From NCBI RefSeq assembly GCF_007860075.1, contig NZ_SJPP01000001.1, positions 4,251,490-4,315,489 on the forward strand: DNA of 64,000 bases. Direction: 5' to 3'. Position 1 is the first letter of the stretch, and every line of letters begins with the position of its first letter. A program made the translations under genes and the position numbers. The notes beneath the pieces are model-generated. The model was not told the origin of the DNA. It did no database searches and saw nothing but the letters and a program-made list of their open reading frames with translations. The DNA comes from Symmachiella macrocystis (GTDB lineage: Bacteria > Planctomycetota > Planctomycetia > Planctomycetales > Planctomycetaceae). Shown in pieces: positions 1 through 64,000 of the stretch.

Positions 1-2113
1 CCCGGTCATTCTCGCCGGTCGCTTGGAATTGTTCGACCAACATCCATGAGATTGCGGTGTCGCCGAACGCTTCATTGTCGGGTATTTTTTGTTTGTCGGT
101 AATGAATGCGACGACTGCCTCCAACGAGGTGGGAGCGATGGCCGCTTCGATAGTGGCGACTTGCAATTCAAACCGCTCATCAGCCATCTCCTTCAGCACT
201 TTGCAGTTGCGAACATAATCGGCGGCTTGTTGCCGGGCCCGGTCGTTACTGGGAAGCGACAATTCCGATTTGATACGGGATTCTATGACCGACATTCCCA
301 ACTGATTGATTTCATTAAGCCAACCTTGTACGACCGCTGGAGCAGGACCCATGGCTCGACAGAATTGCAGTCCGCGGTCGACCGCATCGATACCCGCTTT
401 GGTATTGCCCAGCGCAATTTCCAGACGGGCCAATTCAGCGGTGGCCCGTGCCGCTGTTCGGATTTCACCCAGTTCTGGTGCGCGAAAGTTGATGATTTCT
501 TTTTTGCTCTTTAATTCCATGGCCGGCGGGATCGGAATGCCCGCCAACTCTGCACGGGCTGCCGTGGCCCAAACATCAGCCGTTTCGGCTTGTTCACGTT
601 TCAGAAGGGCCAAGGCGGTGCGACCGCGCACCAATGCGCGACCGGCAGGTGAAAGGTTTTTGATTGCCGCGTCGATCGCTGCAAGTTGATCGGGCAGTTC
701 CGCAATTGTTGTCGATTGGACGAGGAAATCCGCCCAGACCATCGTGGCTTCGGCGAGTTTTTCAGGACCGTCCGCCAACTTTGCCCAGCGCAACGCTGCG
801 TCTGGTTCGCCGCGAGTGACCAAGGCCGCAGTCATTCCACTGAATTGCGGTGCATGCCAGCCGCCGATCGGGGCTGCTTCAGTCGCACGGGCAAAGTCAA
901 AATCCGTTGCCTGCATGGCGACAAAAACGTCCGCCGCCGCACGACCTGTCATCGACGAGGTGTGATGCTGGCGAATCATATCCAGCGCCTCCTGATCCCG
1001 ATTGGCAGCCACCAACAAACTGGCCAAGCTCATGGCCGCGTCATAGCGGAATCGGCCCTGAGGCCGCAATGTTTCTGCCGCCTGCAATGCTTCTTCCAGT
1101 GTGGCCGCAACTTCGGCGTCGCCCGCTTTTTCCTGGCGTTGTTGCCAACCAATTTCTGCCAGGGGGGGGACCTTGAGGAAGAATACTGTTCTACCGACTT
1201 CTTCTAACTTTCTCAGCTGTCCATTCGCTTCGCTCACTTTCCCCATTCGCGCAGCTGCTTCAGCCGACCAACGTCGCGCAAAGGGTTTGCGAGTACGTGG
1301 GACACGTCGTGCCGCGCTTGCGAGGTCTGCTGCCAGTCTTGGTAGGTTGACTACAGGCGGCGCCTTGACCTCACCTCCCGCATCGGGAACGGGCACTTTT
1401 TCGCCCTTATCAATGGGATCCTCTGAGTTGGTTGGCGGAATGATGGCAATCGGACGGTCGGCATCGTTGATCGGGGGTTTATTGAAAAACAGAAAATAGC
1501 CGCCAATACCCAGCGCAATCACAACACCCGCAATGGCGCCGTACATCCACACTGGTAAACCGGAGGATTCCGGTTCGGCAGCGACTTCTTTCTTTTCGAT
1601 GGCCGGTGCTGTGAAAATCGGGACGAGACAATCGGGGTTGTGACATTTGACGTCGTGTCCGGCCCCTTTGATGGGAATGTAACCCGTGGTCTCGCACATG
1701 GGGCACACAACCTTGTGGCTGCATCCTTTGACAGGCTGCGCGCGCACTGGAAAGGCCCGTTTGAGGGCTTCTTGATCCGTGGCGATGATTTCATCCGGAT
1801 CAACTTCCTTCTCGTCAAACAAACCAAGCCGCTTCGGCGGTGTGGTGGCAGCAGAGGCCGTATCGGATTTTGCGACCGGAGCGGTATCCGAAGTGCTGGT
1901 TGATTTCGCAGCGGGCTTGGTCGACGATTTTGTCGCAGAGGCAGCTGCCGATTTTGAATCGGGCTTTGACGCCGTATTTGCAGGCGGATTTTTTTTGTTT
2001 GCAGGCGCTTTGCCGGTCGGCGCCGCACTCATCGACGAGCCGCAGAACGGGCACTCCGTCGCATCATCATCAAGCACTGATTGGCCACAAGCGGGACATG
2101 TGGGCAAATCCAT
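1..2113 (-). CDS. Zinc-ribbon, single-pass membrane protein with TPR-like repeats (C-terminus outside window)
   Basis: The reading frame is open from an ATG at 2113 to the window edge (over 700 codons), so the 3' end is missing. Residues 6-24 hold a double CxxC zinc ribbon (C6, C9, C21, C24); a Lys/Ser/Pro/Ala-rich low-complexity linker follows (about 27-95); a second cysteine set (C137, C140, C157, C162) forms another ribbon-like module; a single transmembrane helix lies near 188-210. The rest is Ala/Leu-rich helical sequence of the kind seen in TPR-like repeats. I infer a membrane-anchored scaffold with a cytoplasmic zinc-ribbon head. This layout is familiar from planctomycete proteins of unknown role; no enzyme motif is visible. 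The start is supported by the immediate CPxC zinc ribbon. Confidence 0.8.
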   Translation of the reverse strand, partial: MDLPTCPACGQSVLDDDATECPFCGSSMSAAPTGKAPANKKNPPANTASKPDSKSAAASATKSSTKPAAKSTSTSDTAPVAKSDTASAATTPPKRLGLFDEKEVDPDEIIATDQEALKRAFPVRAQPVKGCSHKVVCPMCETTGYIPIKGAGHDVKCHNPDCLVPIFTAPAIEKKEVAAEPESSGLPVWMYGAIAGVVIALGIGGYFLFFNKPPINDADRPIAIIPPTNSEDPIDKGEKVPVPDAGGEVKAPPVVNLPRLAADLASAARRVPRTRKPFARRWSAEAAARMGKVSEANGQLRKLEEVGRTVFFLKVPPLAEIGWQQRQEKAGDAEVAATLEEALQAAETLRPQGRFRYDAAMSLASLLVAANRDQEALDMIRQHHTSSMTGRAAADVFVAMQATDFDFARATEAAPIGGWHAPQFSGMTAALVTRGEPDAALRWAKLADGPEKLAEATMVWADFLVQSTTIAELPDQLAAIDAAIKNLSPAGRALVRGRTALALLKREQAETADVWATAARAELAGIPIPPAMELKSKKEIINFRAPELGEIRTAARATAELARLEIALGNTKAGIDAVDRGLQFCRAMGPAPAVVQGWLNEINQLGMSVIESRIKSELSLPSNDRARQQAADYVRNCKVLKEMADERFELQVATIEAAIAPTSLEAVVAFITDKQKIPDNEAFGDTAISWMLVEQFQATGENDR

Positions 2114-2527
2114 AAAAATCTATTCCTATTTATCGTCGTTTAAGCGGCCGAATGGCAAACCGTCGGCGCGGACAGACCGGCCAACGGCCTACATCCAGGA
2201 CACTTTTGTGATGGCATTGTTGTGGAGCAGGGAAGTGGGATCAACGTCACTATAATATGGAACGCGGATCTCCCCCAAATGTTTACTGTTCACTGTTCGC
2301 TGAGATAAGAATAGCACGAACTCAACATGGCCTGCCAGTGAAGTTTACGGCGATATGCCCCGTAAATACCCGGGGAATCTTCCGTCGGCAGACTCGCAGC
2401 GTGTCAACAGCCAATTTTGCGGAATCGCATGGCCTTTAAGGATATGTCAAAAAGCCGTACTGGTATTATTCGCGTTAAAATCGAGATTGTCCACCGCTGA
2501 ACACCGCCGGTGTATGGCTGTGACGCG
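2114..2527. other. Intergenic region without a gene
   Basis: About 410 bases between the 3' end of the beta-helix gene and the start of the zinc-ribbon gene, both on the minus strand. Short open frames here show no recognisable protein features. It should carry the promoter of the zinc-ribbon gene, but I cannot point to a convincing -35/-10 pair. No clear terminator stem was seen. Confidence 0.5.
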
Positions 2528-3886
2528 TTATTCGCGGTTGTCGCTCACTTGCGTCGAAAACCCTTGGATTTGGTTGTCTTCCAATCGCAGATCTTTGATT
2601 TGTTTGCCGATTTGAATCCCCACCCGCTCGCCCGCCCCACGCGTTTCGCGGATGTCGTTGCCGCGGATCGTGATTGATTCTAGTTTGCCTTGTAAGTCGA
2701 CTGCGACTCCCTTTTCGGCACCACTGTCGATAATCCGATTGTCGGCCACCGTGTTGCGGTGCGGCGCAAAATTTTTGCCCCGTTCATCCACCCGAAACAA
2801 CACGCCCACCTGACCGCTGCGCAAGATGTCGTTATTGCGGATCAAGTTGTCCGTGTCGCAATGACCAATGGAGATACCGTACTTGGTATTGGCCTCGATG
2901 AGGTTCTTTTCGCACAAACCGTATTTGACGCCCCAGCAGAAAAAGACGCCAATGCCGTTCCGCTCCAATTTGTTCCCCACGATAACCGGTCGCTGGGAGC
3001 CGGAGCCGGGGTGTAAACCCAAATCGGCGTTGTCATGGCTGTAGCAATTCTCAACGACGACGTCGTGGCAAATCTGCCAGCTGATGCCGTCGCCGTTGTA
3101 ATTGCGGGTCGTGACATTGCGAAACGTGATGTTGTTGCAATCCTGCAAAAAAACGCAGCCGCCGTAATTGCCGTTGAAGTTTTCATTGTTTTCGCGGTTG
3201 CCGTCGAACGTCAAATTCTCGATCACCACATTTTCCACATGCTCACCATTGAACAGCGCATGTAGCGCCGTGGCAGTCGGCTTGCCGGACAACCAAAGGT
3301 TCTTCCGTAGCCCCTTGTCGAGTTTGAAGCGATTTCCGGACCGGGCAACGAACGTACGTTTGAGCACCTCGTTGCTGCCGTTGTCAGCATTCTTGGTTCG
3401 TAAACAAACCGCGTCACCCACACGAAACCCATGCCCAGCAGCCAACGTCACTTCTTGATCATACCAATCGGAATCCTCGGTCAGCTTTGCGGAATGCGAG
3501 GGCTCTTTGATGATCACAGAATCCGTGCCCGAACCGACGATCCGCACACTCGATGCCAACTGTACGGCGCTGCGGGTTTTGTAGATACCCGGCAGGATCT
3601 TCACCGTGCCGCCCCCCAAGCGGGCTACATAATCGACAGCCGCCTGCAGCACTTTGTCATCGCTGCCGACAAGCTGCGCGTTCTTGGGGCCGACAGTCAC
3701 CGTCAGTCGTTCTTCCCAGTCCGGCTCGGCAACGCGATCGCCTGATGTCGCCCGTGGTGAGGTAACCGGGGGACGTCCTTCCGCGCCCTGAGCGGAACCG
3801 GTCAAAACCGCAGCACCCAGGCCGCTCGCTGCAAACAGAAATGAACGTCGGTCCAATGGCGATAGTCCGGGAATGTGTGTCGTCAC
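2528..3886 (-). CDS. Secreted right-handed parallel beta-helix repeat protein
   Basis: A 452-residue protein starting at GTG 3886, chosen because a GAGGAG ribosome-binding site lies just upstream (3896-3901) and because the product then begins with a twin-arginine-like signal (RR at 13-14, then FLFAASGLG and a hydrophobic stretch to about 35). Residues 75-130 resemble the start of pectate-lyase-superfamily proteins (GGGTVKILPGIY), and from about 200 on there are regular N/D/G-rich coils (ENVVIENLTF, NNITFRNVTT, VVVENCYSH, NLIEANTKYGISI) typical of parallel beta-helix repeats. Probably an exported carbohydrate-binding or carbohydrate-cleaving protein; I see no residues that fix a substrate. 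An upstream ATG at 4036 would add 50 residues with no signal-peptide character. Confidence 0.85.
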   Translation of the reverse strand: MTTHIPGLSPLDRRSFLFAASGLGAAVLTGSAQGAEGRPPVTSPRATSGDRVAEPDWEERLTVTVGPKNAQLVGSDDKVLQAAVDYVARLGGGTVKILPGIYKTRSAVQLASSVRIVGSGTDSVIIKEPSHSAKLTEDSDWYDQEVTLAAGHGFRVGDAVCLRTKNADNGSNEVLKRTFVARSGNRFKLDKGLRKNLWLSGKPTATALHALFNGEHVENVVIENLTFDGNRENNENFNGNYGGCVFLQDCNNITFRNVTTRNYNGDGISWQICHDVVVENCYSHDNADLGLHPGSGSQRPVIVGNKLERNGIGVFFCWGVKYGLCEKNLIEANTKYGISIGHCDTDNLIRNNDILRSGQVGVLFRVDERGKNFAPHRNTVADNRIIDSGAEKGVAVDLQGKLESITIRGNDIRETRGAGERVGIQIGKQIKDLRLEDNQIQGFSTQVSDNRE

Positions 3887-4114
3887 TGCGCATGTCTCCT
3901 CAATGTGAATGGCACCGGCCCGCGGAAACGCCGCCAGGTTTTCTCTCACTCCGTATTGGTGACATTGTAGGTTCTTGCTGTCATCAATTCGAGCCGATCT
4001 GCCGATCAGACTCGATCCTAACTGGGGGCACGTCATACGAGTCGACAGAGATTACGGGCTGCTGTCCGTATACAGACCGGGCGAACTGCTATGCAACAGG
4101 CTACGGCACAACGG

Positions 4115-5893
4115 CTAAAACGGCCTGAACGGCCAGATTTGCGGCGCCAACAGGACTGTGACGATCCATAGAATGATGCTCAATGGCGCTCCGAGTTTGA
4201 CGTAATCGAAAAGCCGATATCCCCCCGGACCGTAGACCATCAGGTTGGTTTGATAACTCATGGGTGTTGCTAACGCGATGGAAGCGGCGACCATCACTGC
4301 CATGACAAACGGAAGCTGACTGACCCCGACATCGTTTGCGGTCTTGATAGCGATCGGCACAATAATCACAGCAGCCGCCACGTTGGTGATTAGATTCGTA
4401 AACACCATCGTGATGAAATAGATCGCTGCAAGCGCTAAGTAGGGGTGATTATTTCCGACCGCCTTGACGAGCAAGTCGGACACCCCCTCGGCTGCGCCGC
4501 TGCTTGTCATGGCTTGACTCAGAGCAAACCCGGCGGCAATGACAATCAACACCTGCCAATCCACCGCGCGGCGCGCATCGGCTCCGCCGCAGCAACGGAA
4601 GATCAACATCAGCCCGGCGGCCAGCATCGGAGCCAACGGCATCGTCATGAAATCCAACGACACCACCGTGACCATCGCAGCGAGGATACCCAGAGCAATC
4701 CAAGCCCGTTCGTGCCGCGGCTGGGCTGAATCTTGAAGCATGCTCACGAGAAAGAAATCACGAGAGTTTTTTTGCCGTTCTAAAAACGAAGGATGCGCTT
4801 CCAGCAACAGCGTATCGCCGGGCCACAAGGAAATGTCGCCAATCTTCTTTTCCAGCCGTTGTCCGTTACGAGCAACGGCAATGACCGCCGCGTTGTAGAC
4901 GGTTCGAAATCGGCCTTCGCGAATCGTTTTTCCCACCAACGGGCAGGTCGTCGAGACGACCGCTTCCAATAGTCGCCGTTCCGAACGTGGGCTTTTGAGT
5001 TGAAAGATCTGATCGGGGGCCGGTTGCAGGCCGCGAATTTTCTGCAAGTCAATCACCGAATCGATCACGCCCACAAACACCAAGCGGTCGTTGGCCTGCA
5101 AACGTTCTTGTGGCGAGACCGCCGGCAAGACGTGTCCACCCCGATCGATTTCGATCAGGTACACGCCTTGCAAATGCCGCAGACCGGCTTCCTCAATCGT
5201 GCGGCCCACCAACGGGCTGCCCGGTTCGACCAACAATTCGATTGTGTATTCCCGCGCGTCATCTCCATGGCTGATTGCCGGGCGACGATCCGGCAACAGT
5301 CGTCCACAAAACAGAATCACATAGGCAATGCCAATCAATGAGACCGGCAGCCCCAACCAGGCAATCTCAAACATCCCCAAACCGGGGTTGCCCGCTTTGA
5401 TCAACAGGTCGTTGATCACCATGTTTGTGCTGGTGCCGATTAACGTGCACGTGCCGCCCAGAATGGCGGCATAGGAGAGTGGCAACAGCAATCGCGAGAC
5501 CGACTGTCCATACTTTTTGGACCAGTCCCCAATCACCGGCATCATGACGGCTACAACGGGGGTGTTGTTCAAAAACGCACTCATGATCGCGACGGGAAGC
5601 ATAATCCGCGCCTGCGCAGCGCGCTCCGTCGACGGTTTGCCAAGGACATACTGCGACAGAAATGCCATCGCACCGGTTTCCTGCAAGCCGGCCGCCACAA
5701 CAAATAACGCACCAATCGTTACCAACGACGGTTCGCTCAAACCCTGCAGGGCTTCTTTTTCGGTAATGACCCCAGCCGCGATTAATAGCGTCACGCCACC
5801 GACAAAGACAATGTCAGCCCCCACGCGTCCAAAGGCCAGCGTGCCAACAATCAGTGCCGTCACCGCCAGCGTATACCAAGCTTCCCAGCCCAT
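4115..5893 (-). CDS. SLC13/DASS-type anion transporter with two RCK_C (TrkA-C) domains
   Basis: 592 residues with two blocks of membrane helices separated by a soluble insert. The N-terminal half contains the SLC13/ArsB-NhaD-like signatures SAFLNNTPVVAVMMP and GTCTLIGTSTNMVIND; the C-terminal half has a second similar set (NLITNVAAAVIIVPIA and TPMSYQTNLMVYGPGGY). Two RCK_C-like domains sit between them (about 215-290 and 305-375), each with the PLVGRTIEE/PLVGKTIRE opening. In this family such proteins import sulfate, dicarboxylates or other anions with sodium; the substrate cannot be read from the sequence. It is a single gene, divergent from the glycosidase-like gene at 6290, with about 400 bases between. 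Confidence 0.92.
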   Translation of the reverse strand: MGWEAWYTLAVTALIVGTLAFGRVGADIVFVGGVTLLIAAGVITEKEALQGLSEPSLVTIGALFVVAAGLQETGAMAFLSQYVLGKPSTERAAQARIMLPVAIMSAFLNNTPVVAVMMPVIGDWSKKYGQSVSRLLLPLSYAAILGGTCTLIGTSTNMVINDLLIKAGNPGLGMFEIAWLGLPVSLIGIAYVILFCGRLLPDRRPAISHGDDAREYTIELLVEPGSPLVGRTIEEAGLRHLQGVYLIEIDRGGHVLPAVSPQERLQANDRLVFVGVIDSVIDLQKIRGLQPAPDQIFQLKSPRSERRLLEAVVSTTCPLVGKTIREGRFRTVYNAAVIAVARNGQRLEKKIGDISLWPGDTLLLEAHPSFLERQKNSRDFFLVSMLQDSAQPRHERAWIALGILAAMVTVVSLDFMTMPLAPMLAAGLMLIFRCCGGADARRAVDWQVLIVIAAGFALSQAMTSSGAAEGVSDLLVKAVGNNHPYLALAAIYFITMVFTNLITNVAAAVIIVPIAIKTANDVGVSQLPFVMAVMVAASIALATPMSYQTNLMVYGPGGYRLFDYVKLGAPLSIILWIVTVLLAPQIWPFRPF

Positions 5894-6289
5894 GATCGAT
5901 CGTCTCTTCCGCTGTTGTTACATTCACCATCGCATCCCATCATGGAGAACAGGTGCGTCTAAGCGTTTGCATCGGGAATAGGCAGTATCTCAATTCAACG
6001 TTCCGGGGGCAACTTCACAAATTCTCGACAATGTTTATCGAACTCGTTTCAAAACCCGGTTACGCGCCATCTCGAAACTCGTAGCTCCATTATTAGTCGG
6101 ACGCGGCAGATGGTTTTGAAACGACTTGTAGAGAGACCCCTATCCAGGCAGCTAGGTTCGTTGAATTCCGTAGCGGCACAGTGTCTTGTTTCTGCGAACT
6201 GGTTGCAACTTCAACATATTCCAGTTAGCTTCGGAAATTAAAGAATTCCACAAATGAATGCCCCTGAATCAAACGCGGAGCTTACACCG
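5894..6289. other. Divergent intergenic region with inverted repeat
   Basis: Roughly 400 bases between two divergent genes (transporter on minus, glycosidase-like on plus). It contains a perfect 12-base inverted repeat described separately (6045-6123). Both promoters must lie here, but no confident promoter boxes were identified. A short in-frame upstream extension of the plus-strand gene begins at ATG 6254. Confidence 0.5.
6045..6123. repeat. Inverted repeat CGTTTCAAAACC...GGTTTTGAAACG
   Basis: Perfect 12-base arms at 6045-6056 and 6112-6123 with 55 bases between. The right arm with flank (TGGTTTTGAAACGACTTG) recurs almost exactly at 23501-23517 (TGGTTTTGAAACGGCTTG), next to another palindromic element, so this is a dispersed repeat rather than a site unique to this promoter region. 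Confidence 0.55.
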
Positions 6290-7744
6290 ATGAAACGCTT
6301 TACGAAACCTGGATTGTCGATGTTGCTGGGCTTGTACTTCGCCCTGTTGGCTGGCGATGTCGTTGCCAAGGAACCCATCGATATCGGCTCGCGACGTGAA
6401 CTGTTTGTCGACCGCCATCTGATCGGCGAATTGGAGGACGCCCAATTGGTCCTCAACCGCCCCCGCGACATGGGTAGCGCCGTGGAATTCGACGCCCCTT
6501 GGGAAGGCGCTTTTTGCGGCTACTGCACGATCATCAAAGATGGTGACACCTACCGTGCCTATTACCGTGGCTTGCCGCAAGCCCGCCGCGACGGGAGCAA
6601 TTCCGAAGTCACCTGTGTCGCCGAATCGACCGACGGCATCGCCTGGACCAAACCCAAACTGGGCCTCTTCGAGGTCGAAGGCTCCAAAGACAACAACGTC
6701 ATCTTGGCCGATCACGCACCTTTTTCGCACAACTTCTGCCCCATGCTCGACACGCGGCCCGACGTCCCCGCCGACCAGCGGTATAAAGCACTCGCCGGCA
6801 CGCGCAAAACCGGACTGGTTCCGTTCGTTTCCGCCGACGGTCTCAGCTGGAAAAAGCTGCAAGACGAACCGGTCATCACCGCAGGGGCCTTCGATTCCCA
6901 AAACGTGCCAATGTGGTCCGAATCCGAAAACCAATACGTCTGCTACTTCCGCGTCTTCGTCGATGGTGTCCGCCGTATCTCCCGCACGACCTCCAAAGAC
7001 TTCCTCACCTGGACCGAACCGGTCTTGATGGGCTATGACGGCGGACCAATCGAACATCTCTACACGAATCAAACCTCTCCGTACTTCCGTGCCCCGCACA
7101 TCTACGTCGGCATCGCCGCCCGCTTCTTCCCCGGACGCCGCGTGCTCACACCCGAACAAGCCAAAGAAGTCGGTGTTGATCCCGGTTACTTCAATGACTG
7201 TAGCGACGGCGTGCTGATCACCACCCGTGGCGGCGACCAATACAGCCGCACCTTCCCCGAAGGTTTCGTCCGCCCCGGCATCGGCCTAGAGAACTGGGTC
7301 TCGCGGACCAACTACCCCGCGCTGAACGTGGTGCAAACCGGCGATGATACGATGTCGTTTTACGTCAACCAAAACTACGGCCAGCCGACTGCCCACATGC
7401 GTCGCTACGAAATCCGCCTCGACGGCTTCGCCTCGGTCCGCGCCCCGTACACCGGCGGCGAAATGATCACCAAGCCGCTGATCTTCTCCGGCAACCAACT
7501 GGACCTCAACTTCGCCACCTCCGCAGCCGGCGGCATCCGCGTCGAAATCCAAGACGCCGACGGAAAACCCATCCCCGGCTTCACGCTGAAGGAATCCCAA
7601 GAGCTAATCGGCAACGAAATCAGCCGCGCCGCCAGTTGGAAGGGAAACAAAGACGTCAGCAAACTCGCCGGCAAACCAGTGCGGTTAAGATTTGTGATGA
7701 AGGACGCGGATTTGTACGCGTTGCAGTTTGCGGGCGAGAAGTGA
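6290..7744 (+). CDS. Secreted glycosidase-like (five-bladed propeller) protein
   Basis: 484 residues from ATG 6290, which follows a GGAG site by nine bases and gives an immediate basic region plus hydrophobic signal peptide (KRFTKPGLSMLLGLYFALLAG). An in-frame ATG at 6254 would add 12 residues ahead of the signal. The mature part starts with ELFVDRHLI and contains CTIIKDGDTYRAYYRG, ESTDGIAWTKPKLGL and VISADG-type blade motifs that are typical of planctomycete and verrucomicrobial secreted proteins distantly related to GH43/GH32 five-bladed glycosidases. The last 100 residues look like a beta-sandwich tail. Likely exported polysaccharide-processing or binding protein; catalytic acids cannot be assigned with confidence. 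A multi-hairpin repeat starts ten bases after the stop. Confidence 0.85.
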   Translation: MKRFTKPGLSMLLGLYFALLAGDVVAKEPIDIGSRRELFVDRHLIGELEDAQLVLNRPRDMGSAVEFDAPWEGAFCGYCTIIKDGDTYRAYYRGLPQARRDGSNSEVTCVAESTDGIAWTKPKLGLFEVEGSKDNNVILADHAPFSHNFCPMLDTRPDVPADQRYKALAGTRKTGLVPFVSADGLSWKKLQDEPVITAGAFDSQNVPMWSESENQYVCYFRVFVDGVRRISRTTSKDFLTWTEPVLMGYDGGPIEHLYTNQTSPYFRAPHIYVGIAARFFPGRRVLTPEQAKEVGVDPGYFNDCSDGVLITTRGGDQYSRTFPEGFVRPGIGLENWVSRTNYPALNVVQTGDDTMSFYVNQNYGQPTAHMRRYEIRLDGFASVRAPYTGGEMITKPLIFSGNQLDLNFATSAAGGIRVEIQDADGKPIPGFTLKESQELIGNEISRAASWKGNKDVSKLAGKPVRLRFVMKDADLYALQFAGEK

Positions 7745-7754
7745 TTTAGTCCAC

Positions 7755-7877
7755 GGGTGGCCCCGAAAGATTCTTTCGGGGCGGCGCAGCCGCAGGAGTT
7801 TTGGCAGAGAATCACGCTGAAAACAAAGCTCCTCCAGCCGACTTCGTCGGCCCACAAAGAATCTTTGTGGGCCACCC
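7755..7877. repeat. Multi-hairpin palindromic element, copy 1
   Basis: A 123-base unit bounded by GGGTGGCC and GGCCACCC. Inside, in order: hairpin H1 with arms CCCCGAAAGA/TCTTTCGGGG, hairpin H2 (GCGGC-GCA-GCCGC), an inner stem half GCAGGAG, an A-rich linker, the partner half (here CTCCAGC, mutated from CTCCTGC), hairpin H3 (CCGAC-TTC-GTCGG) and hairpin H4 with arms CCCACAAAGA/TCTTTGTGGG. Copies 2-4 are at 8447, 10039 and 12308. It lies ten bases after the glycosidase-like gene stop and 27 bases before the next gene. Confidence 0.9.
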
Positions 7878-7904
7878 TGTGACCGAACGTCTTTTCTGGT
7901 AGGA

Positions 7905-8426
7905 ATGGAAAAACGAGTGGAATTCGATGTTTCCTACAACTTGACCTGCAAGCTCACACTCGATTCGGGCCGTGACATTATTTTGGAGCAGTTGTATCAG
8001 GAACGGACCTACCGTGGTCTGCTCGAAGGGACACCCAATCGGGTGGCGAACGATTGGGGAATCGAACATAACTTGAGTTTTGCCAGAAAGTTGGCGGGCA
8101 GCATCGGTGACCCCTATTTGATTGCACCGAATCGTCGTGATTATGTTCGTGTTCCTGGTGACATGGATCAGATCCGCGAGGATATCGAAAAACGGCTTGG
8201 GGATTGGGAAGAGGGACTGCAACAGCGGCTGCCGGAATGGATTCCGTTTGTCTGTTGCATCGGATGCTTCACGTCGGTGAAGCCGGCGCGTGATCCGAGC
8301 AAAGACTATTCCGCGCTGACCGTCGTTTGGTACCAAGACGATTTTGCGATGCCAATCGATCCCGCGATTCAGAACGAATTGCGTTCGTTGAATTGGAACA
8401 AACATGCGACGGACGGCGAGCATTAG
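7905..8426 (+). CDS. Hypothetical cytosolic protein, immunity-like context
   Basis: A 173-residue soluble protein with no signal peptide or membrane segment and a mixed alpha/beta composition; residues 82-105 form an acidic/basic helix (MDQIREDIEKRLGDWEEG) and 115-125 carry FVCCIGCF. I do not recognise the family. It stands alone between copies 1 and 2 of the multi-hairpin element. The ATG at 7905 lies directly after GGTAGGA, which is too close for a good ribosome-binding site, so initiation may be weak or the start misplaced. Neighbouring genes resemble toxin-immunity proteins, so a similar role is possible but not shown. Confidence 0.6.
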   Translation: MEKRVEFDVSYNLTCKLTLDSGRDIILEQLYQERTYRGLLEGTPNRVANDWGIEHNLSFARKLAGSIGDPYLIAPNRRDYVRVPGDMDQIREDIEKRLGDWEEGLQQRLPEWIPFVCCIGCFTSVKPARDPSKDYSALTVVWYQDDFAMPIDPAIQNELRSLNWNKHATDGEH

Positions 8427-8446
8427 TCCTGGTTTTCGTACGTCAC

Positions 8447-8569
8447 GGGTGGCCCCGAAAGATTCTTTCGGGGCGGCGCTGCCGCAGGAGGACGTGCAGA
8501 GAAACACACATAAAACAATCCACCTCCTGCCGACTTCGTCGGCCCACAAAGAATCTTTGTGGGTCGCCC
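8447..8569. repeat. Multi-hairpin palindromic element, copy 2
   Basis: Same architecture as copy 1: H1 arms intact, H2 (GCGGCGCTGCCGC), inner stem GCAGGAG/CTCCTGC intact, H3 CCGAC-TTC-GTCGG, H4 intact, right boundary diverged to GGGTCGCCC. The linker between the inner stem halves differs most from the other copies, as expected if only structure is conserved. Confidence 0.88.
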
Positions 8570-8621
8570 TGCGGGAAGTAAATTACCGCAACCGAGTGGC
8601 ATGTCAAAGTTAAAAAGTGGA

Positions 8622-8648
8622 GTGCCACTGGCGGCTAGTCCGCCAGTG
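8622..8648. repeat. GTGCCACTGGC-type hairpin repeat
   Basis: Arms CACTGGCGG and CCGCCAGTG pair perfectly around a five-base loop (CTAGT). The same motif family occurs at 23359, 23413-23490 and 39673, always between genes. Confidence 0.7.
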
Positions 8649-8730
8649 TTCGCGGACTACGGAAACGGCTACCCCAAGATCAAGATTTGACAGGGCACGG
8701 CATGGCTGTGTTTGAAATGTCGCGGTCCAT

Positions 8731-9087
8731 TCATGAAGTTCTGTATGGCGAGGAATCTGGATTTCGGAAATCCATCATTCTCCACAGCCATTCACCTTCG
8801 CGGCAGTCCTGATTGAAGACAGCAATAAGTGCGGGCTCGGTCTGATCCGCTGCGTCATCGCAAGTGTCCGAAATCACAGCGATATTGAGCCAGTTCTTAA
8901 AACCGTGCGCTAGGCAAAGGCGATGAAGTGTATCCTCTTCGGCCTCGGAGTGGGTGGTTGGAACCGCGACGATACATTGAGTATCAGCCTCATACCGATC
9001 GACTGTCGGTAGATAGACGGCACACCAACGGGGAAATTCGTAAATGTGGGATAGCACAAAGCCAAGGTTGTGAAATGTAAGTGGCAT
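8731..9087 (-). CDS. Hypothetical protein, possibly DUF7716-like
   Basis: 118 residues, soluble, with an AGGTC site upstream of ATG 9087. The N-terminal half (LSHIYEFPRWCAVYLPTVD then DTQCIVAVP) followed by a GFKNWLNIAVISD segment and a NQDCREGEWL tail resembles small proteins often annotated as DUF7716, which frequently occur with polymorphic toxins. I rate that assignment as tentative. It is on the minus strand, as are the two genes upstream of it, at 9258 and 9623, but is separated from them by about 170 bases. Confidence 0.65.
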   Translation of the reverse strand: MPLTFHNLGFVLSHIYEFPRWCAVYLPTVDRYEADTQCIVAVPTTHSEAEEDTLHRLCLAHGFKNWLNIAVISDTCDDAADQTEPALIAVFNQDCREGEWLWRMMDFRNPDSSPYRTS

Positions 9088-9257
9088 AAGATTTGACCTG
9101 CGACGGCGTGAAACCAGATTTTTGCGCTAGTACCCGCTTCGTGAAGACTGCCCGAGGTGAACCAGACCACCGAGAATAAGCCTAATTGTACCAAGAAGCG
9201 GCGGGCCATGTCCGCTGTAGCGCGAGTTCACTCGTCCTCGAAAGTCAGGTGTAGCCG

Positions 9258-9593
9258 CTAAAATCCACCCACCGATTCCATGGCAGCTTTCAGACCTTCG
9301 AACTCGCTATCGGCGAGGTCAAATCGGATCTCAATCTCCTCGTCCAGTTCCAACTTTTTTGCCAGCTCTGGCGCGAACCGCAAGGTGATGCTATCGCGAT
9401 GCACTACGTAGTCCACAAGGCCAATCCCGGAACGGAACGGCATGTTCCGAGAGCAATGCCCATACATATCGATCGTCAGCCCTTCGCGGCCGTACAAGTG
9501 ATCCTCCCATTGGAAGCAGATCCAACCTTCGCCGTGATCGATTCCTACAGAGTCCGGCCAGCCGATGTCGATTGCTCTGAAGGTTTGCATCAC
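9258..9593 (-). CDS. Imm10-like immunity protein
   Basis: 111 residues. The C-terminal block LRFAPELAKKLELDEEIEIRF followed by FEGLKAAMESVGGF matches the characteristic end of the Imm10 family (Leu-rich strand, AAKKL helix, acidic DEEIEI turn, then an F-x-x-L helix), and the N-terminal strand region (CFQWEDHLYGREG) fits the rest. Imm10 members are predicted to neutralise toxins of polymorphic toxin systems in the cytoplasm. GTG 9593 is followed at once by ATG 9590, either of which could start translation. It lies 29 bases downstream of the 9901-9623 gene, so the two are probably co-transcribed. No toxin gene is adjacent. Confidence 0.75.
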   Translation of the reverse strand: MMQTFRAIDIGWPDSVGIDHGEGWICFQWEDHLYGREGLTIDMYGHCSRNMPFRSGIGLVDYVVHRDSITLRFAPELAKKLELDEEIEIRFDLADSEFEGLKAAMESVGGF

Positions 9594-9622
9594 GGTCTAT
9601 CCAATGGAGACGGCTGCTGCGG

Positions 9623-9901
9623 CTAGTTAGCCCTCTCATCATCACACACGAAACGAACTCCGCCAGTCTCTGCATCGACGATTCGATCGATCTCGTCCGC
9701 CAAAAAGAAATCAATCTCGTGCGGGCAATTGGGCTCCGGGCTGATATTTGTCGTGATGTGGGCCACCGTCTCACCGACGTCGTAGCCCCAAGCGATGTTG
9801 TGCACAACGCGAATGGTTCCGTCACACAAGTGGACGTTGAAAGTGTCCCCCACTCGCATAGTCCGGAGAATGTCTAACGCTCTTGCGTAGGGCGGCATCA
9901 C
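9623..9901 (-). CDS. Small hypothetical protein, first gene of an immunity-like pair
   Basis: 92 residues, soluble, acidic. Residues 1-30 read as a helix then strand (ALDILRTMRVGDTFNVHLCDGTIRVVHNIAWG), and the tail (ETGGVRFVCDDERAN) is polar. It starts at GTG 9901/ATG 9898 and is followed after 29 bases by the Imm10-like gene in the same direction, so an operon is likely. I do not recognise the family and offer no function beyond the association. Confidence 0.62.
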   Translation of the reverse strand: MMPPYARALDILRTMRVGDTFNVHLCDGTIRVVHNIAWGYDVGETVAHITTNISPEPNCPHEIDFFLADEIDRIVDAETGGVRFVCDDERAN

Positions 9902-10038
9902 AGAGTCAGGCTAACTTATTAATAAAATGGACGGTGTCTCACCTGTCGGCTATAAGTTTGTAGCCTAACGTGCAGTTACTCGATTCTCGCAAGTCGTATC
10001 TTAACAATGATTTTCTCGTTTTTCACATGTCTTGCCAC

Positions 10039-10161
10039 GGATGGCCCCGAAAGATTCTTTCGGGGCGGCGCAGCCGCAGGAGTTTTGGCAGAGAATCACG
10101 CTGAAAACAAAGCTCCTCCTGCCGACTTCGTCGGCCCACAAAGAATCTTTTTGGGCCACCC
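10039..10161. repeat. Multi-hairpin palindromic element, copy 3
   Basis: Same order of H1, H2, inner GCAGGAG/CTCCTGC stem, H3 and H4. The left boundary reads GGATGGCC instead of GGGTGGCC and the H4 right arm has one change (TCTTTTTGGG). The linker is identical to that of copy 1. An in-frame open stretch runs through it into the following gene but is not coding. Confidence 0.88.
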
Positions 10162-10229
10162 TGCGAATGGTGTTATTCTGGAATATTCTAGCAGAGCAAA
10201 ACGCAATTTACTCCGGCAGGGGCGCCGCT

Positions 10230-10850
10230 ATGACGGACAATCTAGACCTAACCGACTTGAAATGGGACGCAGAATGCGAGGAGTGGTGTTCGCAGATTAC
10301 CATTCCGGAACTCGCCTCATGCGACGCATCCACTGAACAACGCATCCCAATATCAACGGACCTTTCGCAGGCATCTTTCCCGTTGTTGGTCCACAACCGC
10401 ATGGGCAACGAGCAACCCACGGGTTGGCAGTGCGAAGCTCTTTCGTTTTTCAACGGGCATCGTGCGGAGATTGTTGGCAATTCCCTGCAAGCGATCCTGG
10501 AATGGTATGTTCCTTATGTTGATGAATACCGCCAAGTGTTCCAAGCATATTCCCCACCGGACGACAGCCTTGATGACTTGGACAAAGACTTCCCGGTAAT
10601 TGACAACACCGACCAGTTGCGTGCATTGATTGCGCTGGATTGTGTGGTCGTCCACGAAGCGTCGCGCGGCGGAGTCTCCGACATCGGGCTCTGCTTCGAT
10701 TGTTGCTGGGATGATGAACACGGACTGGGGGTGTTGGTAAATAAGCTAGACGTAGTTAAAATGGGAGGTGCGGATGTTGCCACGGAGGACCGGTATGAGA
10801 CATTTCTCAATGGCACGGAATGGAAACTGGCCCCGGAGACGTCTGGTTAA
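10230..10850 (+). CDS. DUF6985-like protein (putative immunity protein)
   Basis: 206 residues from ATG 10230, preceded by GCAGGGG; frames running further upstream only read through the repeat element. The middle holds QCEALSFFNGHRAEIVGNSLQAILEWY and the C-terminal third IGLCFDCCWDDEHGLGVLVNKLDVVKMGGADVA, which fits the DUF6985 pattern (a W-D-E-E-H-G-L-G-V core followed by V-x-x-x-G-G-A-D). DUF6985 proteins are common next to contact-dependent or polymorphic toxin loci and are suspected immunity factors; the assignment is from motif memory. The SUKH gene follows after 45 bases in the same direction. Confidence 0.75.
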   Translation: MTDNLDLTDLKWDAECEEWCSQITIPELASCDASTEQRIPISTDLSQASFPLLVHNRMGNEQPTGWQCEALSFFNGHRAEIVGNSLQAILEWYVPYVDEYRQVFQAYSPPDDSLDDLDKDFPVIDNTDQLRALIALDCVVVHEASRGGVSDIGLCFDCCWDDEHGLGVLVNKLDVVKMGGADVATEDRYETFLNGTEWKLAPETSG

Positions 10851-10895
10851 CCTATTATGAATGAGTTGAACACTGGAACTAGGTGAGTCGCAATA

Positions 10896-11633
10896 ATGTC
10901 TCATATACCGTGCACGGGAGATCAGGATGCGGACGCTTTCATTCATACGATTCGGCGGCGACTTATTGCAATTGCCGATGAGCCTCCGTATCGCTACATC
11001 AATACTACACCCGAAGATCGTGCGGAGTACGAAGCTAAAAAACGATCGTTCACAGGTTACGCGCTCGAAGAAATCCTAGCGGTTGAGTCTCGCCTCGACA
11101 TTCGATTTCCCGCAGTCTATCGTGCGTTTCTTCACATCATGGGCATCTCGAATGGAGATCTTTTCTGTGGATCGAATGTCGCATCACTCGAGAACTACGA
11201 TCAATTGCAGGAATTTGCTCAGGATCTCATACACGAATGCCACGTCAATTGGCAATTGGATAAAAAGGCATTCGTTTTTCTAGGACATCAAGGTTATACA
11301 TTCAATTACTTTATTGCAGACGGTCGTTTCGACAGCCCAGTTCACCAATATGTCGAGAATGACCAATCGGGGACGCAATGCTCTCCGGGTTTTGCTGAAT
11401 TCATCGATGCCGAGGTTAGCTTGGCAGAACAAAACAACCAAAATATCCGTGACGCCGGTGGCTATTTTCTCACGATTGCAGATGGTTGCGTTTCGCAAGA
11501 ACATCCGACTCGTAATTCAGGCATTCGCCCACTTGATCTCCCAGATCAAACCTCTGAAGCTAGCAAGAATGAAAAACACATTCGCAGTCTTAAGCCTTGG
11601 TGGCGTTTTGGTAAGCCCGTAGTAAAGGAATAA
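10896..11633 (+). CDS. SMI1/KNR4 (SUKH) family protein
   Basis: 245 residues, with AGGTGAG nine bases before ATG 10896. The domain occupies about 45-170: a helix beginning EEILAVESRLDIRFPAVYRAFLHIMG (the SUKH entry motif, where the helix E-x-R-L...LP-x-x-Y-x-x-F-L is diagnostic), then SLENYDQLQEFAQD, then FVFLGHQGYTFNYFIADG and a Phe/Glu-rich close (GFAEFIDAE). SUKH proteins act as immunity factors against many nuclease and deaminase toxins. The C-terminus ends in SLKPWWRFGKPVVKE, a Pro-Trp-Trp tail shared with the unrelated protein at 52773. No toxin partner is visible nearby, so it is an orphan. Confidence 0.9.
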   Translation: MSHIPCTGDQDADAFIHTIRRRLIAIADEPPYRYINTTPEDRAEYEAKKRSFTGYALEEILAVESRLDIRFPAVYRAFLHIMGISNGDLFCGSNVASLENYDQLQEFAQDLIHECHVNWQLDKKAFVFLGHQGYTFNYFIADGRFDSPVHQYVENDQSGTQCSPGFAEFIDAEVSLAEQNNQNIRDAGGYFLTIADGCVSQEHPTRNSGIRPLDLPDQTSEASKNEKHIRSLKPWWRFGKPVVKE

Positions 11634-11736
11634 GCCTGCCCTATGCCTTGCCCTGTGTGGCAATTGAATGCAACCAGCGAGCCGCCGCTCGCCGGGTCGC
11701 GCGCAATCTGGCAACGCCTCGCAGGAGACTGCTTGA

Positions 11737-12273
11737 ATGATGAAATCCACTTTCGAAAAGATCGAACTCGATTCCTCGCGTTTCTGGTGTCTGCACGTCG
11801 CTGACGAGGCCGAACGCCAAGCTCTCTCTGGGGAGATATTCCATCACTACAAGCTAGAAAGAGTAAGCTGTATTATCGCCCAACCAGCCAGCCTGGATTC
11901 CGTGCGTCGTCGTTTATTTCGCCAACCAACTGTCATCGAATGGCTCACTCAAAACGCCGACATCTCAGCAGATGATGCCGCTGCCATTATTGGTGGACTC
12001 CCCGTTCACGTATTGCCGCTGTTATCGTACAACGCAGGGAATCCGCGTGCATTCCTTGGTCTCGCCGCTGCAATTGCCAAAAAGCCAGATGTCATCGTCT
12101 ATTCAACTTCCGGAATGGACCTGTGCGGTATTTTGTTGATGCACAACTATGCTCCGGCCCATTATCCCGATGGCTGCCTTATTCATGTTTCACCACAACT
12201 GATTGGTGACGGCCCGCATTGTGCGAATGACGCCCAATGTGTGACGATTCAATTCCGCGGACAAACCTCATGA
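11737..12273 (+). CDS. Hypothetical protein of the immunity-like island
   Basis: 178 residues starting at ATG 11737 (a second ATG follows at 11740) after an AGGAG site. It opens with EKIELDSSRFWCLHVADEAER and has a Pro/Leu-rich middle (IIGGLPVHVLPLLSYNAGNPRAFLGLAAAIAKKPDVIVYST). There is no signal peptide or clear membrane helix. The family is not recognised; similar sequences in my experience are small cytosolic orphans. It ends 34 bases before copy 4 of the multi-hairpin element. Confidence 0.6.
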   Translation: MMKSTFEKIELDSSRFWCLHVADEAERQALSGEIFHHYKLERVSCIIAQPASLDSVRRRLFRQPTVIEWLTQNADISADDAAAIIGGLPVHVLPLLSYNAGNPRAFLGLAAAIAKKPDVIVYSTSGMDLCGILLMHNYAPAHYPDGCLIHVSPQLIGDGPHCANDAQCVTIQFRGQTS

Positions 12274-12307
12274 TACATAAGTGCAGTAGGTTGGGATGAA
12301 AGCTCCC

Positions 12308-12432
12308 GGGTGGCCCCGAAAGATTCTTTCGGGGCGGCGCAGCCGCAGGAGTTCTGGCAGAGAATCACGCTTAAAAAACAAAACACCTCCTGCCGACTTC
12401 GTCGGCCCACAAAGAATCTTTGTGGGCCACCC
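12308..12432. repeat. Multi-hairpin palindromic element, copy 4
   Basis: Same architecture as copies 1-3, with GGGTGGCC and GGCCACCC boundaries, H1, H2, inner stem GCAGGAG/CTCCTGC, H3 and H4 all intact; the linker carries small changes (TTCTGG, TTAAAAAACA). It closes accessory island 1 and sits just past the 3' end of the small membrane protein gene. Confidence 0.9.
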
Positions 12433-12447
12433 TGTATCTTGACTCAC

Positions 12448-12840
12448 TTACTGTTGCGAATCACCGATGGGGATCTCTGCTTCGTATTCAATGTCGTAGG
12501 TCTTTAAAAAACCTTCCACGGCTTCGCGTGAGGAGGAGATTGTTTCGTAGGTGGGGATGACTTTTTCGTTGAGAATTTCCAGTCGCTCTACCATCAACGC
12601 AGGGTCGTGCTCATCTTCGCTGGTAATGGCCACCAGTCCGCGCGTTAGATTCTTCAGGATATTGTTTGACTGGATGTTTCCGTTCAGCGACCCGATGTAT
12701 CCTCCTCCTGCAAACGCTAGCATGCAGAACCCGATCACAAGCAAAGTTTGGACGGTCACTCGAATTCCGCGGTTGCGGAAACCGAACTCGACGCCAAACC
12801 AAACGATTGCTGATAGTACTATCCAAAACTCTAAGTACAT
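12448..12840 (-). CDS. Small membrane protein, two N-terminal helices
   Basis: 130 residues, starting seven bases after AGGAG. Residues 1-20 and about 27-50 are hydrophobic helices (FWIVLSAIVWFGVEF and VTVQTLLVIGFCMLAFAGGGYIG); the remaining 80 residues are soluble, helical and acidic (MVERLEILNEKVIPTYETIS). No family recognised. The gene stands alone, convergent with island 1 and upstream of the YHYH gene on the same strand. Confidence 0.68.
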   Translation of the reverse strand: MYLEFWIVLSAIVWFGVEFGFRNRGIRVTVQTLLVIGFCMLAFAGGGYIGSLNGNIQSNNILKNLTRGLVAITSEDEHDPALMVERLEILNEKVIPTYETISSSREAVEGFLKTYDIEYEAEIPIGDSQQ

Positions 12841-12914
12841 CGATTAACTCCTATCAGCCCCTCGTACGCGTTATCATGTGTCTTACGCCCGCCAGTCGGC
12901 CAGATTGCCCACGA

Positions 12915-13880
12915 CTAACGCCGACGTCGCGGTGGCGGACGGCGGCCACGACCACTGGGTGGGCGGCGGCGTTCGAAGTCGCGGGAGGGGGTGCCGCTGA
13001 AGGCTCGAGGGATCACCGGCCACTCTTCGGTCAGAAAATAGGCATACGTCCCTTCGGGAAAATCAGGCGTGACACAAAAGCGGCCGTTGCACTCGTCCAG
13101 GTCTCCCGCGCCCTCGACGAATTCATAATCGGCGACAAATGTGCCGTCGTATTGACCGCCCGGTTCGCCGCGGCCGCTGGGGCGACGTCCTGATTTCAAA
13201 CGATAACTTGAGGCGAGTGCTTTTACTTTGCTTTCGGGATTCTCAGCATCGGCGTAGCCATAAACGGCATAGATCGGATACCCGTCCGCTGCCCAACCGA
13301 CCAACGGAGAATGGCTCTGCTTTTTGAGTCCAAGTATTTCAAGCAACTCCGTGGGCAGTCCGTGATAATGGTAAGCGCCTGTCGGTTGCACGTGGGCGTA
13401 GTTTCCATCGATTCCCAATCGAACCGCTCCCGACAGTGCTTCGTATTGCCAACCGCTTTGCCGATTCCCGAGAAAAAACTCTGCTGCTCCCGGATCAAAC
13501 GGAATGCCGTTGACGGCAATACCAAAGTCCTGCAATCCCAGCGGCGTAATCCGTCGGGCTTGTTCAGGCTCGGCCGGAATGCGGAACAAGTATTTTTGTG
13601 CAGTGATGCGGTGCGGATTCCCGCGATTGGGGAAAGCCCCGGTCGAATGATTCGGGATGCCGTTGGCGCGAATCACGCGCACGTCACCGTCGACCTGGAT
13701 CGACACGCTATTCTTTCCCGGCGGTTTTTGAGTGTCAGGAACGAGCTGCAGTTTCCCGGTCGACTGCGTCGTCGTGTGCCGCCGCGCCGGTGGCGGTCCC
13801 CCGGGAAATTGCGTCCAGGCAACGGTCGCCAGCGAGAGGACCGTGATCGCTGCCGCGAGCAGTTTGCGTAGTGGTTTCAC
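12915..13880 (-). CDS. Secreted YHYH-domain protein
   Basis: 321 residues from GTG 13880, chosen because AAGGA lies seven bases upstream and the product then starts with a clean signal peptide (KPLRKLLAAAITVLSLATVAWTQ). The YHYH motif is at 170-173 (GAYHYHGLP), followed by PLVGWAADGYPIYAVYGY, the conserved continuation of the YHYH family (PF14240). The extreme C-terminus is Arg/Pro-rich (RRRPPSGRGRRPPPRRRR). Family members are exported proteins of unknown function, many from marine bacteria. An upstream ATG at 13949 would add 23 residues ahead of the signal. Confidence 0.88.
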   Translation of the reverse strand: MKPLRKLLAAAITVLSLATVAWTQFPGGPPPARRHTTTQSTGKLQLVPDTQKPPGKNSVSIQVDGDVRVIRANGIPNHSTGAFPNRGNPHRITAQKYLFRIPAEPEQARRITPLGLQDFGIAVNGIPFDPGAAEFFLGNRQSGWQYEALSGAVRLGIDGNYAHVQPTGAYHYHGLPTELLEILGLKKQSHSPLVGWAADGYPIYAVYGYADAENPESKVKALASSYRLKSGRRPSGRGEPGGQYDGTFVADYEFVEGAGDLDECNGRFCVTPDFPEGTYAYFLTEEWPVIPRAFSGTPSRDFERRRPPSGRGRRPPPRRRR

Positions 13881-13961
13881 TAGGAGTTCCTTCGACTGAG
13901 TACTCGAATCGGTTTGCCTTAGTGGCAACTCGCAGGTGAGCTTGGACAAGCCTCTGGCAAG

Positions 13962-14699
13962 CTACCTGTTGGATGTCCAGTTCTTGCGAAAATTCGGTCG
14001 GCCTTCAATATTCGCAATGAAATGAATATTGTTCAACCCCGTGATGTTCACATCCCAATGCAAGGCAATGTAGTAGATGACCGCCAACTGCCAAGCGGCA
14101 TTCGGCTCGCCTCCGCTTATCGGAAATGCCCACATCGTGCGATCCGGATCATCAAACCAATCATGCATTTCGTCGCGGAGTTCTTGGGGAACGACCGAGG
14201 AGGAAAGGTCTAAATCAATTCCGAAATATGAAAGCCAGACGGGAAGCTGGTCCAACAGTTTCAATGTCTTTCGCTTTACTTTGGGAAGAACTAATAGATA
14301 ACGCTCGTCGGTCAAGCAATCCGCATGCTCAGCAGTAAAAGCCACGGTGGGAGTGCGATAACGTTTCGCCAATCCTGCGTCGATGGCGAATGCAGGAGGC
14401 TGTATCGGCAAAAAATAATTAACATAATTCGACAGCTTTTCTCCGGCCTCGTTTCCTAAAACCATACCATGAGGATACATTAAATTGGCATCCAGACCGT
14501 CTGGTCTCGCGAATCCGTTCCGGCTGCGTTCGGGAATATCTCGCGGCTGCGCAAGGATACCCCCACCAAACTGACCCGGTTGAAAATGCCAGCCATCGGT
14601 TCTTCGCTCGGCCCATTCTCGCTTGATCGTGCTCATATCTTGGCACTCATAGATGAGTGACGGGAAGATATGATAGCTGTCATTGCCGACAAGTTGCAT
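13962..14699 (-). CDS. Hypothetical protein, 245 residues
   Basis: Starts at ATG 14699 with GGAG seven bases upstream (an ATG at 14714 is less well placed). The product is soluble, with aromatic-rich segments (HIFPSLIYECQDMS, GWHFQPGQFGGG, FGIDLDLSSSVVPQELRDEMHDWFDDPDRTMWAF) and no signal peptide. I do not recognise the family; the acidic WFDDPDRTMW segment and the final NINGLNNIHFIA-type stretch are the most distinctive parts. Its cytosolic character and unknown family suggest it belongs with the accessory genes just upstream rather than with the secreted proteins around it. Confidence 0.6.
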   Translation of the reverse strand: MQLVGNDSYHIFPSLIYECQDMSTIKREWAERRTDGWHFQPGQFGGGILAQPRDIPERSRNGFARPDGLDANLMYPHGMVLGNEAGEKLSNYVNYFLPIQPPAFAIDAGLAKRYRTPTVAFTAEHADCLTDERYLLVLPKVKRKTLKLLDQLPVWLSYFGIDLDLSSSVVPQELRDEMHDWFDDPDRTMWAFPISGGEPNAAWQLAVIYYIALHWDVNITGLNNIHFIANIEGRPNFRKNWTSNR

Positions 14700-14871
14700 C
14701 TGATGTCTCCGCATTGGCTCGGAGAGTTTCTAAATCATGATTCGCGTCAGGCGGCGGTCTGATCTACACAGGATTGCATCTCAATCCACCTCCACCGGTG
14801 CCTCATCCAGCAAGGATCGCACAATGCGACCGCAAGCGGTCGGTTTGGGATTTTCGATGTGCATCCTGGAA

Positions 14872-14910
14872 AATCCGTGTTTAATCTGTGTTCCATCTGT
14901 GGCTAAGAAA
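14872..14910. repeat. Degenerate G/T-rich dispersed repeat (TCCGTG/TCTGTG/TCTGTGG)
   Basis: Three imperfect tandem copies of a TCYGTGTT-like unit (AATCCGTGTTTAATCTGTG followed by TTCCATCTGTGGC) in the gap between two genes. Related phrases occur at 33510-33540 and 48763-48784. I have seen such phrases between genes in several planctomycete and verrucomicrobial sequences; function unknown. Confidence 0.5.
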
Positions 14911-14938
14911 ATTGCCACTTACCGACTCGTTACGTTGC

Positions 14939-15658
14939 TTAATTCTCCTGAATCCGCACGTTACGAAAATCGATTTTCCAATCTTCCGCTTGGAAGCCAA
15001 TTGGGCCTTCGGTGAGGGGGCCGGGTTGGCTTTCGGCGATTTTTACGCCGTTGAGAATCGACAACAGTGCGCCGTCTTGGGATTGGATTTCCAGGCTGTT
15101 CCATTGTCCGGCCGGTTTGCGGTGTTGGATGCGGGCTTCCTCGTCGTCGGTCGCTTCGACGGCGTCCGCGCCGCCGATGGCGACGATTTTTGCGAGTTGT
15201 ACATATTTCCCCTGCACCTCAACGCAGGCCGGCCAGGGGGTGTTGTCGTTGTTGATGTACATCATATAGCCGGTATTCCCTTTGAACTTGTCGTCGTCCT
15301 TCAGGTTCTTGGGCCGCTCATAGCGAAAATCGAGCCGCAGCGTAAAGTTGCGGTAACTCTTCTTGGTGGCTAAGTACCCACGGGGGCGGCCGCCGCAGCG
15401 AATGGTGTGTCCTTCGATGGACCACGTTGCTGCCTCACCGACCGGGACGGTGAATTCGCTCATGTCTTCGTGATTGGCGAGGAATACGAAGCCCTCTTCC
15501 AATTCAAACGGCGGTTCCTCGACGACTGGCGCCGGGGTTTCTACTTCGGTCGTAGCGGGCGGGTCGATTGGTTTGTCGGCGGCGGAATTGCAGGCGGACA
15601 ACAGCGGGCCGCAGAGCAGGAACAACATACGACAAACTGTCAGACGATGACGAGACAT
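14939..15658 (-). CDS. DUF1080 (3-keto-disaccharide hydrolase-like) lipoprotein
   Basis: 239 residues from ATG 15658 with GGAAG upstream. It begins with a lipoprotein signal ending in LSAC (C23), then a Pro-rich linker to about residue 50. The rest is one DUF1080 beta-sandwich: WSIEGHTIRCGGRPRGYLATKK, NFTLRLDFRYERP, GNTGYMMYIN, WPACVEVQ, GQWNSLEIQSQDG and the closing GPIGFQAEDWKIDFRNVRI are family hallmarks. DUF1080 domains are greatly expanded in Planctomycetota and act outside the cytoplasm on sugars; some hydrolyse 3-keto-glycosides. The substrate here is unknown. Confidence 0.92.
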   Translation of the reverse strand: MSRHRLTVCRMLFLLCGPLLSACNSAADKPIDPPATTEVETPAPVVEEPPFELEEGFVFLANHEDMSEFTVPVGEAATWSIEGHTIRCGGRPRGYLATKKSYRNFTLRLDFRYERPKNLKDDDKFKGNTGYMMYINNDNTPWPACVEVQGKYVQLAKIVAIGGADAVEATDDEEARIQHRKPAGQWNSLEIQSQDGALLSILNGVKIAESQPGPLTEGPIGFQAEDWKIDFRNVRIQEN

Positions 15659-15860
15659 CACAACTTCCTTTATGGCGGGTTTGAGTTTGACCTCAATGTG
15701 AGACGAGAATTGCCTATTGCAGCCAAAGCGGCATTGTAATCGTCGGTTGCCGGGAACATAAGTCAGCTTCCTGTTTTGCGGGCGTGCGATGGGTTTGCTT
15801 GGGTGTTGCTGTTATGATGGCGGCGAGTGATTTACAGCCGTCCTACAGAAGAGCAACACC

Positions 15861-17198
15861 ATGAACGAACCACGTCCAGCCGCTTCCGGGTTTTTCAGTA
15901 TCTTTCGCGCCGTCGGACCGGCGATCATTGTTGCTTCAGTGGTTGTCGGACCGGGCAGCATTTTGACGAGTTCGCGTATCGGCGTCGAATTCGGCTACAG
16001 CATGATTTGGGTGTTGGCGATTGCGGTGTTGTTGATGATGGGTATGACAGCGCTCTCGGCTAGGCTGGGTGTCGTCTTGGATGAGACGTTGTGTGACGAA
16101 TTGGCTCGCCGCGCGGGTCGTCCCGTGGCTGCGCTGGCGGGTATCTCGCTGTTTCTAATCGCCGCCTGTTTTCAGTTCGGCAACAACCTCGGCGTGCTGG
16201 CCGCCATTGAACCGTTTGTGCAAAACGCTGATGCGGCCGTTGCCGCCGATGCCGGTTTTTTCGCCAAATTGACCACCTGGCCAAATCTGTTGGTGATCGG
16301 CTTAAATGCGGTGATTATCTGCGTCCTGCTCGGTTTTCAAAATCTGTATAAACCGGTCGAGAAGATGATGATGTTCCTGGTCGGTTTAATGTTCGTCGGA
16401 TTCGCTGCCAATCTCATCTTGGCCGCCCCGTCACCGGCGGACATCGCGCGGGGTTTGATTCCCAGTCTCCCCGAATCCAAAGAGGGCGTCGACATGATGA
16501 CACGATTCGCGCCGCTGATCGGCCTGTTTGCGACGACGTTCTCCGTGGCTGGAGCGTTTTACCAATCGTATTTGGTTCGCAAAAAAGGTTGGACAACCGC
16601 CAATCTCCGTCAAGGAGCGATTGATTCCTCCGTCGGCATCGCCGTGTTGGGGACGATCACCTTGATGATCATGCTCACAGCCGCGTCGGTGCTGCATGGA
16701 AAAATGGCCGGCAGCGACCTCAAATCGGCGACCGATGTCGCTCTGCAATTGGAACCGCTGTTCGGGGAGCACGCGTTTTTGGCCAAAAGCCTGTTTTGCA
16801 TGGGGCTGTTTAGCGCCGCATTCAGTTCGTTTATGGTCAATGCCATGATCGGCGGCTCGATGCTGTCCGACGGTTTGGGATTCGGCGGCGACATGGATGC
16901 CAAAGGTCCGAAGGTGGGCACGATCCTCGCACTGCTGACCGGCATGGTCGTTGCTGTAGCGATCAAGGCGTTTGACTTCAACACGGTCACTCTGATCATC
17001 TTCGCACAGGCGATGGTTGTGGTCGGCTTCCCCATTTTGGCCGGCGCCATGTTGTGGCTGGCAACACGCCCCGACTTAACGGGCCAGCGCGCCGTTCCAA
17101 TGTGGTTAAAAGGGGTCGCAACGGTGGGACTATTGATCACCCTTGGGCTGGCGGTGCGCACGTCGCTGTCGGTCTACGAAAAAATCGCCGCTATGTAG
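15861..17198 (+). CDS. Nramp-fold transporter lacking canonical metal-binding motifs
   Basis: 445 residues with about 11 membrane helices. The overall pattern (GPAIIVASVVVGPGSI at helix 1, ATTFSVAGAFYQSYLVRKKGW at helix 6, followed by a conserved D and a helix 7 with MIMLTAASVL) matches the Nramp family. However, the DPGN of helix 1 is GPGS here (30-33) and the MPHN of helix 6 reads VAGAF (229-233), so the Asp, Asn and Met ligands of classical Mn/Fe transporters are missing. It probably moves something other than Mn2+ or Fe2+, or uses a different site. Single gene, convergent with the SDR gene. Confidence 0.85.
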   Translation: MNEPRPAASGFFSIFRAVGPAIIVASVVVGPGSILTSSRIGVEFGYSMIWVLAIAVLLMMGMTALSARLGVVLDETLCDELARRAGRPVAALAGISLFLIAACFQFGNNLGVLAAIEPFVQNADAAVAADAGFFAKLTTWPNLLVIGLNAVIICVLLGFQNLYKPVEKMMMFLVGLMFVGFAANLILAAPSPADIARGLIPSLPESKEGVDMMTRFAPLIGLFATTFSVAGAFYQSYLVRKKGWTTANLRQGAIDSSVGIAVLGTITLMIMLTAASVLHGKMAGSDLKSATDVALQLEPLFGEHAFLAKSLFCMGLFSAAFSSFMVNAMIGGSMLSDGLGFGGDMDAKGPKVGTILALLTGMVVAVAIKAFDFNTVTLIIFAQAMVVVGFPILAGAMLWLATRPDLTGQRAVPMWLKGVATVGLLITLGLAVRTSLSVYEKIAAM

Positions 17199-17240
17199 CC
17201 TCAACGGTTCTTAGTGCGGGCGTTGTCAGCAGCGGCGTGA

Positions 17241-17936
17241 TTACGACGCGGCCGTTAGTTGCCGGCCGTTGTCTTGGGGGCCGATGCCCAGGATCAATTC
17301 GGCGGCGGCGTGACTCCACTCCTCGGCGGTACCAAAGCGATTCGCCGAGTCTCCAAAACAAATCTGGAGCATATCGGTGTTGATGATTCCCGGGTTGAGC
17401 GGCACGGCTGCCATGCCTTCGGGGAGTTCCTGGGCTAGTGCTTGCGTGAGGCCTTCGATGGCCCATTTCGTCGCGCAATAGGGCGCGACATCCGGTCCGG
17501 TTGCGCGGCCCCAGCCGGAGCTCAAGTTCACGATGACGCCCGCTGTCCGTTCCACCATTGCTGGAACAAACTGGCGGATCACATTGGCGACGCCGTTGAT
17601 ATTGATGGCGGTGAGTCGGTCGAATTCCTCGGCGGACACCTCCCACAACGGAGCGCTTTCGTTCATGATCGCCGCATTGTTGATCAGGATGTCGGGCGGG
17701 CCGTATTTGTCGAGTACAGTTTCTGCCCAGGCACGGACGCTGTCGTCGCGACTGACATCGACGGTGGAGAAATGGTGCGGTGCACCGTAGAGTGATCGCA
17801 ATTCGTTAATAGGACCTTGGGAGCGGCCGCAACCGATGACAGTCTGTCCACTTTCGACAAATCGATCGACCAGCGAACGGCCTAAGCCCTTGGTGACGCC
17901 GGTGAGCACAATGATTTTTCCCGCAGTCGTAGTCAT
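17241..17936 (-). CDS. SDR-family oxidoreductase
   Basis: 231 residues, GGAGAT six bases before ATG 17936. Classical short-chain dehydrogenase signatures: TGxxxGLG nucleotide-binding motif at 12-19, NNA at 86-88, catalytic Ser near 139-140 and YxxxK at Y153/K157, with PGIINTDM after it. NAD(P)-dependent; the substrate is not evident. Length is at the short end for classical SDRs. It is a single gene, convergent with the Nramp-fold transporter 42 bases away. Confidence 0.92.
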   Translation of the reverse strand: MTTTAGKIIVLTGVTKGLGRSLVDRFVESGQTVIGCGRSQGPINELRSLYGAPHHFSTVDVSRDDSVRAWAETVLDKYGPPDILINNAAIMNESAPLWEVSAEEFDRLTAININGVANVIRQFVPAMVERTAGVIVNLSSGWGRATGPDVAPYCATKWAIEGLTQALAQELPEGMAAVPLNPGIINTDMLQICFGDSANRFGTAEEWSHAAAELILGIGPQDNGRQLTAAS

Positions 17937-18076
17937 GCCGTATCTCCAACCAATATCCGTACGAGTGATTTTATGAATCCTCGCCGGAAAGCTTATCGGA
18001 GCACGAAGCGGGGCTCAAGAGCAGCATAAACGATGCGCGTTCGCCGGATGCACGATGACAGTGCAGGACAACGCGC

Positions 18077-19153
18077 TTAGCTGTGGGTTTGCGGATCGAG
18101 ACCGAATTTTGCCAAGCCTTGGCGGATAAAGCTTTTGACGTAGCGAGCAACGGCGGTGGTATTCAGCAAGCGCCGCCATTGTGTCGCCACCGCTTTGCGA
18201 AAATAGCTGCGCGATTCCGCGTAATATCCCGAGCGATAAAATGACCGGGCCATTGAGAGGTATTTTCGCGCGGCGAACAATTTGCGGTACCGCAAAGCCG
18301 GTTGCGGCATGTGCGCCGGATCGAACAATTCGTCGATCACTTGTTCGGCGGTCTCGCGGATGGCTTGGATATTTCGCCGCACACGCCCGTCATGCGCATT
18401 GACTTCCAGCAACGTCTCATTGATCGAGCGGCAGGGGAAATGTAACAACGTCGCAGCAAAGACGGGCAGGTCTTCGCCGTTGCGAATATGTTCGGGAAAA
18501 CGGATGAAGTCAAAGACATCGCGCTTCACAGCAGCGGTGCCATTGCAAATGCCAAATTTGCGGTCCAGGAAGTCACGGAAGTTTTCCATCGGCTCCCCCA
18601 TTTCAGGGTGCAGCTTACCCGAGACGCGTATGCCTTCCTCACAAACGGCAAAATGCTGGCCGAACACCATGCCGACTTCGGGATGCGCTTGTACCTCACG
18701 GCGTAAGTGCGCCAGTGCATGGGGCAACAGTTTATCGTCGGCGTCGAGGAAAATGAGATAGCGGCCGTGGGCTAGATCGATGCCTCGGTTGCGCGTGGCG
18801 GACTGGCCACGGTTCTCGTGGTGGAAATAGCTGACACGATCCTCATACCGGGCAACGACCTCGCGGGTGTTGTCCGTGGAGCCATCGTCCACAACCAGAA
18901 CTTCGAAGTCATCGCCGCTTTGCTGCAGCGCCGATTCGATGGCCCGTCCGACAAAGCGACCGTAGTTGTATGCGGGAATGATCACCGAAAACAAAAACGT
19001 CTTCTGGGCAGCGGACTGTCTTGGAACCGCGCCCCGTTGCCGATTGACCCAAAGTTGACTGGGGCCTTTCAGCGGAGGGTGAACGTTCTTGTCGCCATGT
19101 GGCGCAACGGAAGCGTTGGACCGAACGTCATGTCGTGTGGCCTGTCCTGTCAT
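18077..19153 (-). CDS. Family 2 glycosyltransferase
   Basis: 358 residues when begun at ATG 19153; upstream frames reach 19249 with no better site, so the start is uncertain, and the GT domain begins only near residue 54. The GT-A motifs are clear: FSVIIPAYNYGRFVGRAIES, VVDDGSTDNT (89-92 DDGS), NRGQSATRNRGIDLAHGRYLIFLDADD (DADD 137-140), with a helical C-terminal half. It transfers a sugar from a nucleotide donor, probably for a surface polysaccharide or glycolipid, but acceptor and sugar are unknown. No membrane segments. It precedes the OmpA-like gene on the same strand. Confidence 0.9.
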   Translation of the reverse strand: MTGQATRHDVRSNASVAPHGDKNVHPPLKGPSQLWVNRQRGAVPRQSAAQKTFLFSVIIPAYNYGRFVGRAIESALQQSGDDFEVLVVDDGSTDNTREVVARYEDRVSYFHHENRGQSATRNRGIDLAHGRYLIFLDADDKLLPHALAHLRREVQAHPEVGMVFGQHFAVCEEGIRVSGKLHPEMGEPMENFRDFLDRKFGICNGTAAVKRDVFDFIRFPEHIRNGEDLPVFAATLLHFPCRSINETLLEVNAHDGRVRRNIQAIRETAEQVIDELFDPAHMPQPALRYRKLFAARKYLSMARSFYRSGYYAESRSYFRKAVATQWRRLLNTTAVARYVKSFIRQGLAKFGLDPQTHS

Positions 19154-19279
19154 CAGCGATCCGTAGCTCCGTCCCTGGATTGTGCGGCGGTATATTGAGG
19201 ATATTTCGGAATCCTGGCAAGGCCATCTCCAGGTGGAATACTCTCGCAACTTAACAAATCCGCGGAAAACGGCGGAAAA

Positions 19280-20113
19280 CTACTGAATACTGTTATCCGA
19301 ACTCAGGCTGGCGATCGGTGCATTGGGGGCCAATACGAAGATCTCGACGCGACGATTTTTCTGTCGCGACTCGTTATCTTTATTCGGGGCCAGGGGTTGG
19401 TACGGGCCGTAACCGGCAATCCCCATCCGTTCACGCCGCAACCCGTGGCTTGCCAGAGAGTCGCAGACGTTAATCGCACGGTGGGCGGAAAGGTGCAAGT
19501 TGCTGGGGTGTTTGGATTTCGTGCTCGCTTTCGCAATGCGTCGATCGTCGGTGTGACCCACAACTAAGATATTCAAATCTTGGGCATCCCCTTGATTTAA
19601 GATATTAGAGAATTCTGTCAGCAGTTCTTGCGAATTCTTTTGCACTTGGGCACTACCGGAAGAGAACCAGACATCGGAGTGAAACTTGCTCACGCCGGTT
19701 TGCGGATCAAATTCGAAGTTCGGGTAGCGACGGGCCAAATCTTGAAACTGCCGCGTCGATTCAGCCGAGAGCGGGTTGGCCGCATTGCGAGTGGTGTCTA
19801 ACAGATTCGTGTACCGCGACCGCAATTTGTCCCGTTCACTTTGAGCGCTGACCAACAATTGCTCATCCGTTTGTTTGGCCACGCGTAGCGATTGGAGTTC
19901 TTGCTCCAATTGTTGCTGCTGAGCAGCCAGCGTGGCAGCTTGGTTATGGATTTGTTGGCGGTCGGCGGCCAAGGCTTGGTTTTGTTCGTACAATTGCCGC
20001 GCCCGGTTTTGGCTTTGCGACAACTGATTGCGGGGAACCGCAGTGCAACCCGAATGGCTAAACGCCATCGCGCCTACAGCACAAAACATCATGATTCGCA
20101 GAGGGGAAGACAC
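19280..20113 (-). CDS. OmpA-family lipoprotein with coiled coil
   Basis: 277 residues from GTG 20113 with AGGAG seven bases upstream (ctcct at 20121-20125). The start gives a lipoprotein signal ending at C23 (SHSGC). Residues about 32-110 are a Gln/Leu/Ala-rich coiled coil, and residues 140-265 the OmpA C-terminal peptidoglycan-binding domain (VVGHTDDRRIAK, LSAHRAINVCDSLASHGL, IAGYGPYQPLAPN, QKNRRVEIFV). It anchors the outer membrane or envelope to peptidoglycan. An ATG further upstream (20176) adds charged residues only. Confidence 0.92.
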   Translation of the reverse strand: MSSPLRIMMFCAVGAMAFSHSGCTAVPRNQLSQSQNRARQLYEQNQALAADRQQIHNQAATLAAQQQQLEQELQSLRVAKQTDEQLLVSAQSERDKLRSRYTNLLDTTRNAANPLSAESTRQFQDLARRYPNFEFDPQTGVSKFHSDVWFSSGSAQVQKNSQELLTEFSNILNQGDAQDLNILVVGHTDDRRIAKASTKSKHPSNLHLSAHRAINVCDSLASHGLRRERMGIAGYGPYQPLAPNKDNESRQKNRRVEIFVLAPNAPIASLSSDNSIQ

Positions 20114-20511
20114 GTAAGGACTCCTTTCCCGTTCGATATCGCGGGGAGCAGGTCGGCCCACGATGAATGCGGGCAACCGGCGTGCGAAGACCGGGGAATT
20201 GGCGATACACAGCTTGCTAGCGCATGCTGAGGATCACACAACATTCGATTGAGTTTTGAGTAGTCGGTGTTTTTGAGAGACTGGAAGTGGCTGCCGCAAG
20301 ATGCTTGGAATCGAATTCCAACACAATGCTCGCGGCGAGCAGCGGCGATTTATAACGACAACGCCGCAGACTGCCAAGAGGAACTTGATGAAAACATCGC
20401 GCATTTTGCAGGTTGATTTATCTTGTAATTGCGAGCAACGCATCAACAGCGCATAATGAGTAAAAGACTTTGTGCAGGAACCGGAATTTCCACCCTTGCA
20501 GGACGTGCCCG

Positions 20512-21996
20512 ATGAGCGGATACAACCCACAAGCAGCACAACATCCGGTGTTCGCCAGACGGACTGCATTGCAGGCCGGTGCGGTGGGATTGCTCGGTCT
20601 GGGAATGAATCACCTCGACGCGCTGCATGCAGCGACACGGGTCGAGGGAAAATACGCCGCCGTGGAACCGACCGCTAAGGCGTGCATCTATATCTTTTTA
20701 TCCGGCGGCTTAGCGCAACAAGATAGTTTCGACCTCAAGCCGCAGGCCCCTGCCGAAATTCGCGGCGACTTTCAGCCGATTGCCACGCAGACACCGGGAA
20801 TCGAAATCTGCGAACATCTACCGTTGTTGGCGCAGCGGAGCAACGACTGGTCGGTCGTCCGTTCGTTGACGCATCCCACCAACGGACACACGCTCGGTCA
20901 TTATTATATGCTCACCGGTCGCTCCGTGACCAATCCCGGATTTGTGGGAGACCGCAAACCGCGTCCGGGCGATTGGCCCTCCATTGCTTCCATGGTCGGG
21001 GATGCCTTGCCACCGCGCAACGATAACCTGCCGCCGGCGGTCGTCTTGCCCGAGCGACTCGTGCATTGGTCGGGCGGCGTGATTCCCGGTGCCTATGGCG
21101 GGCAGATGGGCCGTCGCCGTGATCCGTTTTTTATCGAAGCGTCTCCCTATGGCGATCCCATGTGGCGGGGTGCCTATCCGGAATACACCTTTCCCAACCA
21201 GTCCAAAAAACCGCCCGGCAGTCCGGATGCCCGTACCTATCAAGCACCCAACTTAAAACTGCCACAGGGGCTATCGCCCAAACGCATGGATCGCCGATTG
21301 GATTTGCTCGCTTCGATTGATGACCAACGGCGGGCGATGGAGAGATCGGCCGAAGGCCGGTCGTACGATCTGCATCGTCAATCCGCCATCTCGCTGTTGT
21401 CCAATCACAAAGTCCAACAGGCCTTCGATGTGACCCGCGCTGATGACAAAATCCAAGAACGTTACGGCCGCAACAGTTTTGGCTGGTCGTTGTTGATGGC
21501 TTATCGCCTTGTGTCGGCGGGCGTGAATTTGGTGCAGGTCAATCTTGGTAACAACGAAACCTGGGACACGCACGGCGATGCGTTTCCGCGACTGAGGGAC
21601 AAACTCTTCCCGCCCACCGACCGAGCCTTGTGCGCGCTGATGGATGATCTGAAAAACAGCGGTCAATTTGATAGTACGCTGATCGTCATGGGGAGCGAAT
21701 TCGGCCGGACGCCGAAAATTTCACATTTGACCGACAGCTTTTTTGGTCCGGGCCGTGACCACTGGGGAGCGGTACAATCGGTTTTCTTTGCCGGCGGAGG
21801 TGTCCGCGGTGGGACCGTCATCGGCTCGTCGGACAAACAAGCCGGCTATCCCGCAGCCGACCCACAGACACCGGACAACATGGCGGCCACCATCTATCAC
21901 GCACTGGGTATTCCCAAAACAGCGGCGTGGTACGATGACACCGGACGCCCACACCATATCTACACCGGCGTACCGATCGATGGACTGTTGGGTTAG
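20512..21996 (+). CDS. DUF1501 family secreted protein
   Basis: 494 residues from ATG 20512 with AGGA nine bases before. The N-terminus has a twin-arginine-like signal (RR at 16-17, then TALQAGAVGLLGLG). DUF1501 landmarks: SGGLAQQDSFDLKPQ, HTLGHYYMLTGR, LPPAVVLPE, LVQVNLGNNETWDTHGDAFPRL, TLIVMGSEFGRTPK, GRDHWGAVQSVFFAGGGVRGG and DNMAATIYHALGI. The fold is alkaline-phosphatase/sulfatase-like and the His and Asp/Glu residues in the WDTH and GRDHW motifs suggest metal binding. In Planctomycetota, DUF1501 proteins usually sit next to a DUF1549/DUF1553 cytochrome-like partner; none is here. Its stop overlaps the convergent GT4 gene by four bases. Confidence 0.93.
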   Translation: MSGYNPQAAQHPVFARRTALQAGAVGLLGLGMNHLDALHAATRVEGKYAAVEPTAKACIYIFLSGGLAQQDSFDLKPQAPAEIRGDFQPIATQTPGIEICEHLPLLAQRSNDWSVVRSLTHPTNGHTLGHYYMLTGRSVTNPGFVGDRKPRPGDWPSIASMVGDALPPRNDNLPPAVVLPERLVHWSGGVIPGAYGGQMGRRRDPFFIEASPYGDPMWRGAYPEYTFPNQSKKPPGSPDARTYQAPNLKLPQGLSPKRMDRRLDLLASIDDQRRAMERSAEGRSYDLHRQSAISLLSNHKVQQAFDVTRADDKIQERYGRNSFGWSLLMAYRLVSAGVNLVQVNLGNNETWDTHGDAFPRLRDKLFPPTDRALCALMDDLKNSGQFDSTLIVMGSEFGRTPKISHLTDSFFGPGRDHWGAVQSVFFAGGGVRGGTVIGSSDKQAGYPAADPQTPDNMAATIYHALGIPKTAAWYDDTGRPHHIYTGVPIDGLLG

Positions 21997-23330
21997 CGTT
22001 CCTCGGCAATGCCGGGGGCTGTGGAAACACCGCTTGCGCCAGCAGATGCCATATCAGCGGTGGCCGTTTGAAAAATCCGCACGCTGTCGTCGACCAACGC
22101 ATCGGTGCCGTACCGCTCATGCACGTGGGTATGCCCCGCCTGTGCCAACTTCAGTCGATGTGTAGGGTCCAGGATCAACGATTCCCAACCCTGCATCAAG
22201 GCTTGCGGGTCATCGGGATCAACCAATAGGCCGCCGCCTGAAGCATTGATCAATTCCGGAAACGCTCCGTGCCGCGGCTGCACGACGGGGACACCGTTGG
22301 CCAATGCCTCTAACACGTAGATACCCTTCGGCTCGTGATAAGTCGTCGGTACCGACAAAATATCCAACGACTTGAGGAACGCGACTTTTTCCGCATGCGT
22401 TTCCGGACTACCGACAAATTCAAACGCCGGCCCCAAGGCATCGATTGCCGGTTGCAGTTTTTTGAAGAACGCCGCATCCCGTTTGCCCAAGTAGCCCCCC
22501 GCACGAAACCGCACGTGCGGATGCCGTTCTTGCAGCAATCCAAACGCGGTGAGCAGTTGATCAAACCCCTTCTCCGGACAGATGCGCGCGAAGTAACCGA
22601 TTGTTGGCGGTTCATCGCGCTGTAACGGTTGGCCGTCGTGACCCATCAGATCAATGCCCAACGGCAGGTGAATGAACTTCTCCCTGGGCAGCCCTAAAAA
22701 GCCCGACATGAAGTCGCTGTAATAATCGCTGTGCGTCAAAAATCCGTCGAACAATTGCCCGTGACTGTTGATCAATTCCAAGGCACGGCCGGCGAATGGC
22801 TCCGGTAAATCGGCAAGAAAAATATCGTCGCCTTGTAGCAGACAAAACACCGGGCCGGAAAACGATTCGCGTAGCCGGGGCATCGCGCCGGAGAGCAAGA
22901 TGTTACTAAAACAAATCACATCCGGTTGGAGGTCTTGGCCGAGAAAATCGGCCAGTTCGTGTGTTTCGCGAAAATTGGGGCCGTCGCTGCCTTGCAGCAT
23001 GGCGACGGTCAGCGCGCCCAGTTCCTGAGCATCGTTGCTGATCGCGAACCGTGTGACCAGATTCAACAGTCCGGGGGAATCGAGCCAACGCGTCCATCCG
23101 CGGGGGATTTTTTGCCAGATTGGAAAGCGGTAATCCAAATAGACATTCAGCCCGCCGAAGAAAATGCGATCGGTACTGACGTTGGTTTCGTCGACACGAA
23201 TCGGCGTATAGGTCGGGATTAAGCTGACCTCATGCCCGGCATTTTGCAAAGCCCGCGCCCAGGTGTTGTCGTGCATACACGACCCGCAAAACATTCCCGC
23301 GCCGCCGGCAGTGATGATGGCAATGTGCAT
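21993..23330 (-). CDS. GT4-like glycosyltransferase (GT-B fold)
   Basis: 445 residues. The N-terminal Rossmann domain starts IAIITAGGAGMFCGSCMHDNTWARALQNAGHEVSLIPTY, and the C-terminal domain has PTIGYFARICPEKGFDQLLTAFGLL, VPTTYHEPKGIYVLEALANGVPVVQPRHGAFPELI and GGGLLVDPDDP, the E-x7-E type donor-binding loop of the GT4 family. It is soluble. The MFCGSCMHD start is typical of a subgroup seen in Planctomycetota. Donor and acceptor are not defined. The start at ATG 23330 has no strong Shine-Dalgarno sequence. It overlaps the convergent DUF1501 gene by four bases. Confidence 0.9.
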   Translation of the reverse strand: MHIAIITAGGAGMFCGSCMHDNTWARALQNAGHEVSLIPTYTPIRVDETNVSTDRIFFGGLNVYLDYRFPIWQKIPRGWTRWLDSPGLLNLVTRFAISNDAQELGALTVAMLQGSDGPNFRETHELADFLGQDLQPDVICFSNILLSGAMPRLRESFSGPVFCLLQGDDIFLADLPEPFAGRALELINSHGQLFDGFLTHSDYYSDFMSGFLGLPREKFIHLPLGIDLMGHDGQPLQRDEPPTIGYFARICPEKGFDQLLTAFGLLQERHPHVRFRAGGYLGKRDAAFFKKLQPAIDALGPAFEFVGSPETHAEKVAFLKSLDILSVPTTYHEPKGIYVLEALANGVPVVQPRHGAFPELINASGGGLLVDPDDPQALMQGWESLILDPTHRLKLAQAGHTHVHERYGTDALVDDSVRIFQTATADMASAGASGVSTAPGIAEER

Positions 23331-23358
23331 AGGACCAGTTTGAAAACTCGGCTGCCCC

Positions 23359-23490
23359 GGGTGCCACTGCTGGCTTGTCCAGCTGTGCTTGTTCCGGTCT
23401 AGTGTGTGCGTCGGGTGCCACTGGCTCTGCCAGTGCTTTGAAAGGAGTTCCGACTTTTATGGTCTCGCACTGGCAAAGCCAGTGGCACCC
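23359..23490. repeat. GTGCCACTGGC-type palindromic repeat cluster
   Basis: A first diverged unit starts at 23359 (GGGTGCCACTGCTGGC...). A larger palindrome follows, with 24-base arms at 23413-23436 (GGGTGCCACTGGCTCTGCC...) and 23467-23490 that differ at one position, separated by 30 bases. TGGTTTTGAAACGGCTTG lies just after (23501-23517). It sits between two minus-strand genes. Confidence 0.75.
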
Positions 23491-23540
23491 TAATTCCGGT
23501 TGGTTTTGAAACGGCTTGCGTGAATCAGGGTACCATTGCT

Positions 23541-24995
23541 TTAAAACAATTCAGCAATGGGCGAACCTTCATCGACGATGAAGTTCGGGCGACCACGGGG
23601 ATCGAGATAGGTGGCGTCCAGGGGAACGTCCATGTGCTTATAAATCGTCGCCGCCAAATCTCCCGGCGTGACGGGACGTTCTTTGATTTGCCCGCCGTTG
23701 TGATCCGTGGCGCCAATCACCTGTCCGTGCCGCATTCCGCCGCCGGCCAGTGCCATCGACATCACCACCGGCCAGTGATTGCGGCCGTCGGTGCTGCCTT
23801 GTGTTCCCATATTGGGTGTCCGCCCGAATTCCCCCATGCCGATCACCAGCACGTCATCCAGCAGGCCGCGCTCATCCAAATCGCTGACTAATGTTGTGAC
23901 GATGTGATCAAACAGCGGCAGCAGCGGCTTTAAGCCTTTGGAAATTCCCCCGTACACGCCGCCGGGAATTCCATGGTTGTCCCATGTGCCCGAAGCTGTG
24001 TGGTAACTCAAGTCGAGCGTGACAAAACTGACTCCCGCTTCGACGAGTCGCCGTGCTAACAACGCTTGTTGGCTCCACAGATGTTTGCCGTAACGCGCGC
24101 GGACGTCATCCGGTTCTAGTGAAATATCGAATGCCTGTTGCGCGCGGCGTCCGGTGACCATCTCCACCGCTTGTTGGCCGAATGTATCGACCGCACTCAT
24201 CGAGCCGGATTGATCCAGGTCGCTGCGCAAACGGTCAAATTCCCGCATCAGTGCGCTGCGGCTGCCGAGTCGGTCTTGATGCAAACCTAACGGCAAATTG
24301 AACAGGCTCGCGCCGCTCGTCTTGCCTGTATCCTCGCCCAGTAAGGAATAAATCGGCAGGTCCGATGCTTCGTTGCCGATGAAGGGGTCGTATTGTTTGC
24401 CCAAATATCCTGCGTAACCGATGTGCGACTTGGACCGCATGAAGGCGACATAGGGGGGCATGCCGGGCTGATTGGCACCGTGAAATTTCGAGACGACCGA
24501 GGCGATCGCCGGATACTTGTCGCCGAGCGGATTCGTCCGCGGTGCCGCCAAACGGTTGCCGGTTTGAAAAACGCGATTGGGTTCGTGGCTGCTTTTGCGA
24601 GCGTCGACCGAACGGATGATCGTGAACTTGTCCAGCATCGACGCTTGCTTGGGCAAGTGTTCACAAATTTGCACGCCGGGCAGGGCGGTGCTGATGGGTG
24701 AAAACGGACCCCGATTATTGAACGGCCGGTTCGGCTTCATATCCCAGGTATCGATATGACTGGGACCTCCGGTCATCCACAACAGAATCACGCTTTTGCC
24801 ACCCGCCATCGCGCGGCCGGTTTCGGCGGCAGCGGCACGGGTTCGTAATAATTGCGGCAACGACAGGCCGGCCATTCCCGCCAGTCCCGCTTTGAGCATG
24901 TTGCGGCGACTGTGCACCGTTAGCCCTTCGGCACGGTCCGCGTTCATGGCGGTAAAGGCATGGTCGTGATTGTGCTGTGCAGCGGGCCGACGCAT
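23541..24995 (-). CDS. DUF1501 family secreted protein
   Basis: 484 residues from ATG 24995 with AAGGAA upstream; an ATG at 25019 would add eight residues. A twin-arginine signal is present (RR at 30-31, then NMLKAGLAGMAGLSLPQLL). DUF1501 motifs: SVILLWMTGGPSHIDTWDMKPN, FNNRGPFSPISTALPGVQICEHLPKQ, SFVTLDLSYHTASGTWDNHG, LVIGMGEFGRTP, GRNHWPVVMSMALAGGGMRHGQVIG and GDLAATIYKHMDVPLD. It belongs to the subgroup with the full GGPSHIDTWD entry motif, unlike the other DUF1501 protein in this window (SGGLAQQDSFD). No DUF1549/DUF1553 partner is adjacent. Probably exported and membrane-associated; function unproven. Confidence 0.93.
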   Translation of the reverse strand: MRRPAAQHNHDHAFTAMNADRAEGLTVHSRRNMLKAGLAGMAGLSLPQLLRTRAAAAETGRAMAGGKSVILLWMTGGPSHIDTWDMKPNRPFNNRGPFSPISTALPGVQICEHLPKQASMLDKFTIIRSVDARKSSHEPNRVFQTGNRLAAPRTNPLGDKYPAIASVVSKFHGANQPGMPPYVAFMRSKSHIGYAGYLGKQYDPFIGNEASDLPIYSLLGEDTGKTSGASLFNLPLGLHQDRLGSRSALMREFDRLRSDLDQSGSMSAVDTFGQQAVEMVTGRRAQQAFDISLEPDDVRARYGKHLWSQQALLARRLVEAGVSFVTLDLSYHTASGTWDNHGIPGGVYGGISKGLKPLLPLFDHIVTTLVSDLDERGLLDDVLVIGMGEFGRTPNMGTQGSTDGRNHWPVVMSMALAGGGMRHGQVIGATDHNGGQIKERPVTPGDLAATIYKHMDVPLDATYLDPRGRPNFIVDEGSPIAELF

Positions 24996-25092
24996 AGCGA
25001 AATTCCTTACAGGTTCCACAACCCGCCCCGGGTGTTACCAGCGTCTTGTTCGCCAGTGCCGGATGCGTGATTTCAAAACAGATGATTCGACG

Positions 25093-25479
25093 TCAATCAG
25101 CTTTCTTCTTACCCTCTTTCAGGGCCTCTTCGACGGCGTCGAGCATCACATCCATGGCGAATGGCTTGCGCAGGTAATTCGCCACCCCTAACATTTCCGC
25201 ATACGCCTTGTGGCGTCCCCCTTCGTTGGCTGTGATCATGATCACCGGCGGGGGATTGTCTAAGTTTTTGAGGAACTCCAACACGGGGAAGCCACCCAAT
25301 TGCGGCATCATCATGTCGGTGATGATCAAATCGGGGTCAGCGGACTTGATTAGCTTTTGGCCTTCGATTCCGTTTTGCGCAGCCGATATATCATAACCGG
25401 CAGCGGCGAGCACACTGGTGAGTGTCGTCCGAATCTCGCGGTCATCTTCGATCAGTACAATCTTTGCCGCGGAAGCCAT
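25093..25479 (-). CDS. Single-domain response regulator (CheY-like receiver)
   Basis: 128 residues starting at ATG 25479 with GAGGA upstream; longer frames reach 25632 but only add non-domain sequence. The full receiver is present: acidic pair D12-D13, phospho-acceptor D55 (IITDMMMP), T83 and K105 (LRKPF). There is no output domain and no kinase beside it, so it must act through protein contact and be phosphorylated by a distant kinase. The tail is Lys-rich (EGKKKAD). Confidence 0.93.
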
Positions 25480-26044
25480 GGGAGTGAATCCTCGCGTCGT
25501 ATATCTTTTCAGAATGGGGAATTCGGTCGAAATTTCATAATCCGAAGCAGCGTACTGTTGGCGTCGTCCGTAAATCAGAACTGTCGTCATTGTTTTTCGA
25601 GCAGTGCCGACGGAATTTGCGGATTGAACCACCTAAATGGTAGCATAACGCCGGTCGAGTTGTCTCGGTGGGACGTGCCGCAGAGGGACGATTCTAAGGA
25701 GGGAAACTGTCGTGGCATGGTTTTGTCCCATCCTATGGGACACCGGAGCGTTTCTCAAGTCCGACTTTTTCTGGTTGGTCAGAATGCTGTGTTTGCCTAC
25801 AAAACACTAGACATACAAGCAAAAACCGAGTGATCTGCAACCAATTTTGCTGGAAATCCGCTTAACATTTGCTCAAACTTGGATATGATAGTCATTACGA
25901 CTGAAGCGACTCGCGCCTGCAGGATCGATAACTAATGTTGCGATTCGTGCCGGGTGACCGAAACGTTTCACACTCACCGGGGTTTATTCTACTAGCCCTG
26001 GAAATTCCCCGCCTCAATCTGTCCGTCCTGCTGAAAGTGAGCAG
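25480..26044. other. Divergent intergenic region, 565 bases
   Basis: Between the response regulator (minus) and the export operon (plus). No credible gene was found. It contains one clean short palindrome (25724-25742, reported separately). Otherwise I see nothing beyond AT-rich stretches near 25800-25900 that could hold the operon promoter. Confidence 0.5.
25724..25742. promoter_or_regulatory. Short perfect palindrome, possible operator
   Basis: TGTCCCAT-CCT-ATGGGACA: 8-base perfect arms around three bases, 303 bases ahead of the export operon start and 245 ahead of the response regulator start. No T-run follows, so it is not a terminator for either gene. An operator is only one possible reading. 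Confidence 0.3.
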
Positions 26045-28069
26045 ATGCCACACAACATCCGCCACCACCGTCGTCAAAGTTCCTCCCGTTTTCCCAAATG
26101 GGGCCGCACCAATAATCGTGGCTGCCTAGGTGGATCGGGCCGTGTTGGAAAAACCAGCCGCACCGGAAAAATCGGTAAAGGGACGTTGTTTTTACTGACC
26201 GTTGTCGTCCTGGTGGCCGGCGGTGTCGCGTATGCCACTGTTGAGGGCAAGCTCCCGAATTGGTTCTCGCGCACAACCGTGCGGACGGACTTGGTCACCT
26301 CGCCGGTGAAACGGGGCGATCTCCGCATTTCGGTCATCGCCACCGGAAACCTAGACAGTGCCTCCAACGTCACGCTCAGCAGCAATGTCCAAGGCCAAAC
26401 GAAAATCATCTCGATTGTTCCCGAAGGGACTCAAGCTTACGAGGGGATGGTGCTGGTCAAACTCGACGCATCGGTATATCAGGACAATCTCGACCAACAG
26501 GTCATCGCCCTCAAGCAAGCGGAGTCGCTACGTGACCAAGCCAAAGACGCTGTGCAGATTCAGCAAAACCTAAACGACAGCGAAATTGCTACTGCGCAAT
26601 TGGAACTAGATCTCGCAGCCCTCGATTTAGAAAAATATGAGTTGGGCGATTACCCCGTCCTGAAGACGGCCGCAGAGTCCAAAATTACTTTAGCCAAGGA
26701 AAAACTGGCGCAAAGCAAGGACGCGTATGCCTTTGCCAAGCGGCAAAGTAAAAAAGGCTATGTCAACCAAAACGATTTGGAACAAAAACGTGTCGCTGTG
26801 ACGACGGCCGAATTGGAATTGCAGACCGCTGTGTTGGAACTAGTCGTTCTGGAAAATTTCCAGTACAAACGCGATATCGCCGAAAAAAAATCCCAGGCCG
26901 AACAAACAAAAAGCGAACTGGTACGCGAGCAACAAAAAGCTGAGGCCGCGCTCAATCAAGCCAAGGCAAACTACGAAGCCTGCGTGCTGACAGCCGAAGT
27001 CGAAAAAACCAAGCACGACAAACTCGTCGAACAGATCGCTGAATGTACGATCGTCGCGCCGCAATCGGGACAGGTGATCTATGCGGTCTCTGACAGCCGC
27101 CGTAGCCAGGAACGCGTGATTGAGGAAGGGGCGACTGTGGACAACCGTCAGGCGATTATCAAATTGCCCGACCTGTCGCAGATGCAAGTCGACACGCGGA
27201 TTCACGAATCAAAAATCGGTCTCGTTCAAGCCGACATGCCCGCCGTTATCAAGGTCAGTCGCAAATCCAGTCGTTTTCACAATGGCTATGTCAAATCGGT
27301 GGCGTCGGTGCCGAACTCACCAAGTTGGCGACAACCCGACCTGCGCGAATATACAGCGGTCATCTACATTGAAACCGACGATTCAAGCGCTGAGGGGCTC
27401 AAACCAGGTTTGACCGCGGAAGTCGAAATTATCTCCGACGTGCTCCACGATGTGCTAAAAATTCCAGTGCAAGCTTTGGTTGCCCGCAATGGCAAACAAT
27501 TTGTATTCGTTAACAAAGTGACCGGCCCGGAGATCCGTCGGGTCTTTGCCGGAGCAACCAATGATGTCGAAACCGAAGTTCGCGAAATCGAGACTCCTGT
27601 TGCTGATGCAAAATTTCCCGTTGGCGTGACTGAAGGCGAGGAAGTCATCCTCGCGCCTCGCACGTCGTTGCCGGAGTTATTCACCGTGCTGGAAGATGCC
27701 GAACCGGAAAAAGCAGTCAAGCAAAGCGACGTGCCTGGCGGCAAAGACCGCTCCGGCCGGAGTGGGGCACGTGATGGGAAAGCTAGCGGAAAACAATCCA
27801 AAGGCCCCGGTGGAAAACCGAGTGGGAAATCACCGAAAAAGAAACCAGCAGGCGGCGCAGCAGGCGGTGCCGCGGCCATCTTTAAGACAATGGATAAAAA
27901 CGGCGATGGTGTAATTACCAAGGATGAAGTCGCCGGCGGAGCGATGGCGGCCGGCTTTAGTAAGACCGACACGAACAGCGACGAGAAAATCGACCTAGCG
28001 GAATTTGAGGTCGCAATGGCCGCATATGCTAAAAAACGTGGCGCAGGCGGCGGTGGTGGCAGCCAATGA
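26045..28069 (+). CDS. HlyD/MacA-type periplasmic adaptor with C-terminal EF-hand pair
   Basis: 674 residues. A Lys/Arg-rich N-terminus and one membrane helix (about 55-75, FLLTVVVLVAGGVAYAT) are followed by a barrel/lipoyl half-motif (ISVIATGNLDSASNVTLSS), a long coiled coil (about 150-330, rich in Glu, Gln, Lys, Ala), the second lipoyl half (CTIVAPQSGQVIYAV) and beta-barrel domains. After the normal end comes a Lys/Gly/Pro-rich linker and two EF-hand loops at 617-628 (DKNGDGVITKDE) and 642-653 (DTNSDEKIDLAE). Efflux adaptors normally lack EF-hands, so calcium control or docking is suggested. The stop overlaps the ATPase start (ATGA). Confidence 0.92.
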   Translation: MPHNIRHHRRQSSSRFPKWGRTNNRGCLGGSGRVGKTSRTGKIGKGTLFLLTVVVLVAGGVAYATVEGKLPNWFSRTTVRTDLVTSPVKRGDLRISVIATGNLDSASNVTLSSNVQGQTKIISIVPEGTQAYEGMVLVKLDASVYQDNLDQQVIALKQAESLRDQAKDAVQIQQNLNDSEIATAQLELDLAALDLEKYELGDYPVLKTAAESKITLAKEKLAQSKDAYAFAKRQSKKGYVNQNDLEQKRVAVTTAELELQTAVLELVVLENFQYKRDIAEKKSQAEQTKSELVREQQKAEAALNQAKANYEACVLTAEVEKTKHDKLVEQIAECTIVAPQSGQVIYAVSDSRRSQERVIEEGATVDNRQAIIKLPDLSQMQVDTRIHESKIGLVQADMPAVIKVSRKSSRFHNGYVKSVASVPNSPSWRQPDLREYTAVIYIETDDSSAEGLKPGLTAEVEIISDVLHDVLKIPVQALVARNGKQFVFVNKVTGPEIRRVFAGATNDVETEVREIETPVADAKFPVGVTEGEEVILAPRTSLPELFTVLEDAEPEKAVKQSDVPGGKDRSGRSGARDGKASGKQSKGPGGKPSGKSPKKKPAGGAAGGAAAIFKTMDKNGDGVITKDEVAGGAMAAGFSKTDTNSDEKIDLAEFEVAMAAYAKKRGAGGGGGSQ

Positions 28070-28812
28070 GTATCGTGGCCGAATTGATCGCACTGGAGAA
28101 GCACTACGACCTGGGCCCGGTCGTCGTCAAAGCCCTGCGGGGGGTGACGACACAATTTGCCGAAGGCGATTTTATCGCCATCATGGGGGCCTCGGGGAGT
28201 GGCAAAAGTACGATGCTCAACCTGCTGGGCGGTTTGGATCGTCCCACCCTCGGGACGTACAGCCTCGGCGGTGAAGACGTCTCGCTGCTCGATGATGATG
28301 AGCTCTCGCGAATTCGCAACGAGCGGATTGGCTTTATCTTTCAATCCTACAACTTGATCCCGCAGTATACCGTCTTGGAAAACATTGCGGTCCCGCTGTT
28401 TTATCGGCCGGGGTACCCTGCGATGTCTGTGAAAGATCGCGATTGGTGCGAAGAGTTGGCCTTGCGAGTCGGCTTGGCGGACCGGTTGGATCACCGTCCT
28501 CCCCAACTCTCCGGTGGACAACAACAACGCGTTGCGATCGCTCGTTCCATGGTGAATGATCCCGACATTATTCTCGCGGACGAACCGACGGGAAACCTAG
28601 ACTCGACCACCGAGAAAGAGATCATGCGACTGCTGCATGATCTCAATCACGAAGGTCGCACGATCATCATGGTGACGCACGAACCGCTCGTCGCCGACCA
28701 AGCCCGGCGACGGATCATCATGAAGGATGGACTGATCGAACGGGAAGAGTTTGGGCAAACACTCCCCGACGATTTTCCGCACCCTTTAGAATCCAGTGAG
28801 GCGGTTCGTTAA
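28066..28812 (+). CDS. MacB/LolD-type ABC transporter ATPase
   Basis: 248 residues. Walker [10 protein letters not shown] (41-49), Q-loop region [16 protein letters not shown], signature LSGGQQQR (148-155), Walker [13 protein letters not shown] (168 onward) and the switch His in MVTHEP. The motif set FQSYNLIPQ and TGNLDS is typical of the MacB/LolD group. Its start overlaps the adaptor stop by four bases, so translation is coupled, and the permease gene follows after about 120 bases. It powers export or lipoprotein/peptide extrusion by the three-part system. Confidence 0.95.
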
Positions 28813-28932
28813 TCACCTCTGAGCCGCTGCCATTCGTCTCATTAAACTTTCCCAACACACCGCTTACGGCTCCTCAAACGAGACACGTCTCGATTCTCGC
28901 TCCCGCGTCGTTTCGATTCGTGTGAAAATCTT

Positions 28933-30276
28933 ATGTTGCGACTACTCCGTACGATTCGACTCGGCCTTAAAAACCTGCTACTGCACAAACTGCGGTCGTT
29001 GCTGACGATGTTGGGCATCGTATTCGGCGTATTCTCAGTGATTGCCATGTTGGCCATCGGTGAAGGGGCCAGTCGTCAAGCTCAGCGACAAGTGCTTGAG
29101 TTGGGAGCGACGAACATCATCGTCATCAGCCAAAAACCGGCTGAAGGTTCCAAGAGCAACAATGCTCAGACACAGGTTTTGCAGTATGGGATTCTGCGGG
29201 ATGATTATCGACGCATCAAGCAGACAGTTAACACCATCGTCGACGCCACACCCATTCGCGAATTTTCCCAACCTGCGCGGTATATGCATCGCAATATGGA
29301 CGTCCGTCTTGTCGGCTGTACACCGAATTATTTCAGTGTGAATCACCTCAACATGGATGCCGGACGGTTTATTTCCTACCGGGACCAAGAGGATACCGCG
29401 AACGTCTGTGTCATTGGTCATGAAGTCGCCACGACTCTGTTCCCCGGCGAAGAACCCCGCGGCAAGTCCATCCGCATTGGCGACGTGTTTTATTCGATCG
29501 TGGGAATGACATCACATCGCACCGCGTCGGCGGCCATCGGTGGCAGTATGTCGGGACAGGATTTCGATAAAGACGTTTACATTCCCTTGGATACGTTGCA
29601 ATCCCGCATCGGCGATGAAGTGATGATCATTACCGCCGGCAGCCGTAGCAGCGAAAAAGTCGAACTCAGTCAAATCACGTTTCGTGTTGCTGATGCCAAG
29701 GACGTCGTGCCGACCGCAAATGTGATTCGCGAAACGCTGGCACGCTACCACGCGGATTCTAACGATGTCGATCTCGTCGTGCCGATGGAATTGCTCAAAC
29801 AGGCGGAGCAGTTAAAAGTCATATTCAACGTCGTTCTGGGGGCCATTGCGCTCATCAGTTTGGTCGTGGGAGGCATCGGTATTATGAACATTATGCTGGC
29901 CACCGTTACCGAGCGAACCCGCGAAATCGGCATCCGCCGTGCTCTGGGGGCCAAACGGGGGGATATCACCGAACAGTTCCTCACCGAAACAAGCGTGTTG
30001 GCCGGGACCGGCGGGTTGTTGGGTGTCTCCTTGGGATTACTCACGCCGGTCGCATTTTCAGCAATTCGCTGGTTGGCCAAAACAGCGATTATGGACTCCT
30101 CAGTCCAATCCAGTTCGAAGATGTTTCAGATGTTTGACGGCCTGGAACCGGTCGTCGCTTGGTGGACCTTGGCCGTCGCATTCGGGATTTCAGTATTCAT
30201 CGGCATACTCTCTGGAATCTATCCGGCCCTTGCAGCCGCCAAATTGGACCCGATCGAAGCCCTACGACACGAATAA
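28933..30276 (+). CDS. MacB-type ABC transporter permease
   Basis: 447 residues: an N-terminal helix (residues about 20-42), a large periplasmic MacB_PCD domain (about 45-290), then three FtsX-type helices (about 310-445) including [33 protein letters not shown], the signature of the family. The end [22 protein letters not shown] is also classical. With the preceding ATPase and adaptor it forms a complete tripartite-type exporter minus an outer-membrane channel. The 120-base gap before it holds no recognisable terminator. Confidence 0.95.
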
Positions 30277-30450
30277 TCAACCGTTACTCTGGTTGAGTGC
30301 CGTCGGCGTGCACCGAGAGACTCAAGTCGATTCGGTCAAATTCTCGATGACGGAATAAGTCACGCTGCGCGCCGGGGAGACTCTGCAATCAGCGTTGCGG
30401 GCCATTCTGAAAAAACGCGTCCCGAACACTCGATTTTCCAAGCACCCCTG

Positions 30451-31545
30451 ATGCACAATATGCGGATCCTCGCGTTATTCGACTCCCGCCGCCGCGTCGC
30501 CGCATGCATCCTGCTGTTGGCGTTCTTCGCTCGCGCACCGACCGCGGCGGCACAGACGCTCCCCGCCCCGCAATTCATGCCCGTGGCTGGAGGACACCAA
30601 GCCGCATCCACACCGAATCAATGCGGACCCGCAGCCTGCCAATGCTGCCCCGCTGAATCGTATTGGATTGTCAGTCTGAGGTGTTGCCCGCAAAAGACGC
30701 CCTGTCCGATTTGCCCGAACTGTGTGGACTTCCTGTGCCGCACACCCGACGGCTGTCTGACACGCTCGAATCACGCCGCGTTTCTGGCCTCCTTGCTCCC
30801 CCGCGTTCCCGTATGCTTCATGATCCACGGCAGCTACGTCACATGGCAAGACGTACCCCTCGATGCACAGAGCACGTTCTGCTGGCTCCGCGGCGCTGCC
30901 CCGCATCTTCCACTGAACTATGTCTACGTGACTTGGCCCAGCGACCCGACGTTGCCCCCTTTTGATATTCAGGGGTTGGGACGCAAAAGTGCCCGCAACG
31001 GATTTCAACTGGCGACTTTGACTCAAACGATCCCTTGCGACCATCCCGTCAGCTTCATCGGTCACAGCCACGGTGCCCGGTTGACGTTGTCGACTTTGCA
31101 CTTACTGGGCGGCGGAGTCGTGCAAGGATGTTGCTTGGCACAGCCGCCAGGCGCATCGCATCGATTCCGCGCGGTGTTGGGAGCCGCAGCTGTGGATCAT
31201 CATTGGATGAATCCCGGGGAACGATACGGTTGCTCCATGCGTGTTACGGAATGCTTGTTGAATTTTCGTTCCCGGCAAGACGGCGCACTCTCCTTGTACC
31301 CCTTCCGACGGCCCTTCTCCAAAGCCGCCTTGGGCAAAAAAGGCTTGACGAAACGGGACATACGAAAGCTAGGACCGCTCGCCTGCCGCATCGCCGAATG
31401 CGATGTCACCCCTTATGTGCGGCATCACCACTTCTGGCAATACTACAACAACCATCCCGCACTAGCGCTGTCGGCCGTACCGTACGTCTACTTTCCCGAC
31501 GTGCAAGCGAGTCAAGCTGTCATTCCGCCGGCACCGGTTGAGTAG
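30451..31545 (+). CDS. Secreted Cys-rich alpha/beta hydrolase-like protein
   Basis: 364 residues. Signal peptide near 12-34 (VAACILLLAFFARAPTAAAQ). Residues 58-102 contain 11 cysteines (C58, C63, C65, C66, C78, C79, C85, C88, C91, C96, C102), a dense cluster suggesting disulfides or metal binding. The hydrolase part has an HG motif (126-127) and a nucleophile elbow GHSHG (204-208) with Ser206. The remaining Asp/His partners cannot be assigned safely. ATG 30451 lacks a clear ribosome-binding site (an ATG at 30460 is an alternative). It may be a surface lipase or esterase; substrate unknown. Confidence 0.8.
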   Translation: MHNMRILALFDSRRRVAACILLLAFFARAPTAAAQTLPAPQFMPVAGGHQAASTPNQCGPAACQCCPAESYWIVSLRCCPQKTPCPICPNCVDFLCRTPDGCLTRSNHAAFLASLLPRVPVCFMIHGSYVTWQDVPLDAQSTFCWLRGAAPHLPLNYVYVTWPSDPTLPPFDIQGLGRKSARNGFQLATLTQTIPCDHPVSFIGHSHGARLTLSTLHLLGGGVVQGCCLAQPPGASHRFRAVLGAAAVDHHWMNPGERYGCSMRVTECLLNFRSRQDGALSLYPFRRPFSKAALGKKGLTKRDIRKLGPLACRIAECDVTPYVRHHHFWQYYNNHPALALSAVPYVYFPDVQASQAVIPPAPVE

Positions 31546-31587
31546 GTGACTGGCCGAGTAGGTTTGCGGCGCGAGTTCGCGGCAACG

Positions 31588-32475
31588 TCAATCGTTTTTC
31601 GTCACTGGGCCGGTCACGGGCATGACGACGCCGATGTCCTTTCCGTCGCGCGACCGTTTGATGGAAAGCACCTTGCAAACATGGTGAATGTCGGACCCTA
31701 AGCGGGCGATGGTGGCGCTCTCGACTTCTCGTCGGTTTTCATCAACCACAATCGTTGTTTTCCCGATCCAACTTTTGTGTTTGGGTTTGGGCGTCAATTC
31801 CCATTGCAAGCGACCGCCGGGAAGTGCGACAACGCGGCTGCTAAAAAACCTCAACGCATATTCATACGGCCGGGCCAGTCCGACACAGCCAAAAATGATC
31901 GGGTCTTCCTCCGGGAATGTGGGTATCGAGTTCATGCTGTCGATGAGCGAAGACATTGGATCATCCGGCGACAATGGTTCGCCGTTCAAGTCATTCCCGT
32001 CGCTGTCGAGGAGGGCCACCCATTCACCTTCTTCAAAGTTGGCAAGGGCGATGTCTTCATCTAACAGGGGATCAATTTCTTCTTGCAAAGGCATACCGTA
32101 TTCGATGCCCTCGGAGAGAATCACTTTCCATTCAGCCGGCAATATTCGGGTTTTAAGATAAGCCAAACAGTCTTGCGAAGTCGGCGGACCAATGCGACGC
32201 GTGTCGCTGTTTTTCCCGTTGAATTGTATTGTTTTTTGCGCGTGTTTTTCCGTCTTGTTGACTGTGTCCGCCTCGATCACGCAAAACGTACCCACAAATG
32301 TGGGCGTCAACAACTTTTCCGCAAGAATGCTTTTCAAGCGGTCTTCAGGGGATTCTGAGACGGTCCGCAGCTGATCTCGCTTGGAAACATCGGGTTGAAT
32401 GGCAATCCAGCCTCCCACGCACATCGCACAACAAGTAAACGCTCCCACCAGAAATACGAAACGTATTGAGTTCAT
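31588..32475 (-). CDS. Hypothetical membrane-anchored protein
   Basis: 295 residues from ATG 32475 with GGGGAGATG upstream. One N-terminal hydrophobic segment (RFVFLVGAFTCCAMCVGGWIA) acts as signal or anchor; the rest is a soluble extracytoplasmic domain with beta-rich segments (WVALLDSDGNDLNGEPL, GGRLQWELTPKPKHKSWIGKTTIVVDENRREVESATIARLG). That last stretch resembles the outer-membrane-lipoprotein-sorting style or DUF1571-like fold of planctomycete exported proteins, but I cannot assign it. Upstream residues from 32550 lack signal character. Confidence 0.7.
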   Translation of the reverse strand: MNSIRFVFLVGAFTCCAMCVGGWIAIQPDVSKRDQLRTVSESPEDRLKSILAEKLLTPTFVGTFCVIEADTVNKTEKHAQKTIQFNGKNSDTRRIGPPTSQDCLAYLKTRILPAEWKVILSEGIEYGMPLQEEIDPLLDEDIALANFEEGEWVALLDSDGNDLNGEPLSPDDPMSSLIDSMNSIPTFPEEDPIIFGCVGLARPYEYALRFFSSRVVALPGGRLQWELTPKPKHKSWIGKTTIVVDENRREVESATIARLGSDIHHVCKVLSIKRSRDGKDIGVVMPVTGPVTKND

Positions 32476-32597
32476 CGCGACATCTCCCCGTTTTTCGAGC
32501 GACTGCGGACACGGTCGAATTGGCATTGCGAATGCCGGGGAAGTTATCAAGAGAAGCGAGATACGAATAGGTCGCTATTTGCGCTAACAAATTCGCG

Positions 32598-33383
32598 TTA
32601 CTGACCCGCCGCCCACCGACAGGCGTTTTGCCAAAAGGCGGCGTATTCGTCCCAATAGACGAAATTGCAGGCCCAGTGCGGCGCAGGATCCGACGTGTAA
32701 CTAAACACGCGGCCGCTGCCAAATGAGCCGACAGCGATCGCGGGGTCGCCAGTTTCTGAAAACCGCGCGACCACTTCGCAGCCCGTGCGGGGACGTGTTA
32801 TGTTGTAACCCAAGATCGGTGGTGCTGCGGCGACATCCAACCCGGCCAACACCGGATGGTCGGGCAGTTCCGGCACGATGGCAAAGCCTTCGCTGCTCTC
32901 GGCCAGATCTTCGATGTCGAGGCACTGTAGCGGCAGAATCTCCGCCAACTTCGTCCGTCCCCAGCCACCGCGGCCCAGTTCGCCGGTAAAGCTCATCCAC
33001 CCGCCCAGGAACATCACCCCCAATCCACCCTGAACCGCTTCAATGGTCAGGCGGATACGGTCGGGAAAGGTGAGCACCTGTTTGCCGAATTGCCGGCGAT
33101 CAAACATATCCGGACAGAGCTGGAACAGCTTGGCTTCGACGTCGGAAAAAATCAGCACGTCGTATTCATCCAGAATCCGCTCGTACTCACCGGGCGGGAG
33201 TTTATAGAACTCCCAAGTCGGCACGCACGTCACCCGATGCTCGCCGCTGCTCTCCAACGCCGTTTTCAGCCACGTGCTGTCATTAAAAACCTCCGCCCCC
33301 TTGTGCCCACAATTGAACGGCGATTCCGCATAAAGCGGCCCAATCGCCAGCGCCCAATCCCCGACGTAATAGACGTTTGCCAT
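32598..33383 (-). CDS. Glutamine-amidotransferase-like (ThuA/DUF1355-type) protein
   Basis: 261 residues, cytosolic. VYYVGDWALAIGPLYAESPFNCGHKG, EYDVLIFSDVEAKLFQL and GGLGVMFLGGWMSFTGELGRGGWGRT are features of the class I GATase-like superfamily group represented by DUF1355. In true amidotransferases the Cys of a GxCxG elbow does the chemistry; here that position reads GGWMSF with no Cys, so the enzyme is either inactive as an amidotransferase or uses other residues. The gene is upstream of no obvious partner; the sodium:solute symporter is the next gene on the same strand, 186 bases further upstream in transcription order. Confidence 0.8.
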   Translation of the reverse strand: MANVYYVGDWALAIGPLYAESPFNCGHKGAEVFNDSTWLKTALESSGEHRVTCVPTWEFYKLPPGEYERILDEYDVLIFSDVEAKLFQLCPDMFDRRQFGKQVLTFPDRIRLTIEAVQGGLGVMFLGGWMSFTGELGRGGWGRTKLAEILPLQCLDIEDLAESSEGFAIVPELPDHPVLAGLDVAAAPPILGYNITRPRTGCEVVARFSETGDPAIAVGSFGSGRVFSYTSDPAPHWACNFVYWDEYAAFWQNACRWAAGQ

Positions 33384-33436
33384 GTTTTCCGAGCCTGAGA
33401 GGAATTGTTAGTACGGGTTCACAATGGAGGGGAAAT

Positions 33437-33540
33437 AGGCTGTAGACTTTAGACGATAGGCTGTAGGAATTGACGGTTGCGTATTTTGCTGCAGTCTAAA
33501 GCCTCTTCCTTCTCAGTGTCCTCCCTGTCTCCGTGGTGAA
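33437..33540. repeat. Degenerate dispersed repeat cluster between genes
   Basis: Contains AGGCTGTAGACTTTAGAC (33437-33454) with an inverted near-copy AGTCTAAAGCCT (33493-33504), followed by a phrase TTCTCAGTGTCCTCCCTGTC (from 33510) running into TCCGTGGTGAA. Both kinds recur in degenerate form elsewhere in planctomycete genomes in my experience. Confidence 0.45.
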
Positions 33541-33569
33541 TTCTCCGTAGGCTGATTAAGGCAGGGGAA

Positions 33570-35402
33570 TTAGTCTTCCACAACATCCGGTTTCTGTCCC
33601 GGCGTGCTCTGGTCGCCGGCGGTGATTTTGCTCCACATGGTGGCTAAGAAACCGGCGGCGATTACTGCGACGACTGTTAGAATAATCGCGTTCGTGGTTT
33701 GGCCGTATAAATAGTATCCGGTGGCAAACAGAGCGGAATAGACACCTAGGCAACCAACGAGCATGCAGGCGACACCCAGGCCGATATGGGAGTTGCCGTC
33801 CTTGGGCAGGGGGACCCCATCCGCGGCGGCTTTGTCCAATACGCGTTTCCAGCCGAGGCCGCCCGGATGTACGAGGCGGTAAAAGCTGCGTAATTTCTCT
33901 TCGTCATCGGCAGGTGTCACCAGCGTCGCCAGGATCCAGGCCACGGTAGTGATTCCGACACCGACTGAAAGTTTGACCCATGAAGGCATGTCTTCCGGAG
34001 CGGCGAATGCTGCCCACAGAGCGACCATGAATGAAACGACCATCGCCACGATTTCACTGTACGGATTAATCCGCCACCAGAACCAACGCAGGATGAACAA
34101 CAGCCCCGTTCCCGCTCCGATCTGTAATAGGATTTCAAAGCCTTGATAGGCATCCTTAAGAAACAATGCCAAGATGCCCGCAAAAACCATCATCAGCACT
34201 GTGGAAAGTCGGCCGACGCGGACCAGTTCTTTTTGCTCAGCATCGGGACGCACGAATCGTTGATAAAAGTCGTTGACGATATAGGACGATCCCCAGTTGA
34301 GGTGTGTTGAAATTGTTGACATAAAGGCCGCGATCAACGAGGCAACCACCAGCCCCAGTAGGCCGTGTGGCAGGAACGCCAACATCGCCGGATAAGCCAA
34401 GTCGCCTTTGACCTGATCGGCGGGCATGTCGGGATAGGCCAGTTGCAGCGACGCATTGTCGGGAAAAACCACAAGCGATGCTAAAGCGACAATGATCCAG
34501 GGCCAGGGCCGCAGAGCGTAGTGCGCCACGTTAAAAAATAACGTCGCGCCGATGGCGTGCTTCTCATCTTTAGCAGCCAACATCCGCTGCGCGATATAGC
34601 CGCCGCCACCCGGCTCAGCTCCGGGATACCACACGCTCCACCACTGCACTGAGAGTGGAATGACTAACAGTGTCATCAACAGGTCTCGACTGGCCGTGGT
34701 GCTGAGGTCAAAGGCGGGCAGCATTGCCATTTTGTCTTGAACGTTGGGATGCGTGATCAATTTCGCCATGCCGCCAATATCAGCCTGTTGCAGAGCGACG
34801 ATGGCGGCGCCGATGGATCCCACCATGGCGATGATGAATAACAAGAAGTCCGTCAGCAATACCCCTTTGAGTCCTCCCATGGCGCTGAAGATTACGGCGA
34901 CTGTGGCAGCAATCACAATGGTCTGGGCCGGATCCAATCCAAGCATCACATGGCCGATTTTGATCGCTGCCAGCGAGACGTTGGCCATGATAATGATGTT
35001 AAAGAACACACCCAAATACAACGCGCGAAACCCGCGCAAAAACGCCGCCGGTTTTCCGCTGTAGCGCAGCTCATAGAATTCCAGGTCCGTCGTAATCCCC
35101 GACCGCCGCCACAATTTGGCGTACACGAAAACCGTCAACATGCCGGTCAGCAAAAATGCCCACCAGACCCAGTTGCCGGCGACGCCGTTTTCTCGCACGA
35201 TGTTCGTGACCAACCCCGGCGTGTCCGCGGCAAACGTCGTGGCCACCATCGAGAATCCCAACAGCCACCACGGCATGTTGCGGCCCGATAGGAAAAAATC
35301 CGCCGAGCTCTTGCCCGCTTGCCGGCTAACGACGGCTCCGATGACCAGTGAGATCGCGAAAAAACCAAAGATGATCGACCAGTCAATGAAATCCAGTTGC
35401 AT
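33570..35402 (-). CDS. Sodium:solute symporter (SSS family)
   Basis: 610 residues from ATG 35402; frames further upstream to 35618 lack membrane helices. About 13-14 transmembrane helices. SSS landmarks: FFLSGRNMPWWLLGFSMVATTFAADTPG, the region after WVWWAFLLTGMLTVFVYAKLWRRS, DPAQTIVIAATVAVIFSAMGGLKGVLLTDFLLF and a helix with LIAAFMSTISTHLNWGSSYIVNDFYQRF. It couples sodium entry to uptake of a sugar, vitamin or similar small solute. Its neighbour upstream in transcription is a GH20 glycosidase on the same strand (86 bases apart), so uptake of released amino sugars is a reasonable inference. Confidence 0.93.
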   Translation of the reverse strand: MQLDFIDWSIIFGFFAISLVIGAVVSRQAGKSSADFFLSGRNMPWWLLGFSMVATTFAADTPGLVTNIVRENGVAGNWVWWAFLLTGMLTVFVYAKLWRRSGITTDLEFYELRYSGKPAAFLRGFRALYLGVFFNIIIMANVSLAAIKIGHVMLGLDPAQTIVIAATVAVIFSAMGGLKGVLLTDFLLFIIAMVGSIGAAIVALQQADIGGMAKLITHPNVQDKMAMLPAFDLSTTASRDLLMTLLVIPLSVQWWSVWYPGAEPGGGGYIAQRMLAAKDEKHAIGATLFFNVAHYALRPWPWIIVALASLVVFPDNASLQLAYPDMPADQVKGDLAYPAMLAFLPHGLLGLVVASLIAAFMSTISTHLNWGSSYIVNDFYQRFVRPDAEQKELVRVGRLSTVLMMVFAGILALFLKDAYQGFEILLQIGAGTGLLFILRWFWWRINPYSEIVAMVVSFMVALWAAFAAPEDMPSWVKLSVGVGITTVAWILATLVTPADDEEKLRSFYRLVHPGGLGWKRVLDKAAADGVPLPKDGNSHIGLGVACMLVGCLGVYSALFATGYYLYGQTTNAIILTVVAVIAAGFLATMWSKITAGDQSTPGQKPDVVED

Positions 35403-35487
35403 CTTTTTCTCTATCCTTGTGGGCGGTGGTACGCCGTTTATCGTATGGACCCCCGGCGGAGCCGGGGGCTGAGGGAATTGAATCCAT

Positions 35488-38094
35488 TTAACGTTGGTCG
35501 CTGAAACCCTTTTGGCCGGAACGAAAGTCCGGATAACTGATCCACACCGTTGGTTTCTCATCACCTTGAGCCGACGGCCAGTTCGCATCATCGTAGCCGG
35601 TCGACGTCCAATCGTCACCCGGCTTGTTACTGACTTTCCAGGACGAGTCGGAAAAAATCGGCGTCACCTGCCCATTTTTGCCAATCAATTCACCGTAGAG
35701 ATGAAATCCGCCGCACCGCTCCGGTCCGCCCGGTTCCAACTGATGGTTCTCAGTGCCGTAGGCATGTGCCTCGACGGAGATCACATTTTTGCCCGGGTTG
35801 AGGTATGGCTTGATGTCGTACAGTTCCAGTAAATGCGGATTGACCGGTGCCGAAAAATTCCGCCGCGCGAACTGTTCGCCAATCAGTTTGCCGTTGACGA
35901 ACAACTTCACATGTGTGTCCCCTTGCACTTGAATGCCGGCTAACTCGATGTTCTGAGGATCCAATATCAACGTCTTGCGGAACGACGCATGTTGAATTTG
36001 CTCTTGCTTCTCGAATCCCAGTGGATGATAAATCCACTGCGACGCCGGCCGTGAATCGAATGCAAAGACACCCTCTTCGGCCCGCGTCGCCGTATCGTCC
36101 CAAGCTTTGATCAGCATGTCGTACTCATCGACGGCGTATTGCAGATTGTCCGGCTGGTTGGTCCGCAACCACAATTCTTGAAACGTCTTTCGCAGCGCCA
36201 ACGTTTCATCGCGCACCGCCCGGGCCTCGCGCGTGAACCGTTGTTTCGCAGCGGTGATTTGTTCCGGGGACGGATCGCTCGAAGCAAAGTCCCGCAAACT
36301 GCGGACCAACAGTTGCCCGTGTACATAATTGCGGTGCATGCGAGCGCAGTATTCGTAGTAGTCCAGGTCGCCCTTGCGGCGTGTAATCACCGGGCGTAAC
36401 GCGGCGATCAACGCTTCGGCCACGCGAGCATCCTCGCGGACCCGCCAGAGATCTTGCTCGGAATGCCCCGTTTTGCTGGCGTTGGGTTTGCGTCCGCCAT
36501 ACTCATACCGCGGCGCAAAAGGATGCCGGAAGTAATCCACAATCGGCAATCCGAACGGCCACTTCTCTAGCAACGCAAACACGGCTCGCAAGGGCGTCGC
36601 CGTCCCCGGGCCGTTGTGCAGCGTGAAAAACCGATCGTAGAAACTCGCCACGTCGGTCGATTGCGGCGACCACGTCACTTCGGCTCCGTAAGCGTAGCCG
36701 AAATAATTCATCTCTCGCAGATTTTTGGAACCGAAGTCCCCCCAGGTCGACGTGAAGGAACCGAGCGCATTGTGCCGAATGCCGTCCAGCGTGAAATTGC
36801 GAATGTTGATCAGCGCCGCCGATGTCGTGGGGAAAATCCGACTCCAGTTGTTCAAGCCCGGGAGCACCATCAAGGGGAAATCATGTGCCGCCAATTTGTC
36901 GACGCTGTCGTAATGTTGCTTAGGACCGTACACCCAATCCATCAACACGATATCCTTGGGGATCGCGTTTAAAATCACCGACGGATCCTTGCGGTTGACG
37001 ATCACATCGCCGTACATGATCATCGTTTTGTCGTGGTCTTTAAACAATTTGTTCAACCGGCGGTAGTGTTGGGCATGCACCAAGCCGCGACCGTCTTTTT
37101 TGACTGCCGCTTCGGTTTTGCCAAAACCCAGATCCCACGATTCGTCCAATCCGGCATGGAAATACTTGGAATCGAAGACGTCGATCAATTCCAAAAAGCA
37201 GTTCTCCAAAAATTCAAAAGCCGCATCATCGGTGGCAAAGGAATGCGAACCGGGGTATTCGCTGAAAGGCAACACCTCGGCGTTCATCAACAACGTCCCT
37301 TGGTTGCCCAGCATTTCGAAAATCGGAATCAACTCGATGTGATACTGCTTGGCATACGCTTCCAGTTCGTTGATTTGATCCGCATCGAAAGCACCGCGGC
37401 CGACACCGATTGAGGGGTATTTCTTGAAGCGGTAGTTGTCTTCCAAATAGATGAAGTAGGTGTTCATCTTATATCGGGCGATGAAGCGGATGATCGCTTT
37501 GTAATTCTCCATCGTCGAGGCTTGTCCGTAGGCGGTCTCCTCCTGCACGCCTCGCATTTTTACGTGCGGCCAATCGTGGATCCGGACAGACGGCAATGGC
37601 TTTTCCGCTCCTTTGACCTGCGCGATTTGCCGCAGACTCATCGTGCCGTACAACAGCCCCGGTTCGTTTTCCGCAGCGATCACGATTCCCCGATCGCTGA
37701 TCCCCAGCACATAACCTTGCTCTTTCGTCTTGGCTGAAAACGACAAGCCGTGTTCCTGCATCAACTTGCTGACAAGTCGATTCGTGTCCGGTTTGCCGAT
37801 CACGATGCTATTCGGGCGCGACGTGCCTGGTTCGCCCAGCGGTAGTGGGAAGCCGTAGATCTCTTGAAGCGCGGTTCGCAAATCCTCGGCCGCGAACCGT
37901 TCCGCGTCGGTGGCATCTTTGCCGAGCACCACTTGGGTTTCGCGATTGATCGAAAAACTGCCGTTTTGCGATTCGACTTTTTGCGGCGTGGGAACAATGC
38001 CCAAATCCTCCGCGGCGTGCGTCGGACCTGCTGCGGTCATACCGATCACCAGGATGATCAACACAACCCATTTTTGCGGCGACCTGTTACGCAT
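35488..38094 (-). CDS. GH20-like beta-N-acetylhexosaminidase, secreted, multi-domain
   Basis: 868 residues from ATG 38094, which gives a signal peptide (KWVVLIILVIGMTAAGPTHA). GH20b-type N-domain at about 30-165 (GIVPTPQKVE, ERFAAEDLRTALQEIYG, YGTMSLRQI), then the TIM barrel from about 170 with the GH20 acid/base pair D317-E318 in HAGLDESWDLG (the usual form is HxGxDE). The last 200 residues look like a galactose-binding beta-sandwich (VKLFVNGKLIGEQFARR, YDIKPYLNPGKNVISVEAHAY). Likely hydrolyses terminal N-acetylhexosamine from glycans outside the cytoplasm. Frames reaching 38418 have no signal. The gene precedes the sodium:solute symporter on the same strand. Confidence 0.9.
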   Translation of the reverse strand: MRNRSPQKWVVLIILVIGMTAAGPTHAAEDLGIVPTPQKVESQNGSFSINRETQVVLGKDATDAERFAAEDLRTALQEIYGFPLPLGEPGTSRPNSIVIGKPDTNRLVSKLMQEHGLSFSAKTKEQGYVLGISDRGIVIAAENEPGLLYGTMSLRQIAQVKGAEKPLPSVRIHDWPHVKMRGVQEETAYGQASTMENYKAIIRFIARYKMNTYFIYLEDNYRFKKYPSIGVGRGAFDADQINELEAYAKQYHIELIPIFEMLGNQGTLLMNAEVLPFSEYPGSHSFATDDAAFEFLENCFLELIDVFDSKYFHAGLDESWDLGFGKTEAAVKKDGRGLVHAQHYRRLNKLFKDHDKTMIMYGDVIVNRKDPSVILNAIPKDIVLMDWVYGPKQHYDSVDKLAAHDFPLMVLPGLNNWSRIFPTTSAALINIRNFTLDGIRHNALGSFTSTWGDFGSKNLREMNYFGYAYGAEVTWSPQSTDVASFYDRFFTLHNGPGTATPLRAVFALLEKWPFGLPIVDYFRHPFAPRYEYGGRKPNASKTGHSEQDLWRVREDARVAEALIAALRPVITRRKGDLDYYEYCARMHRNYVHGQLLVRSLRDFASSDPSPEQITAAKQRFTREARAVRDETLALRKTFQELWLRTNQPDNLQYAVDEYDMLIKAWDDTATRAEEGVFAFDSRPASQWIYHPLGFEKQEQIQHASFRKTLILDPQNIELAGIQVQGDTHVKLFVNGKLIGEQFARRNFSAPVNPHLLELYDIKPYLNPGKNVISVEAHAYGTENHQLEPGGPERCGGFHLYGELIGKNGQVTPIFSDSSWKVSNKPGDDWTSTGYDDANWPSAQGDEKPTVWISYPDFRSGQKGFSDQR

Positions 38095-38372
38095 TCGATG
38101 ACCTCGGGAGTTGGAACTTATTGTTTCGCATGCAGCGGCGAAGGGTGGAAACGACCTACCATACCCCACCCGCCTGTTGCATCCAACCGTACGGACGTGC
38201 TTAGAGTGCGGAATGCGCAAACAACTGGCGCGGTGGTAAATTCTCGGCCCGGATCGCACGGAAACCGGGCGAACGTTGACTCGAAATGTGGCACTTGTCA
38301 CGATTGACCGGTCGGCAATGCGATTCACGCGATCACTGAAAATAGTGTTCCTCTCATTTTGAAAAAGAACCC

Positions 38373-39083
38373 GTGACACATCCTCGGTTTTTTCTTCCCG
38401 CCAATTTGAAGGGCCCAACGGCTGAGTTGCTCGGTCCCGAAGCGCACCACTTGCACAATGTGCTGCGGTTGCAACCGGGCGATGAGATTGAATTGTTCGA
38501 CGGCGACGGAACGGAAGCGACAGCGCGGGTCGAGTCGGCGAGCAAAAAACGGATCGTGGTCTCGATCCTTTCGCGACAACCAGGAGCGGCGGAGCTGCCG
38601 GTGCCCTTGATCCTAGCCACGGCTATTCCCAAGGGGGACCGTTTTCGTTGGTTGGTGGAAAAGGCGACCGAATTGGGAGTGACGCGGTTGGTCCCTTTGC
38701 AAACTGAGCGGAGCGTTGTTGATCCACGGGCGACGAAGTTGGAAAAAATGCGAGCGGCGGTCATCGCTGCCTCAAAACAATGCCGCCGCGCCCGATTGAT
38801 GGAAATCACCCCGCTCCAAAACTGGGCGGAGTTTTTAACATCGCGTCCCACGGATGATCCGTTGCTCATGGCACATCCCGGCGGCGCAGCGTGGCAAGCG
38901 GATTGGGTGGCGGGTGAGCGGCCGACGACTATTTGCATTGGCCCCGAAGGGGGGTTCTCTGATGCTGAGATTTCGCTGGCGAATTCGCGCGCAACGTTGG
39001 TGGATCTTGGCCCGCGCATCTTACGCATCGAAACCGCGGCATTGGCGCTGGTCGCGCTGTGCGGTGCGTCGCTGCGATCCTAG
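38373..39083 (+). CDS. rsmE: 16S rRNA (uracil-1498-N3)-methyltransferase RsmE
   Basis: 236 residues from GTG 38373. N-terminal PUA-like part (HPRFFLPANL, GPEAHHLHNVLRLQPGDEIELFDGDG), then the SPOUT domain with KGDRFRWLVEKATELGV (87-103), GPEGGF (190-195) and a final LRIETAALALVAL knot segment. It methylates U1498 of 16S rRNA using S-adenosylmethionine, in the cytoplasm. Length matches the family. Divergent from the GH20 gene with about 280 bases between. Confidence 0.95.
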   Translation: MTHPRFFLPANLKGPTAELLGPEAHHLHNVLRLQPGDEIELFDGDGTEATARVESASKKRIVVSILSRQPGAAELPVPLILATAIPKGDRFRWLVEKATELGVTRLVPLQTERSVVDPRATKLEKMRAAVIAASKQCRRARLMEITPLQNWAEFLTSRPTDDPLLMAHPGGAAWQADWVAGERPTTICIGPEGGFSDAEISLANSRATLVDLGPRILRIETAALALVALCGASLRS

Positions 39084-39435
39084 ACGACGTCGGCACAACG
39101 CGCGGATCCCGCCGAACAGATCGCTCGACCGGCAGAACGTGCCGAACGGACCACGATTCTTCCATCACGATTCGCCGAATCTCCCCATGAAGGCTATCGG
39201 GAATAATCGGACTATTCGTCAGAATTGACTGAAGTGACGCCGCCACGGTTCCGATAATAACATTGGCTGTCCGGAAAGCCGGACCTCAGCCCGCGCAACG
39301 GCGATGCAATTCTTTTGAGATTCTAGATGGATCTGGCACTCAAACTCGCAACGCAAAACGGCGCGTCGCCCGCAAGGGCGGTGGGGGGAAACGAATTAAC
39401 AAAACCTCACAGTTGTCATGGAAAGACATTGAGAT
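39084..39435. other. Intergenic region without a gene
   Basis: About 350 bases between rsmE and a small conserved gene. It is rich in short direct and inverted fragments (for example GGAAAGCCGGACC near 39270) but no credible coding sequence, RNA or strong terminator was found. The 39436 promoter should lie here. Confidence 0.45.
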
Positions 39436-39654
39436 ATGCGTCATCGACTGAGATTATTTACTGGTGAAGACGAAGGTACCGCCGTCGCCGAACCAGGCAT
39501 GACCGTTAAGTTGAGCGAGATCACCCATATTCTGGCTGAAGCTGTCCAAGCCGACCGCGCTTGGTTGCACGACTTCGATAACGACGAAGTCCAAATCTCC
39601 GCCGACTTATACGATGTGCTTTCCGCCTATTGGAATCTCCGTCCCAGCGCCTGA
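39436..39654 (+). CDS. Small conserved hypothetical protein, 72 residues
   Basis: Soluble and acidic: basic first ten residues, then VKLSEITHILAEAVQADRAWLHDFDNDEVQISADLYDVLSAY, a compact alpha-helical pattern. A similar short protein is a recurrent feature of planctomycete genomes in my recollection; no function is known. A weak GAGAT site precedes ATG 39436. A GTGCCACTGGC hairpin follows the stop by 18 bases. Confidence 0.7.
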   Translation: MRHRLRLFTGEDEGTAVAEPGMTVKLSEITHILAEAVQADRAWLHDFDNDEVQISADLYDVLSAYWNLRPSA

Positions 39655-39672
39655 TCATCTCTTGTCATAGAT

Positions 39673-39702
39673 GGGTGCCACTGGCGGCTTGTCCGCCAGT
39701 GC
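39673..39702. repeat. GTGCCACTGGC-type hairpin repeat
   Basis: GCACTGGCGG arms pair around CTTGT (CACTGGCGG/CCGCCAGTG), the same unit as at 8622-8648. It stands between two same-strand genes and could act as a transcript-end structure, but lacks a T-run. Confidence 0.7.
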
Positions 39703-39837
39703 GATCGGACCCCGGGTGAAAACACCAGTCGGCATCAAGCCACTAGTGTGACCCGGTCTCGACTGTTGTTAGAGATTGCAGCGGGCTGTGCGAGCCATTG
39801 GCTTTCCATTGCATTTTCCGCCTCTGGAGATGGTCGA

Positions 39838-40368
39838 GTGACACCGAAATTGTGGAACGTGGCACTCGTCGGTGGCGGACTGCTGCTGATCTTCGCCGGT
39901 ATACAACAGTGGCGAACCAACCAGCAGCCCACGCACGTCGCCACGGAATTTCTTGAAGCGGTCAAATCCAACGACCGTCCCACGGTTCTCCGTTTAATGA
40001 CCCCTGAATTGCGCGAACAGGTGGCAGTCGTGGCGGACGATTACGCAGCGGCTTGGGCTCCGCCGCCGGCAAATGCTAGCGAGAACGGCGAGTTGACGTT
40101 TGATCTCAAATCGGTCCGCGTCCAAGGGGATACCGCCACCGCCGATTCGGTATTTCGGCATGCCGGCATGCCGTTCGTCAATTCGCAAATCGAATTGCGC
40201 CGCTCGTCGACCGGTTTGTGGAAAGTCGCCCGCGTCGACAATCGCGTCAACTTGGCTTGGAAAATGCTGGAAAACCAGCAGTTGACCGTCGAATTGCGCA
40301 ACGCGCTAAAGGATCTTCCCGGCGCGCAAGTCGCCCAAGAACCACAACCGCAACGCCGTTGGGATTGA
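39838..40368 (+). CDS. Hypothetical membrane-anchored protein with NTF2/SnoaL-like domain
   Basis: 176 residues from GTG 39838, six bases after GGAGATGG; an upstream start at 39748 would put 30 unrelated residues first. Single N-terminal helix (VALVGGGLLLIFAGIQQW), then HVATEFLEAVKSNDRPTVLRLMTPELREQV, a pattern shared with DUF4878/NTF2-like extracytoplasmic domains, and a beta-rich end (TADSVFRHAGMPFVNSQIELRRSSTGLWKVARVDN). The tail is Gln/Pro-rich. Function unknown; likely periplasmic-facing. Confidence 0.72.
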   Translation: MTPKLWNVALVGGGLLLIFAGIQQWRTNQQPTHVATEFLEAVKSNDRPTVLRLMTPELREQVAVVADDYAAAWAPPPANASENGELTFDLKSVRVQGDTATADSVFRHAGMPFVNSQIELRRSSTGLWKVARVDNRVNLAWKMLENQQLTVELRNALKDLPGAQVAQEPQPQRRWD

Positions 40369-40651
40369 TTGCAGCCGATATTTGCCAATTCACTTGCTAA
40401 TGCAGGTGGGGCAGGCCGCGCTCCCATTTGTTGTTACGCCTTAGGGGATTTGGGGCGTGGATCGGCAAATGAATCGCGGCAACGTAATCTGCTATTCGAG
40501 ATGATCGTAAGTTGACGTTTCTTGGTTGATCGCTATTGACCGAGCCTGCGAAATGGCGAAAATCCGCCCTCTCTCCTCTCAACTTTCGTATCAATCATCT
40601 CTCTTCTCTCAAAAAGCGCGGCGATCTTTGCGCCGGCGCGAGCATTACGTT

Positions 40652-41437
40652 ATGAATCAACCGACTCAAATTGTATCCCTTGTCTTTCTTGCAGCCTGCT
40701 TGGGCGGATGTGGGACGACGCGGTGGTCCGATACCCCCCGCACCGCCACCGAGCAACGATTGATTTCCAACGCGATTGACGAATCTGTTAATAGCATCGA
40801 CGTGAGTCCGTTGGCCCATCAAAAAGTCTACTTCGACACCAGCAACATCGACGACAGTGTACAACAAAAGTACTTGATCAGCAGCTTGAAATATCACTTG
40901 CTGAGAAATGGTTGCTATGTGTTGGAGAAAAAAGAAGAAGCGGAATACGTCGTCGAAGCCCGCGCCGGTGTCATCGGCACGGATCACCACGATCTGTTGA
41001 TCGGTATCCCCGAGTCGTCGCTCGGAGCAGGCATCCCCGGCATGCCGGCGTCGCTTCCAGAAATGGCTTTGTACAAAAAGACCAATCAATTGGGCGAAGC
41101 CAAAATCGGACTGTTTGCCTATCACCGCACCGAAGGCAACCTCGTCTGGAGTTCCGATACCAAGATCTCCAACAAACTGGCCAAAAGCGTTTGGGCCTTG
41201 GGTGTCGGTCCGATGCAGCGCGATGGAACAGATGGTCCCATCCGTTGGGCGGGCGAAGCTCCTCCACAGTTGCCCAAGCTAGCGATGCCCGCGCTTTCAG
41301 TGCCCCAATTCGCACGCAAGGATGAGCCGGAAACGCCCAAATATGAGATGCCGGAATTGGCGCCGCCACCCTCTGAGCTGGATTCTGGAAAAGTTTCTAT
41401 CCAACCGGCCGGGAATGAAATTCCTGTTCTCAAATAA
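40652..41437 (+). CDS. DUF6655 family lipoprotein
   Basis: 261 residues from ATG 40652, with a lipoprotein signal ending LGGC (C20) and GTTRWSDTPRTATEQRLIS after it. The central domain has AHQKVYFDTSNIDDSVQQKYLISSLKYHLLRNGCYVLEKKEEAEYVVEARAGVIGTDHHDLLIGIPESSLG, which I recognise as the DUF6655 pattern common in Planctomycetota. The last 60 residues are Pro-rich. Exported, lipid-anchored; function unknown. A strong Rho-independent terminator follows. Confidence 0.88.
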   Translation: MNQPTQIVSLVFLAACLGGCGTTRWSDTPRTATEQRLISNAIDESVNSIDVSPLAHQKVYFDTSNIDDSVQQKYLISSLKYHLLRNGCYVLEKKEEAEYVVEARAGVIGTDHHDLLIGIPESSLGAGIPGMPASLPEMALYKKTNQLGEAKIGLFAYHRTEGNLVWSSDTKISNKLAKSVWALGVGPMQRDGTDGPIRWAGEAPPQLPKLAMPALSVPQFARKDEPETPKYEMPELAPPPSELDSGKVSIQPAGNEIPVLK

Positions 41438-41460
41438 AAATCGAACAATCTTAGAATTCC

Positions 41461-41498
41461 AAACGGCGCGGTATCAGCAAGATTCCGCGCCGTTTTTC
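41461..41498 (+). terminator. Rho-independent terminator
   Basis: Stem AACGGCGCGG/CCGCGCCGTT with loop TATCAGCAAGATT, followed by a T-run (TTTTTC). It follows the DUF6655 gene by 24 bases and isolates the dnaX operon that starts at 41613. Confidence 0.9.
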
Positions 41499-41612
41499 TG
41501 ATTATTTCTACCGCGACGTTGCTTGCGACGACGGGAATGCGACAATAAGGACGGACCGGACACAGCAGTGGTGCCGGTTGGCCTTTAAAACATTCCGTAT
41601 CTCCCGTATGTC

Positions 41613-43316
41613 GTGACGATGCAAACACCCAACTCCGAATATACAGTCCTCGCCCGCCGTTTTCGTCCGCAGACTTTCGACGAAGTCGTCGGCCAAGGCA
41701 TGGTGGCACAGGCGCTGCGCAATGCCATTTCCAGTAGCCGTGTTGCGCACGCCTATTTGTTTACCGGCGCACGGGGCGTCGGCAAGACGTCGACGGCGCG
41801 GATTTTGGCCAAATCGCTCAACTGCCCAAACGTGCAAGACGGCGACCCCTGCAATACCTGCGAAATCTGCCTGGGCATCTCCGCCGGGACCGACGTCGAT
41901 GTGCTGGAAATCGACGGAGCGTCGAACCGCGGTATCGAGGACATCCGGTCCTTGCGAGCGAACGTAAACGTCAAATCGATGCGGACCCGCTATAAGGTCT
42001 ACATCATCGACGAAGTCCACATGCTCACGCGGGAGGCGTTTAATGCACTGCTCAAGACGCTAGAAGAGCCGCCCCCGACCGTCAAATTCATCTTCTGCAC
42101 AACCGAACCGAACAAGCTGCCCGACACGATTCTCTCACGCTGTCAGCGGTTTGACTTCGGGACGATCGACACGCCCAACATCAGCGTGCGACTCAAGCAG
42201 ATTGCCGAGGCTGAAGGGATTGCGGTCGAAGATGCCGCCATTGAATTGATCGCCCGCCGCGCCGCTGGGTCGATGCGGGACAGCCAATCGTTATTCGACC
42301 AACTGCTCGCCTTTGGTGGCGATCCGATTACCCCGGCCGACGTGCATCGTCTGTTTGGCACGGCTGACGATCAGCGGTTGGTGGAAGTGTTTGAAGCGGT
42401 GATTTCCGGCGAGAAGGGGGCAGCACTCCAGACGCTCGACGCAGCCTTGGAAGAGGGGATTCAACTCGGCGAAGTCACGACACAGTTGTTGGACTATCTT
42501 CGCGACTTGATGGTCTTGGCAGCCGGAGCAGAGCAGGTCCGGCTCAGTTCGGTCTCCCCCGAACTGCGACCCCAACTGGTCGAACAGGCAAAACGGTGGG
42601 GCTTGGAGACGATCGTGGCCGCGATGGAGATCCTTTCGGAAGCCAAAGGCCGTATGCAGCGGGTCGCCTATGGGCGCGCCTTGGCCGAATTGGCGCTGGT
42701 GCGGATGTCGCTACTACAACACCTACACGACCTATCCGACCTAATCCGGCAGGTCAAATCGGGCGCAGTCAATCTCCCCGCTACGAATGGAACAGCACCA
42801 ACTCGGCAGCCTCCGGCGGCGAATCTAACATCCGCGCCCCCACCTCAAAAAAAAACGGACCCACCCCCCGCTGAGACTCTCTCAGAGGCTATTCCCGCTC
42901 TAGAAACTCGGCCAACCATCGATTTTCAAACAGGTTCGGAAGAGGAAATATGGGCGGAAGTCCTTACGAGGGTTCCGGATATGGTAAAAACCAATGTTCA
43001 ACGCGCCTCGGGAATAGCAATTATCGGGCCAAACGCACTGGAAATATCCTTCCCTAAGAGCTATCATTTCAATCTCGAGTACTGCCAACGCCGCGAGCAG
43101 ATGAGTCGGCTGGAGGCCGCACTTGAGGAAGTCGTTGGGCGAAAGGTGGGAATTACCCTGAAATTGGCGGATGACCCATCTCCAGCCACAATACCAGACG
43201 AGAAAAAGGCATCACCTACGGGCACCAAACATCGGATTGACCCCGAGAATGACCCCTTGGTGAAGAAAGCCATGACCGTGTTCAACGCGACGGTGGTGAA
43301 AGTCGAAGAACGTTGA
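41613..43316 (+). CDS. dnaX: DNA polymerase III subunit gamma/tau
   Basis: 567 residues; starts at GTG 41613 (ATG 41619 is an equally possible start and there is no clear Shine-Dalgarno). Walker A at 52-60 (GARGVGKTS), zinc module C71/C80/C83/C86, Walker B at 131-134 (IIDEVH), sensor motif SRC at 175-177, then the clamp-loader collar and a Pro/Thr-rich linker into a tau-like C-terminal domain. ATP-driven clamp loader subunit of the replisome. It is followed by ebfC, recR and rpoN, the usual neighbours of dnaX. Confidence 0.97.
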   Translation: MTMQTPNSEYTVLARRFRPQTFDEVVGQGMVAQALRNAISSSRVAHAYLFTGARGVGKTSTARILAKSLNCPNVQDGDPCNTCEICLGISAGTDVDVLEIDGASNRGIEDIRSLRANVNVKSMRTRYKVYIIDEVHMLTREAFNALLKTLEEPPPTVKFIFCTTEPNKLPDTILSRCQRFDFGTIDTPNISVRLKQIAEAEGIAVEDAAIELIARRAAGSMRDSQSLFDQLLAFGGDPITPADVHRLFGTADDQRLVEVFEAVISGEKGAALQTLDAALEEGIQLGEVTTQLLDYLRDLMVLAAGAEQVRLSSVSPELRPQLVEQAKRWGLETIVAAMEILSEAKGRMQRVAYGRALAELALVRMSLLQHLHDLSDLIRQVKSGAVNLPATNGTAPTRQPPAANLTSAPPPQKKTDPPPAETLSEAIPALETRPTIDFQTGSEEEIWAEVLTRVPDMVKTNVQRASGIAIIGPNALEISFPKSYHFNLEYCQRREQMSRLEAALEEVVGRKVGITLKLADDPSPATIPDEKKASPTGTKHRIDPENDPLVKKAMTVFNATVVKVEER

Positions 43317-43352
43317 CCGCGGCACCTGATCAATGTGAAGGAAGCGAGTCCA

Positions 43353-43721
43353 ATGTTAAAAGGTTTGGGAAACCTGGCGTCGTTGATGAAAAACGCGCAG
43401 GAAATGCAATCGCGCATGAGCGACATGCAAGAAAATCTGGGCAAAATCCGCGCCGAGGGAAGTGCCGGTGGCGGGATGGTGACCGTGGAAGTCACCGGGA
43501 AACAACAGATTGTCAGCTGCAAGATCGAACAATCGCTGATTGACGATGGCGATCGCGAAATGCTGGAAGACCTCGTCGTGTCTGCCACCAATCAGGCGCT
43601 GAAAAAAGTGCAGGAAGCAACAGCGACTGAGATGGCCGGACTGACCGGTGACATGAATCTTCCCGGGCTGGGTGACGCACTGTCGCAACTCGGTTTGGGA
43701 GGAGGAAATCCAAAGACGTAG
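43353..43721 (+). CDS. ebfC: YbaB/EbfC family nucleoid-associated protein
   Basis: 122 residues from ATG 43353 with GAAGGAAG upstream. NLASLMKNAQEMQSRMSDMQENL, GGGMVTVEVTGKQQIVSCKIEQSLID and DREMLEDLVVSATNQALKKVQE are the diagnostic parts. A small DNA-binding protein that forms tweezer-like dimers. It sits 36 bases after dnaX and 157 before recR, as in most bacteria. Confidence 0.96.
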   Translation: MLKGLGNLASLMKNAQEMQSRMSDMQENLGKIRAEGSAGGGMVTVEVTGKQQIVSCKIEQSLIDDGDREMLEDLVVSATNQALKKVQEATATEMAGLTGDMNLPGLGDALSQLGLGGGNPKT

Positions 43722-43877
43722 TCTGCCACGGTGGCGATTGTTCAACCGCGTGAGACTTCTCCCACATCCACAGTGCTCGGAAAACGCACTTCGAGACTGA
43801 CTGTGGCGAAGCTCAACCGCGCGGGTTTTAGGGATCGGCTCAGCTGGGGCCATAAGCCAGGGAATAATGGTGCGATT

Positions 43878-44477
43878 GTGAATCCGTATGGACCGGCGGT
43901 CGAAAACTTGATCGATCAATTCCAAGCCCTTCCCGGCATCGGCCGCAAATCGGCCGAACGCTTGGCGCATTACATTTTGCAATCTTCCTCCGACGATGCC
44001 CTGCAATTGTCGCGAGCCATTGAGCAGGTCAAACAGACTGTGCGTCCCTGCTCTGTCTGTTTCAATTTAACGGATGAAGAGACTTGTAGTATTTGTTCCG
44101 ATTCGCGGCGCGATCCACAGGTGGTTTGTGTGGTGGAACTGCCTCGTGACTTGATGGCCGTCGAGGCTGCCGGCGTATTCGGCGGCCGCTACCACGTCCT
44201 CCAAGGCCGGATTTCTCCCTTGGAAGGGGTCGGGCCGGAACAACTGACTGTTGATGCCCTGATTCGCCGCGTGAAAGATACACCTGTAACGGAAATCGTG
44301 ATGGCCACGAATCCTACACTCGAAGGGGACGGGACAGCTTTGTACATCAGTAACGTTCTGGATGACCTGCCAGTAAAAATCACCCGTCTGGCGCGGGGAA
44401 TTGCCGCAGGAAGCGTGCTAGAGTTCTCTAACCGCGAAGTCCTGGCTGATGCCATGCGGGGCCGACAACCTTTTTAA
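43878..44477 (+). CDS. recR: Recombination mediator RecR
   Basis: 199 residues when started at GTG 43878, matching the normal RecR length; longer frames to 43731 add sequence that no RecR has. Helix-hairpin-helix [17 protein letters not shown], zinc finger C58/C61/C70/C73, Toprim region [27 protein letters not shown]...[10 protein letters not shown], Walker-B-like ending. Acts with RecF/RecO to load RecA at gaps. Confidence 0.96.
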
Positions 44478-44547
44478 TTCCATCGTAATACGTCAACACT
44501 AATAAACGGAAAACTTTGAGTTCGTCCCTCGCTGAAGCGGTTTCAAA

Positions 44548-46086
44548 ATGCAACTGAATATTTCGCAACAGATGAAGATGAGCCAGCAAATGAAGCTGGC
44601 CCCGCGGATGATTCAGTCCATGGAAATCCTGCAGTTGCCGGTCATGGCGCTCAAGGAACGCATCGATCAAGAGCTTTCCGAGAACATTTTGCTCGAGCAG
44701 GCGGTTCCCGATACCGCTGCCGACATGTCGGATTCAGAATTGCAATTCGAACGGGACCGCGACCGCGACGACCGCGAGTCCGCCGACTTCGAACGCAAGG
44801 AACTTGTTGTCGACAACGACAAAAACAACGAAGCTGACTTCGAACGCTTGATGGAAATGTCGAAAGAATGGCCCGACCATTTTTCCTCGACCAACCCCTC
44901 GGCAAATCGAATCGACGATCTTAGCAGTAGCAAACACGACACGATTACCAATATCGAGTCGCGCCCCGAGTCGCTGCAAGAAAACCTGTTGGAGCAGTTT
45001 CACTTTTTCAATTGCTCACCCTCTGTTCGCGAATTCGGCGAGTTCCTGATTCAAAACCTCGACGACAATGGCCGGTTGCCGGACAATCCGCGCGGCACGC
45101 CGATCGTTGGGCAAAACGGAGCGCCGCACGATTCACTACAGGAGATGATCGAAGTCTACAGCGTGCGGATTTCTCCCGATGATGCGCAATCCGCGCTCTC
45201 GTTGATTCAAAAGCTCGAACCACGCGGCGTCGGCGCGCGGGACCTGAAGGAATGCCTGCTGCTGCAAATCGACGATGACACTCCTTATCGCGATGTGTTG
45301 ATCGCCTTAATTACCTCGCATCTCGACGACCTCTATCAAAACCGGCTCCCGGTGATTGAGCGTAAAACCGGCTATTCGCTAGATGTGATCAAAGAAGCCT
45401 GTGAGCAATTGCGGCATCTTAATCCTTGGCCGGGACGCGGATTCGACGCCGCCCCCGCGCAAAGCATTGTGCCGGATGTCTACATCGAAAAAGATGACGA
45501 AGGAAAATACACGATCCGCTTGGAACGTGAATACACGCCCAATCTGACAATCAGTCGCAAATACCAAGAACTACTCGCCGGCGATGCCGATGCGGCGACC
45601 AAGGAATACGTCAAACACAAAATCAATGCGGCTCGTTGGATCATCGATGCTGTCGAACAACGATACTCCACGCTCAAACGCGTCTCGCAGGCCATTGTCG
45701 ATCACCAGACGGAATTTCTCGACAAAGGGCCCGAGTATATCGTCCCGCTCAAAATGGAGCAGATTGCCGATGTGGTCGGTGTGCACGTCACGACCGTCTC
45801 TCGCGCCGTCGACGATAAGTACATTCAAACGCCCCGCTCGATTATCCCACTCAAACGGTTCTTCGGCGGCGGCACAACCAACTCCCAAGGTGAGGAAGTC
45901 GCCTGGGATGTGATCCGCATCAAACTGCGTGAGATCGTCGACGCCGAGGACAAACGCCAACCGCTCAGCGATGATGCTCTCGTTGTCGAGTTAGCCAAAC
46001 ATGGCTACAAACTCGCCCGCCGCACGATCACCAAGTACCGCAAGGCGATGGACATCCCTTCGTCCCGCCAGCGCCGCGAATACTAA
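44548..46086 (+). CDS. rpoN: RNA polymerase sigma-54 factor
   Basis: 512 residues. Region I is Gln/Leu-rich and starts [33 protein letters not shown]; an acidic region II follows; the core-binding region is about 120-320; helix-turn-helix about 410-430 ([19 protein letters not shown]); the RpoN box [10 protein letters not shown] is at 490-499. It directs RNA polymerase to -24/-12 promoters and needs an activator ATPase. Located 70 bases after recR in the same direction, so it is probably co-transcribed with the dnaX-recR cluster. Confidence 0.97.
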
Positions 46087-46480
46087 TTCGCGCCGGGATG
46101 CTGGTCTGCTGTCATTCGCAAAAAAAGCCTCACGCAAAGTCGTAAAGCTCTCAAAGAGATTTGCGATGTCGATGCGGTTAGCAGCAGTTCACGTCGCTCG
46201 CGTTCTACCTGCTAAAGCAATTTATTTTCAAAAACGATCTCCGCGCCACGCAGTTGTCATTCTTCAATCGGATTATCCCGGTCCCCCCTTTGCGTCCTTC
46301 GCGGTTTTGCGTAAGTCTTTCTTTTCCTGCAAAGAGGATAAGTGCACCACGGCTCGCATCACGGGAACGTCTCTCGTTTGATTTCCCGTTGCAATCTCAT
46401 TAGGTTTGATAGGGAGGCGGTCCGCGCGATGGTGACGGAATTTGCCTGTGCTTGATGTTCCCCACCGAGAGGATACTACG
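46087..46480. repeat. Intergenic region with degenerate inverted CACGCAAAG-type repeats
   Basis: About 390 bases after rpoN with no gene. AAGCCTCACGCAAAGTCGTA (46126-) and CTTTGCGTCCTTCGCGGTTT (46288-) are inverted relatives of one another, a degenerate dispersed repeat I associate with planctomycete intergenic DNA. No clean terminator is seen after rpoN. Confidence 0.45.
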
Positions 46481-48571
46481 TTGCAAACGACCCAATCGCA
46501 GTGGCACAAATGTACCGTGCTGTTTATCACTCTGATGGCAGTTGTGGCTATTGCAAGTGTTGCAGTCGCCGCTGAGGATAACGCCGATGAACAGATTTTG
46601 TTGGAGGACGGTTTTGCCGATTTGAAACCGGGGCAATTCTCCAGCCTTGTCGGCGCGCACACCGAATACCATTATCTGCCCGATAGTGCTCCCAAAGGCC
46701 ATTGGAGCGTGAGCTCCTTCACCTCGCGCATTACCTCGCAGCGGGCGTGGAAGGTCTTTGAGCATGAGGGCGAAGCGGTTTTAGCTCAGATCTATGACAA
46801 CGTCAAAACCAAACACGCGCATCCCATGGTCGTTGCCGGCGACGACGCTTGGCAGGATTATACTTGTGAAGTCCGCTTCGTTCCCGAATCGGATCGCGAC
46901 CAAAGCGGCGTCGTGTTTCGCTATCGCAATGATCGCTGTTATTACTTTTTCGGTGTCGATGGCGATCAGGCGATTCTCAAAATGGTCAGGCACGCGACCG
47001 CTTACCACAAACCGTTTGAACGCATTCTCGCATCCGAAAAATTCGACTGGAAACCGGGTGAGCCACTCGTCGCCCGCATTCAAGTCGATGGTGACAACAT
47101 TAAAGCCCAATTCATCGACGGCCCGACGCTGACCGCCACCGACGCCACCTACGAATCGGGCAAGATCGGTTTGATGGCAGATGTGCCGACCCGTTATCAC
47201 CAGGTCAAGGTCACGACCACGGCTAAGGAGTTGCAGCGCGTCGAGGACGCAATCGCCCAGCGCGAAGTGGAATTGCAAAAACTGCAGAAGGCAAATCCAC
47301 AGCCGGTCGTCTGGAAGAAAATCCAAACCGAAGGATTCGGCGTCGGCCGCAATCTCCGTTTCGGCGACCTCAACAACGACGGTCAGGTCGACGTGCTGTT
47401 TGGTCAAGTACGGCATCATGGCCCCAAGGATCGTAACAGCGAATTGAGCTGCCTGACCGCCATGACGTTCGACGGCGAACAACTGTGGCAAATCGGCGAA
47501 CCCGATCCCTGGAAGGACCACCTCACCAACGATGTTGGTTTTCAAGTTCACGACCTTGATGGCGACGGCAAAGCTGAAGTCATTTACTGCATGAACATGG
47601 AGATCATCGTCGCCGACGGTGCCACTGGTAAAACTCTCTACAAAGCGCCCACGCCGAAAACGCCGCCAACGACTAAGGCTCCCTATGACAAGTTTCCTCG
47701 CATCTTGGGCGATTCGCTCTACTTCTGCGATTTGCGTGGCACGGGTCATGACAGCGACATCATCATCAAAGACCGTTACCGGCATTTTTGGGCACTGAAT
47801 GACCGTTTAGAAATCATGTGGAGCGGCGAGTGCAACACCGGGCATTATCCCATTGCCTTTGATGTCGACGGAGACGGCCGCGATGAATTGGCCATTGGCT
47901 ATAATCTGTACGACGGCGACGGCAAACACCTGTGGTCGTTGGACCACAAAGTCAAAGACCATGCCGACGGTATCGCCGTGGTCCGCTTTGGTGGCCCAGA
48001 AGATGAGCCGCGGATACTGTGCGCCGCTAGCGATGAGGGTATGTTCTTCGCCGACATGCAGGGCAACATCATTAAGCACCATTACCTCGGCCACGTGCAA
48101 AACCCGGTCGTCGGCGATTTTCGCACCGACATGCCCGGATTAGAGGCGGTCTCGATTAACTATTGGGGCAATCAGGGCATCGTTCACTACTACGACGCCC
48201 GCGGTGACATCTACAAGGACATCGAACCCTGCCAACACGGAAGTATGTGTTTGCCGATCAATTGGACCGGTCAGCCGCCGGAATTTTTCGTCCTCTCACC
48301 GAACGTCCGCGAAGGCGGAATGTGGGACGGCTGGGGCCGCCGCGTTGTCAGGTTTCCCAACGATGGCCATCCCGACATGTGCAATGCGGTCTTGGATATC
48401 ACCGGCGATTGCCGCGATGAAATCGTCGTCTGGGATCCCAACGAATTATGGGTCTACACACAAAGCAACAACCCGCTCCCCGGCAAACTGTACAAGCCGA
48501 CGCGCAATCCGCTCTACAACTATTCGAATTACCAAACAACAATCTCATTGCCCGGCTGGTCCGAAAAATAG
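46481..48571 (+). CDS. Secreted LamG-like and FG-GAP propeller protein
   Basis: 696 residues from TTG 46481, chosen because AGAGGA lies seven bases upstream; TTG 46442 would add 13 residues. Signal peptide near 10-30 (CTVLFITLMAVVAIASVAVA). Residues about 45-250 form a concanavalin/LamG-like sandwich (DYTCEVRFVPESDRDQSGVVFRYRNDRCYYFFGVDGD). From about 290 on, FG-GAP-type repeats with calcium-binding loops (GDLNNDGQVDVLFG, HDLDGDGKAEVIYC, FDVDGDGRDELAIGY, DITGDCRDEIVVWD) make a beta-propeller. Probably an exported carbohydrate-related protein. Confidence 0.88.
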   Translation: MQTTQSQWHKCTVLFITLMAVVAIASVAVAAEDNADEQILLEDGFADLKPGQFSSLVGAHTEYHYLPDSAPKGHWSVSSFTSRITSQRAWKVFEHEGEAVLAQIYDNVKTKHAHPMVVAGDDAWQDYTCEVRFVPESDRDQSGVVFRYRNDRCYYFFGVDGDQAILKMVRHATAYHKPFERILASEKFDWKPGEPLVARIQVDGDNIKAQFIDGPTLTATDATYESGKIGLMADVPTRYHQVKVTTTAKELQRVEDAIAQREVELQKLQKANPQPVVWKKIQTEGFGVGRNLRFGDLNNDGQVDVLFGQVRHHGPKDRNSELSCLTAMTFDGEQLWQIGEPDPWKDHLTNDVGFQVHDLDGDGKAEVIYCMNMEIIVADGATGKTLYKAPTPKTPPTTKAPYDKFPRILGDSLYFCDLRGTGHDSDIIIKDRYRHFWALNDRLEIMWSGECNTGHYPIAFDVDGDGRDELAIGYNLYDGDGKHLWSLDHKVKDHADGIAVVRFGGPEDEPRILCAASDEGMFFADMQGNIIKHHYLGHVQNPVVGDFRTDMPGLEAVSINYWGNQGIVHYYDARGDIYKDIEPCQHGSMCLPINWTGQPPEFFVLSPNVREGGMWDGWGRRVVRFPNDGHPDMCNAVLDITGDCRDEIVVWDPNELWVYTQSNNPLPGKLYKPTRNPLYNYSNYQTTISLPGWSEK

Positions 48572-48623
48572 CGTTTCGGCGAAGAATACGCTTCACATCT
48601 TGGTGACAAGCCAGAACCCAAAA

Positions 48624-48750
48624 GCGTCCCGGGAGGGCGAGGCTCCCGCTGAGCCGCGCGCGATCGATTCGTGTTATTCGTCAAATGATTTCACAAATTA
48701 CGCCCAACGAACCGATGCGGCTCAGCAGGAGCTTCGCCCTCCCGGAACGC
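48624..48750. repeat. Large inverted repeat element (GGGAGGGCGAGGCTCC family)
   Basis: Arms of about 34 bases at 48624-48657 (GCGTCCCGGGAGGGCGAGGC...) and 48717-48750 pair with three mismatches across a 59-base AT-rich loop. It lies after the FG-GAP gene. This GGAGGGCGAGGCTCC theme is a dispersed palindrome I associate with planctomycete genomes. A degenerate phrase GTTCACTCGTGCTCATTCGT follows (48763-). Confidence 0.7.
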
Positions 48751-48788
48751 GTCATGCGTAGGGTTCACTCGTGCTCATTCGTGGGTAA

Positions 48789-50966
48789 GTGAATCGCTGC
48801 AATTGGTTGCGGCGGGGCGGTGCTGAGTTAAAATCAGTTTGTCAGTGCGGAGATGTCTCCGCCCACGAAATCTGTACCCTCGCATCGGCCCGCATTGTGC
48901 ATAAAAATTCCCCGCAGGAATCCTCTGAGGTTCGCAGCCTGTTTTACGTCACGCTGACTGCAGTGGCGCTCACCGTGCTGTTCTGGCTGCCGCTTTGGGA
49001 AGGGGGTGGGTTGATCGGGGGGGATACGTATTCCTACTTCTTCCCGCAAAAAACCTTCCTCGCCGACAGCATCGCTTCGGGCGAATTGGCCGCTTGGAAC
49101 AATCGCACCGGCTTTGGGTATCCGGCCATCGCCGAAAGCCAAACCGGCGTGCTCTATCCGCCCAACCAGGTGTTCTATCGAATTTTTGAGGCCAACGGCG
49201 CTTACGTTGCCAACCAGATTTTGCATTACGTGTTGGCGTTTATTTTCACGTGGTTGTACGCGCGCTCAATCGGCCTGCGCGCGCTGGCAGCGGTGTTGGT
49301 CGCGCTGGTTTATACCTACGGTTGGTTTCCGCCGCGGATGTGTTTGGAGTGGGCGATCATCGGTGGGACATGGCTTCCCGCATCACTGTGGGCGGCGGAG
49401 TCGTTCCTGCAATCGCGGCGTTGGCTGTGGCTGTTCGTGCTGTCGTTGACGCTGGCGTTGTCGATGTTGGCGGGGCATTTCAATTTGGCGTTTATCACAC
49501 AGTTGGTGCTGCTGGCCTACATTCCATTGCGCTTGTGGTTCACGGCAGCCAGTCTTCCCGAAGAGACACGCGCCCTGCGTAATCGCTGTGCAACCGGTTT
49601 ACTGACCGCCATGGTCTTAGGATTTTTACTCTCCGCCATTCAGCTGGCCCCCACCTGGGAACTCCGTGGCCGCAGCCAGCGCAGCGCGTCGGCGAACACC
49701 GGTTACGGACATTTGCCAGCTTGGTATTGGTCGCAGGTTGTGATGCCCTGGAAGTGGTACCGCGCGGACGTTGATCTCGATCGCGTGCTGAATGAAAACC
49801 TGCCACCCGGCTCAGCGATGACCAACAAAGTCGAAGCGCATTTGTATTTCGGTCTCGCCCCGTTGATTGTCGTGTTAGCAGGCATTGTCTTTCTGCGGCG
49901 GAAATTGTTTTCGCGACGTATCATTTTCTGGATCGGACTGGGCATTGCGGCATTGCTGTATACGCCGGGATGGTTGTTGCCGGTCACACAATATCTGCCG
50001 GGTTTCAGTTTCTTTATGGGACCGGGACGCTATGGCATCGTTGTGACATTGGCGTTCGCGCTGCTCGCCGGGACGGCGCTCGATGCGATTAGCCAGCGCA
50101 TGAATCTGCTGGGGCGGTGGTTGCTGGTGGCGGTCGTGTTTGCGGCAACCACGGCCGATTTGTGGTACGTCAGCCGCGCGGTCACCAACGTTGTGATGTT
50201 ATCCGACGCTCCGCTGCGGCACGTCGATGAAAGTCCCGTCGCGCAGAAATTGGCCGAATTCACGGGCCCAACGCGTCTCTATGCGCCAGGTGCGAATTTG
50301 ACCAATATCCTCGGCACGGCGTCGTATCCCATCTATTTGGGGTTGGGGCCGGCGGAGTATTTTGATGAGTCGTTGTCGCTGCCCGCGCCGTTTCCGTTGG
50401 ACGCCCCCCCTCCAGCCGATCAGTTGGCAGCCGTTCAGAAAGCGGGGGTCACGCATGTTTTGAGTGGGCAGTCGTTAGAGTCCTTGGGCTGGCCGATGCG
50501 GTTGTTGTGGTATGGAGTCGATCCGTTTCTACATCGCGCCTGGGCCCGCTCGCCGAACGATCCGTTGTTTCTCTATGAACTCAGCGAGACGCGCGGGCGA
50601 GCGTATTGGGAATCGCCATCGGCGGAGGCAACGGTTGAAATCGAAACCTATCGCCCCGGTCACATCGTCATCCGCGCCGCATCCGAAGATGGCGGGGTGT
50701 TGGTGTTAACAGATTTGGAATATCCCGGCTGGCAAGTCGATATCGACGGCAAACCTGCAGCAGCCACAACGGCGGCGGGACTCTATCGCGGCGTCGACGT
50801 CCCGCCCGGCACGCACACAGTCACATGGAATTACCACCCCGTCTCATTATACTGGGGGGCGGCCATCACGGTGGTGACGCTGCTGCTCTGGGCCATCGTC
50901 GGCCATCTACGGTATTGGCACCCCGGTCGATTCAATTATTTTGAAAAACAAGGCGAGACGCCATGA
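48789..50966 (+). CDS. YfhO-family polytopic membrane protein
   Basis: 725 residues with about 12-13 helices, starting around residue 50 (LFYVTLTAVALTVLFWLPLW). PF09586-type features: GGDTYSYFFPQKTFLADSIASGELAAWNNRTGFGYPAIAESQTGVLYPPNQVFYRIFEANGAYVANQILHYVLA, then the C-terminal cytosol-distal sandwich (LVLTDLEYPGWQVDIDGKPA, PPGTHTVTWNYHP). The family is linked to glycosylation of envelope polymers. The start is unclear: GTG 48789 has no ribosome-binding site, and GTG 48897 inside is equally plausible. The stop overlaps the oxidoreductase start by four bases. Confidence 0.85.
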   Translation: MNRCNWLRRGGAELKSVCQCGDVSAHEICTLASARIVHKNSPQESSEVRSLFYVTLTAVALTVLFWLPLWEGGGLIGGDTYSYFFPQKTFLADSIASGELAAWNNRTGFGYPAIAESQTGVLYPPNQVFYRIFEANGAYVANQILHYVLAFIFTWLYARSIGLRALAAVLVALVYTYGWFPPRMCLEWAIIGGTWLPASLWAAESFLQSRRWLWLFVLSLTLALSMLAGHFNLAFITQLVLLAYIPLRLWFTAASLPEETRALRNRCATGLLTAMVLGFLLSAIQLAPTWELRGRSQRSASANTGYGHLPAWYWSQVVMPWKWYRADVDLDRVLNENLPPGSAMTNKVEAHLYFGLAPLIVVLAGIVFLRRKLFSRRIIFWIGLGIAALLYTPGWLLPVTQYLPGFSFFMGPGRYGIVVTLAFALLAGTALDAISQRMNLLGRWLLVAVVFAATTADLWYVSRAVTNVVMLSDAPLRHVDESPVAQKLAEFTGPTRLYAPGANLTNILGTASYPIYLGLGPAEYFDESLSLPAPFPLDAPPPADQLAAVQKAGVTHVLSGQSLESLGWPMRLLWYGVDPFLHRAWARSPNDPLFLYELSETRGRAYWESPSAEATVEIETYRPGHIVIRAASEDGGVLVLTDLEYPGWQVDIDGKPAAATTAAGLYRGVDVPPGTHTVTWNYHPVSLYWGAAITVVTLLLWAIVGHLRYWHPGRFNYFEKQGETP

Positions 50967-51961
50967 AAGCGGCATTCATCACATCCACCGGCAGCCCCGA
51001 TTGCATTCAATACGCGGATCAACCGCAACCGCAGCCGACCGACAATCAGGTCTTGGTCAAAGTCGCCGCCGTCGCCGTCAATCCGATCGATACGTATATC
51101 CGTAGCGGCGCGGTCGCCTTGCCGCTTGAGTTTCCCTACATCATCGGTTGCGATCTAGCGGGAGAGGTCGAAGCGGTCGGGCAGGGGGTGACGCGATTCA
51201 AAATCGGCGATCGCGTGTGGGGCAGCAATCAAGGACTGTTCGGCCGACCGGGGACATTCGCCGAATATACCGCCGTCGATGAGCAATGGTTGTATCCCAC
51301 ACCCGCCGGCCAATGCGACGAAGCAGCAGCCGCCGGCGCGCTGGTGGGCATCACCGCCCACCTGGGACTGTTCCGCAGCGGACGTCTGCAAGCGGGTGAA
51401 ATTGTGTTCGTCAACGGTGGCACGGGCGGCGTGGGATCTTCGGTGGTGCAATTGGCCAAGGGAGCCGGCGCCACGGTCATTGCCACCGTGGGCAACGCCG
51501 AAAAACAAGCCGCTTGCAAAGCATTAGGCGCCGACTTGGTCGTGGATTATCACTCGCCGACGATGGACGACGAGATCCGCCAATTCATCGAACCGCACGG
51601 CGGCATCGACCTCTGGTACGAAACACAACGGTCGCCAAACTTTGATCGGACCGTCAGCTTGATGCGGATGGGCGGCCGCATCATCTTCATGGCCGGCCGC
51701 GACGCCCGCCCGGAATTCCCCGTCGGCCCCTCCTACACCAAGGACCTCAGCTACCTCGGCTTCGCCATGTTCAACGCCAGCGCGGAACAACAACGCGAAT
51801 GCGCCACAGGCATCAACCGTTTACAGGAAGCGGGCGGCTGGACGCCAATCATCGGCCAGCGATTCCCCCTCAGCGAAGCCGCCGCGGCGCATCAATTGCA
51901 GGAAGAAGGCACGCTGCAAGGGAGTGGGGGTTTGTCGGGGAAGATTGTGCTGACGGTTTGA
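50963..51961 (+). CDS. NADPH:quinone oxidoreductase-like MDR protein
   Basis: 332 residues, AAGGCGAG upstream, ATGA overlap with the preceding gene. GroES-like N-domain (VKVAAVAVNPIDTYIRSG, YIIGCDLAGEVEAVGQGVTRFKIGDRVWG) and Rossmann domain with NGGTGGVGSSVVQLAKGAGA (GGTGGVG 152-158). It lacks the structural-zinc cysteines, as quinone oxidoreductases do. NADPH-dependent reduction of a quinone or enone is the likely reaction. Translational coupling to a YfhO-type protein is unexpected and may just reflect local gene packing. Confidence 0.93.
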   Translation: MKAAFITSTGSPDCIQYADQPQPQPTDNQVLVKVAAVAVNPIDTYIRSGAVALPLEFPYIIGCDLAGEVEAVGQGVTRFKIGDRVWGSNQGLFGRPGTFAEYTAVDEQWLYPTPAGQCDEAAAAGALVGITAHLGLFRSGRLQAGEIVFVNGGTGGVGSSVVQLAKGAGATVIATVGNAEKQAACKALGADLVVDYHSPTMDDEIRQFIEPHGGIDLWYETQRSPNFDRTVSLMRMGGRIIFMAGRDARPEFPVGPSYTKDLSYLGFAMFNASAEQQRECATGINRLQEAGGWTPIIGQRFPLSEAAAAHQLQEEGTLQGSGGLSGKIVLTV

Positions 51962-52113
51962 TTGGGGAGGGGGGCGAGCGTGCAATGCAAAAGTTGCTCG
52001 GCCATATATCGCAGCGCGTCTTTCGTCCCACTTGAGGTTGATAACCCTATTTACCTGGAGTAATCCCGGTGCGGATTGTTGATTGAAAAACAGGTTAGGA
52101 GGAAAACCACAGC

Positions 52114-52581
52114 GTGTCCCACGAAACGATCATCTACGGCTTCATTGAGGGCGCGACTTGGAAGCCGCCGGAATATCGACGCTTTCAAAAAGCCAACCTT
52201 GATGTTCTTGGAGCGTTGCCAGAGACCGACGAGTTTCCGCCCATTACGCGCGGTATGTTCTCGTGCACTCCGCTCGAATCACCCTGCACGTTTCGTGCTC
52301 AAGTTATCCACTTTGGAGGCTCGATGAACGGCCTAAACTTCGACGCTGTCCCTGAATGGATTCTGAAGTTCGAGTCTGTGTTGAGCCGGCTATACTGGAT
52401 TGAAGCCACTGCCCACGTCTGGACTGACTACATTGATGGAGCTTACCAATTTTGGTGGAAGATCGGTGACAAATGTTTGTCTACCTATCACGACGGCGAC
52501 CCGCAGCCGACGTCAACTTGGACCCGAAAACACCTTCATCTTGTCCGAAGCTTGGATGAGCCCCCTCACGATCTGCTGTAG
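52114..52581 (+). CDS. Hypothetical small protein, first of accessory island 2
   Basis: 155 residues from GTG 52114 with GGAGG eleven bases upstream. Soluble, aromatic-rich (FRAQVIHFGGSMNGLNFD, WILKFESVLSRLYWIEATAHVWTD, YQFWWKIGDKCLSTYHD). The composition and length fit the small orphan proteins that accompany immunity gene clusters, but the family is not recognised. The next gene on this strand begins about 190 bases later. Confidence 0.65.
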   Translation: MSHETIIYGFIEGATWKPPEYRRFQKANLDVLGALPETDEFPPITRGMFSCTPLESPCTFRAQVIHFGGSMNGLNFDAVPEWILKFESVLSRLYWIEATAHVWTDYIDGAYQFWWKIGDKCLSTYHDGDPQPTSTWTRKHLHLVRSLDEPPHDLL

Positions 52582-52772
52582 TTGACTGACGAAGCCTGCG
52601 ATGGACGTTAGCGATTAGGTCACTCATTGTTTACAAGCGAGTAGGGCAGGCAGCCGTCTGACGGCTTGTGAGATTGATTGTCGAACATGGTTTGTGTTAG
52701 CTAATCGGTTGACCTACGTCACTCACTGTATCGATTGTAGAGAAATAGAGGTTGTTTTTTTGAGAGATCCTC

Positions 52773-53201
52773 ATGGGATACGATATTCACATCACACCAA
52801 ACGATGAGTGGTCGGAGGAAGAAGTCAGCGGCGGAATCTCGTTTGAAGAATGGAGTGACTACGTTGCGGCGGATGATACCATGCGGATGGACAACGAGGC
52901 CGAGGTGAGAACACCACATGGCGACGTGATTCGATATGAAAACAAAGGGCTCGCTGTATGGACGGCATACTCGGGCTACGATGAGTCGGGCATCAAGGCT
53001 TGGTTTGACTTTCGGGAAGGCCGTATCTCGGTTAAGAATCCTGACGACGAAATCCTTAGAAAAATGTACCAAATTGCATCAAGTATGGACGCAAAAGTTT
53101 TGGGCGATGACGGCGAGGAATACGGCCCAGACGGAGAAACATTGGATCCCAAAGACGAAGTCTTGCATACGCACCAGAAGCCGTGGTGGAAGTTTTGGTG
53201 A
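52773..53201 (+). CDS. MGYD-type conserved hypothetical protein
   Basis: 142 residues, with GAGAGAT just upstream of ATG 52773. The N-terminal MGYDIHITPNDEW is typical of a widespread group of short bacterial proteins (MGYDLHIT...W) often found as single accessory genes. Acidic overall, soluble. The C-terminus is HTHQKPWWKFW, a Pro-Trp-Trp tail similar to that of the SUKH protein at 10896. Function unknown; the tail suggests a shared localisation or stability role. Confidence 0.8.
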   Translation: MGYDIHITPNDEWSEEEVSGGISFEEWSDYVAADDTMRMDNEAEVRTPHGDVIRYENKGLAVWTAYSGYDESGIKAWFDFREGRISVKNPDDEILRKMYQIASSMDAKVLGDDGEEYGPDGETLDPKDEVLHTHQKPWWKFW

Positions 53202-53291
53202 CACAACGGCAGGAAATCAAGCCATGCGAGTAACGTAGGCAGGCTCCCGCCCGCAAAGACTTATTTTCGCCCCCGCCCACAAGGATGTGAA

Positions 53292-53441
53292 ATGGACCCT
53301 TCCATGATCCTAGACAAGTTGTTCTGGTTGATTGCAATTGCTGTGACCTGCCTTAACGCGGGCATCTTTCGCTTCAAGTAGCAACGCCACATTCGTGACA
53401 ATCCAGAACTGGCAGACGGTTACGCCAAAATCTCGAAATGA
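53292..53441 (+). pseudogene. Decayed small membrane protein gene with two in-frame stops
   Basis: AAGGATG precedes ATG 53292. The frame gives MDPSMILDKLFWLIAIAVTC and goes on through a TAG at 53379-53381 to QRHIRDNPELADGYAKISK, then TGA at 53439-53441. The pattern helix, then R(H)IR(D/E)NPEL(A)xGY, recalls small planctomycete membrane proteins that continue into further helices, so this looks like a truncated relic. The downstream gene at 53466 is in the same frame, which may be chance. Confidence 0.5.
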
Positions 53442-53465
53442 CACTTGTGCTTCAGGCTCTTTAAA

Positions 53466-53825
53466 ATGCCGAACGACCCTCGTGCCCGAATCTTTATGCC
53501 ACTACATAAATTCGAGCAATCAATTCGTGACGCTGATCCGATGGCGATACGGGAGGCGCGAATCGCATTCATCTCTGATGGCATCTCGCTATACCACGAT
53601 GAGTTGCAGTGGCGGCGAAGTTTATCGCCGCATCGTTTCCTGTGGTATCTTTTTCCGCTGGCATGGCCAATTCTCTGGTATCGTAGTCGTCTATCGAAGA
53701 TGGCGCTCTCGGCGATTAGTAGGGCGATCGCTGACTGCCGCGCGCGTTGGGCTGAGGATTTGCAAGACAGCGAGTTGGATTTCGACCAAATCATTGACCC
53801 ACTTGAAAGCCAACATCACGGATAA
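53466..53825 (+). CDS. Hypothetical protein with hydrophobic segment
   Basis: 119 residues from ATG 53466; a TTG at 53445 in the same frame is an alternative, and no strong ribosome-binding site is present. Basic/amphipathic, with one hydrophobic stretch (HRFLWYLFPLAWPILWYRS). Residues before it (FEQSIRDADPMAIREARIAFISDG) are helical. Family not recognised. Its stop codon lies inside the attC-like palindrome that follows, as expected for a gene cassette. Confidence 0.6.
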   Translation: MPNDPRARIFMPLHKFEQSIRDADPMAIREARIAFISDGISLYHDELQWRRSLSPHRFLWYLFPLAWPILWYRSRLSKMALSAISRAIADCRARWAEDLQDSELDFDQIIDPLESQHHG

Positions 53826-53921
53826 CTAACGCATGCACCCAACCGGAATGGGCGGTTGGGTTTTGTCGTGAAATCAATGTCACTCGCGCCCATTCTGGCC
53901 GTTGACGGCTGATCGTTATTT
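53824..53921. other. attC-like imperfect palindrome at a gene end
   Basis: Starts at AACTAACG overlapping the preceding stop and ends at CGTTATTTG, which is the near-complement of that start. Arms pair with bulges: GAATGGGC (53846-53853) with GCCCATTC (53888-53895), then CAACCGG with CCGTTG, then AACG with CGTT. Length about 98, stop-in-site position and bulged arms are features of integron attC sites. A competing simple hairpin is described next. No integrase is in the window. Confidence 0.55.
53838..53864 (+). terminator. Possible Rho-independent terminator inside the attC-like site
   Basis: CCCAACCG/CGGTTGGG stem around GAATGGG, followed by TTTTG. It could stop transcription of the 53466 gene; it also uses the same bases as the longer attC-like fold, so the two structures compete. 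Confidence 0.5.
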
Positions 53922-53940
53922 GGTAAAGACTGCCCACGCC

Positions 53941-54438
53941 ATGAATGAACTTCAACAAGCAGCGTTTGAGCTTCGTTTGAATGATCTCAAGCGATTAACC
54001 CGTAACAATGCCGTTCTGGATGGCACATTGTTAGCAGCGTGCTCCGCGCATGATCCGGACCCCACAAATCAAATTCGCGTCATCCGGCATTTGGTCCAGT
54101 GTGGAGTCTCGGTGAACGAAACAGACAAGAACGGTGTCACGCCGCTGCACCGAGCCGCGCGATTCCGCAGCCCTGTCGCTGCAAAAGAACTGATTGCAAG
54201 TGGGGCGGACGTAAACGCGGTCGATAAACGGACCGGATCGACTCCACTGCATCGGGCTGTGACGAACACCGGCGCGCCTGCAACGGCGGGAAAGGGGGAT
54301 CGAGCGATTGACCTCACGAGGCTATTGCTGTCCCATGGTGCCGACGCACGAATCAAGAACAAAAACGGAAAGATGGCGATCGATTACGTCAAGCATGCGG
54401 CGTTGAAAGACGTTTTCGCCGAGCTGAACGCCTCATAA
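53941..54438 (+). CDS. Ankyrin-repeat protein
   Basis: 165 residues from ATG 53941; a TTG at 53902 would add 13 residues. Two to three ankyrin repeats, with the clearest at about 63-95 (NGVTPLHRAARFRSPVAAKELIASGADVNAVD) and 98-142 (TGSTPLHRAV...DLTRLLLSHGADARIKN), and a short capping repeat at the end. Ankyrin repeats bind other proteins; the partner is unknown. Its stop lies in another palindrome-like gene end (54434-54530), like the gene before it. Confidence 0.85.
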   Translation: MNELQQAAFELRLNDLKRLTRNNAVLDGTLLAACSAHDPDPTNQIRVIRHLVQCGVSVNETDKNGVTPLHRAARFRSPVAAKELIASGADVNAVDKRTGSTPLHRAVTNTGAPATAGKGDRAIDLTRLLLSHGADARIKNKNGKMAIDYVKHAALKDVFAELNAS

Positions 54439-54530
54439 CCATCGCAAATACGTGAAACAAGGTCGTGGCCGCGCCGCTTTGAAATTCAACGTCATTCGCT
54501 GCGGCCCGGTGGACACAGTCGCTCCTGCAC
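54434..54530. other. Diverged attC-like gene end
   Basis: Begins CATAACCATCGCA at the stop of the ankyrin gene, like AACTAACGCAT at 53824. It shares a central phrase with that site (GAAATTCAACGTCATTCGCT here; GAAATCAATGTCACTCGCG there; GGAATTCAACGTCGTCCGCT near 57311) and a GCGGCCCGGTG stretch, but has no clear CGTT at its 3' end, so it may be degenerate. Confidence 0.4.
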
Positions 54531-54916
54531 TCTGGATTCGCTGAACGCGAGTTGCGGATGTCCTAGACGTCTCAGCCGTAGTCTTTCAATCTCGTTTTCG
54601 CTAAAATCGATGTTGATGGGGCTTTGTCATCCTGACGCATGTTTAGCTTTGCACGATGAAAGCTCCCTAACGCATCCCCTGTTCTACCATTGCCGGACAA
54701 CTCCAAATACCGCGGCGTTCATGCGGACGGTGGAGGTCCGGCATCATTTGCGTTGCAAATGATTGTTGCTGGACGGATTGCTTGCATTTCCAATGCAGGC
54801 ACGACTGGGCATGTCTTTCGTGATTGTCTTCGACAAAACAAGTCGCATTGATTTTCTAGATCAGTCATTTCATCAAAATCAGGCAGCGGGATATCTGCAC
54901 CGAACCGAGGTGAGCA
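54531..54916. other. Intergenic region without a gene
   Basis: About 390 bases between the ankyrin gene end and the GT39-like gene. Minus-strand open frames across it are shadows with no protein features. The promoter of the next gene must lie here; no clear boxes found. Confidence 0.4.
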
Positions 54917-56512
54917 TTGAAGTTGAACCCGTCTACCTCTCTGATTCCCGCCCTGCCGGCGATGATAATCGCGTTGGCATTTTTCGGGTATTTTTACAAC
55001 AAAGCATTCGCGATTGATGATCCCTATTTTTTGTTTCAGGCACAGCATGTCTTGACCGACCCTTGGCATCCTTCCTCGTTCGATATCGCCTGGAATGATC
55101 GCTTTGATCGCGCTTCGATCCTCTCGCCAACGGGGCCCATGATGGCCTACATCTTGGTGCCGACGGTGCTGGCGGATGGGGCGGAGTGGGTCGCTCATTT
55201 GACGGTGACCCTCTTCCTCTGCTGGTCGGCTTATTCCATGGTGCGGATTGCCTTGTTGCTCGGTTTTTCCCGCAGTGAGGCACTTGTCTCCTCACTCATG
55301 TTGGTGGCCACGCCCACCGTGATTGCGATGAGCAGCACTGCCATGCCGGACATTCCAGGGCTTGCGTTCGCGCTCGCGGGTCTGGAACGCTGGCTGGCAT
55401 TTCAGGCTCATCAAAAGTGGCATCAGGCAATATTGGCTTTTGTGTTTTTGAGCCTCGCGGTATTGACCCGTTCGCATGCGGCGGGAATTGTCGGTATTTG
55501 CGCGCTGACGCTGGTGCTGCCTCTAAAGGGGCAAAATACAAAACGGTCTGTTTGGTGGTTGAGCGTAGTTGCTTTGGCTGCCATACCGGCCGCTGTGCTT
55601 TTCGTTTCTTGGGTGACAGGGGACACCGCGGCAGAGACAAATAATCTTGCTCAAACCACAAGCTTTTTGAACCTGCGAAGTGCCGCCAGTAATTTTCTGG
55701 CGTTCTGTGGTCACTTCACTTTGGCTTTACCGTTGGCCCTGCCGTGGTTGCTGATGCGGGGCAAGCAGCTGTTTCGTTGGCAAACACTGGTGGCCCTGCT
55801 GCCCACGACGCTGATCTGTTGGGTCACGCTCATGCCTTGGTGGGTGTTTGTGATGGCGGGGCTGGGGGCAGTCAGCTTGGTGGACATCTTGTATGACGCG
55901 TGTCAACGACGTGACGCGCTACGGATTCTTCTCGGCTTATGGCTGCTGATTACATTGCCCATCTGTTTATACATTCATATGCCCAGCAAATATTTGGTGT
56001 TGTCGGTCCCGGCACTGGCGTTGTTATTAATCTTGGAGAGCCGTCACTATTCACGCAGGATCCGTAGGGCCGGTTTGGGAGTTTGGTTAGCGGGATCGCT
56101 GGTATTAGGATTTCTCATCATTAATTTTGATGCACGCAGGACCGACTTCGGGCGCCGCGCAGCTCGCGAACTTGTCGCAAACAAAACTGTGGAAGGCGCC
56201 GTTTGGTACGGGGGGCATTGGGGCTTTCAATGGTATGCTGAAAAGGCTGGGGCCAAGTCAGTGCTGAGTCCCGCCTTTCAGCCGCGCAAGGGCGATTGCA
56301 TTGTCTGCAGCGAAACGTTTTTCATCCAAACGGCCAAATATCACTGTCGGCCAAGTTCACTGCTGGAAGAGACGCAGCCGGGCGGGCAAGTCATGAGCAA
56401 TGGGGCCGGGTTCTACAGCAATTATTTTGGGTATCTGCCGATCTCTTGGGGGCACGGCGATTATGAGCGTTTCCATGTATTGGTCATAACAGACCCCGGC
56501 ACACGCTGGTAG
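54917..56512 (+). CDS. GT39/ArnT-like polytopic glycosyltransferase
   Basis: 531 residues from TTG 54917, five to six bases after GAGGTG. About 11 membrane helices. After the first helix comes AIDDPYFLF with D34-D35, the acidic pair typical of the first loop in PMT/ArnT-like transferases; LARSHAAGIVG and a C-terminal extracytoplasmic segment with two CxxC-like cysteines (DCIVCSE) follow. It transfers a lipid-linked sugar to an acceptor at the outer face of the membrane. Lies alone within accessory island 2. Confidence 0.85.
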   Translation: MKLNPSTSLIPALPAMIIALAFFGYFYNKAFAIDDPYFLFQAQHVLTDPWHPSSFDIAWNDRFDRASILSPTGPMMAYILVPTVLADGAEWVAHLTVTLFLCWSAYSMVRIALLLGFSRSEALVSSLMLVATPTVIAMSSTAMPDIPGLAFALAGLERWLAFQAHQKWHQAILAFVFLSLAVLTRSHAAGIVGICALTLVLPLKGQNTKRSVWWLSVVALAAIPAAVLFVSWVTGDTAAETNNLAQTTSFLNLRSAASNFLAFCGHFTLALPLALPWLLMRGKQLFRWQTLVALLPTTLICWVTLMPWWVFVMAGLGAVSLVDILYDACQRRDALRILLGLWLLITLPICLYIHMPSKYLVLSVPALALLLILESRHYSRRIRRAGLGVWLAGSLVLGFLIINFDARRTDFGRRAARELVANKTVEGAVWYGGHWGFQWYAEKAGAKSVLSPAFQPRKGDCIVCSETFFIQTAKYHCRPSSLLEETQPGGQVMSNGAGFYSNYFGYLPISWGHGDYERFHVLVITDPGTRW

Positions 56513-56612
56513 TGGGTCGGGGCGGGCAGCGGGCTGGCCTTCTTTGCTCGACGTCACGCGGGCTTTCAGTCATGTTGCTAGCGATACTAAAATGCCAAGG
56601 GCTGTTGTACTT

Positions 56613-56633
56613 CCCCGAAAGATTCTATTGGGG
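56613..56633. repeat. Degenerate single hairpin like H1 of the multi-hairpin element
   Basis: CCCCGAAAGATTCTATTGGG with final G: two differences from H1 of the elements at 7755 and others. Flanking sequence shows no other part of the element, so it could be a decayed fragment or coincidence. Confidence 0.35.
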
Positions 56634-56753
56634 TCTCTCTTGGGTAAAATATTATTTGACCATCGCATACACCGGAGTTGCCGTTCGGGCCGAAATTGCA
56701 GTTGAGAATCATTGGCGGCATCCCGGTGAATTCAAGCAGTATCTGGTATAGCA

Positions 56754-57257
56754 ATGCAGAACACTGATCCCTACTACCTCTATGAAACGGTTGTCGATGG
56801 TCGCCATCGTTACTTTGCCTCGTTGCTACCGCCCAATAGTGGTTTTGCCGAAGGTCTTCCCGGTGAAGCAATCATGGGGGAATTCACAAGAGGTCCGGGC
56901 GATTTAACGCCCGACGCATTTCAACAAAATACACAGTTCCTCCAGTTTATGGCATTTGTGGTCAGCAAGCACTGTGCAGCTTGTCCGGGATTGATGGCTG
57001 AGGCGCAACGCCAACAAAACGGTTACGTTTACATTCTTGATAAACGGACGCCGACCCCTGACGACGCAGTGCCGCCGGAAGATATCATTGGCGGCGTAGA
57101 GATCCAGGACGGTCAAATGATCCGCTATCACGGATCGCCAAATTACCAGTTAGTTACTTCCAATGGTTTCATGCAGCTCGACGATTGGCTCAGAGATCGG
57201 GTTATGGAAGAACTGGAGCAGATCGCCAAAGGGGGCGAGAACGTGAAAAACCAGTAA
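56754..57257 (+). CDS. Hypothetical protein, accessory island 2
   Basis: 167 residues from ATG 56754, without a ribosome-binding site. Soluble, acidic; it starts DPYYLYETVVDGRHRYFASLLPP and has HCAACPGLMAEAQRQQNGYVYILDKRTPTPDDAVPPEDIIGGVEIQDGQ in the middle. Family not recognised. It resembles immunity-type or cassette proteins in size and composition. Downstream (57258 on) lies another gene-end sequence with the GGAATTCAACGTC phrase. Confidence 0.62.
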   Translation: MQNTDPYYLYETVVDGRHRYFASLLPPNSGFAEGLPGEAIMGEFTRGPGDLTPDAFQQNTQFLQFMAFVVSKHCAACPGLMAEAQRQQNGYVYILDKRTPTPDDAVPPEDIIGGVEIQDGQMIRYHGSPNYQLVTSNGFMQLDDWLRDRVMEELEQIAKGGENVKNQ

Positions 57258-57345
57258 TCGGATGACAATCTGTAGCACTGCAACCGTAGGGCGCGCGAAT
57301 TCGGAATTCAACGTCGTCCGCTGAGGTCCTGCGAATCTTCGCCTT
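57258..57345. other. Possible diverged attC-like gene end
   Basis: Directly after the 56754 gene. Contains GGAATTCAACGTCGTCCGCT (57311-57330), the same central phrase as at 54481 and 53870. Arms are not convincingly complementary, so this may be a relic. Confidence 0.3.
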
Positions 57346-57478
57346 TCAAACGGGGTATTCTTGATCTCCTCGAATCGATTGCTTACGAGAAAATCCAGTC
57401 AAAGCCCCCGAGCTTGGCCTGCACAAGCTCGATGGGCGCTGGGCCCGCGCGCTGGACCGTGGGGCATGCTGGCCAGTG

Positions 57479-57658
57479 TTACTGGCCGCGATTGCTTGTA
57501 CCGGATTGATCCAGCAAAGCTGCTAGCTCCGATTTCATCCAGCGTCGGCAAAGTTCCGTCATGGGAATATTCCGCCGCGCCGCCTCTTGACGGATGGCCT
57601 TCCAGTGCGAGAGTGGTACAAAGAGCGAAATCTGTTTGCGGAGTTCATGATTTGACAT
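57479..57658 (-). CDS. Ribbon-helix-helix-like small DNA-binding protein
   Basis: 59 residues from ATG 57658, AAGGAG upstream; a longer frame reaches 57721 but has no better site. LRKQISLFVPLSHWKAIRQEAARRNIPMTELCRRWMKSELAALL has the strand-helix-helix pattern of RHH proteins. It probably binds DNA as a dimer and is likely a regulator or antitoxin-like partner; the neighbour at 57764 is in the same direction about 105 bases upstream. Confidence 0.7.
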   Translation of the reverse strand: MSNHELRKQISLFVPLSHWKAIRQEAARRNIPMTELCRRWMKSELAALLDQSGTSNRGQ

Positions 57659-57763
57659 GTGAGCAACTTCTCCTTGACGAAACGGGCTTTTTTCAGGGTT
57701 TGTGTTTAAGGCTGCAAACATGGAGGAGATTAGTGGACTGCAAATCCGGACACGTGCCGTCGG

Positions 57764-58003
57764 CTATTCTTCATCCAGAAAATCGGCGTCGGTCAACCAG
57801 TCCGCGCCGGCAAGGTGCCGCCGATCCGTCCGCTTGTCGATCGGCGTCTGTCGCCGACTTCCGCGTCTTTTACTCGCCGGTGCCGGTGGCATGTGCTGGT
57901 CGTCGACAAGATCATCCAAATCGTCACAGGCATCTTCGCAAAGGTCTCTGGGGGACAACCCCATCTCGTCAACGGGGATCGAAAAGCGTGCTTCTCTAAC
58001 CAT
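57764..58003 (-). CDS. Small acidic hypothetical protein
   Basis: 79 residues from ATG 58003 with AAGGAAGAG upstream. Very acidic (SPRDLCEDACDDLDDLVDDQ) with a basic middle (SKRRGSRRQTPIDKRTDRR) and an acidic tail (DWLTDADFLDEE). No domain recognised. Reads toward the RHH-like gene and is divergent from the XRE regulator, so regulation by either is plausible. Confidence 0.55.
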   Translation of the reverse strand: MVREARFSIPVDEMGLSPRDLCEDACDDLDDLVDDQHMPPAPASKRRGSRRQTPIDKRTDRRHLAGADWLTDADFLDEE

Positions 58004-58199
58004 GGCAGTTCTCTTCCTTGTGATCGGGGACCAATGAACAGGACAAATTGGACAGAATGCTATTGGCGTTTCGCAGCGGGAAGAACGCCCCACAATTCAC
58101 TTTTCCTCGCGGTTTGACATTCTGTTGCCGATAGCGTACTGTCTGTTTGTACACCATTCAAGGATAAAGTTCGTAATTGTTCATATTTGTGGCAAATTG

Positions 58200-58901
58200 A
58201 TGGGGGCACCCATGGGGTCGAAATCGGATTTGCGGGAGCCGACCTCCGCGCGACAGAGTCTCTCTGTTCGACTGCAAGCGTTTCGAATGCGTAAAGGCTG
58301 GAATATGGACCGGCTCTCCGAGGTGGCCGGGGTTTCGCGCACAACTGTGTATCACCTCGAGCGGGGCGACATCGCCAAGCCGCGTGCCTCTACACTCTAT
58401 AAGCTGGCAGTTGCGCTGGAGATCGACCCGCACGAACTTTCACCCGATGCCATGCCGGTCGACGCCAGCGGTCCGGGATGGCCGCCTGGGGAGGCACAGC
58501 AGCGCGGCGACCCGCGCACCAAGTTCGACCTGCGCACAAATCCCTGCATAAAAGCAGCTTATCGCGGGGCAGCTGCGCATTTTACGGGGTGGTCACAGCA
58601 AGAGTGGGACGAACTCTACAGTACGTTCGGTGTCGGCGGACCTTTGACCGAGCAGGGTGTGCTGGAGATTGCCCGCAAAATCAACCGTAAGCGCGAGACC
58701 ATTCACCAACTGCAAGTTGTGCTGGAAACGCACCATGCCGATGTCGCCGCTGGGTTGATCGCCAATTTGTATCGGCTCGTCCAGGCGGAATTGGATATTG
58801 CCATGCCCGCGCCCATGCAGGCTCCGGTGTCGCAAGGCGGCGGCGACGATTCGCCGCAGGGTGGCGAGGCCTCAACAGAGGCCGGGCAGGGGCAGATTTG
58901 A
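58200..58901 (+). CDS. XRE-family HTH regulator with C-terminal extension
   Basis: 233 residues from ATG 58200 (ATG 58212 also possible). HTH at about 24-80: RLQAFRMRKGWNMDRLSEVAGVSRTTVYHLERGDIAKPRASTLYKLAVALEIDPHEL, a standard lambda-repressor-like domain. The C-terminal part (GWSQQEWDELYSTFGVGGPLTEQGVLEIARKINRKRETIHQLQVVLETHH) is helical, and the end is Gly/Gln/Ser-rich. It may control itself and the divergent acidic/RHH genes. Such regulators are common on plasmids and phages. Confidence 0.88.
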   Translation: MGAPMGSKSDLREPTSARQSLSVRLQAFRMRKGWNMDRLSEVAGVSRTTVYHLERGDIAKPRASTLYKLAVALEIDPHELSPDAMPVDASGPGWPPGEAQQRGDPRTKFDLRTNPCIKAAYRGAAAHFTGWSQQEWDELYSTFGVGGPLTEQGVLEIARKINRKRETIHQLQVVLETHHADVAAGLIANLYRLVQAELDIAMPAPMQAPVSQGGGDDSPQGGEASTEAGQGQI

Positions 58902-59204
58902 ACAGAAAACAGAAAATTCATTTATGTTCACATTCAGTCGCTGTGGTAAGATACTGAAGAACCCCCACTGAATTGCCTGTTTGACCTATCAGCTCAAATC
59001 ATGCAGGCAATATTTCACTGTCATAGCTGAAGCGAGCGGGGTCCTTGCAAAACTCGGTTCTGTTCTTTAATAATTAACGCCGCACAATTGGGTGCTTCCC
59101 GGTACGAAACCCATTCACCAGATGTCGGCGTGAATTGCGGTCCCGGGACCGGGCTGATTTGATGGCTCGCGACTTTCAAAAAACTTCGTAAAGGCAAGTG
59201 ACTG

Positions 59205-59420
59205 ATGAAATTGTTGCAAGGAAAATGGTTGGCTGGTGCGTTGTCGCTGGCGTTTGTGGTTTCGTGCATCGGCGGATGTGTGAAACCGGAAGGGACTCCG
59301 GCTCCCGGAAGCACGACCGGCACGACCGATGCACCGGTCGAAGAAGCTGCTGAAGGGGACACGGGTGTCGATGTTCCCGCGCCTGAAGCCGCAGCCGATA
59401 CTGAAGAGAAGACTGAATAA
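59205..59420 (+). CDS. Small lipoprotein
   Basis: 71 residues, AAGG upstream. Signal ending IGGC (C25), then a Thr/Pro/Ala/Glu-rich disordered tail (PEGTPAPGSTTGTTDAPVEEAAEGD). Typical of planctomycete short anchored lipoproteins. Function unknown; a strong terminator follows it. Confidence 0.75.
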   Translation: MKLLQGKWLAGALSLAFVVSCIGGCVKPEGTPAPGSTTGTTDAPVEEAAEGDTGVDVPAPEAAADTEEKTE

Positions 59421-59452
59421 ACGCGTTTCCGTGTTTTATTCCACAAATGTCC

Positions 59453-59487
59453 AGCCCGCGGAGCCCATCGCTCCGCGGGCTGTTTTC
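59453..59487 (+). terminator. Rho-independent terminator
   Basis: AGCCCGCGGAG/CTCCGCGGGCT with CCCATCG loop, followed by GTTTTC. It lies about 30 bases after the small lipoprotein stop and separates it from the PQQ-like gene. Confidence 0.88.
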
Positions 59488-59678
59488 GTTAAATTTGTGC
59501 TGATGTTTAAGAGATTGTGCCCGCAATTCCCCGCCCACCCGGTTGCCGGTCAGCCACCGTTCAGTTATTTTTAACGATAACAAACCAGGGCAAAGCGATC
59601 GTTGCCCAACGGTCCCTCCTTCGATACGTTGCCTTCTGCCCAGAGGCCCCTACCACCAAGTCAACTCGCGAGGCCGCC

Positions 59679-62219
59679 ATGAGATTCACTTGCCTAGTTC
59701 GCTGTCTGGCCGTCGTAGCGTTGGCCACCATCGTGGTCAGCGTTCCCGGTTCCCTGCCTGCGGAGGAGACTTTCGAAGTCGATCCGCTCGACTGGCCGCA
59801 TTGGCGCGGCCCGGAATACAACGGGATTTCTCGCGAGACGGGACTGGTGGATTCATGGTCGCCGGACGGTGAGAATGTCTTGTGGTTCAAAGAGTATCTC
59901 GGCTCCCGTTCGACTCCGATCATCATGCGGGGCAAGTTGTATACCATCACACGGGACGATGTAGCGAGTCCCCGCGAAGGCGAAAAAGTCGTCTGCGCCG
60001 ATGCTGTGACGGGCGAAAAGATTTGGGAAAACAAATTCAATGTTTATCTCTCGGACGTCCCAGCGGAGCGGGTCGGATGGTCTTCGGTGGTTGGCGATCC
60101 GACAACCGGTCGGGTCTATGCGATGGGTGTCTGCGGGCTGTTTCAGTGCATCGATGGGGAGACCGGCGAGACGATTTGGGAACATTCTTTGTCCGAAGAG
60201 TACGGCGCGCTAACCACGTACGGCGGACGGACCAACGTTCCGGTCATCCATGGAAACTTGGTGATCATCAGTGCGATTGTGATCGATTGGGGCGACATGG
60301 CCAAACCGGCGCATCGCTTCATCGCATTCGATAAACGCAACGGGCAGCCTGTGTGGTTCAACGGCACGCGTTTGCTGCCGTATGACACGAATTACAGTAG
60401 TCCAGTGTTGGCGACGATTGATGGTCAAGAAGTTTTAGTCTTCGGCTCGGGAGATGGCGGCGTACACGCCTTTCAACCACAAACCGGCAAGCCGATTTGG
60501 TCCTACGACGTTTCGCGGCGGGGCATCAATGTGACACCGTTGGTTGTGGGAGACCGGGTTTATGCCGGGCATAGCGAAGAAAATCTAGTCGGTACCAAAA
60601 TGGGCGCTGTGTTCGCGATTGACGGTATCGGTGAAGGAGACGTGACAAAATCCAAAGAACTTTGGCGCAACGAACGGATGATGGTCGGCAAGAGTTCGCC
60701 CATTATGGTGGACGGCAAGTTGTTCACCGTCGACGACCGTGGCGGCGTGATTGTGCTGGACCCTGAGACGGGCAACACGATCGCTAAAAAGAAAATCGGC
60801 CGCATGATGCGGAGCAGCCCGGTGTATGCCGATGGAAAAATTTACGTCTGTAGCACAGGCGGACGCTGGCACATCCTCAAACTCGAAGACGATCGGATCA
60901 AGATCGTGCATAAGCTGATGTTGAAAGACAGAAGCTCACACGGTTCACCGGTCATTTCGCATGGTCGGATTTATATTCCGTTCATCGAAGGCATGTATTG
61001 CATTGGCAAAAAAGATCAACAGCCGACCGCCGATCCGCGTCCCGCTCCCGCGGAAGTGACTCCCGTATCCGCAGATGATGTCGCAACGCAGGTGCAAGTT
61101 GTGCCGGTCGAAGCCTTGCTCAAGCCGGGACAAAAGCTGAAGTATCAAGCGCGGCTTTACAACGCCCGGGGACAATTCCTCAAAGTGGCCGACGATGCGA
61201 AATTTAGCATCGAGGGCATTGGCACAATCAGCGGAGATGGGAAGTACGAAGCCTCCAACGATCCCGCGCATTCCGAAGTCAAAGTCACAGCCAACGTCGG
61301 CGATCTGTCCGGCACGGCTCGAATTCGCATCGTCCCCCCGCTGCCGTGGAAGTTCGAATTCGACGACGGCCAAGTCCCGGTGACCTGGGTGGGGGCGCGC
61401 TATCGGCACATTGCTCTGGACTTTGATTTGCTCAAAAAACTGGAACAGCAAAGCCCATTGGCCTCGCAGTTGTATATCTACTTGATGACCAGTTACATCA
61501 ACAGCGGCCGACCGGTTGCGAAATTCGCCGACGATTCTCCGCGGATGACTTGGAGCGCCTTGTTGCGGTTTTTAGAACGGCTGGATGGCTCGGATTCGAT
61601 TCGTACCTTAGACGAAGCGAAAGCGGCACTCGATCCGGCGCTGCAGTTATTGGCGGATGAAAAAGTGGTCGCCGAATGGGATTGGGCGACGCCGACACCG
61701 GACGTCATTCAATTGACTGTCAAACAAGGGACTCGACCGGTGGATGGCAATGGTGTGATGACCAAGATCAAAACCATTCCCAAAGGGGCGCGCAGCCAAT
61801 CTTGGATGGGACATGTCGGATTGCATGACTATACGATTCAAGCCGACGTGCTCGGTGCGAGTAAAAATGGAAAAATGCCCGACATCGGTTTGATCGGTCA
61901 GCGGTACACGCTGGACTTGATGGGGAATAGCCAGCAATTGCAGATCCGCACATGGCCGCCGCAATTGCGGATGGCCCAAACGGTTCCGTTCACGTGGGAA
62001 CCGGACGTGTGGTACACAATGAAACTGCAATCCGCGATTGAAGACGGCAAAGCGGTTCTACGCGGCAAGGTCTGGAAGCGGGACGAGGCGGAACCGGAGC
62101 AATGGCTGGTCGAAGCGGTCGACACGGTCCCCAATCTGACCGGAAGCCCCGGCCTGTTTGGAAACGCCAAGGAGGCGGAGTTATTCATCGACAACGTCCA
62201 AGTCATCGGCAACAAGTAA
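59679..62219 (+). CDS. Secreted PQQ-like beta-propeller protein
   Basis: 846 residues from ATG 59679, the first site that gives a signal peptide (RCLAVVALATIVVSVPGSLPA); frames from 59517 add non-signal sequence. Mature start WPHWRGPEYNGISRETGLVDSWS, then propeller blades of the PQQ_2 type (KLYTITRDD, VVCADAVTGEKIWENKF, LFQCIDGETGETIWEHS, VHAFQPQTGKPIWSYDV, GVIVLDPETGNTIAKKKIG). The second half (about 500-846) has an Ig-like strand region (GQKLKYQARLYNARGQFLKVADDAKFSIEGIGTISGDGKYEAS) and a C-terminal LamG-like part (SWMGHVGLHDYTIQADVLG). BamB-like or sugar-binding role in the periplasm is possible; PQQ binding is not shown. Confidence 0.9.
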   Translation: MRFTCLVRCLAVVALATIVVSVPGSLPAEETFEVDPLDWPHWRGPEYNGISRETGLVDSWSPDGENVLWFKEYLGSRSTPIIMRGKLYTITRDDVASPREGEKVVCADAVTGEKIWENKFNVYLSDVPAERVGWSSVVGDPTTGRVYAMGVCGLFQCIDGETGETIWEHSLSEEYGALTTYGGRTNVPVIHGNLVIISAIVIDWGDMAKPAHRFIAFDKRNGQPVWFNGTRLLPYDTNYSSPVLATIDGQEVLVFGSGDGGVHAFQPQTGKPIWSYDVSRRGINVTPLVVGDRVYAGHSEENLVGTKMGAVFAIDGIGEGDVTKSKELWRNERMMVGKSSPIMVDGKLFTVDDRGGVIVLDPETGNTIAKKKIGRMMRSSPVYADGKIYVCSTGGRWHILKLEDDRIKIVHKLMLKDRSSHGSPVISHGRIYIPFIEGMYCIGKKDQQPTADPRPAPAEVTPVSADDVATQVQVVPVEALLKPGQKLKYQARLYNARGQFLKVADDAKFSIEGIGTISGDGKYEASNDPAHSEVKVTANVGDLSGTARIRIVPPLPWKFEFDDGQVPVTWVGARYRHIALDFDLLKKLEQQSPLASQLYIYLMTSYINSGRPVAKFADDSPRMTWSALLRFLERLDGSDSIRTLDEAKAALDPALQLLADEKVVAEWDWATPTPDVIQLTVKQGTRPVDGNGVMTKIKTIPKGARSQSWMGHVGLHDYTIQADVLGASKNGKMPDIGLIGQRYTLDLMGNSQQLQIRTWPPQLRMAQTVPFTWEPDVWYTMKLQSAIEDGKAVLRGKVWKRDEAEPEQWLVEAVDTVPNLTGSPGLFGNAKEAELFIDNVQVIGNK

Positions 62220-62235
62220 CTAGTGAATTGCCGGT

Positions 62236-62284
62236 GGCCCTTTTCCTCCCTTTCCCGCCGGGAGAGGGCGGGGGTGAGAGGGCC
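62236..62284. terminator. GC-rich palindrome after the PQQ-like gene
   Basis: GGCCCTTTTC...GTGAGAGGGCC ends with CCCGCC/GGGAGAGGGC inside; the GGGAGAGGGCGGGGGTGAG phrase is a dispersed repeat in several bacterial groups. It lies 16 bases past the stop and could end transcription, though no T-run follows on the plus strand. Confidence 0.4.
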
Positions 62285-62427
62285 ACACAAAGTTGGGCCT
62301 ATCCCACCTAAAAACCCGCCCAATTCCAGACTGCGGCTGTATACAAAAATAACAATCGTCAATCAACGAGCCTCAAAATAACGTAGTGCTCATTGATCTC
62401 ATACAAAATCCAACAAGGTGTTTGACC

Positions 62428-64000
62428 ATGAAACGCAAGTTGTCACAGGTACTCGTCGGCTGTTCGGTGTTGACTCTCGTCGGCGTCGTGACTGCGGTCC
62501 TCCCTTCGGCCGAGTCGGAACCCAAGGTCGGTCCAACGGAACTGGCTCTCGAAGCGATTTCTAAAATGGACGTCCAGCCGCTCGACTGGCCGCAATGGGG
62601 CGGTAGTCCGGCACGCAACAACACTCCAGCCGGTAAAAATATCCCCACAAAGTGGGATGTGGCTGAGGGAGAAAACATCAAATGGTCAGCCGATCTCGGC
62701 TCGCAGACCTACGGCAACGCGGTGGTCGCCAACGGAAAAGTCTATGTCGGAACGAACAACGGCGCCGGTCACGTCAAGCGTTATCCGGCACGGGTCGATC
62801 TGGGATGCCTGCTTTGTTTCGATGAACAAACCGGAGAGTTTTTGTGGCAACACTCCAGCGAAAAACTCCCCACCGGCCGCGTGCACGACTGGCCGCTGCA
62901 AGGCATTTGTTGTGCTCCCTACGCCGATGGCGAACGCTTGTGGTACGTCTCCAGCCGTGGTGAAGTTGTCTGCTTGGATACGGCCGGTTTTCACGATGGA
63001 AAAAACAACGGGCCGTACACCGAAGAGCCGAACGAAAACAAAGACGAAGCCGATGTGATTTGGAAGTTCAACATGATGGACGACCTGCAGGTTTCGCAGC
63101 ACAACATGTGCAGCTGTTCGGTCACCTGTGCCGGCGATGTCCTGCTGGTCAATACCTCCAACGGCCTCGACGAATCACACATCAACTTGCCCTCACCGGA
63201 TGCGCCCAGTTTTATTGCGTTGGATCGCAACACCGGCAAAGTGATTTGGACCGACAAGTCACCCGGGACAAACATCCTGCACGGCCAATGGTCCTCGCCA
63301 ACCTATGCGGTCCTGGGCGGGCAGCCGCAGGCATTGTTCGCCGGTGGCGACGGATGGATCTATAGCTTCGATCCCAAAGGGGACGGGCAAGGCAACTCCA
63401 AGATGCTGTGGAAGTTCGACTGCAATCCCAAGACATCGGAATGGAAACTGGGAGGTCGCGGAACCCGTAATAACATCATTGCCACGCCCGTGGTTTATGA
63501 CGGACTGGTTTACGTCGCCGTGGGGCAAGATCCCGAACACGAAGAGGGCCTGGGCCATCTCTGGTGCATTGATCCCACGAAACGCGGCGACGTGAGTGAA
63601 GAACTCGCCGTCGACGCCAACGGAGAACCGATTCCGCATCAACGCATTCAAGCGGTCAACGAAGCCAATGGTGAAAAAACGACTCCCAATCCCAACTCGG
63701 CTGCCGTCTGGCATTACAGTCAGTTCGACTGGGATGGCGACGGAGAGATTGCCGACTTCATGGAAGAGATGCATCGATCCTGTGGGACAGTGGCGATCAA
63801 GGACGACATCTTGTTTATCGCCGACTTCAGCGGCCTGTTTCATTGCCTGGATGCCAAAACCGGCAAAGTGCATTGGACGTACGACATGCTTTCACCCGCT
63901 TGGGGTTCGCCCTTGATCGTAGAAGGTCGCGTCTACATCGGCGATGAAGATGGTGACATTTCGATCTTTCCGCTGACCACCGATCCTGAAGAAGCATTCC
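62428..64000 (+). CDS. Secreted PQQ-like beta-propeller protein (3' end outside window)
   Basis: At least 524 residues and open at the window edge. AAGGTG lies before ATG 62428. Signal near 8-28 (VLVGCSVLTLVGVVTAVLP). WPQWGGSPARNNTPAGKNIPTKWD opens the propeller and KVYVGTNNGAGHVKRYPARVDLGCLLCFDEQTGEFLWQH, SFIALDRNTGKVIWTD, WIYSFDPKGD and LFHCLDAKTGKVHWTYDM are blade motifs. An Asp-rich loop (DWDGDGEIADF) sits between blades. It shares the WP(Q/H)WxG start with the gene before it, which suggests the two are related family members. The window end cuts it. Confidence 0.9.
   Translation, partial: MKRKLSQVLVGCSVLTLVGVVTAVLPSAESEPKVGPTELALEAISKMDVQPLDWPQWGGSPARNNTPAGKNIPTKWDVAEGENIKWSADLGSQTYGNAVVANGKVYVGTNNGAGHVKRYPARVDLGCLLCFDEQTGEFLWQHSSEKLPTGRVHDWPLQGICCAPYADGERLWYVSSRGEVVCLDTAGFHDGKNNGPYTEEPNENKDEADVIWKFNMMDDLQVSQHNMCSCSVTCAGDVLLVNTSNGLDESHINLPSPDAPSFIALDRNTGKVIWTDKSPGTNILHGQWSSPTYAVLGGQPQALFAGGDGWIYSFDPKGDGQGNSKMLWKFDCNPKTSEWKLGGRGTRNNIIATPVVYDGLVYVAVGQDPEHEEGLGHLWCIDPTKRGDVSEELAVDANGEPIPHQRIQAVNEANGEKTTPNPNSAAVWHYSQFDWDGDGEIADFMEEMHRSCGTVAIKDDILFIADFSGLFHCLDAKTGKVHWTYDMLSPAWGSPLIVEGRVYIGDEDGDISIFPLTTDPEEAF

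Follow-up and report, generated by a model that had tools for sequence, protein, structure and literature searches.

The window analysed here, a 64,000-nucleotide stretch of the Symmachiella macrocystis genome (G000), holds a region of gene content that is missing from the syntenic interval of a congener (G001). In and beside this region lies an array of four copies of a repeated element, almost certainly REPINs/BIMEs as argued below, among small genes:

7755-7877, + strand: REPIN/BIME copy 1; unit A 7755-7798 (+), linker 7799-7831, unit B 7832-7877 (-)
7905-8426, + strand: 173-aa gene without a Pfam match, conserved in G001; closes the left syntenic block
8427-12907, no strand: variable region; by blastn, only the elements are homologous to the syntenic 6.3-kb interval of G001
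8447-8569, + strand: REPIN/BIME copy 2; unit A 8447-8490, unit B 8524-8569 (-); linker differs
8731-9087, - strand: 118-aa gene in the variable region, DUF7716 domain
9258-9593, - strand: 111-aa gene, weak Imm10 match below the cut-off (17.7 vs 28.6 bits)
9623-9901, - strand: 92-aa ORF without a Pfam match, in the variable region
10039-10161, + strand: REPIN/BIME copy 3; unit A 10039-10082, unit B 10116-10161 (-)
10230-10850, + strand: 206-aa gene (from ATG), DUF6985; searched as 10224-10847
10896-11633, + strand: 245-aa gene, SMI1/KNR4 (SUKH-1) domain
11737-12273, + strand: 178-aa gene, no Pfam match above the cut-off
12308-12432, + strand: REPIN/BIME copy 4; unit A 12308-12351, unit B 12387-12432 (-)
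12448-12840, - strand: 130-aa gene, no Pfam match above the cut-off; last gene of the variable region

The flanks of the variable region are 91.4% and 94.0% identical to G001. SUKH is an immunity superfamily, and the DNA of the gene at 9258-9593 is 80% identical to DNA at another place in a second congener, G002.

The first-pass annotation had reported the four copies, and a repeat search of the window recovered all of them at these positions, each 123-125 bp long. By BLAST, copies 3, 4 and 2 are 97%, 95% and 88% identical to copy 1, respectively; copy 4 scored only 66% in the repeat search because of a 2-nt indel in its linker. The linker of copy 3 is exactly that of copy 1, and that of copy 4 is near both. 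Copy 1 lies between codirectional genes, with the ATG at 7905 beginning 27 nt downstream, and has an orthologous copy at the same place in G001. Copies 2 and 4 each lie between convergent genes and copy 3 between divergent genes, and copy 2 begins 21 nt after the left edge of the variable region.

Each copy consists of one unit of 44-46 nt, present twice and inverted around a linker of 33-35 nt. Reading through the unit, a GGGTGG foot is followed by hairpin 1, then by hairpin 2 and last by a CAGGAG tail. A GTAG or GTGG directly 5' of a hairpin is a mark of REP/BIME/REPIN sequences, and it is found in all window units except two with altered feet, namely unit A of copy 3 (GGATGG) and unit B of copy 2. 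The boundary stem GGGTGGCC/GGCCACCC and the inner stem GCAGGAG/CTCCTGC described earlier are present; they are not separate parts of a design, being the foot and tail of one repeated unit meeting their inverted partners. Because foot and tail are nearly invariant, these stems give no covariation evidence of their own.

All four copies folded much better than shuffled sequences, with z-scores of -4.9 to -6.6 over both strands. The proposed cloverleaf was the predicted minimum for copy 2 only. With DNA parameters, the predicted minimum of copies 1, 3 and 4 was one long hairpin in which unit 1 pairs along unit 2, and a clover-type fold lay 2.6-3.0 kcal/mol above it. Nor is the clover fold unusual, as had been suggested: clover and long-hairpin folds are both among the REPIN structures described in the available part of PMC3116915.

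Selection on structure had been read from stem partners conserved in pairs. Four near-identical copies cannot judge that point, and the support came from a wider sample. Among 17 distinct units of the B type, pairing in hairpin 1 held in 97.1% of cells and five pairs had two-sided changes, whereas slid controls reached 50.4% paired at most. Hairpin 2 was examined in 33 distinct RAYT-adjacent units (28 distinct sequences; one further unit, of locus L215, was left out), and a stem of at least 4 bp formed in 31 of these 33 divergent units compared with 14.5% of shuffles. A MAFFT alignment of A and B units together was set aside as it misplaced hairpin 1; on it RNAalifold gave four pairs, in hairpin 2 only. 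We conclude that hairpin 1 and hairpin 2 both covary.

Before editing, searches with a covariance model of the unit (R2) matched 42 times in G000 and 59 times in G001. After editing, which removed overlapping reverse-strand echoes (4 of 42 and 2 of 59) and took in a single weak partner unit per genome, there were 39 units in 29 clusters in G000 and 58 units in 44 clusters in G001. The earlier statement that the elements occur only among small immunity-like genes therefore holds inside the window alone: the 29 clusters are spread over contigs C1 (19), C2 (7) and C3 (3), and BLAST added a weak match on C4. Two-unit clusters, 10 of the 29 in G000 and 14 of the 44 in G001, show the inverted pair with a linker that is typical of REP/BIME/REPIN families, and the linker measures 31-39 nt in 22 of these 24. 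The family is multi-copy and mainly intergenic, with 51 of 52 compared clusters between genes by our gene calls. Published copy numbers vary: REPs usually exceed 100 copies in the part of PMC2817692 available, and many families have 20-100 units per genome or fewer in that of PMC3733652.

Of 61 genomes from the taxonomic family, 9 had unit matches, and all nine carried a gene of one clade of REP-associated tyrosine transposases (RAYTs), compared with 17 of the 52 genomes without matches (hypergeometric p = 1.8e-4). G002 had no match to R2 at E 0.001 though the RAYT clade is present there, and its RAYTs have more divergent units alongside. A pattern scan of a genome-contig collection, which may not include the genome of the window or a close one, found no matches.

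The search for such a transposase succeeded in the same genome. G000 carries a RAYT gene, P0001, between inverted units, an arrangement typical of REP/BIME/REPIN systems that recurs in relatives. P0001 scored 110.7 bits against the NF047646 equivalog (cut-off 80) and 45.3 bits against PF01797, and has the Y1 transposase domain with its HUH motif and catalytic tyrosine. It aligned to E. coli TnpA_REP (4er8) with an E of 6.3e-5, including the HxH and Y..NP stretches. The REPtron proteins of G000 and G001 are 171 aa long and contain the motifs [DN]H[MV]H and YMHxNP. Among 29 loci of the RAYT clade, units lay on both sides in 15, on one side in six and on neither in eight, against a background of 1 in 202 windows; these flanking units carry GTGG or GTAG, a tag for which the scan itself searched. 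Most of the residues with which E. coli TnpA_REP reads the tag (W-Q and others) are changed, with IWTPKYYSFEIY replacing IWQPRFWEHAIR. All three REPtron RAYTs of G000 and G001 have WT as their W motif; three relatives have WQ there, and others WL or WF. These changes do not exclude RAYT membership, because tag-reading residues are not strictly conserved among the TnpA_REP subclasses covered in the available part of PMC6006769. An autonomous IS200/IS605 insertion sequence does not fit: G000 has two Y1_Tnp genes, one of them in the RAYT clade, not the multiple high-identity copies of such an element, and P0001 scored 31.6 bits against NF033573, under its cut-off of 55.

Taken together, we are highly confident that the four elements are REPINs/BIMEs of a planctomycete REPtron whose RAYT lies elsewhere in the genome. 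The original suggestion of a REP/MITE-type element, perhaps mobilised by an outside transposase, is thus borne out in kind by a same-genome RAYT that exceeds the NF047646 cut-off and sits between inverted units. Target-site duplications, which had been put forward as a check, were not evident around the four copies when the flanks were compared by eye; for this reason, and given the link to a RAYT, we rejected a DDE-type MITE. A structured RNA that acts on the immunity genes as a terminator, mRNA stabiliser or riboregulator would account for strong predicted folds on both strands. We consider it very improbable, since the four copies occur in codirectional, convergent and divergent settings; moreover, no Rfam match reached the gathering score in a scan of the whole window, and in many genomes units of this kind flank RAYT genes.

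The planctomycete elements resemble the REPINs and BIMEs of E. coli, Pseudomonas and Stenotrophomonas REPtrons, as far as these are covered in the available parts of PMC2817692, PMC3116915 and PMC6006769, in the inverted REP pair with a variable linker, the GT(A/G)G tag 5' of a GC-rich hairpin, the clover or long-hairpin folds, and the intergenic clusters and truncated singlets with inverted units around the RAYT. The two unit variants, A and B, within one pair recall Y and Z2 of E. coli in the same sources. Unlike the REPtrons described there, the planctomycete unit has a second covarying hairpin and a conserved CARGAR-type tail, and we found no description of a two-hairpin REP unit in the portions of the REP/RAYT literature available. 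The protein agrees with the TnpA_REP/RAYT subclasses of PMC6006769, in the part available, in its HUH and Y motifs, its 171 aa and its score over the NF047646 cut-off, but the WT of the G000 and G001 RAYTs is absent from the class-2 rows of Table 1 there. It also differs from RAYT class 3 (mainly Planctomycetes), which in the text at hand has another Y motif and CnGA-footed repeats. The CGTC-3 REP dimers of A. tumefaciens likewise have small stem-loops at both spacer ends between inverted REPs, but their tag is CGTC, not GTGG, and the available table of PMC3733652 lists no transposase-gene association for CGTC repeats.

We compared G000 and G001 around the elements, using regions that were picked for containing elements and are therefore non-random (26 pairs after six paralogous pairs were removed by hand). 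In these regions 17 of the 52 clusters ended within 10 bp of a synteny break, compared with 0.86 under a uniform null (maximum 5 of 2000) and 2.8 under an intergenic null (maximum 11 of 2000). Since five were counted in both genomes, the 17 correspond to about 12 independent events by hand count, and at two of these events (G000 C1:928906 and C2:102424) the indel is the element itself, there a truncated REPIN with a junction that is not clean. The 17 near breaks were sharp, lying 0-8 bp from outer unit ends. There was no break within 10 bp of 35 of the 52 clusters, and none within 30 bp of 31. Conversely, in each genome 94 of the 104 break ends lay more than 10 bp from any unit end. By our gene calls, 87 and 89 of the 104 were intergenic. 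As a control, another intergenic repeat was compared at six sites, too few to decide the point; none lay within 10 bp and one lay within 30 bp. The second REPtron of G001, in which the RAYT lies between unit A and unit B, stands where G000 carries 2.8 kb of different DNA, and the breaks lie 2 bp from a unit on the left and 37 bp on the right. At G000 C2:959215-960909 a unit-plus-flank segment is repeated that is single in G001. The G001 insert L081:346-3225 has an overlap of 10-20 bp, which may be a duplication or microhomology and which we did not count as a target duplication. We conclude that element ends coincide with synteny breaks beyond chance, for a minority of elements. A literature search on REPs at synteny breakpoints returned, among the matches listed, only eukaryote or methods papers.

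By analogy with known REPtrons, the RAYT would recognise foot and hairpin on single-stranded DNA and cut beside the unit, and such cutting may have spread the elements in the past. A cut next to the GTGG foot, perhaps at CC or CA, would parallel the in vitro cleavage of a Marinomonas substrate altered to GTGG (PMC8266576, in the part available). The window array probably grew by local expansion, because its members share a linker type that was found beside no other unit examined. Elements in the same direction could be junctions where neighbouring DNA is gained, lost or replaced. We infer both RAYT mobilisation and recombination at the repeats.

How the elements came to lie at breaks can be explained in three ways. 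With a little better than an even chance, in our estimate, homologous or replication-slippage recombination between the hairpin elements makes and breaks arrays, the RAYT having only dispersed the elements earlier. The shared orientation of the four window copies, the linkers common to one array's members and the repeated segment on C2 agree with this, as do the O-antigen loci of E. coli, where REPs coincide with putative recombination sites according to the available part of PMC3158064. Against it, the repeats are short (about 123 bp), and several breaks are one unit edge joined to unrelated DNA rather than two recombined repeats. The sharpness of the near breaks, 0-8 bp from the outer unit ends, favours a reading in which the RAYT itself moves cassettes: two bracketing units, same-direction or inverted, would act like IS200/IS605 ends and an immunity-type gene would travel as cargo. 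The replacement at the second REPtron of G001 fits, and in the G001 array one gene sits between unit A and inverted unit B, in the position where the other members have a short linker. We nevertheless regard cassette movement as rather unlikely: no cassette was found shifted intact, units included, between two loci, the local linker common to array members suggests local duplication, and the RAYT literature, in the sections available, reports no cargo movement.

We are similarly doubtful of passive accumulation, in which the same non-essential stretches between genes tolerate insertions, deletions and REP copies alike and their coincidence is a by-product. The intergenic position of nearly all clusters and of most break ends would follow from it, and REPs are known as targets of insertion sequences (PMC1525189, in the part available). 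However, the intergenic-only null falls well short of the 17 observed, and the control repeat, at sites too few to settle the matter, showed no case within 10 bp. The closest parallel for the position of the elements is the O-antigen REPs of E. coli, which likewise stand at putative recombination sites, next to a gene cluster that has been exchanged. That report, in its available part, covers few cases at one locus and calls for genome-wide comparison, whereas there are about 12 independent events here, from one genome pair.

A speculative reading, which we think improbable, is that in this planctomycete lineage the RAYT system is an integron-like shuffler of gene cassettes, with two-hairpin units marking the cut-and-join points. 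If so, the RAYT, alone or with host recombination, would load, drop and exchange small immunity-type genes between units, and REPtrons would be a diversification device, not mere parasites or regulators. One element array does lie in an immunity-type gene set wholly different from that of the congener. With its two-hairpin unit and RAYT clade, this system extends the range of REPtrons past the proteobacterial ones whose biochemistry is described in the sources available. REPs have long been suspected of marking recombination points, and their excess at gene-content breaks in these planctomycetes makes that guess testable.

We confirmed, by repeat search of the window, the four copies reported in the first-pass annotation (7755-7877, 8447-8569, 10039-10161 and 12308-12432, copies 1 to 4). 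The repeated structure described there also held; the single 123-nt design did not. Comparison of copies from the genome holding the window (G000) and a congener (G001) resolved each element into two inverted REP units of 44-46 nt around a linker, as in a REPIN or BIME. Unit A consists, in order, of a GGGTGG foot, hairpin 1, hairpin 2 (GCGGC-GCA-GCCGC) and AGGAG. Unit B follows the same plan but has a 6-bp hairpin 2 (GCCGAC-GAA-GTCGGC). The outer and inner stems described earlier are present, but are the foot and tail each pairing with its inverted partner. Two array elements in G001 (L069:4658-4701 and L069:6205-6248) retain only a few letters of unit B, the hairpin part having apparently been deleted.

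On folding, all four copies beat 200 of 200 shuffles on both strands. Two folds compete: one long hairpin, with unit 1 paired along unit 2, and a clover-type fold, which under DNA parameters has the lowest energy in copy 2 and lies 2.6-3.0 kcal/mol above the minimum in copies 1, 3 and 4. The proposed covariation was found in hairpin 1, where 5 of 9 pairs had two-sided changes among 17 distinct B units; over both hairpins of these units, 97.1% of cells were paired, compared with at most 50.4% in slid controls. Hairpin 2 of the B units is nearly constant within the genus. For this hairpin we examined 33 distinct units flanking genes for REP-associated tyrosine transposases (RAYTs), chosen by tag, hairpin 1 and tail, with hairpin 2 as no criterion. 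Hairpin 2 paired over at least 4 bp in 31 of the 33, compared with 14.5% of shuffled segments, and 28 different hairpin 2 sequences were represented.

R2, a covariance model of the unit, gave at least 42 matches in G000 and at least 59 in G001 (E 0.01), from 150 scored candidates per genome. After removal of reverse-strand echoes (4 and 2, respectively) and addition of one weak partner unit per genome, there were at least 39 and at least 58 units in at least 29 and at least 44 clusters; at least 10 and at least 14 clusters held two units. Of the 61 family genomes sampled, 9 had R2 matches (E 0.001), and a separate DNA search matched 8 of 40, G000 being included in both; the DNA search gave no match in G002, of the same genus. 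R2 also detected REP-like units, all in one direction, in a tandem array at L126:6208-8526 (G056:C1) with eight copies of a ~300-nt repeat in register, spaced about 300 or 251 nt apart. An array-like set of five same-direction units, 0.9-3.4 kb apart, occurs on a 9.4-kb contig of a different genus (L125, G067:C173). Two other window sequences recur. One, ~100 nt at 14790-14920 and no REP unit by the model, has relatives at 25 listed positions in G001 and at further ones in G002. The other, ~95 nt at 6040-6138, lies upstream of the window gene at 6254 and has more than ten further occurrences in G002.

The first-pass annotation had proposed looking for a transposase, and PF01797 identified two Y1 transposase genes in G000, one of them a REP-flanked RAYT:

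C1:1724252-1724767 (G000), RAYT gene, flanked by a unit A that ends 91 nt upstream and, just downstream, by an inverted unit B

This RAYT exceeds the NF047646 (REP_Tyr_transpos) cut-off and matches E. coli TnpA_REP (4er8). Its setting is the one that defines a REPtron, in which a pair of inverted REPs headed by GT(A/G)G flanks the RAYT gene (PMC2817692, in excerpt). G001 carries a counterpart adjoining the same neighbour gene, plus a second REPtron. We examined 29 loci of this RAYT clade, whose proteins are 45-100% identical to that of G000. Of these, 15 had units on both sides of the gene, 6 had them on a single side and 8 had none beside it; the units keep the foot-hairpin-tail plan but mostly differ in stem letters. 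Elsewhere in these loci, 1 of 202 windows had a unit on the tested strand. The clade was present in 9 of 9 unit-bearing genomes compared with 17 of 52 others (61 family genomes; hypergeometric p = 1.8e-4). Across named genomes, a RAYT scan located 17 loci, including 6 in planctomycete MAGs (52-61% identity). The articles covered by a literature search, seen in part, included none on a two-hairpin planctomycete REP; supplementary files, outside that search, may list such units. Planctomycete REPs or RAYTs receive general mention in excerpts of PMC3733652 and PMC6006769, and the motifs of the mainly planctomycete class 3 in the latter differ from those here.

The window array had been placed among small immunity-like genes. 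The genes are small and partly immunity-like (SMI1/KNR4 (SUKH), DUF6985, DUF7716 and a sub-threshold Imm10). The flanks are 91.4% (1062-8426) and 94.0% (12908-15281) identical to G001, whereas blastn found nothing in common except the elements between window 8427-12907 and the 6.3-kb G001 interval, where DUF7336, LRR and unmatched genes take their place. The breaks lie 21 bp from copy 2 and 476-1613 bp from copies 1, 3 and 4. Array members have in common the linker motif GCAGAGAATCACG (at most 2 changes). Of its 45 occurrences in the ~1 Mb examined, 7 lie no more than 60 bp from a unit, and every one of these is at the array locus in the two species; units elsewhere in that DNA lack it. Two other G001 arrays (3284954/3285887 and 5753490/5754625) each have shared linkers of their own. 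Because members share array-specific linkers, we conclude that the arrays probably grew locally. The DNA of the weak Imm10-like gene (window 9236-9612) shares 80% identity with G002 C51:2770-3147, on a contig that lacks the other syntenic matches, so it may have moved between loci.

We then compared element ends with synteny breaks between G000 and G001 in regions picked around elements. After 6 paralogous pairs had been removed by hand, 26 pairs of orthologous regions were left, with 52 breaks that each involve an indel of 50 bp or more; 52 clusters fell in territory open to comparison (23 of 29 in G000 and 29 of 44 in G001). Outer ends lay within 10 bp of a break in 17 clusters (9 in G000 and 8 in G001) and within 30 bp in 21. 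Uniform placement predicted 0.86 rather than 17 (maximum 5 in 2000 trials), and intergenic-only placement 2.8 (maximum 11 in 2000 trials). The 17 clusters represent about 12 independent events, 2 of which are indels of the element itself. Examples are:

RAYT locus, with 2.7 kb that G001 lacks, 4 bp past the downstream unit
Second G001 REPtron, 2.8 kb of other DNA in G000, with breaks 2 and 37 bp from units
C1:271568, identity falling from 91.5% to 76.6% at the element end, adjoining a 228-bp indel

The other 35 clusters had no break within 10 bp, including some kept in place in both species (for example C1:3086932 and C1:3183814), and in either genome 94 of the 104 break ends had no unit end within 10 bp. 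In a second repeat family used as a control, with 6 sites only, none was within 10 bp of a break. At L081:270-420, L075:6200-6400 and window 8620-8660 a further REP-like hairpin (GTGCCACTGGC...GCCAGTG), possibly another REP family, recurs, in places near breaks.

In studied REPtrons the tag helps choose the cut (PMC8266576, in excerpt), and by analogy the RAYT would recognise the foot and hairpin. The elements would have dispersed in the past, and recombination at the repeats would later turn over neighbouring genes.
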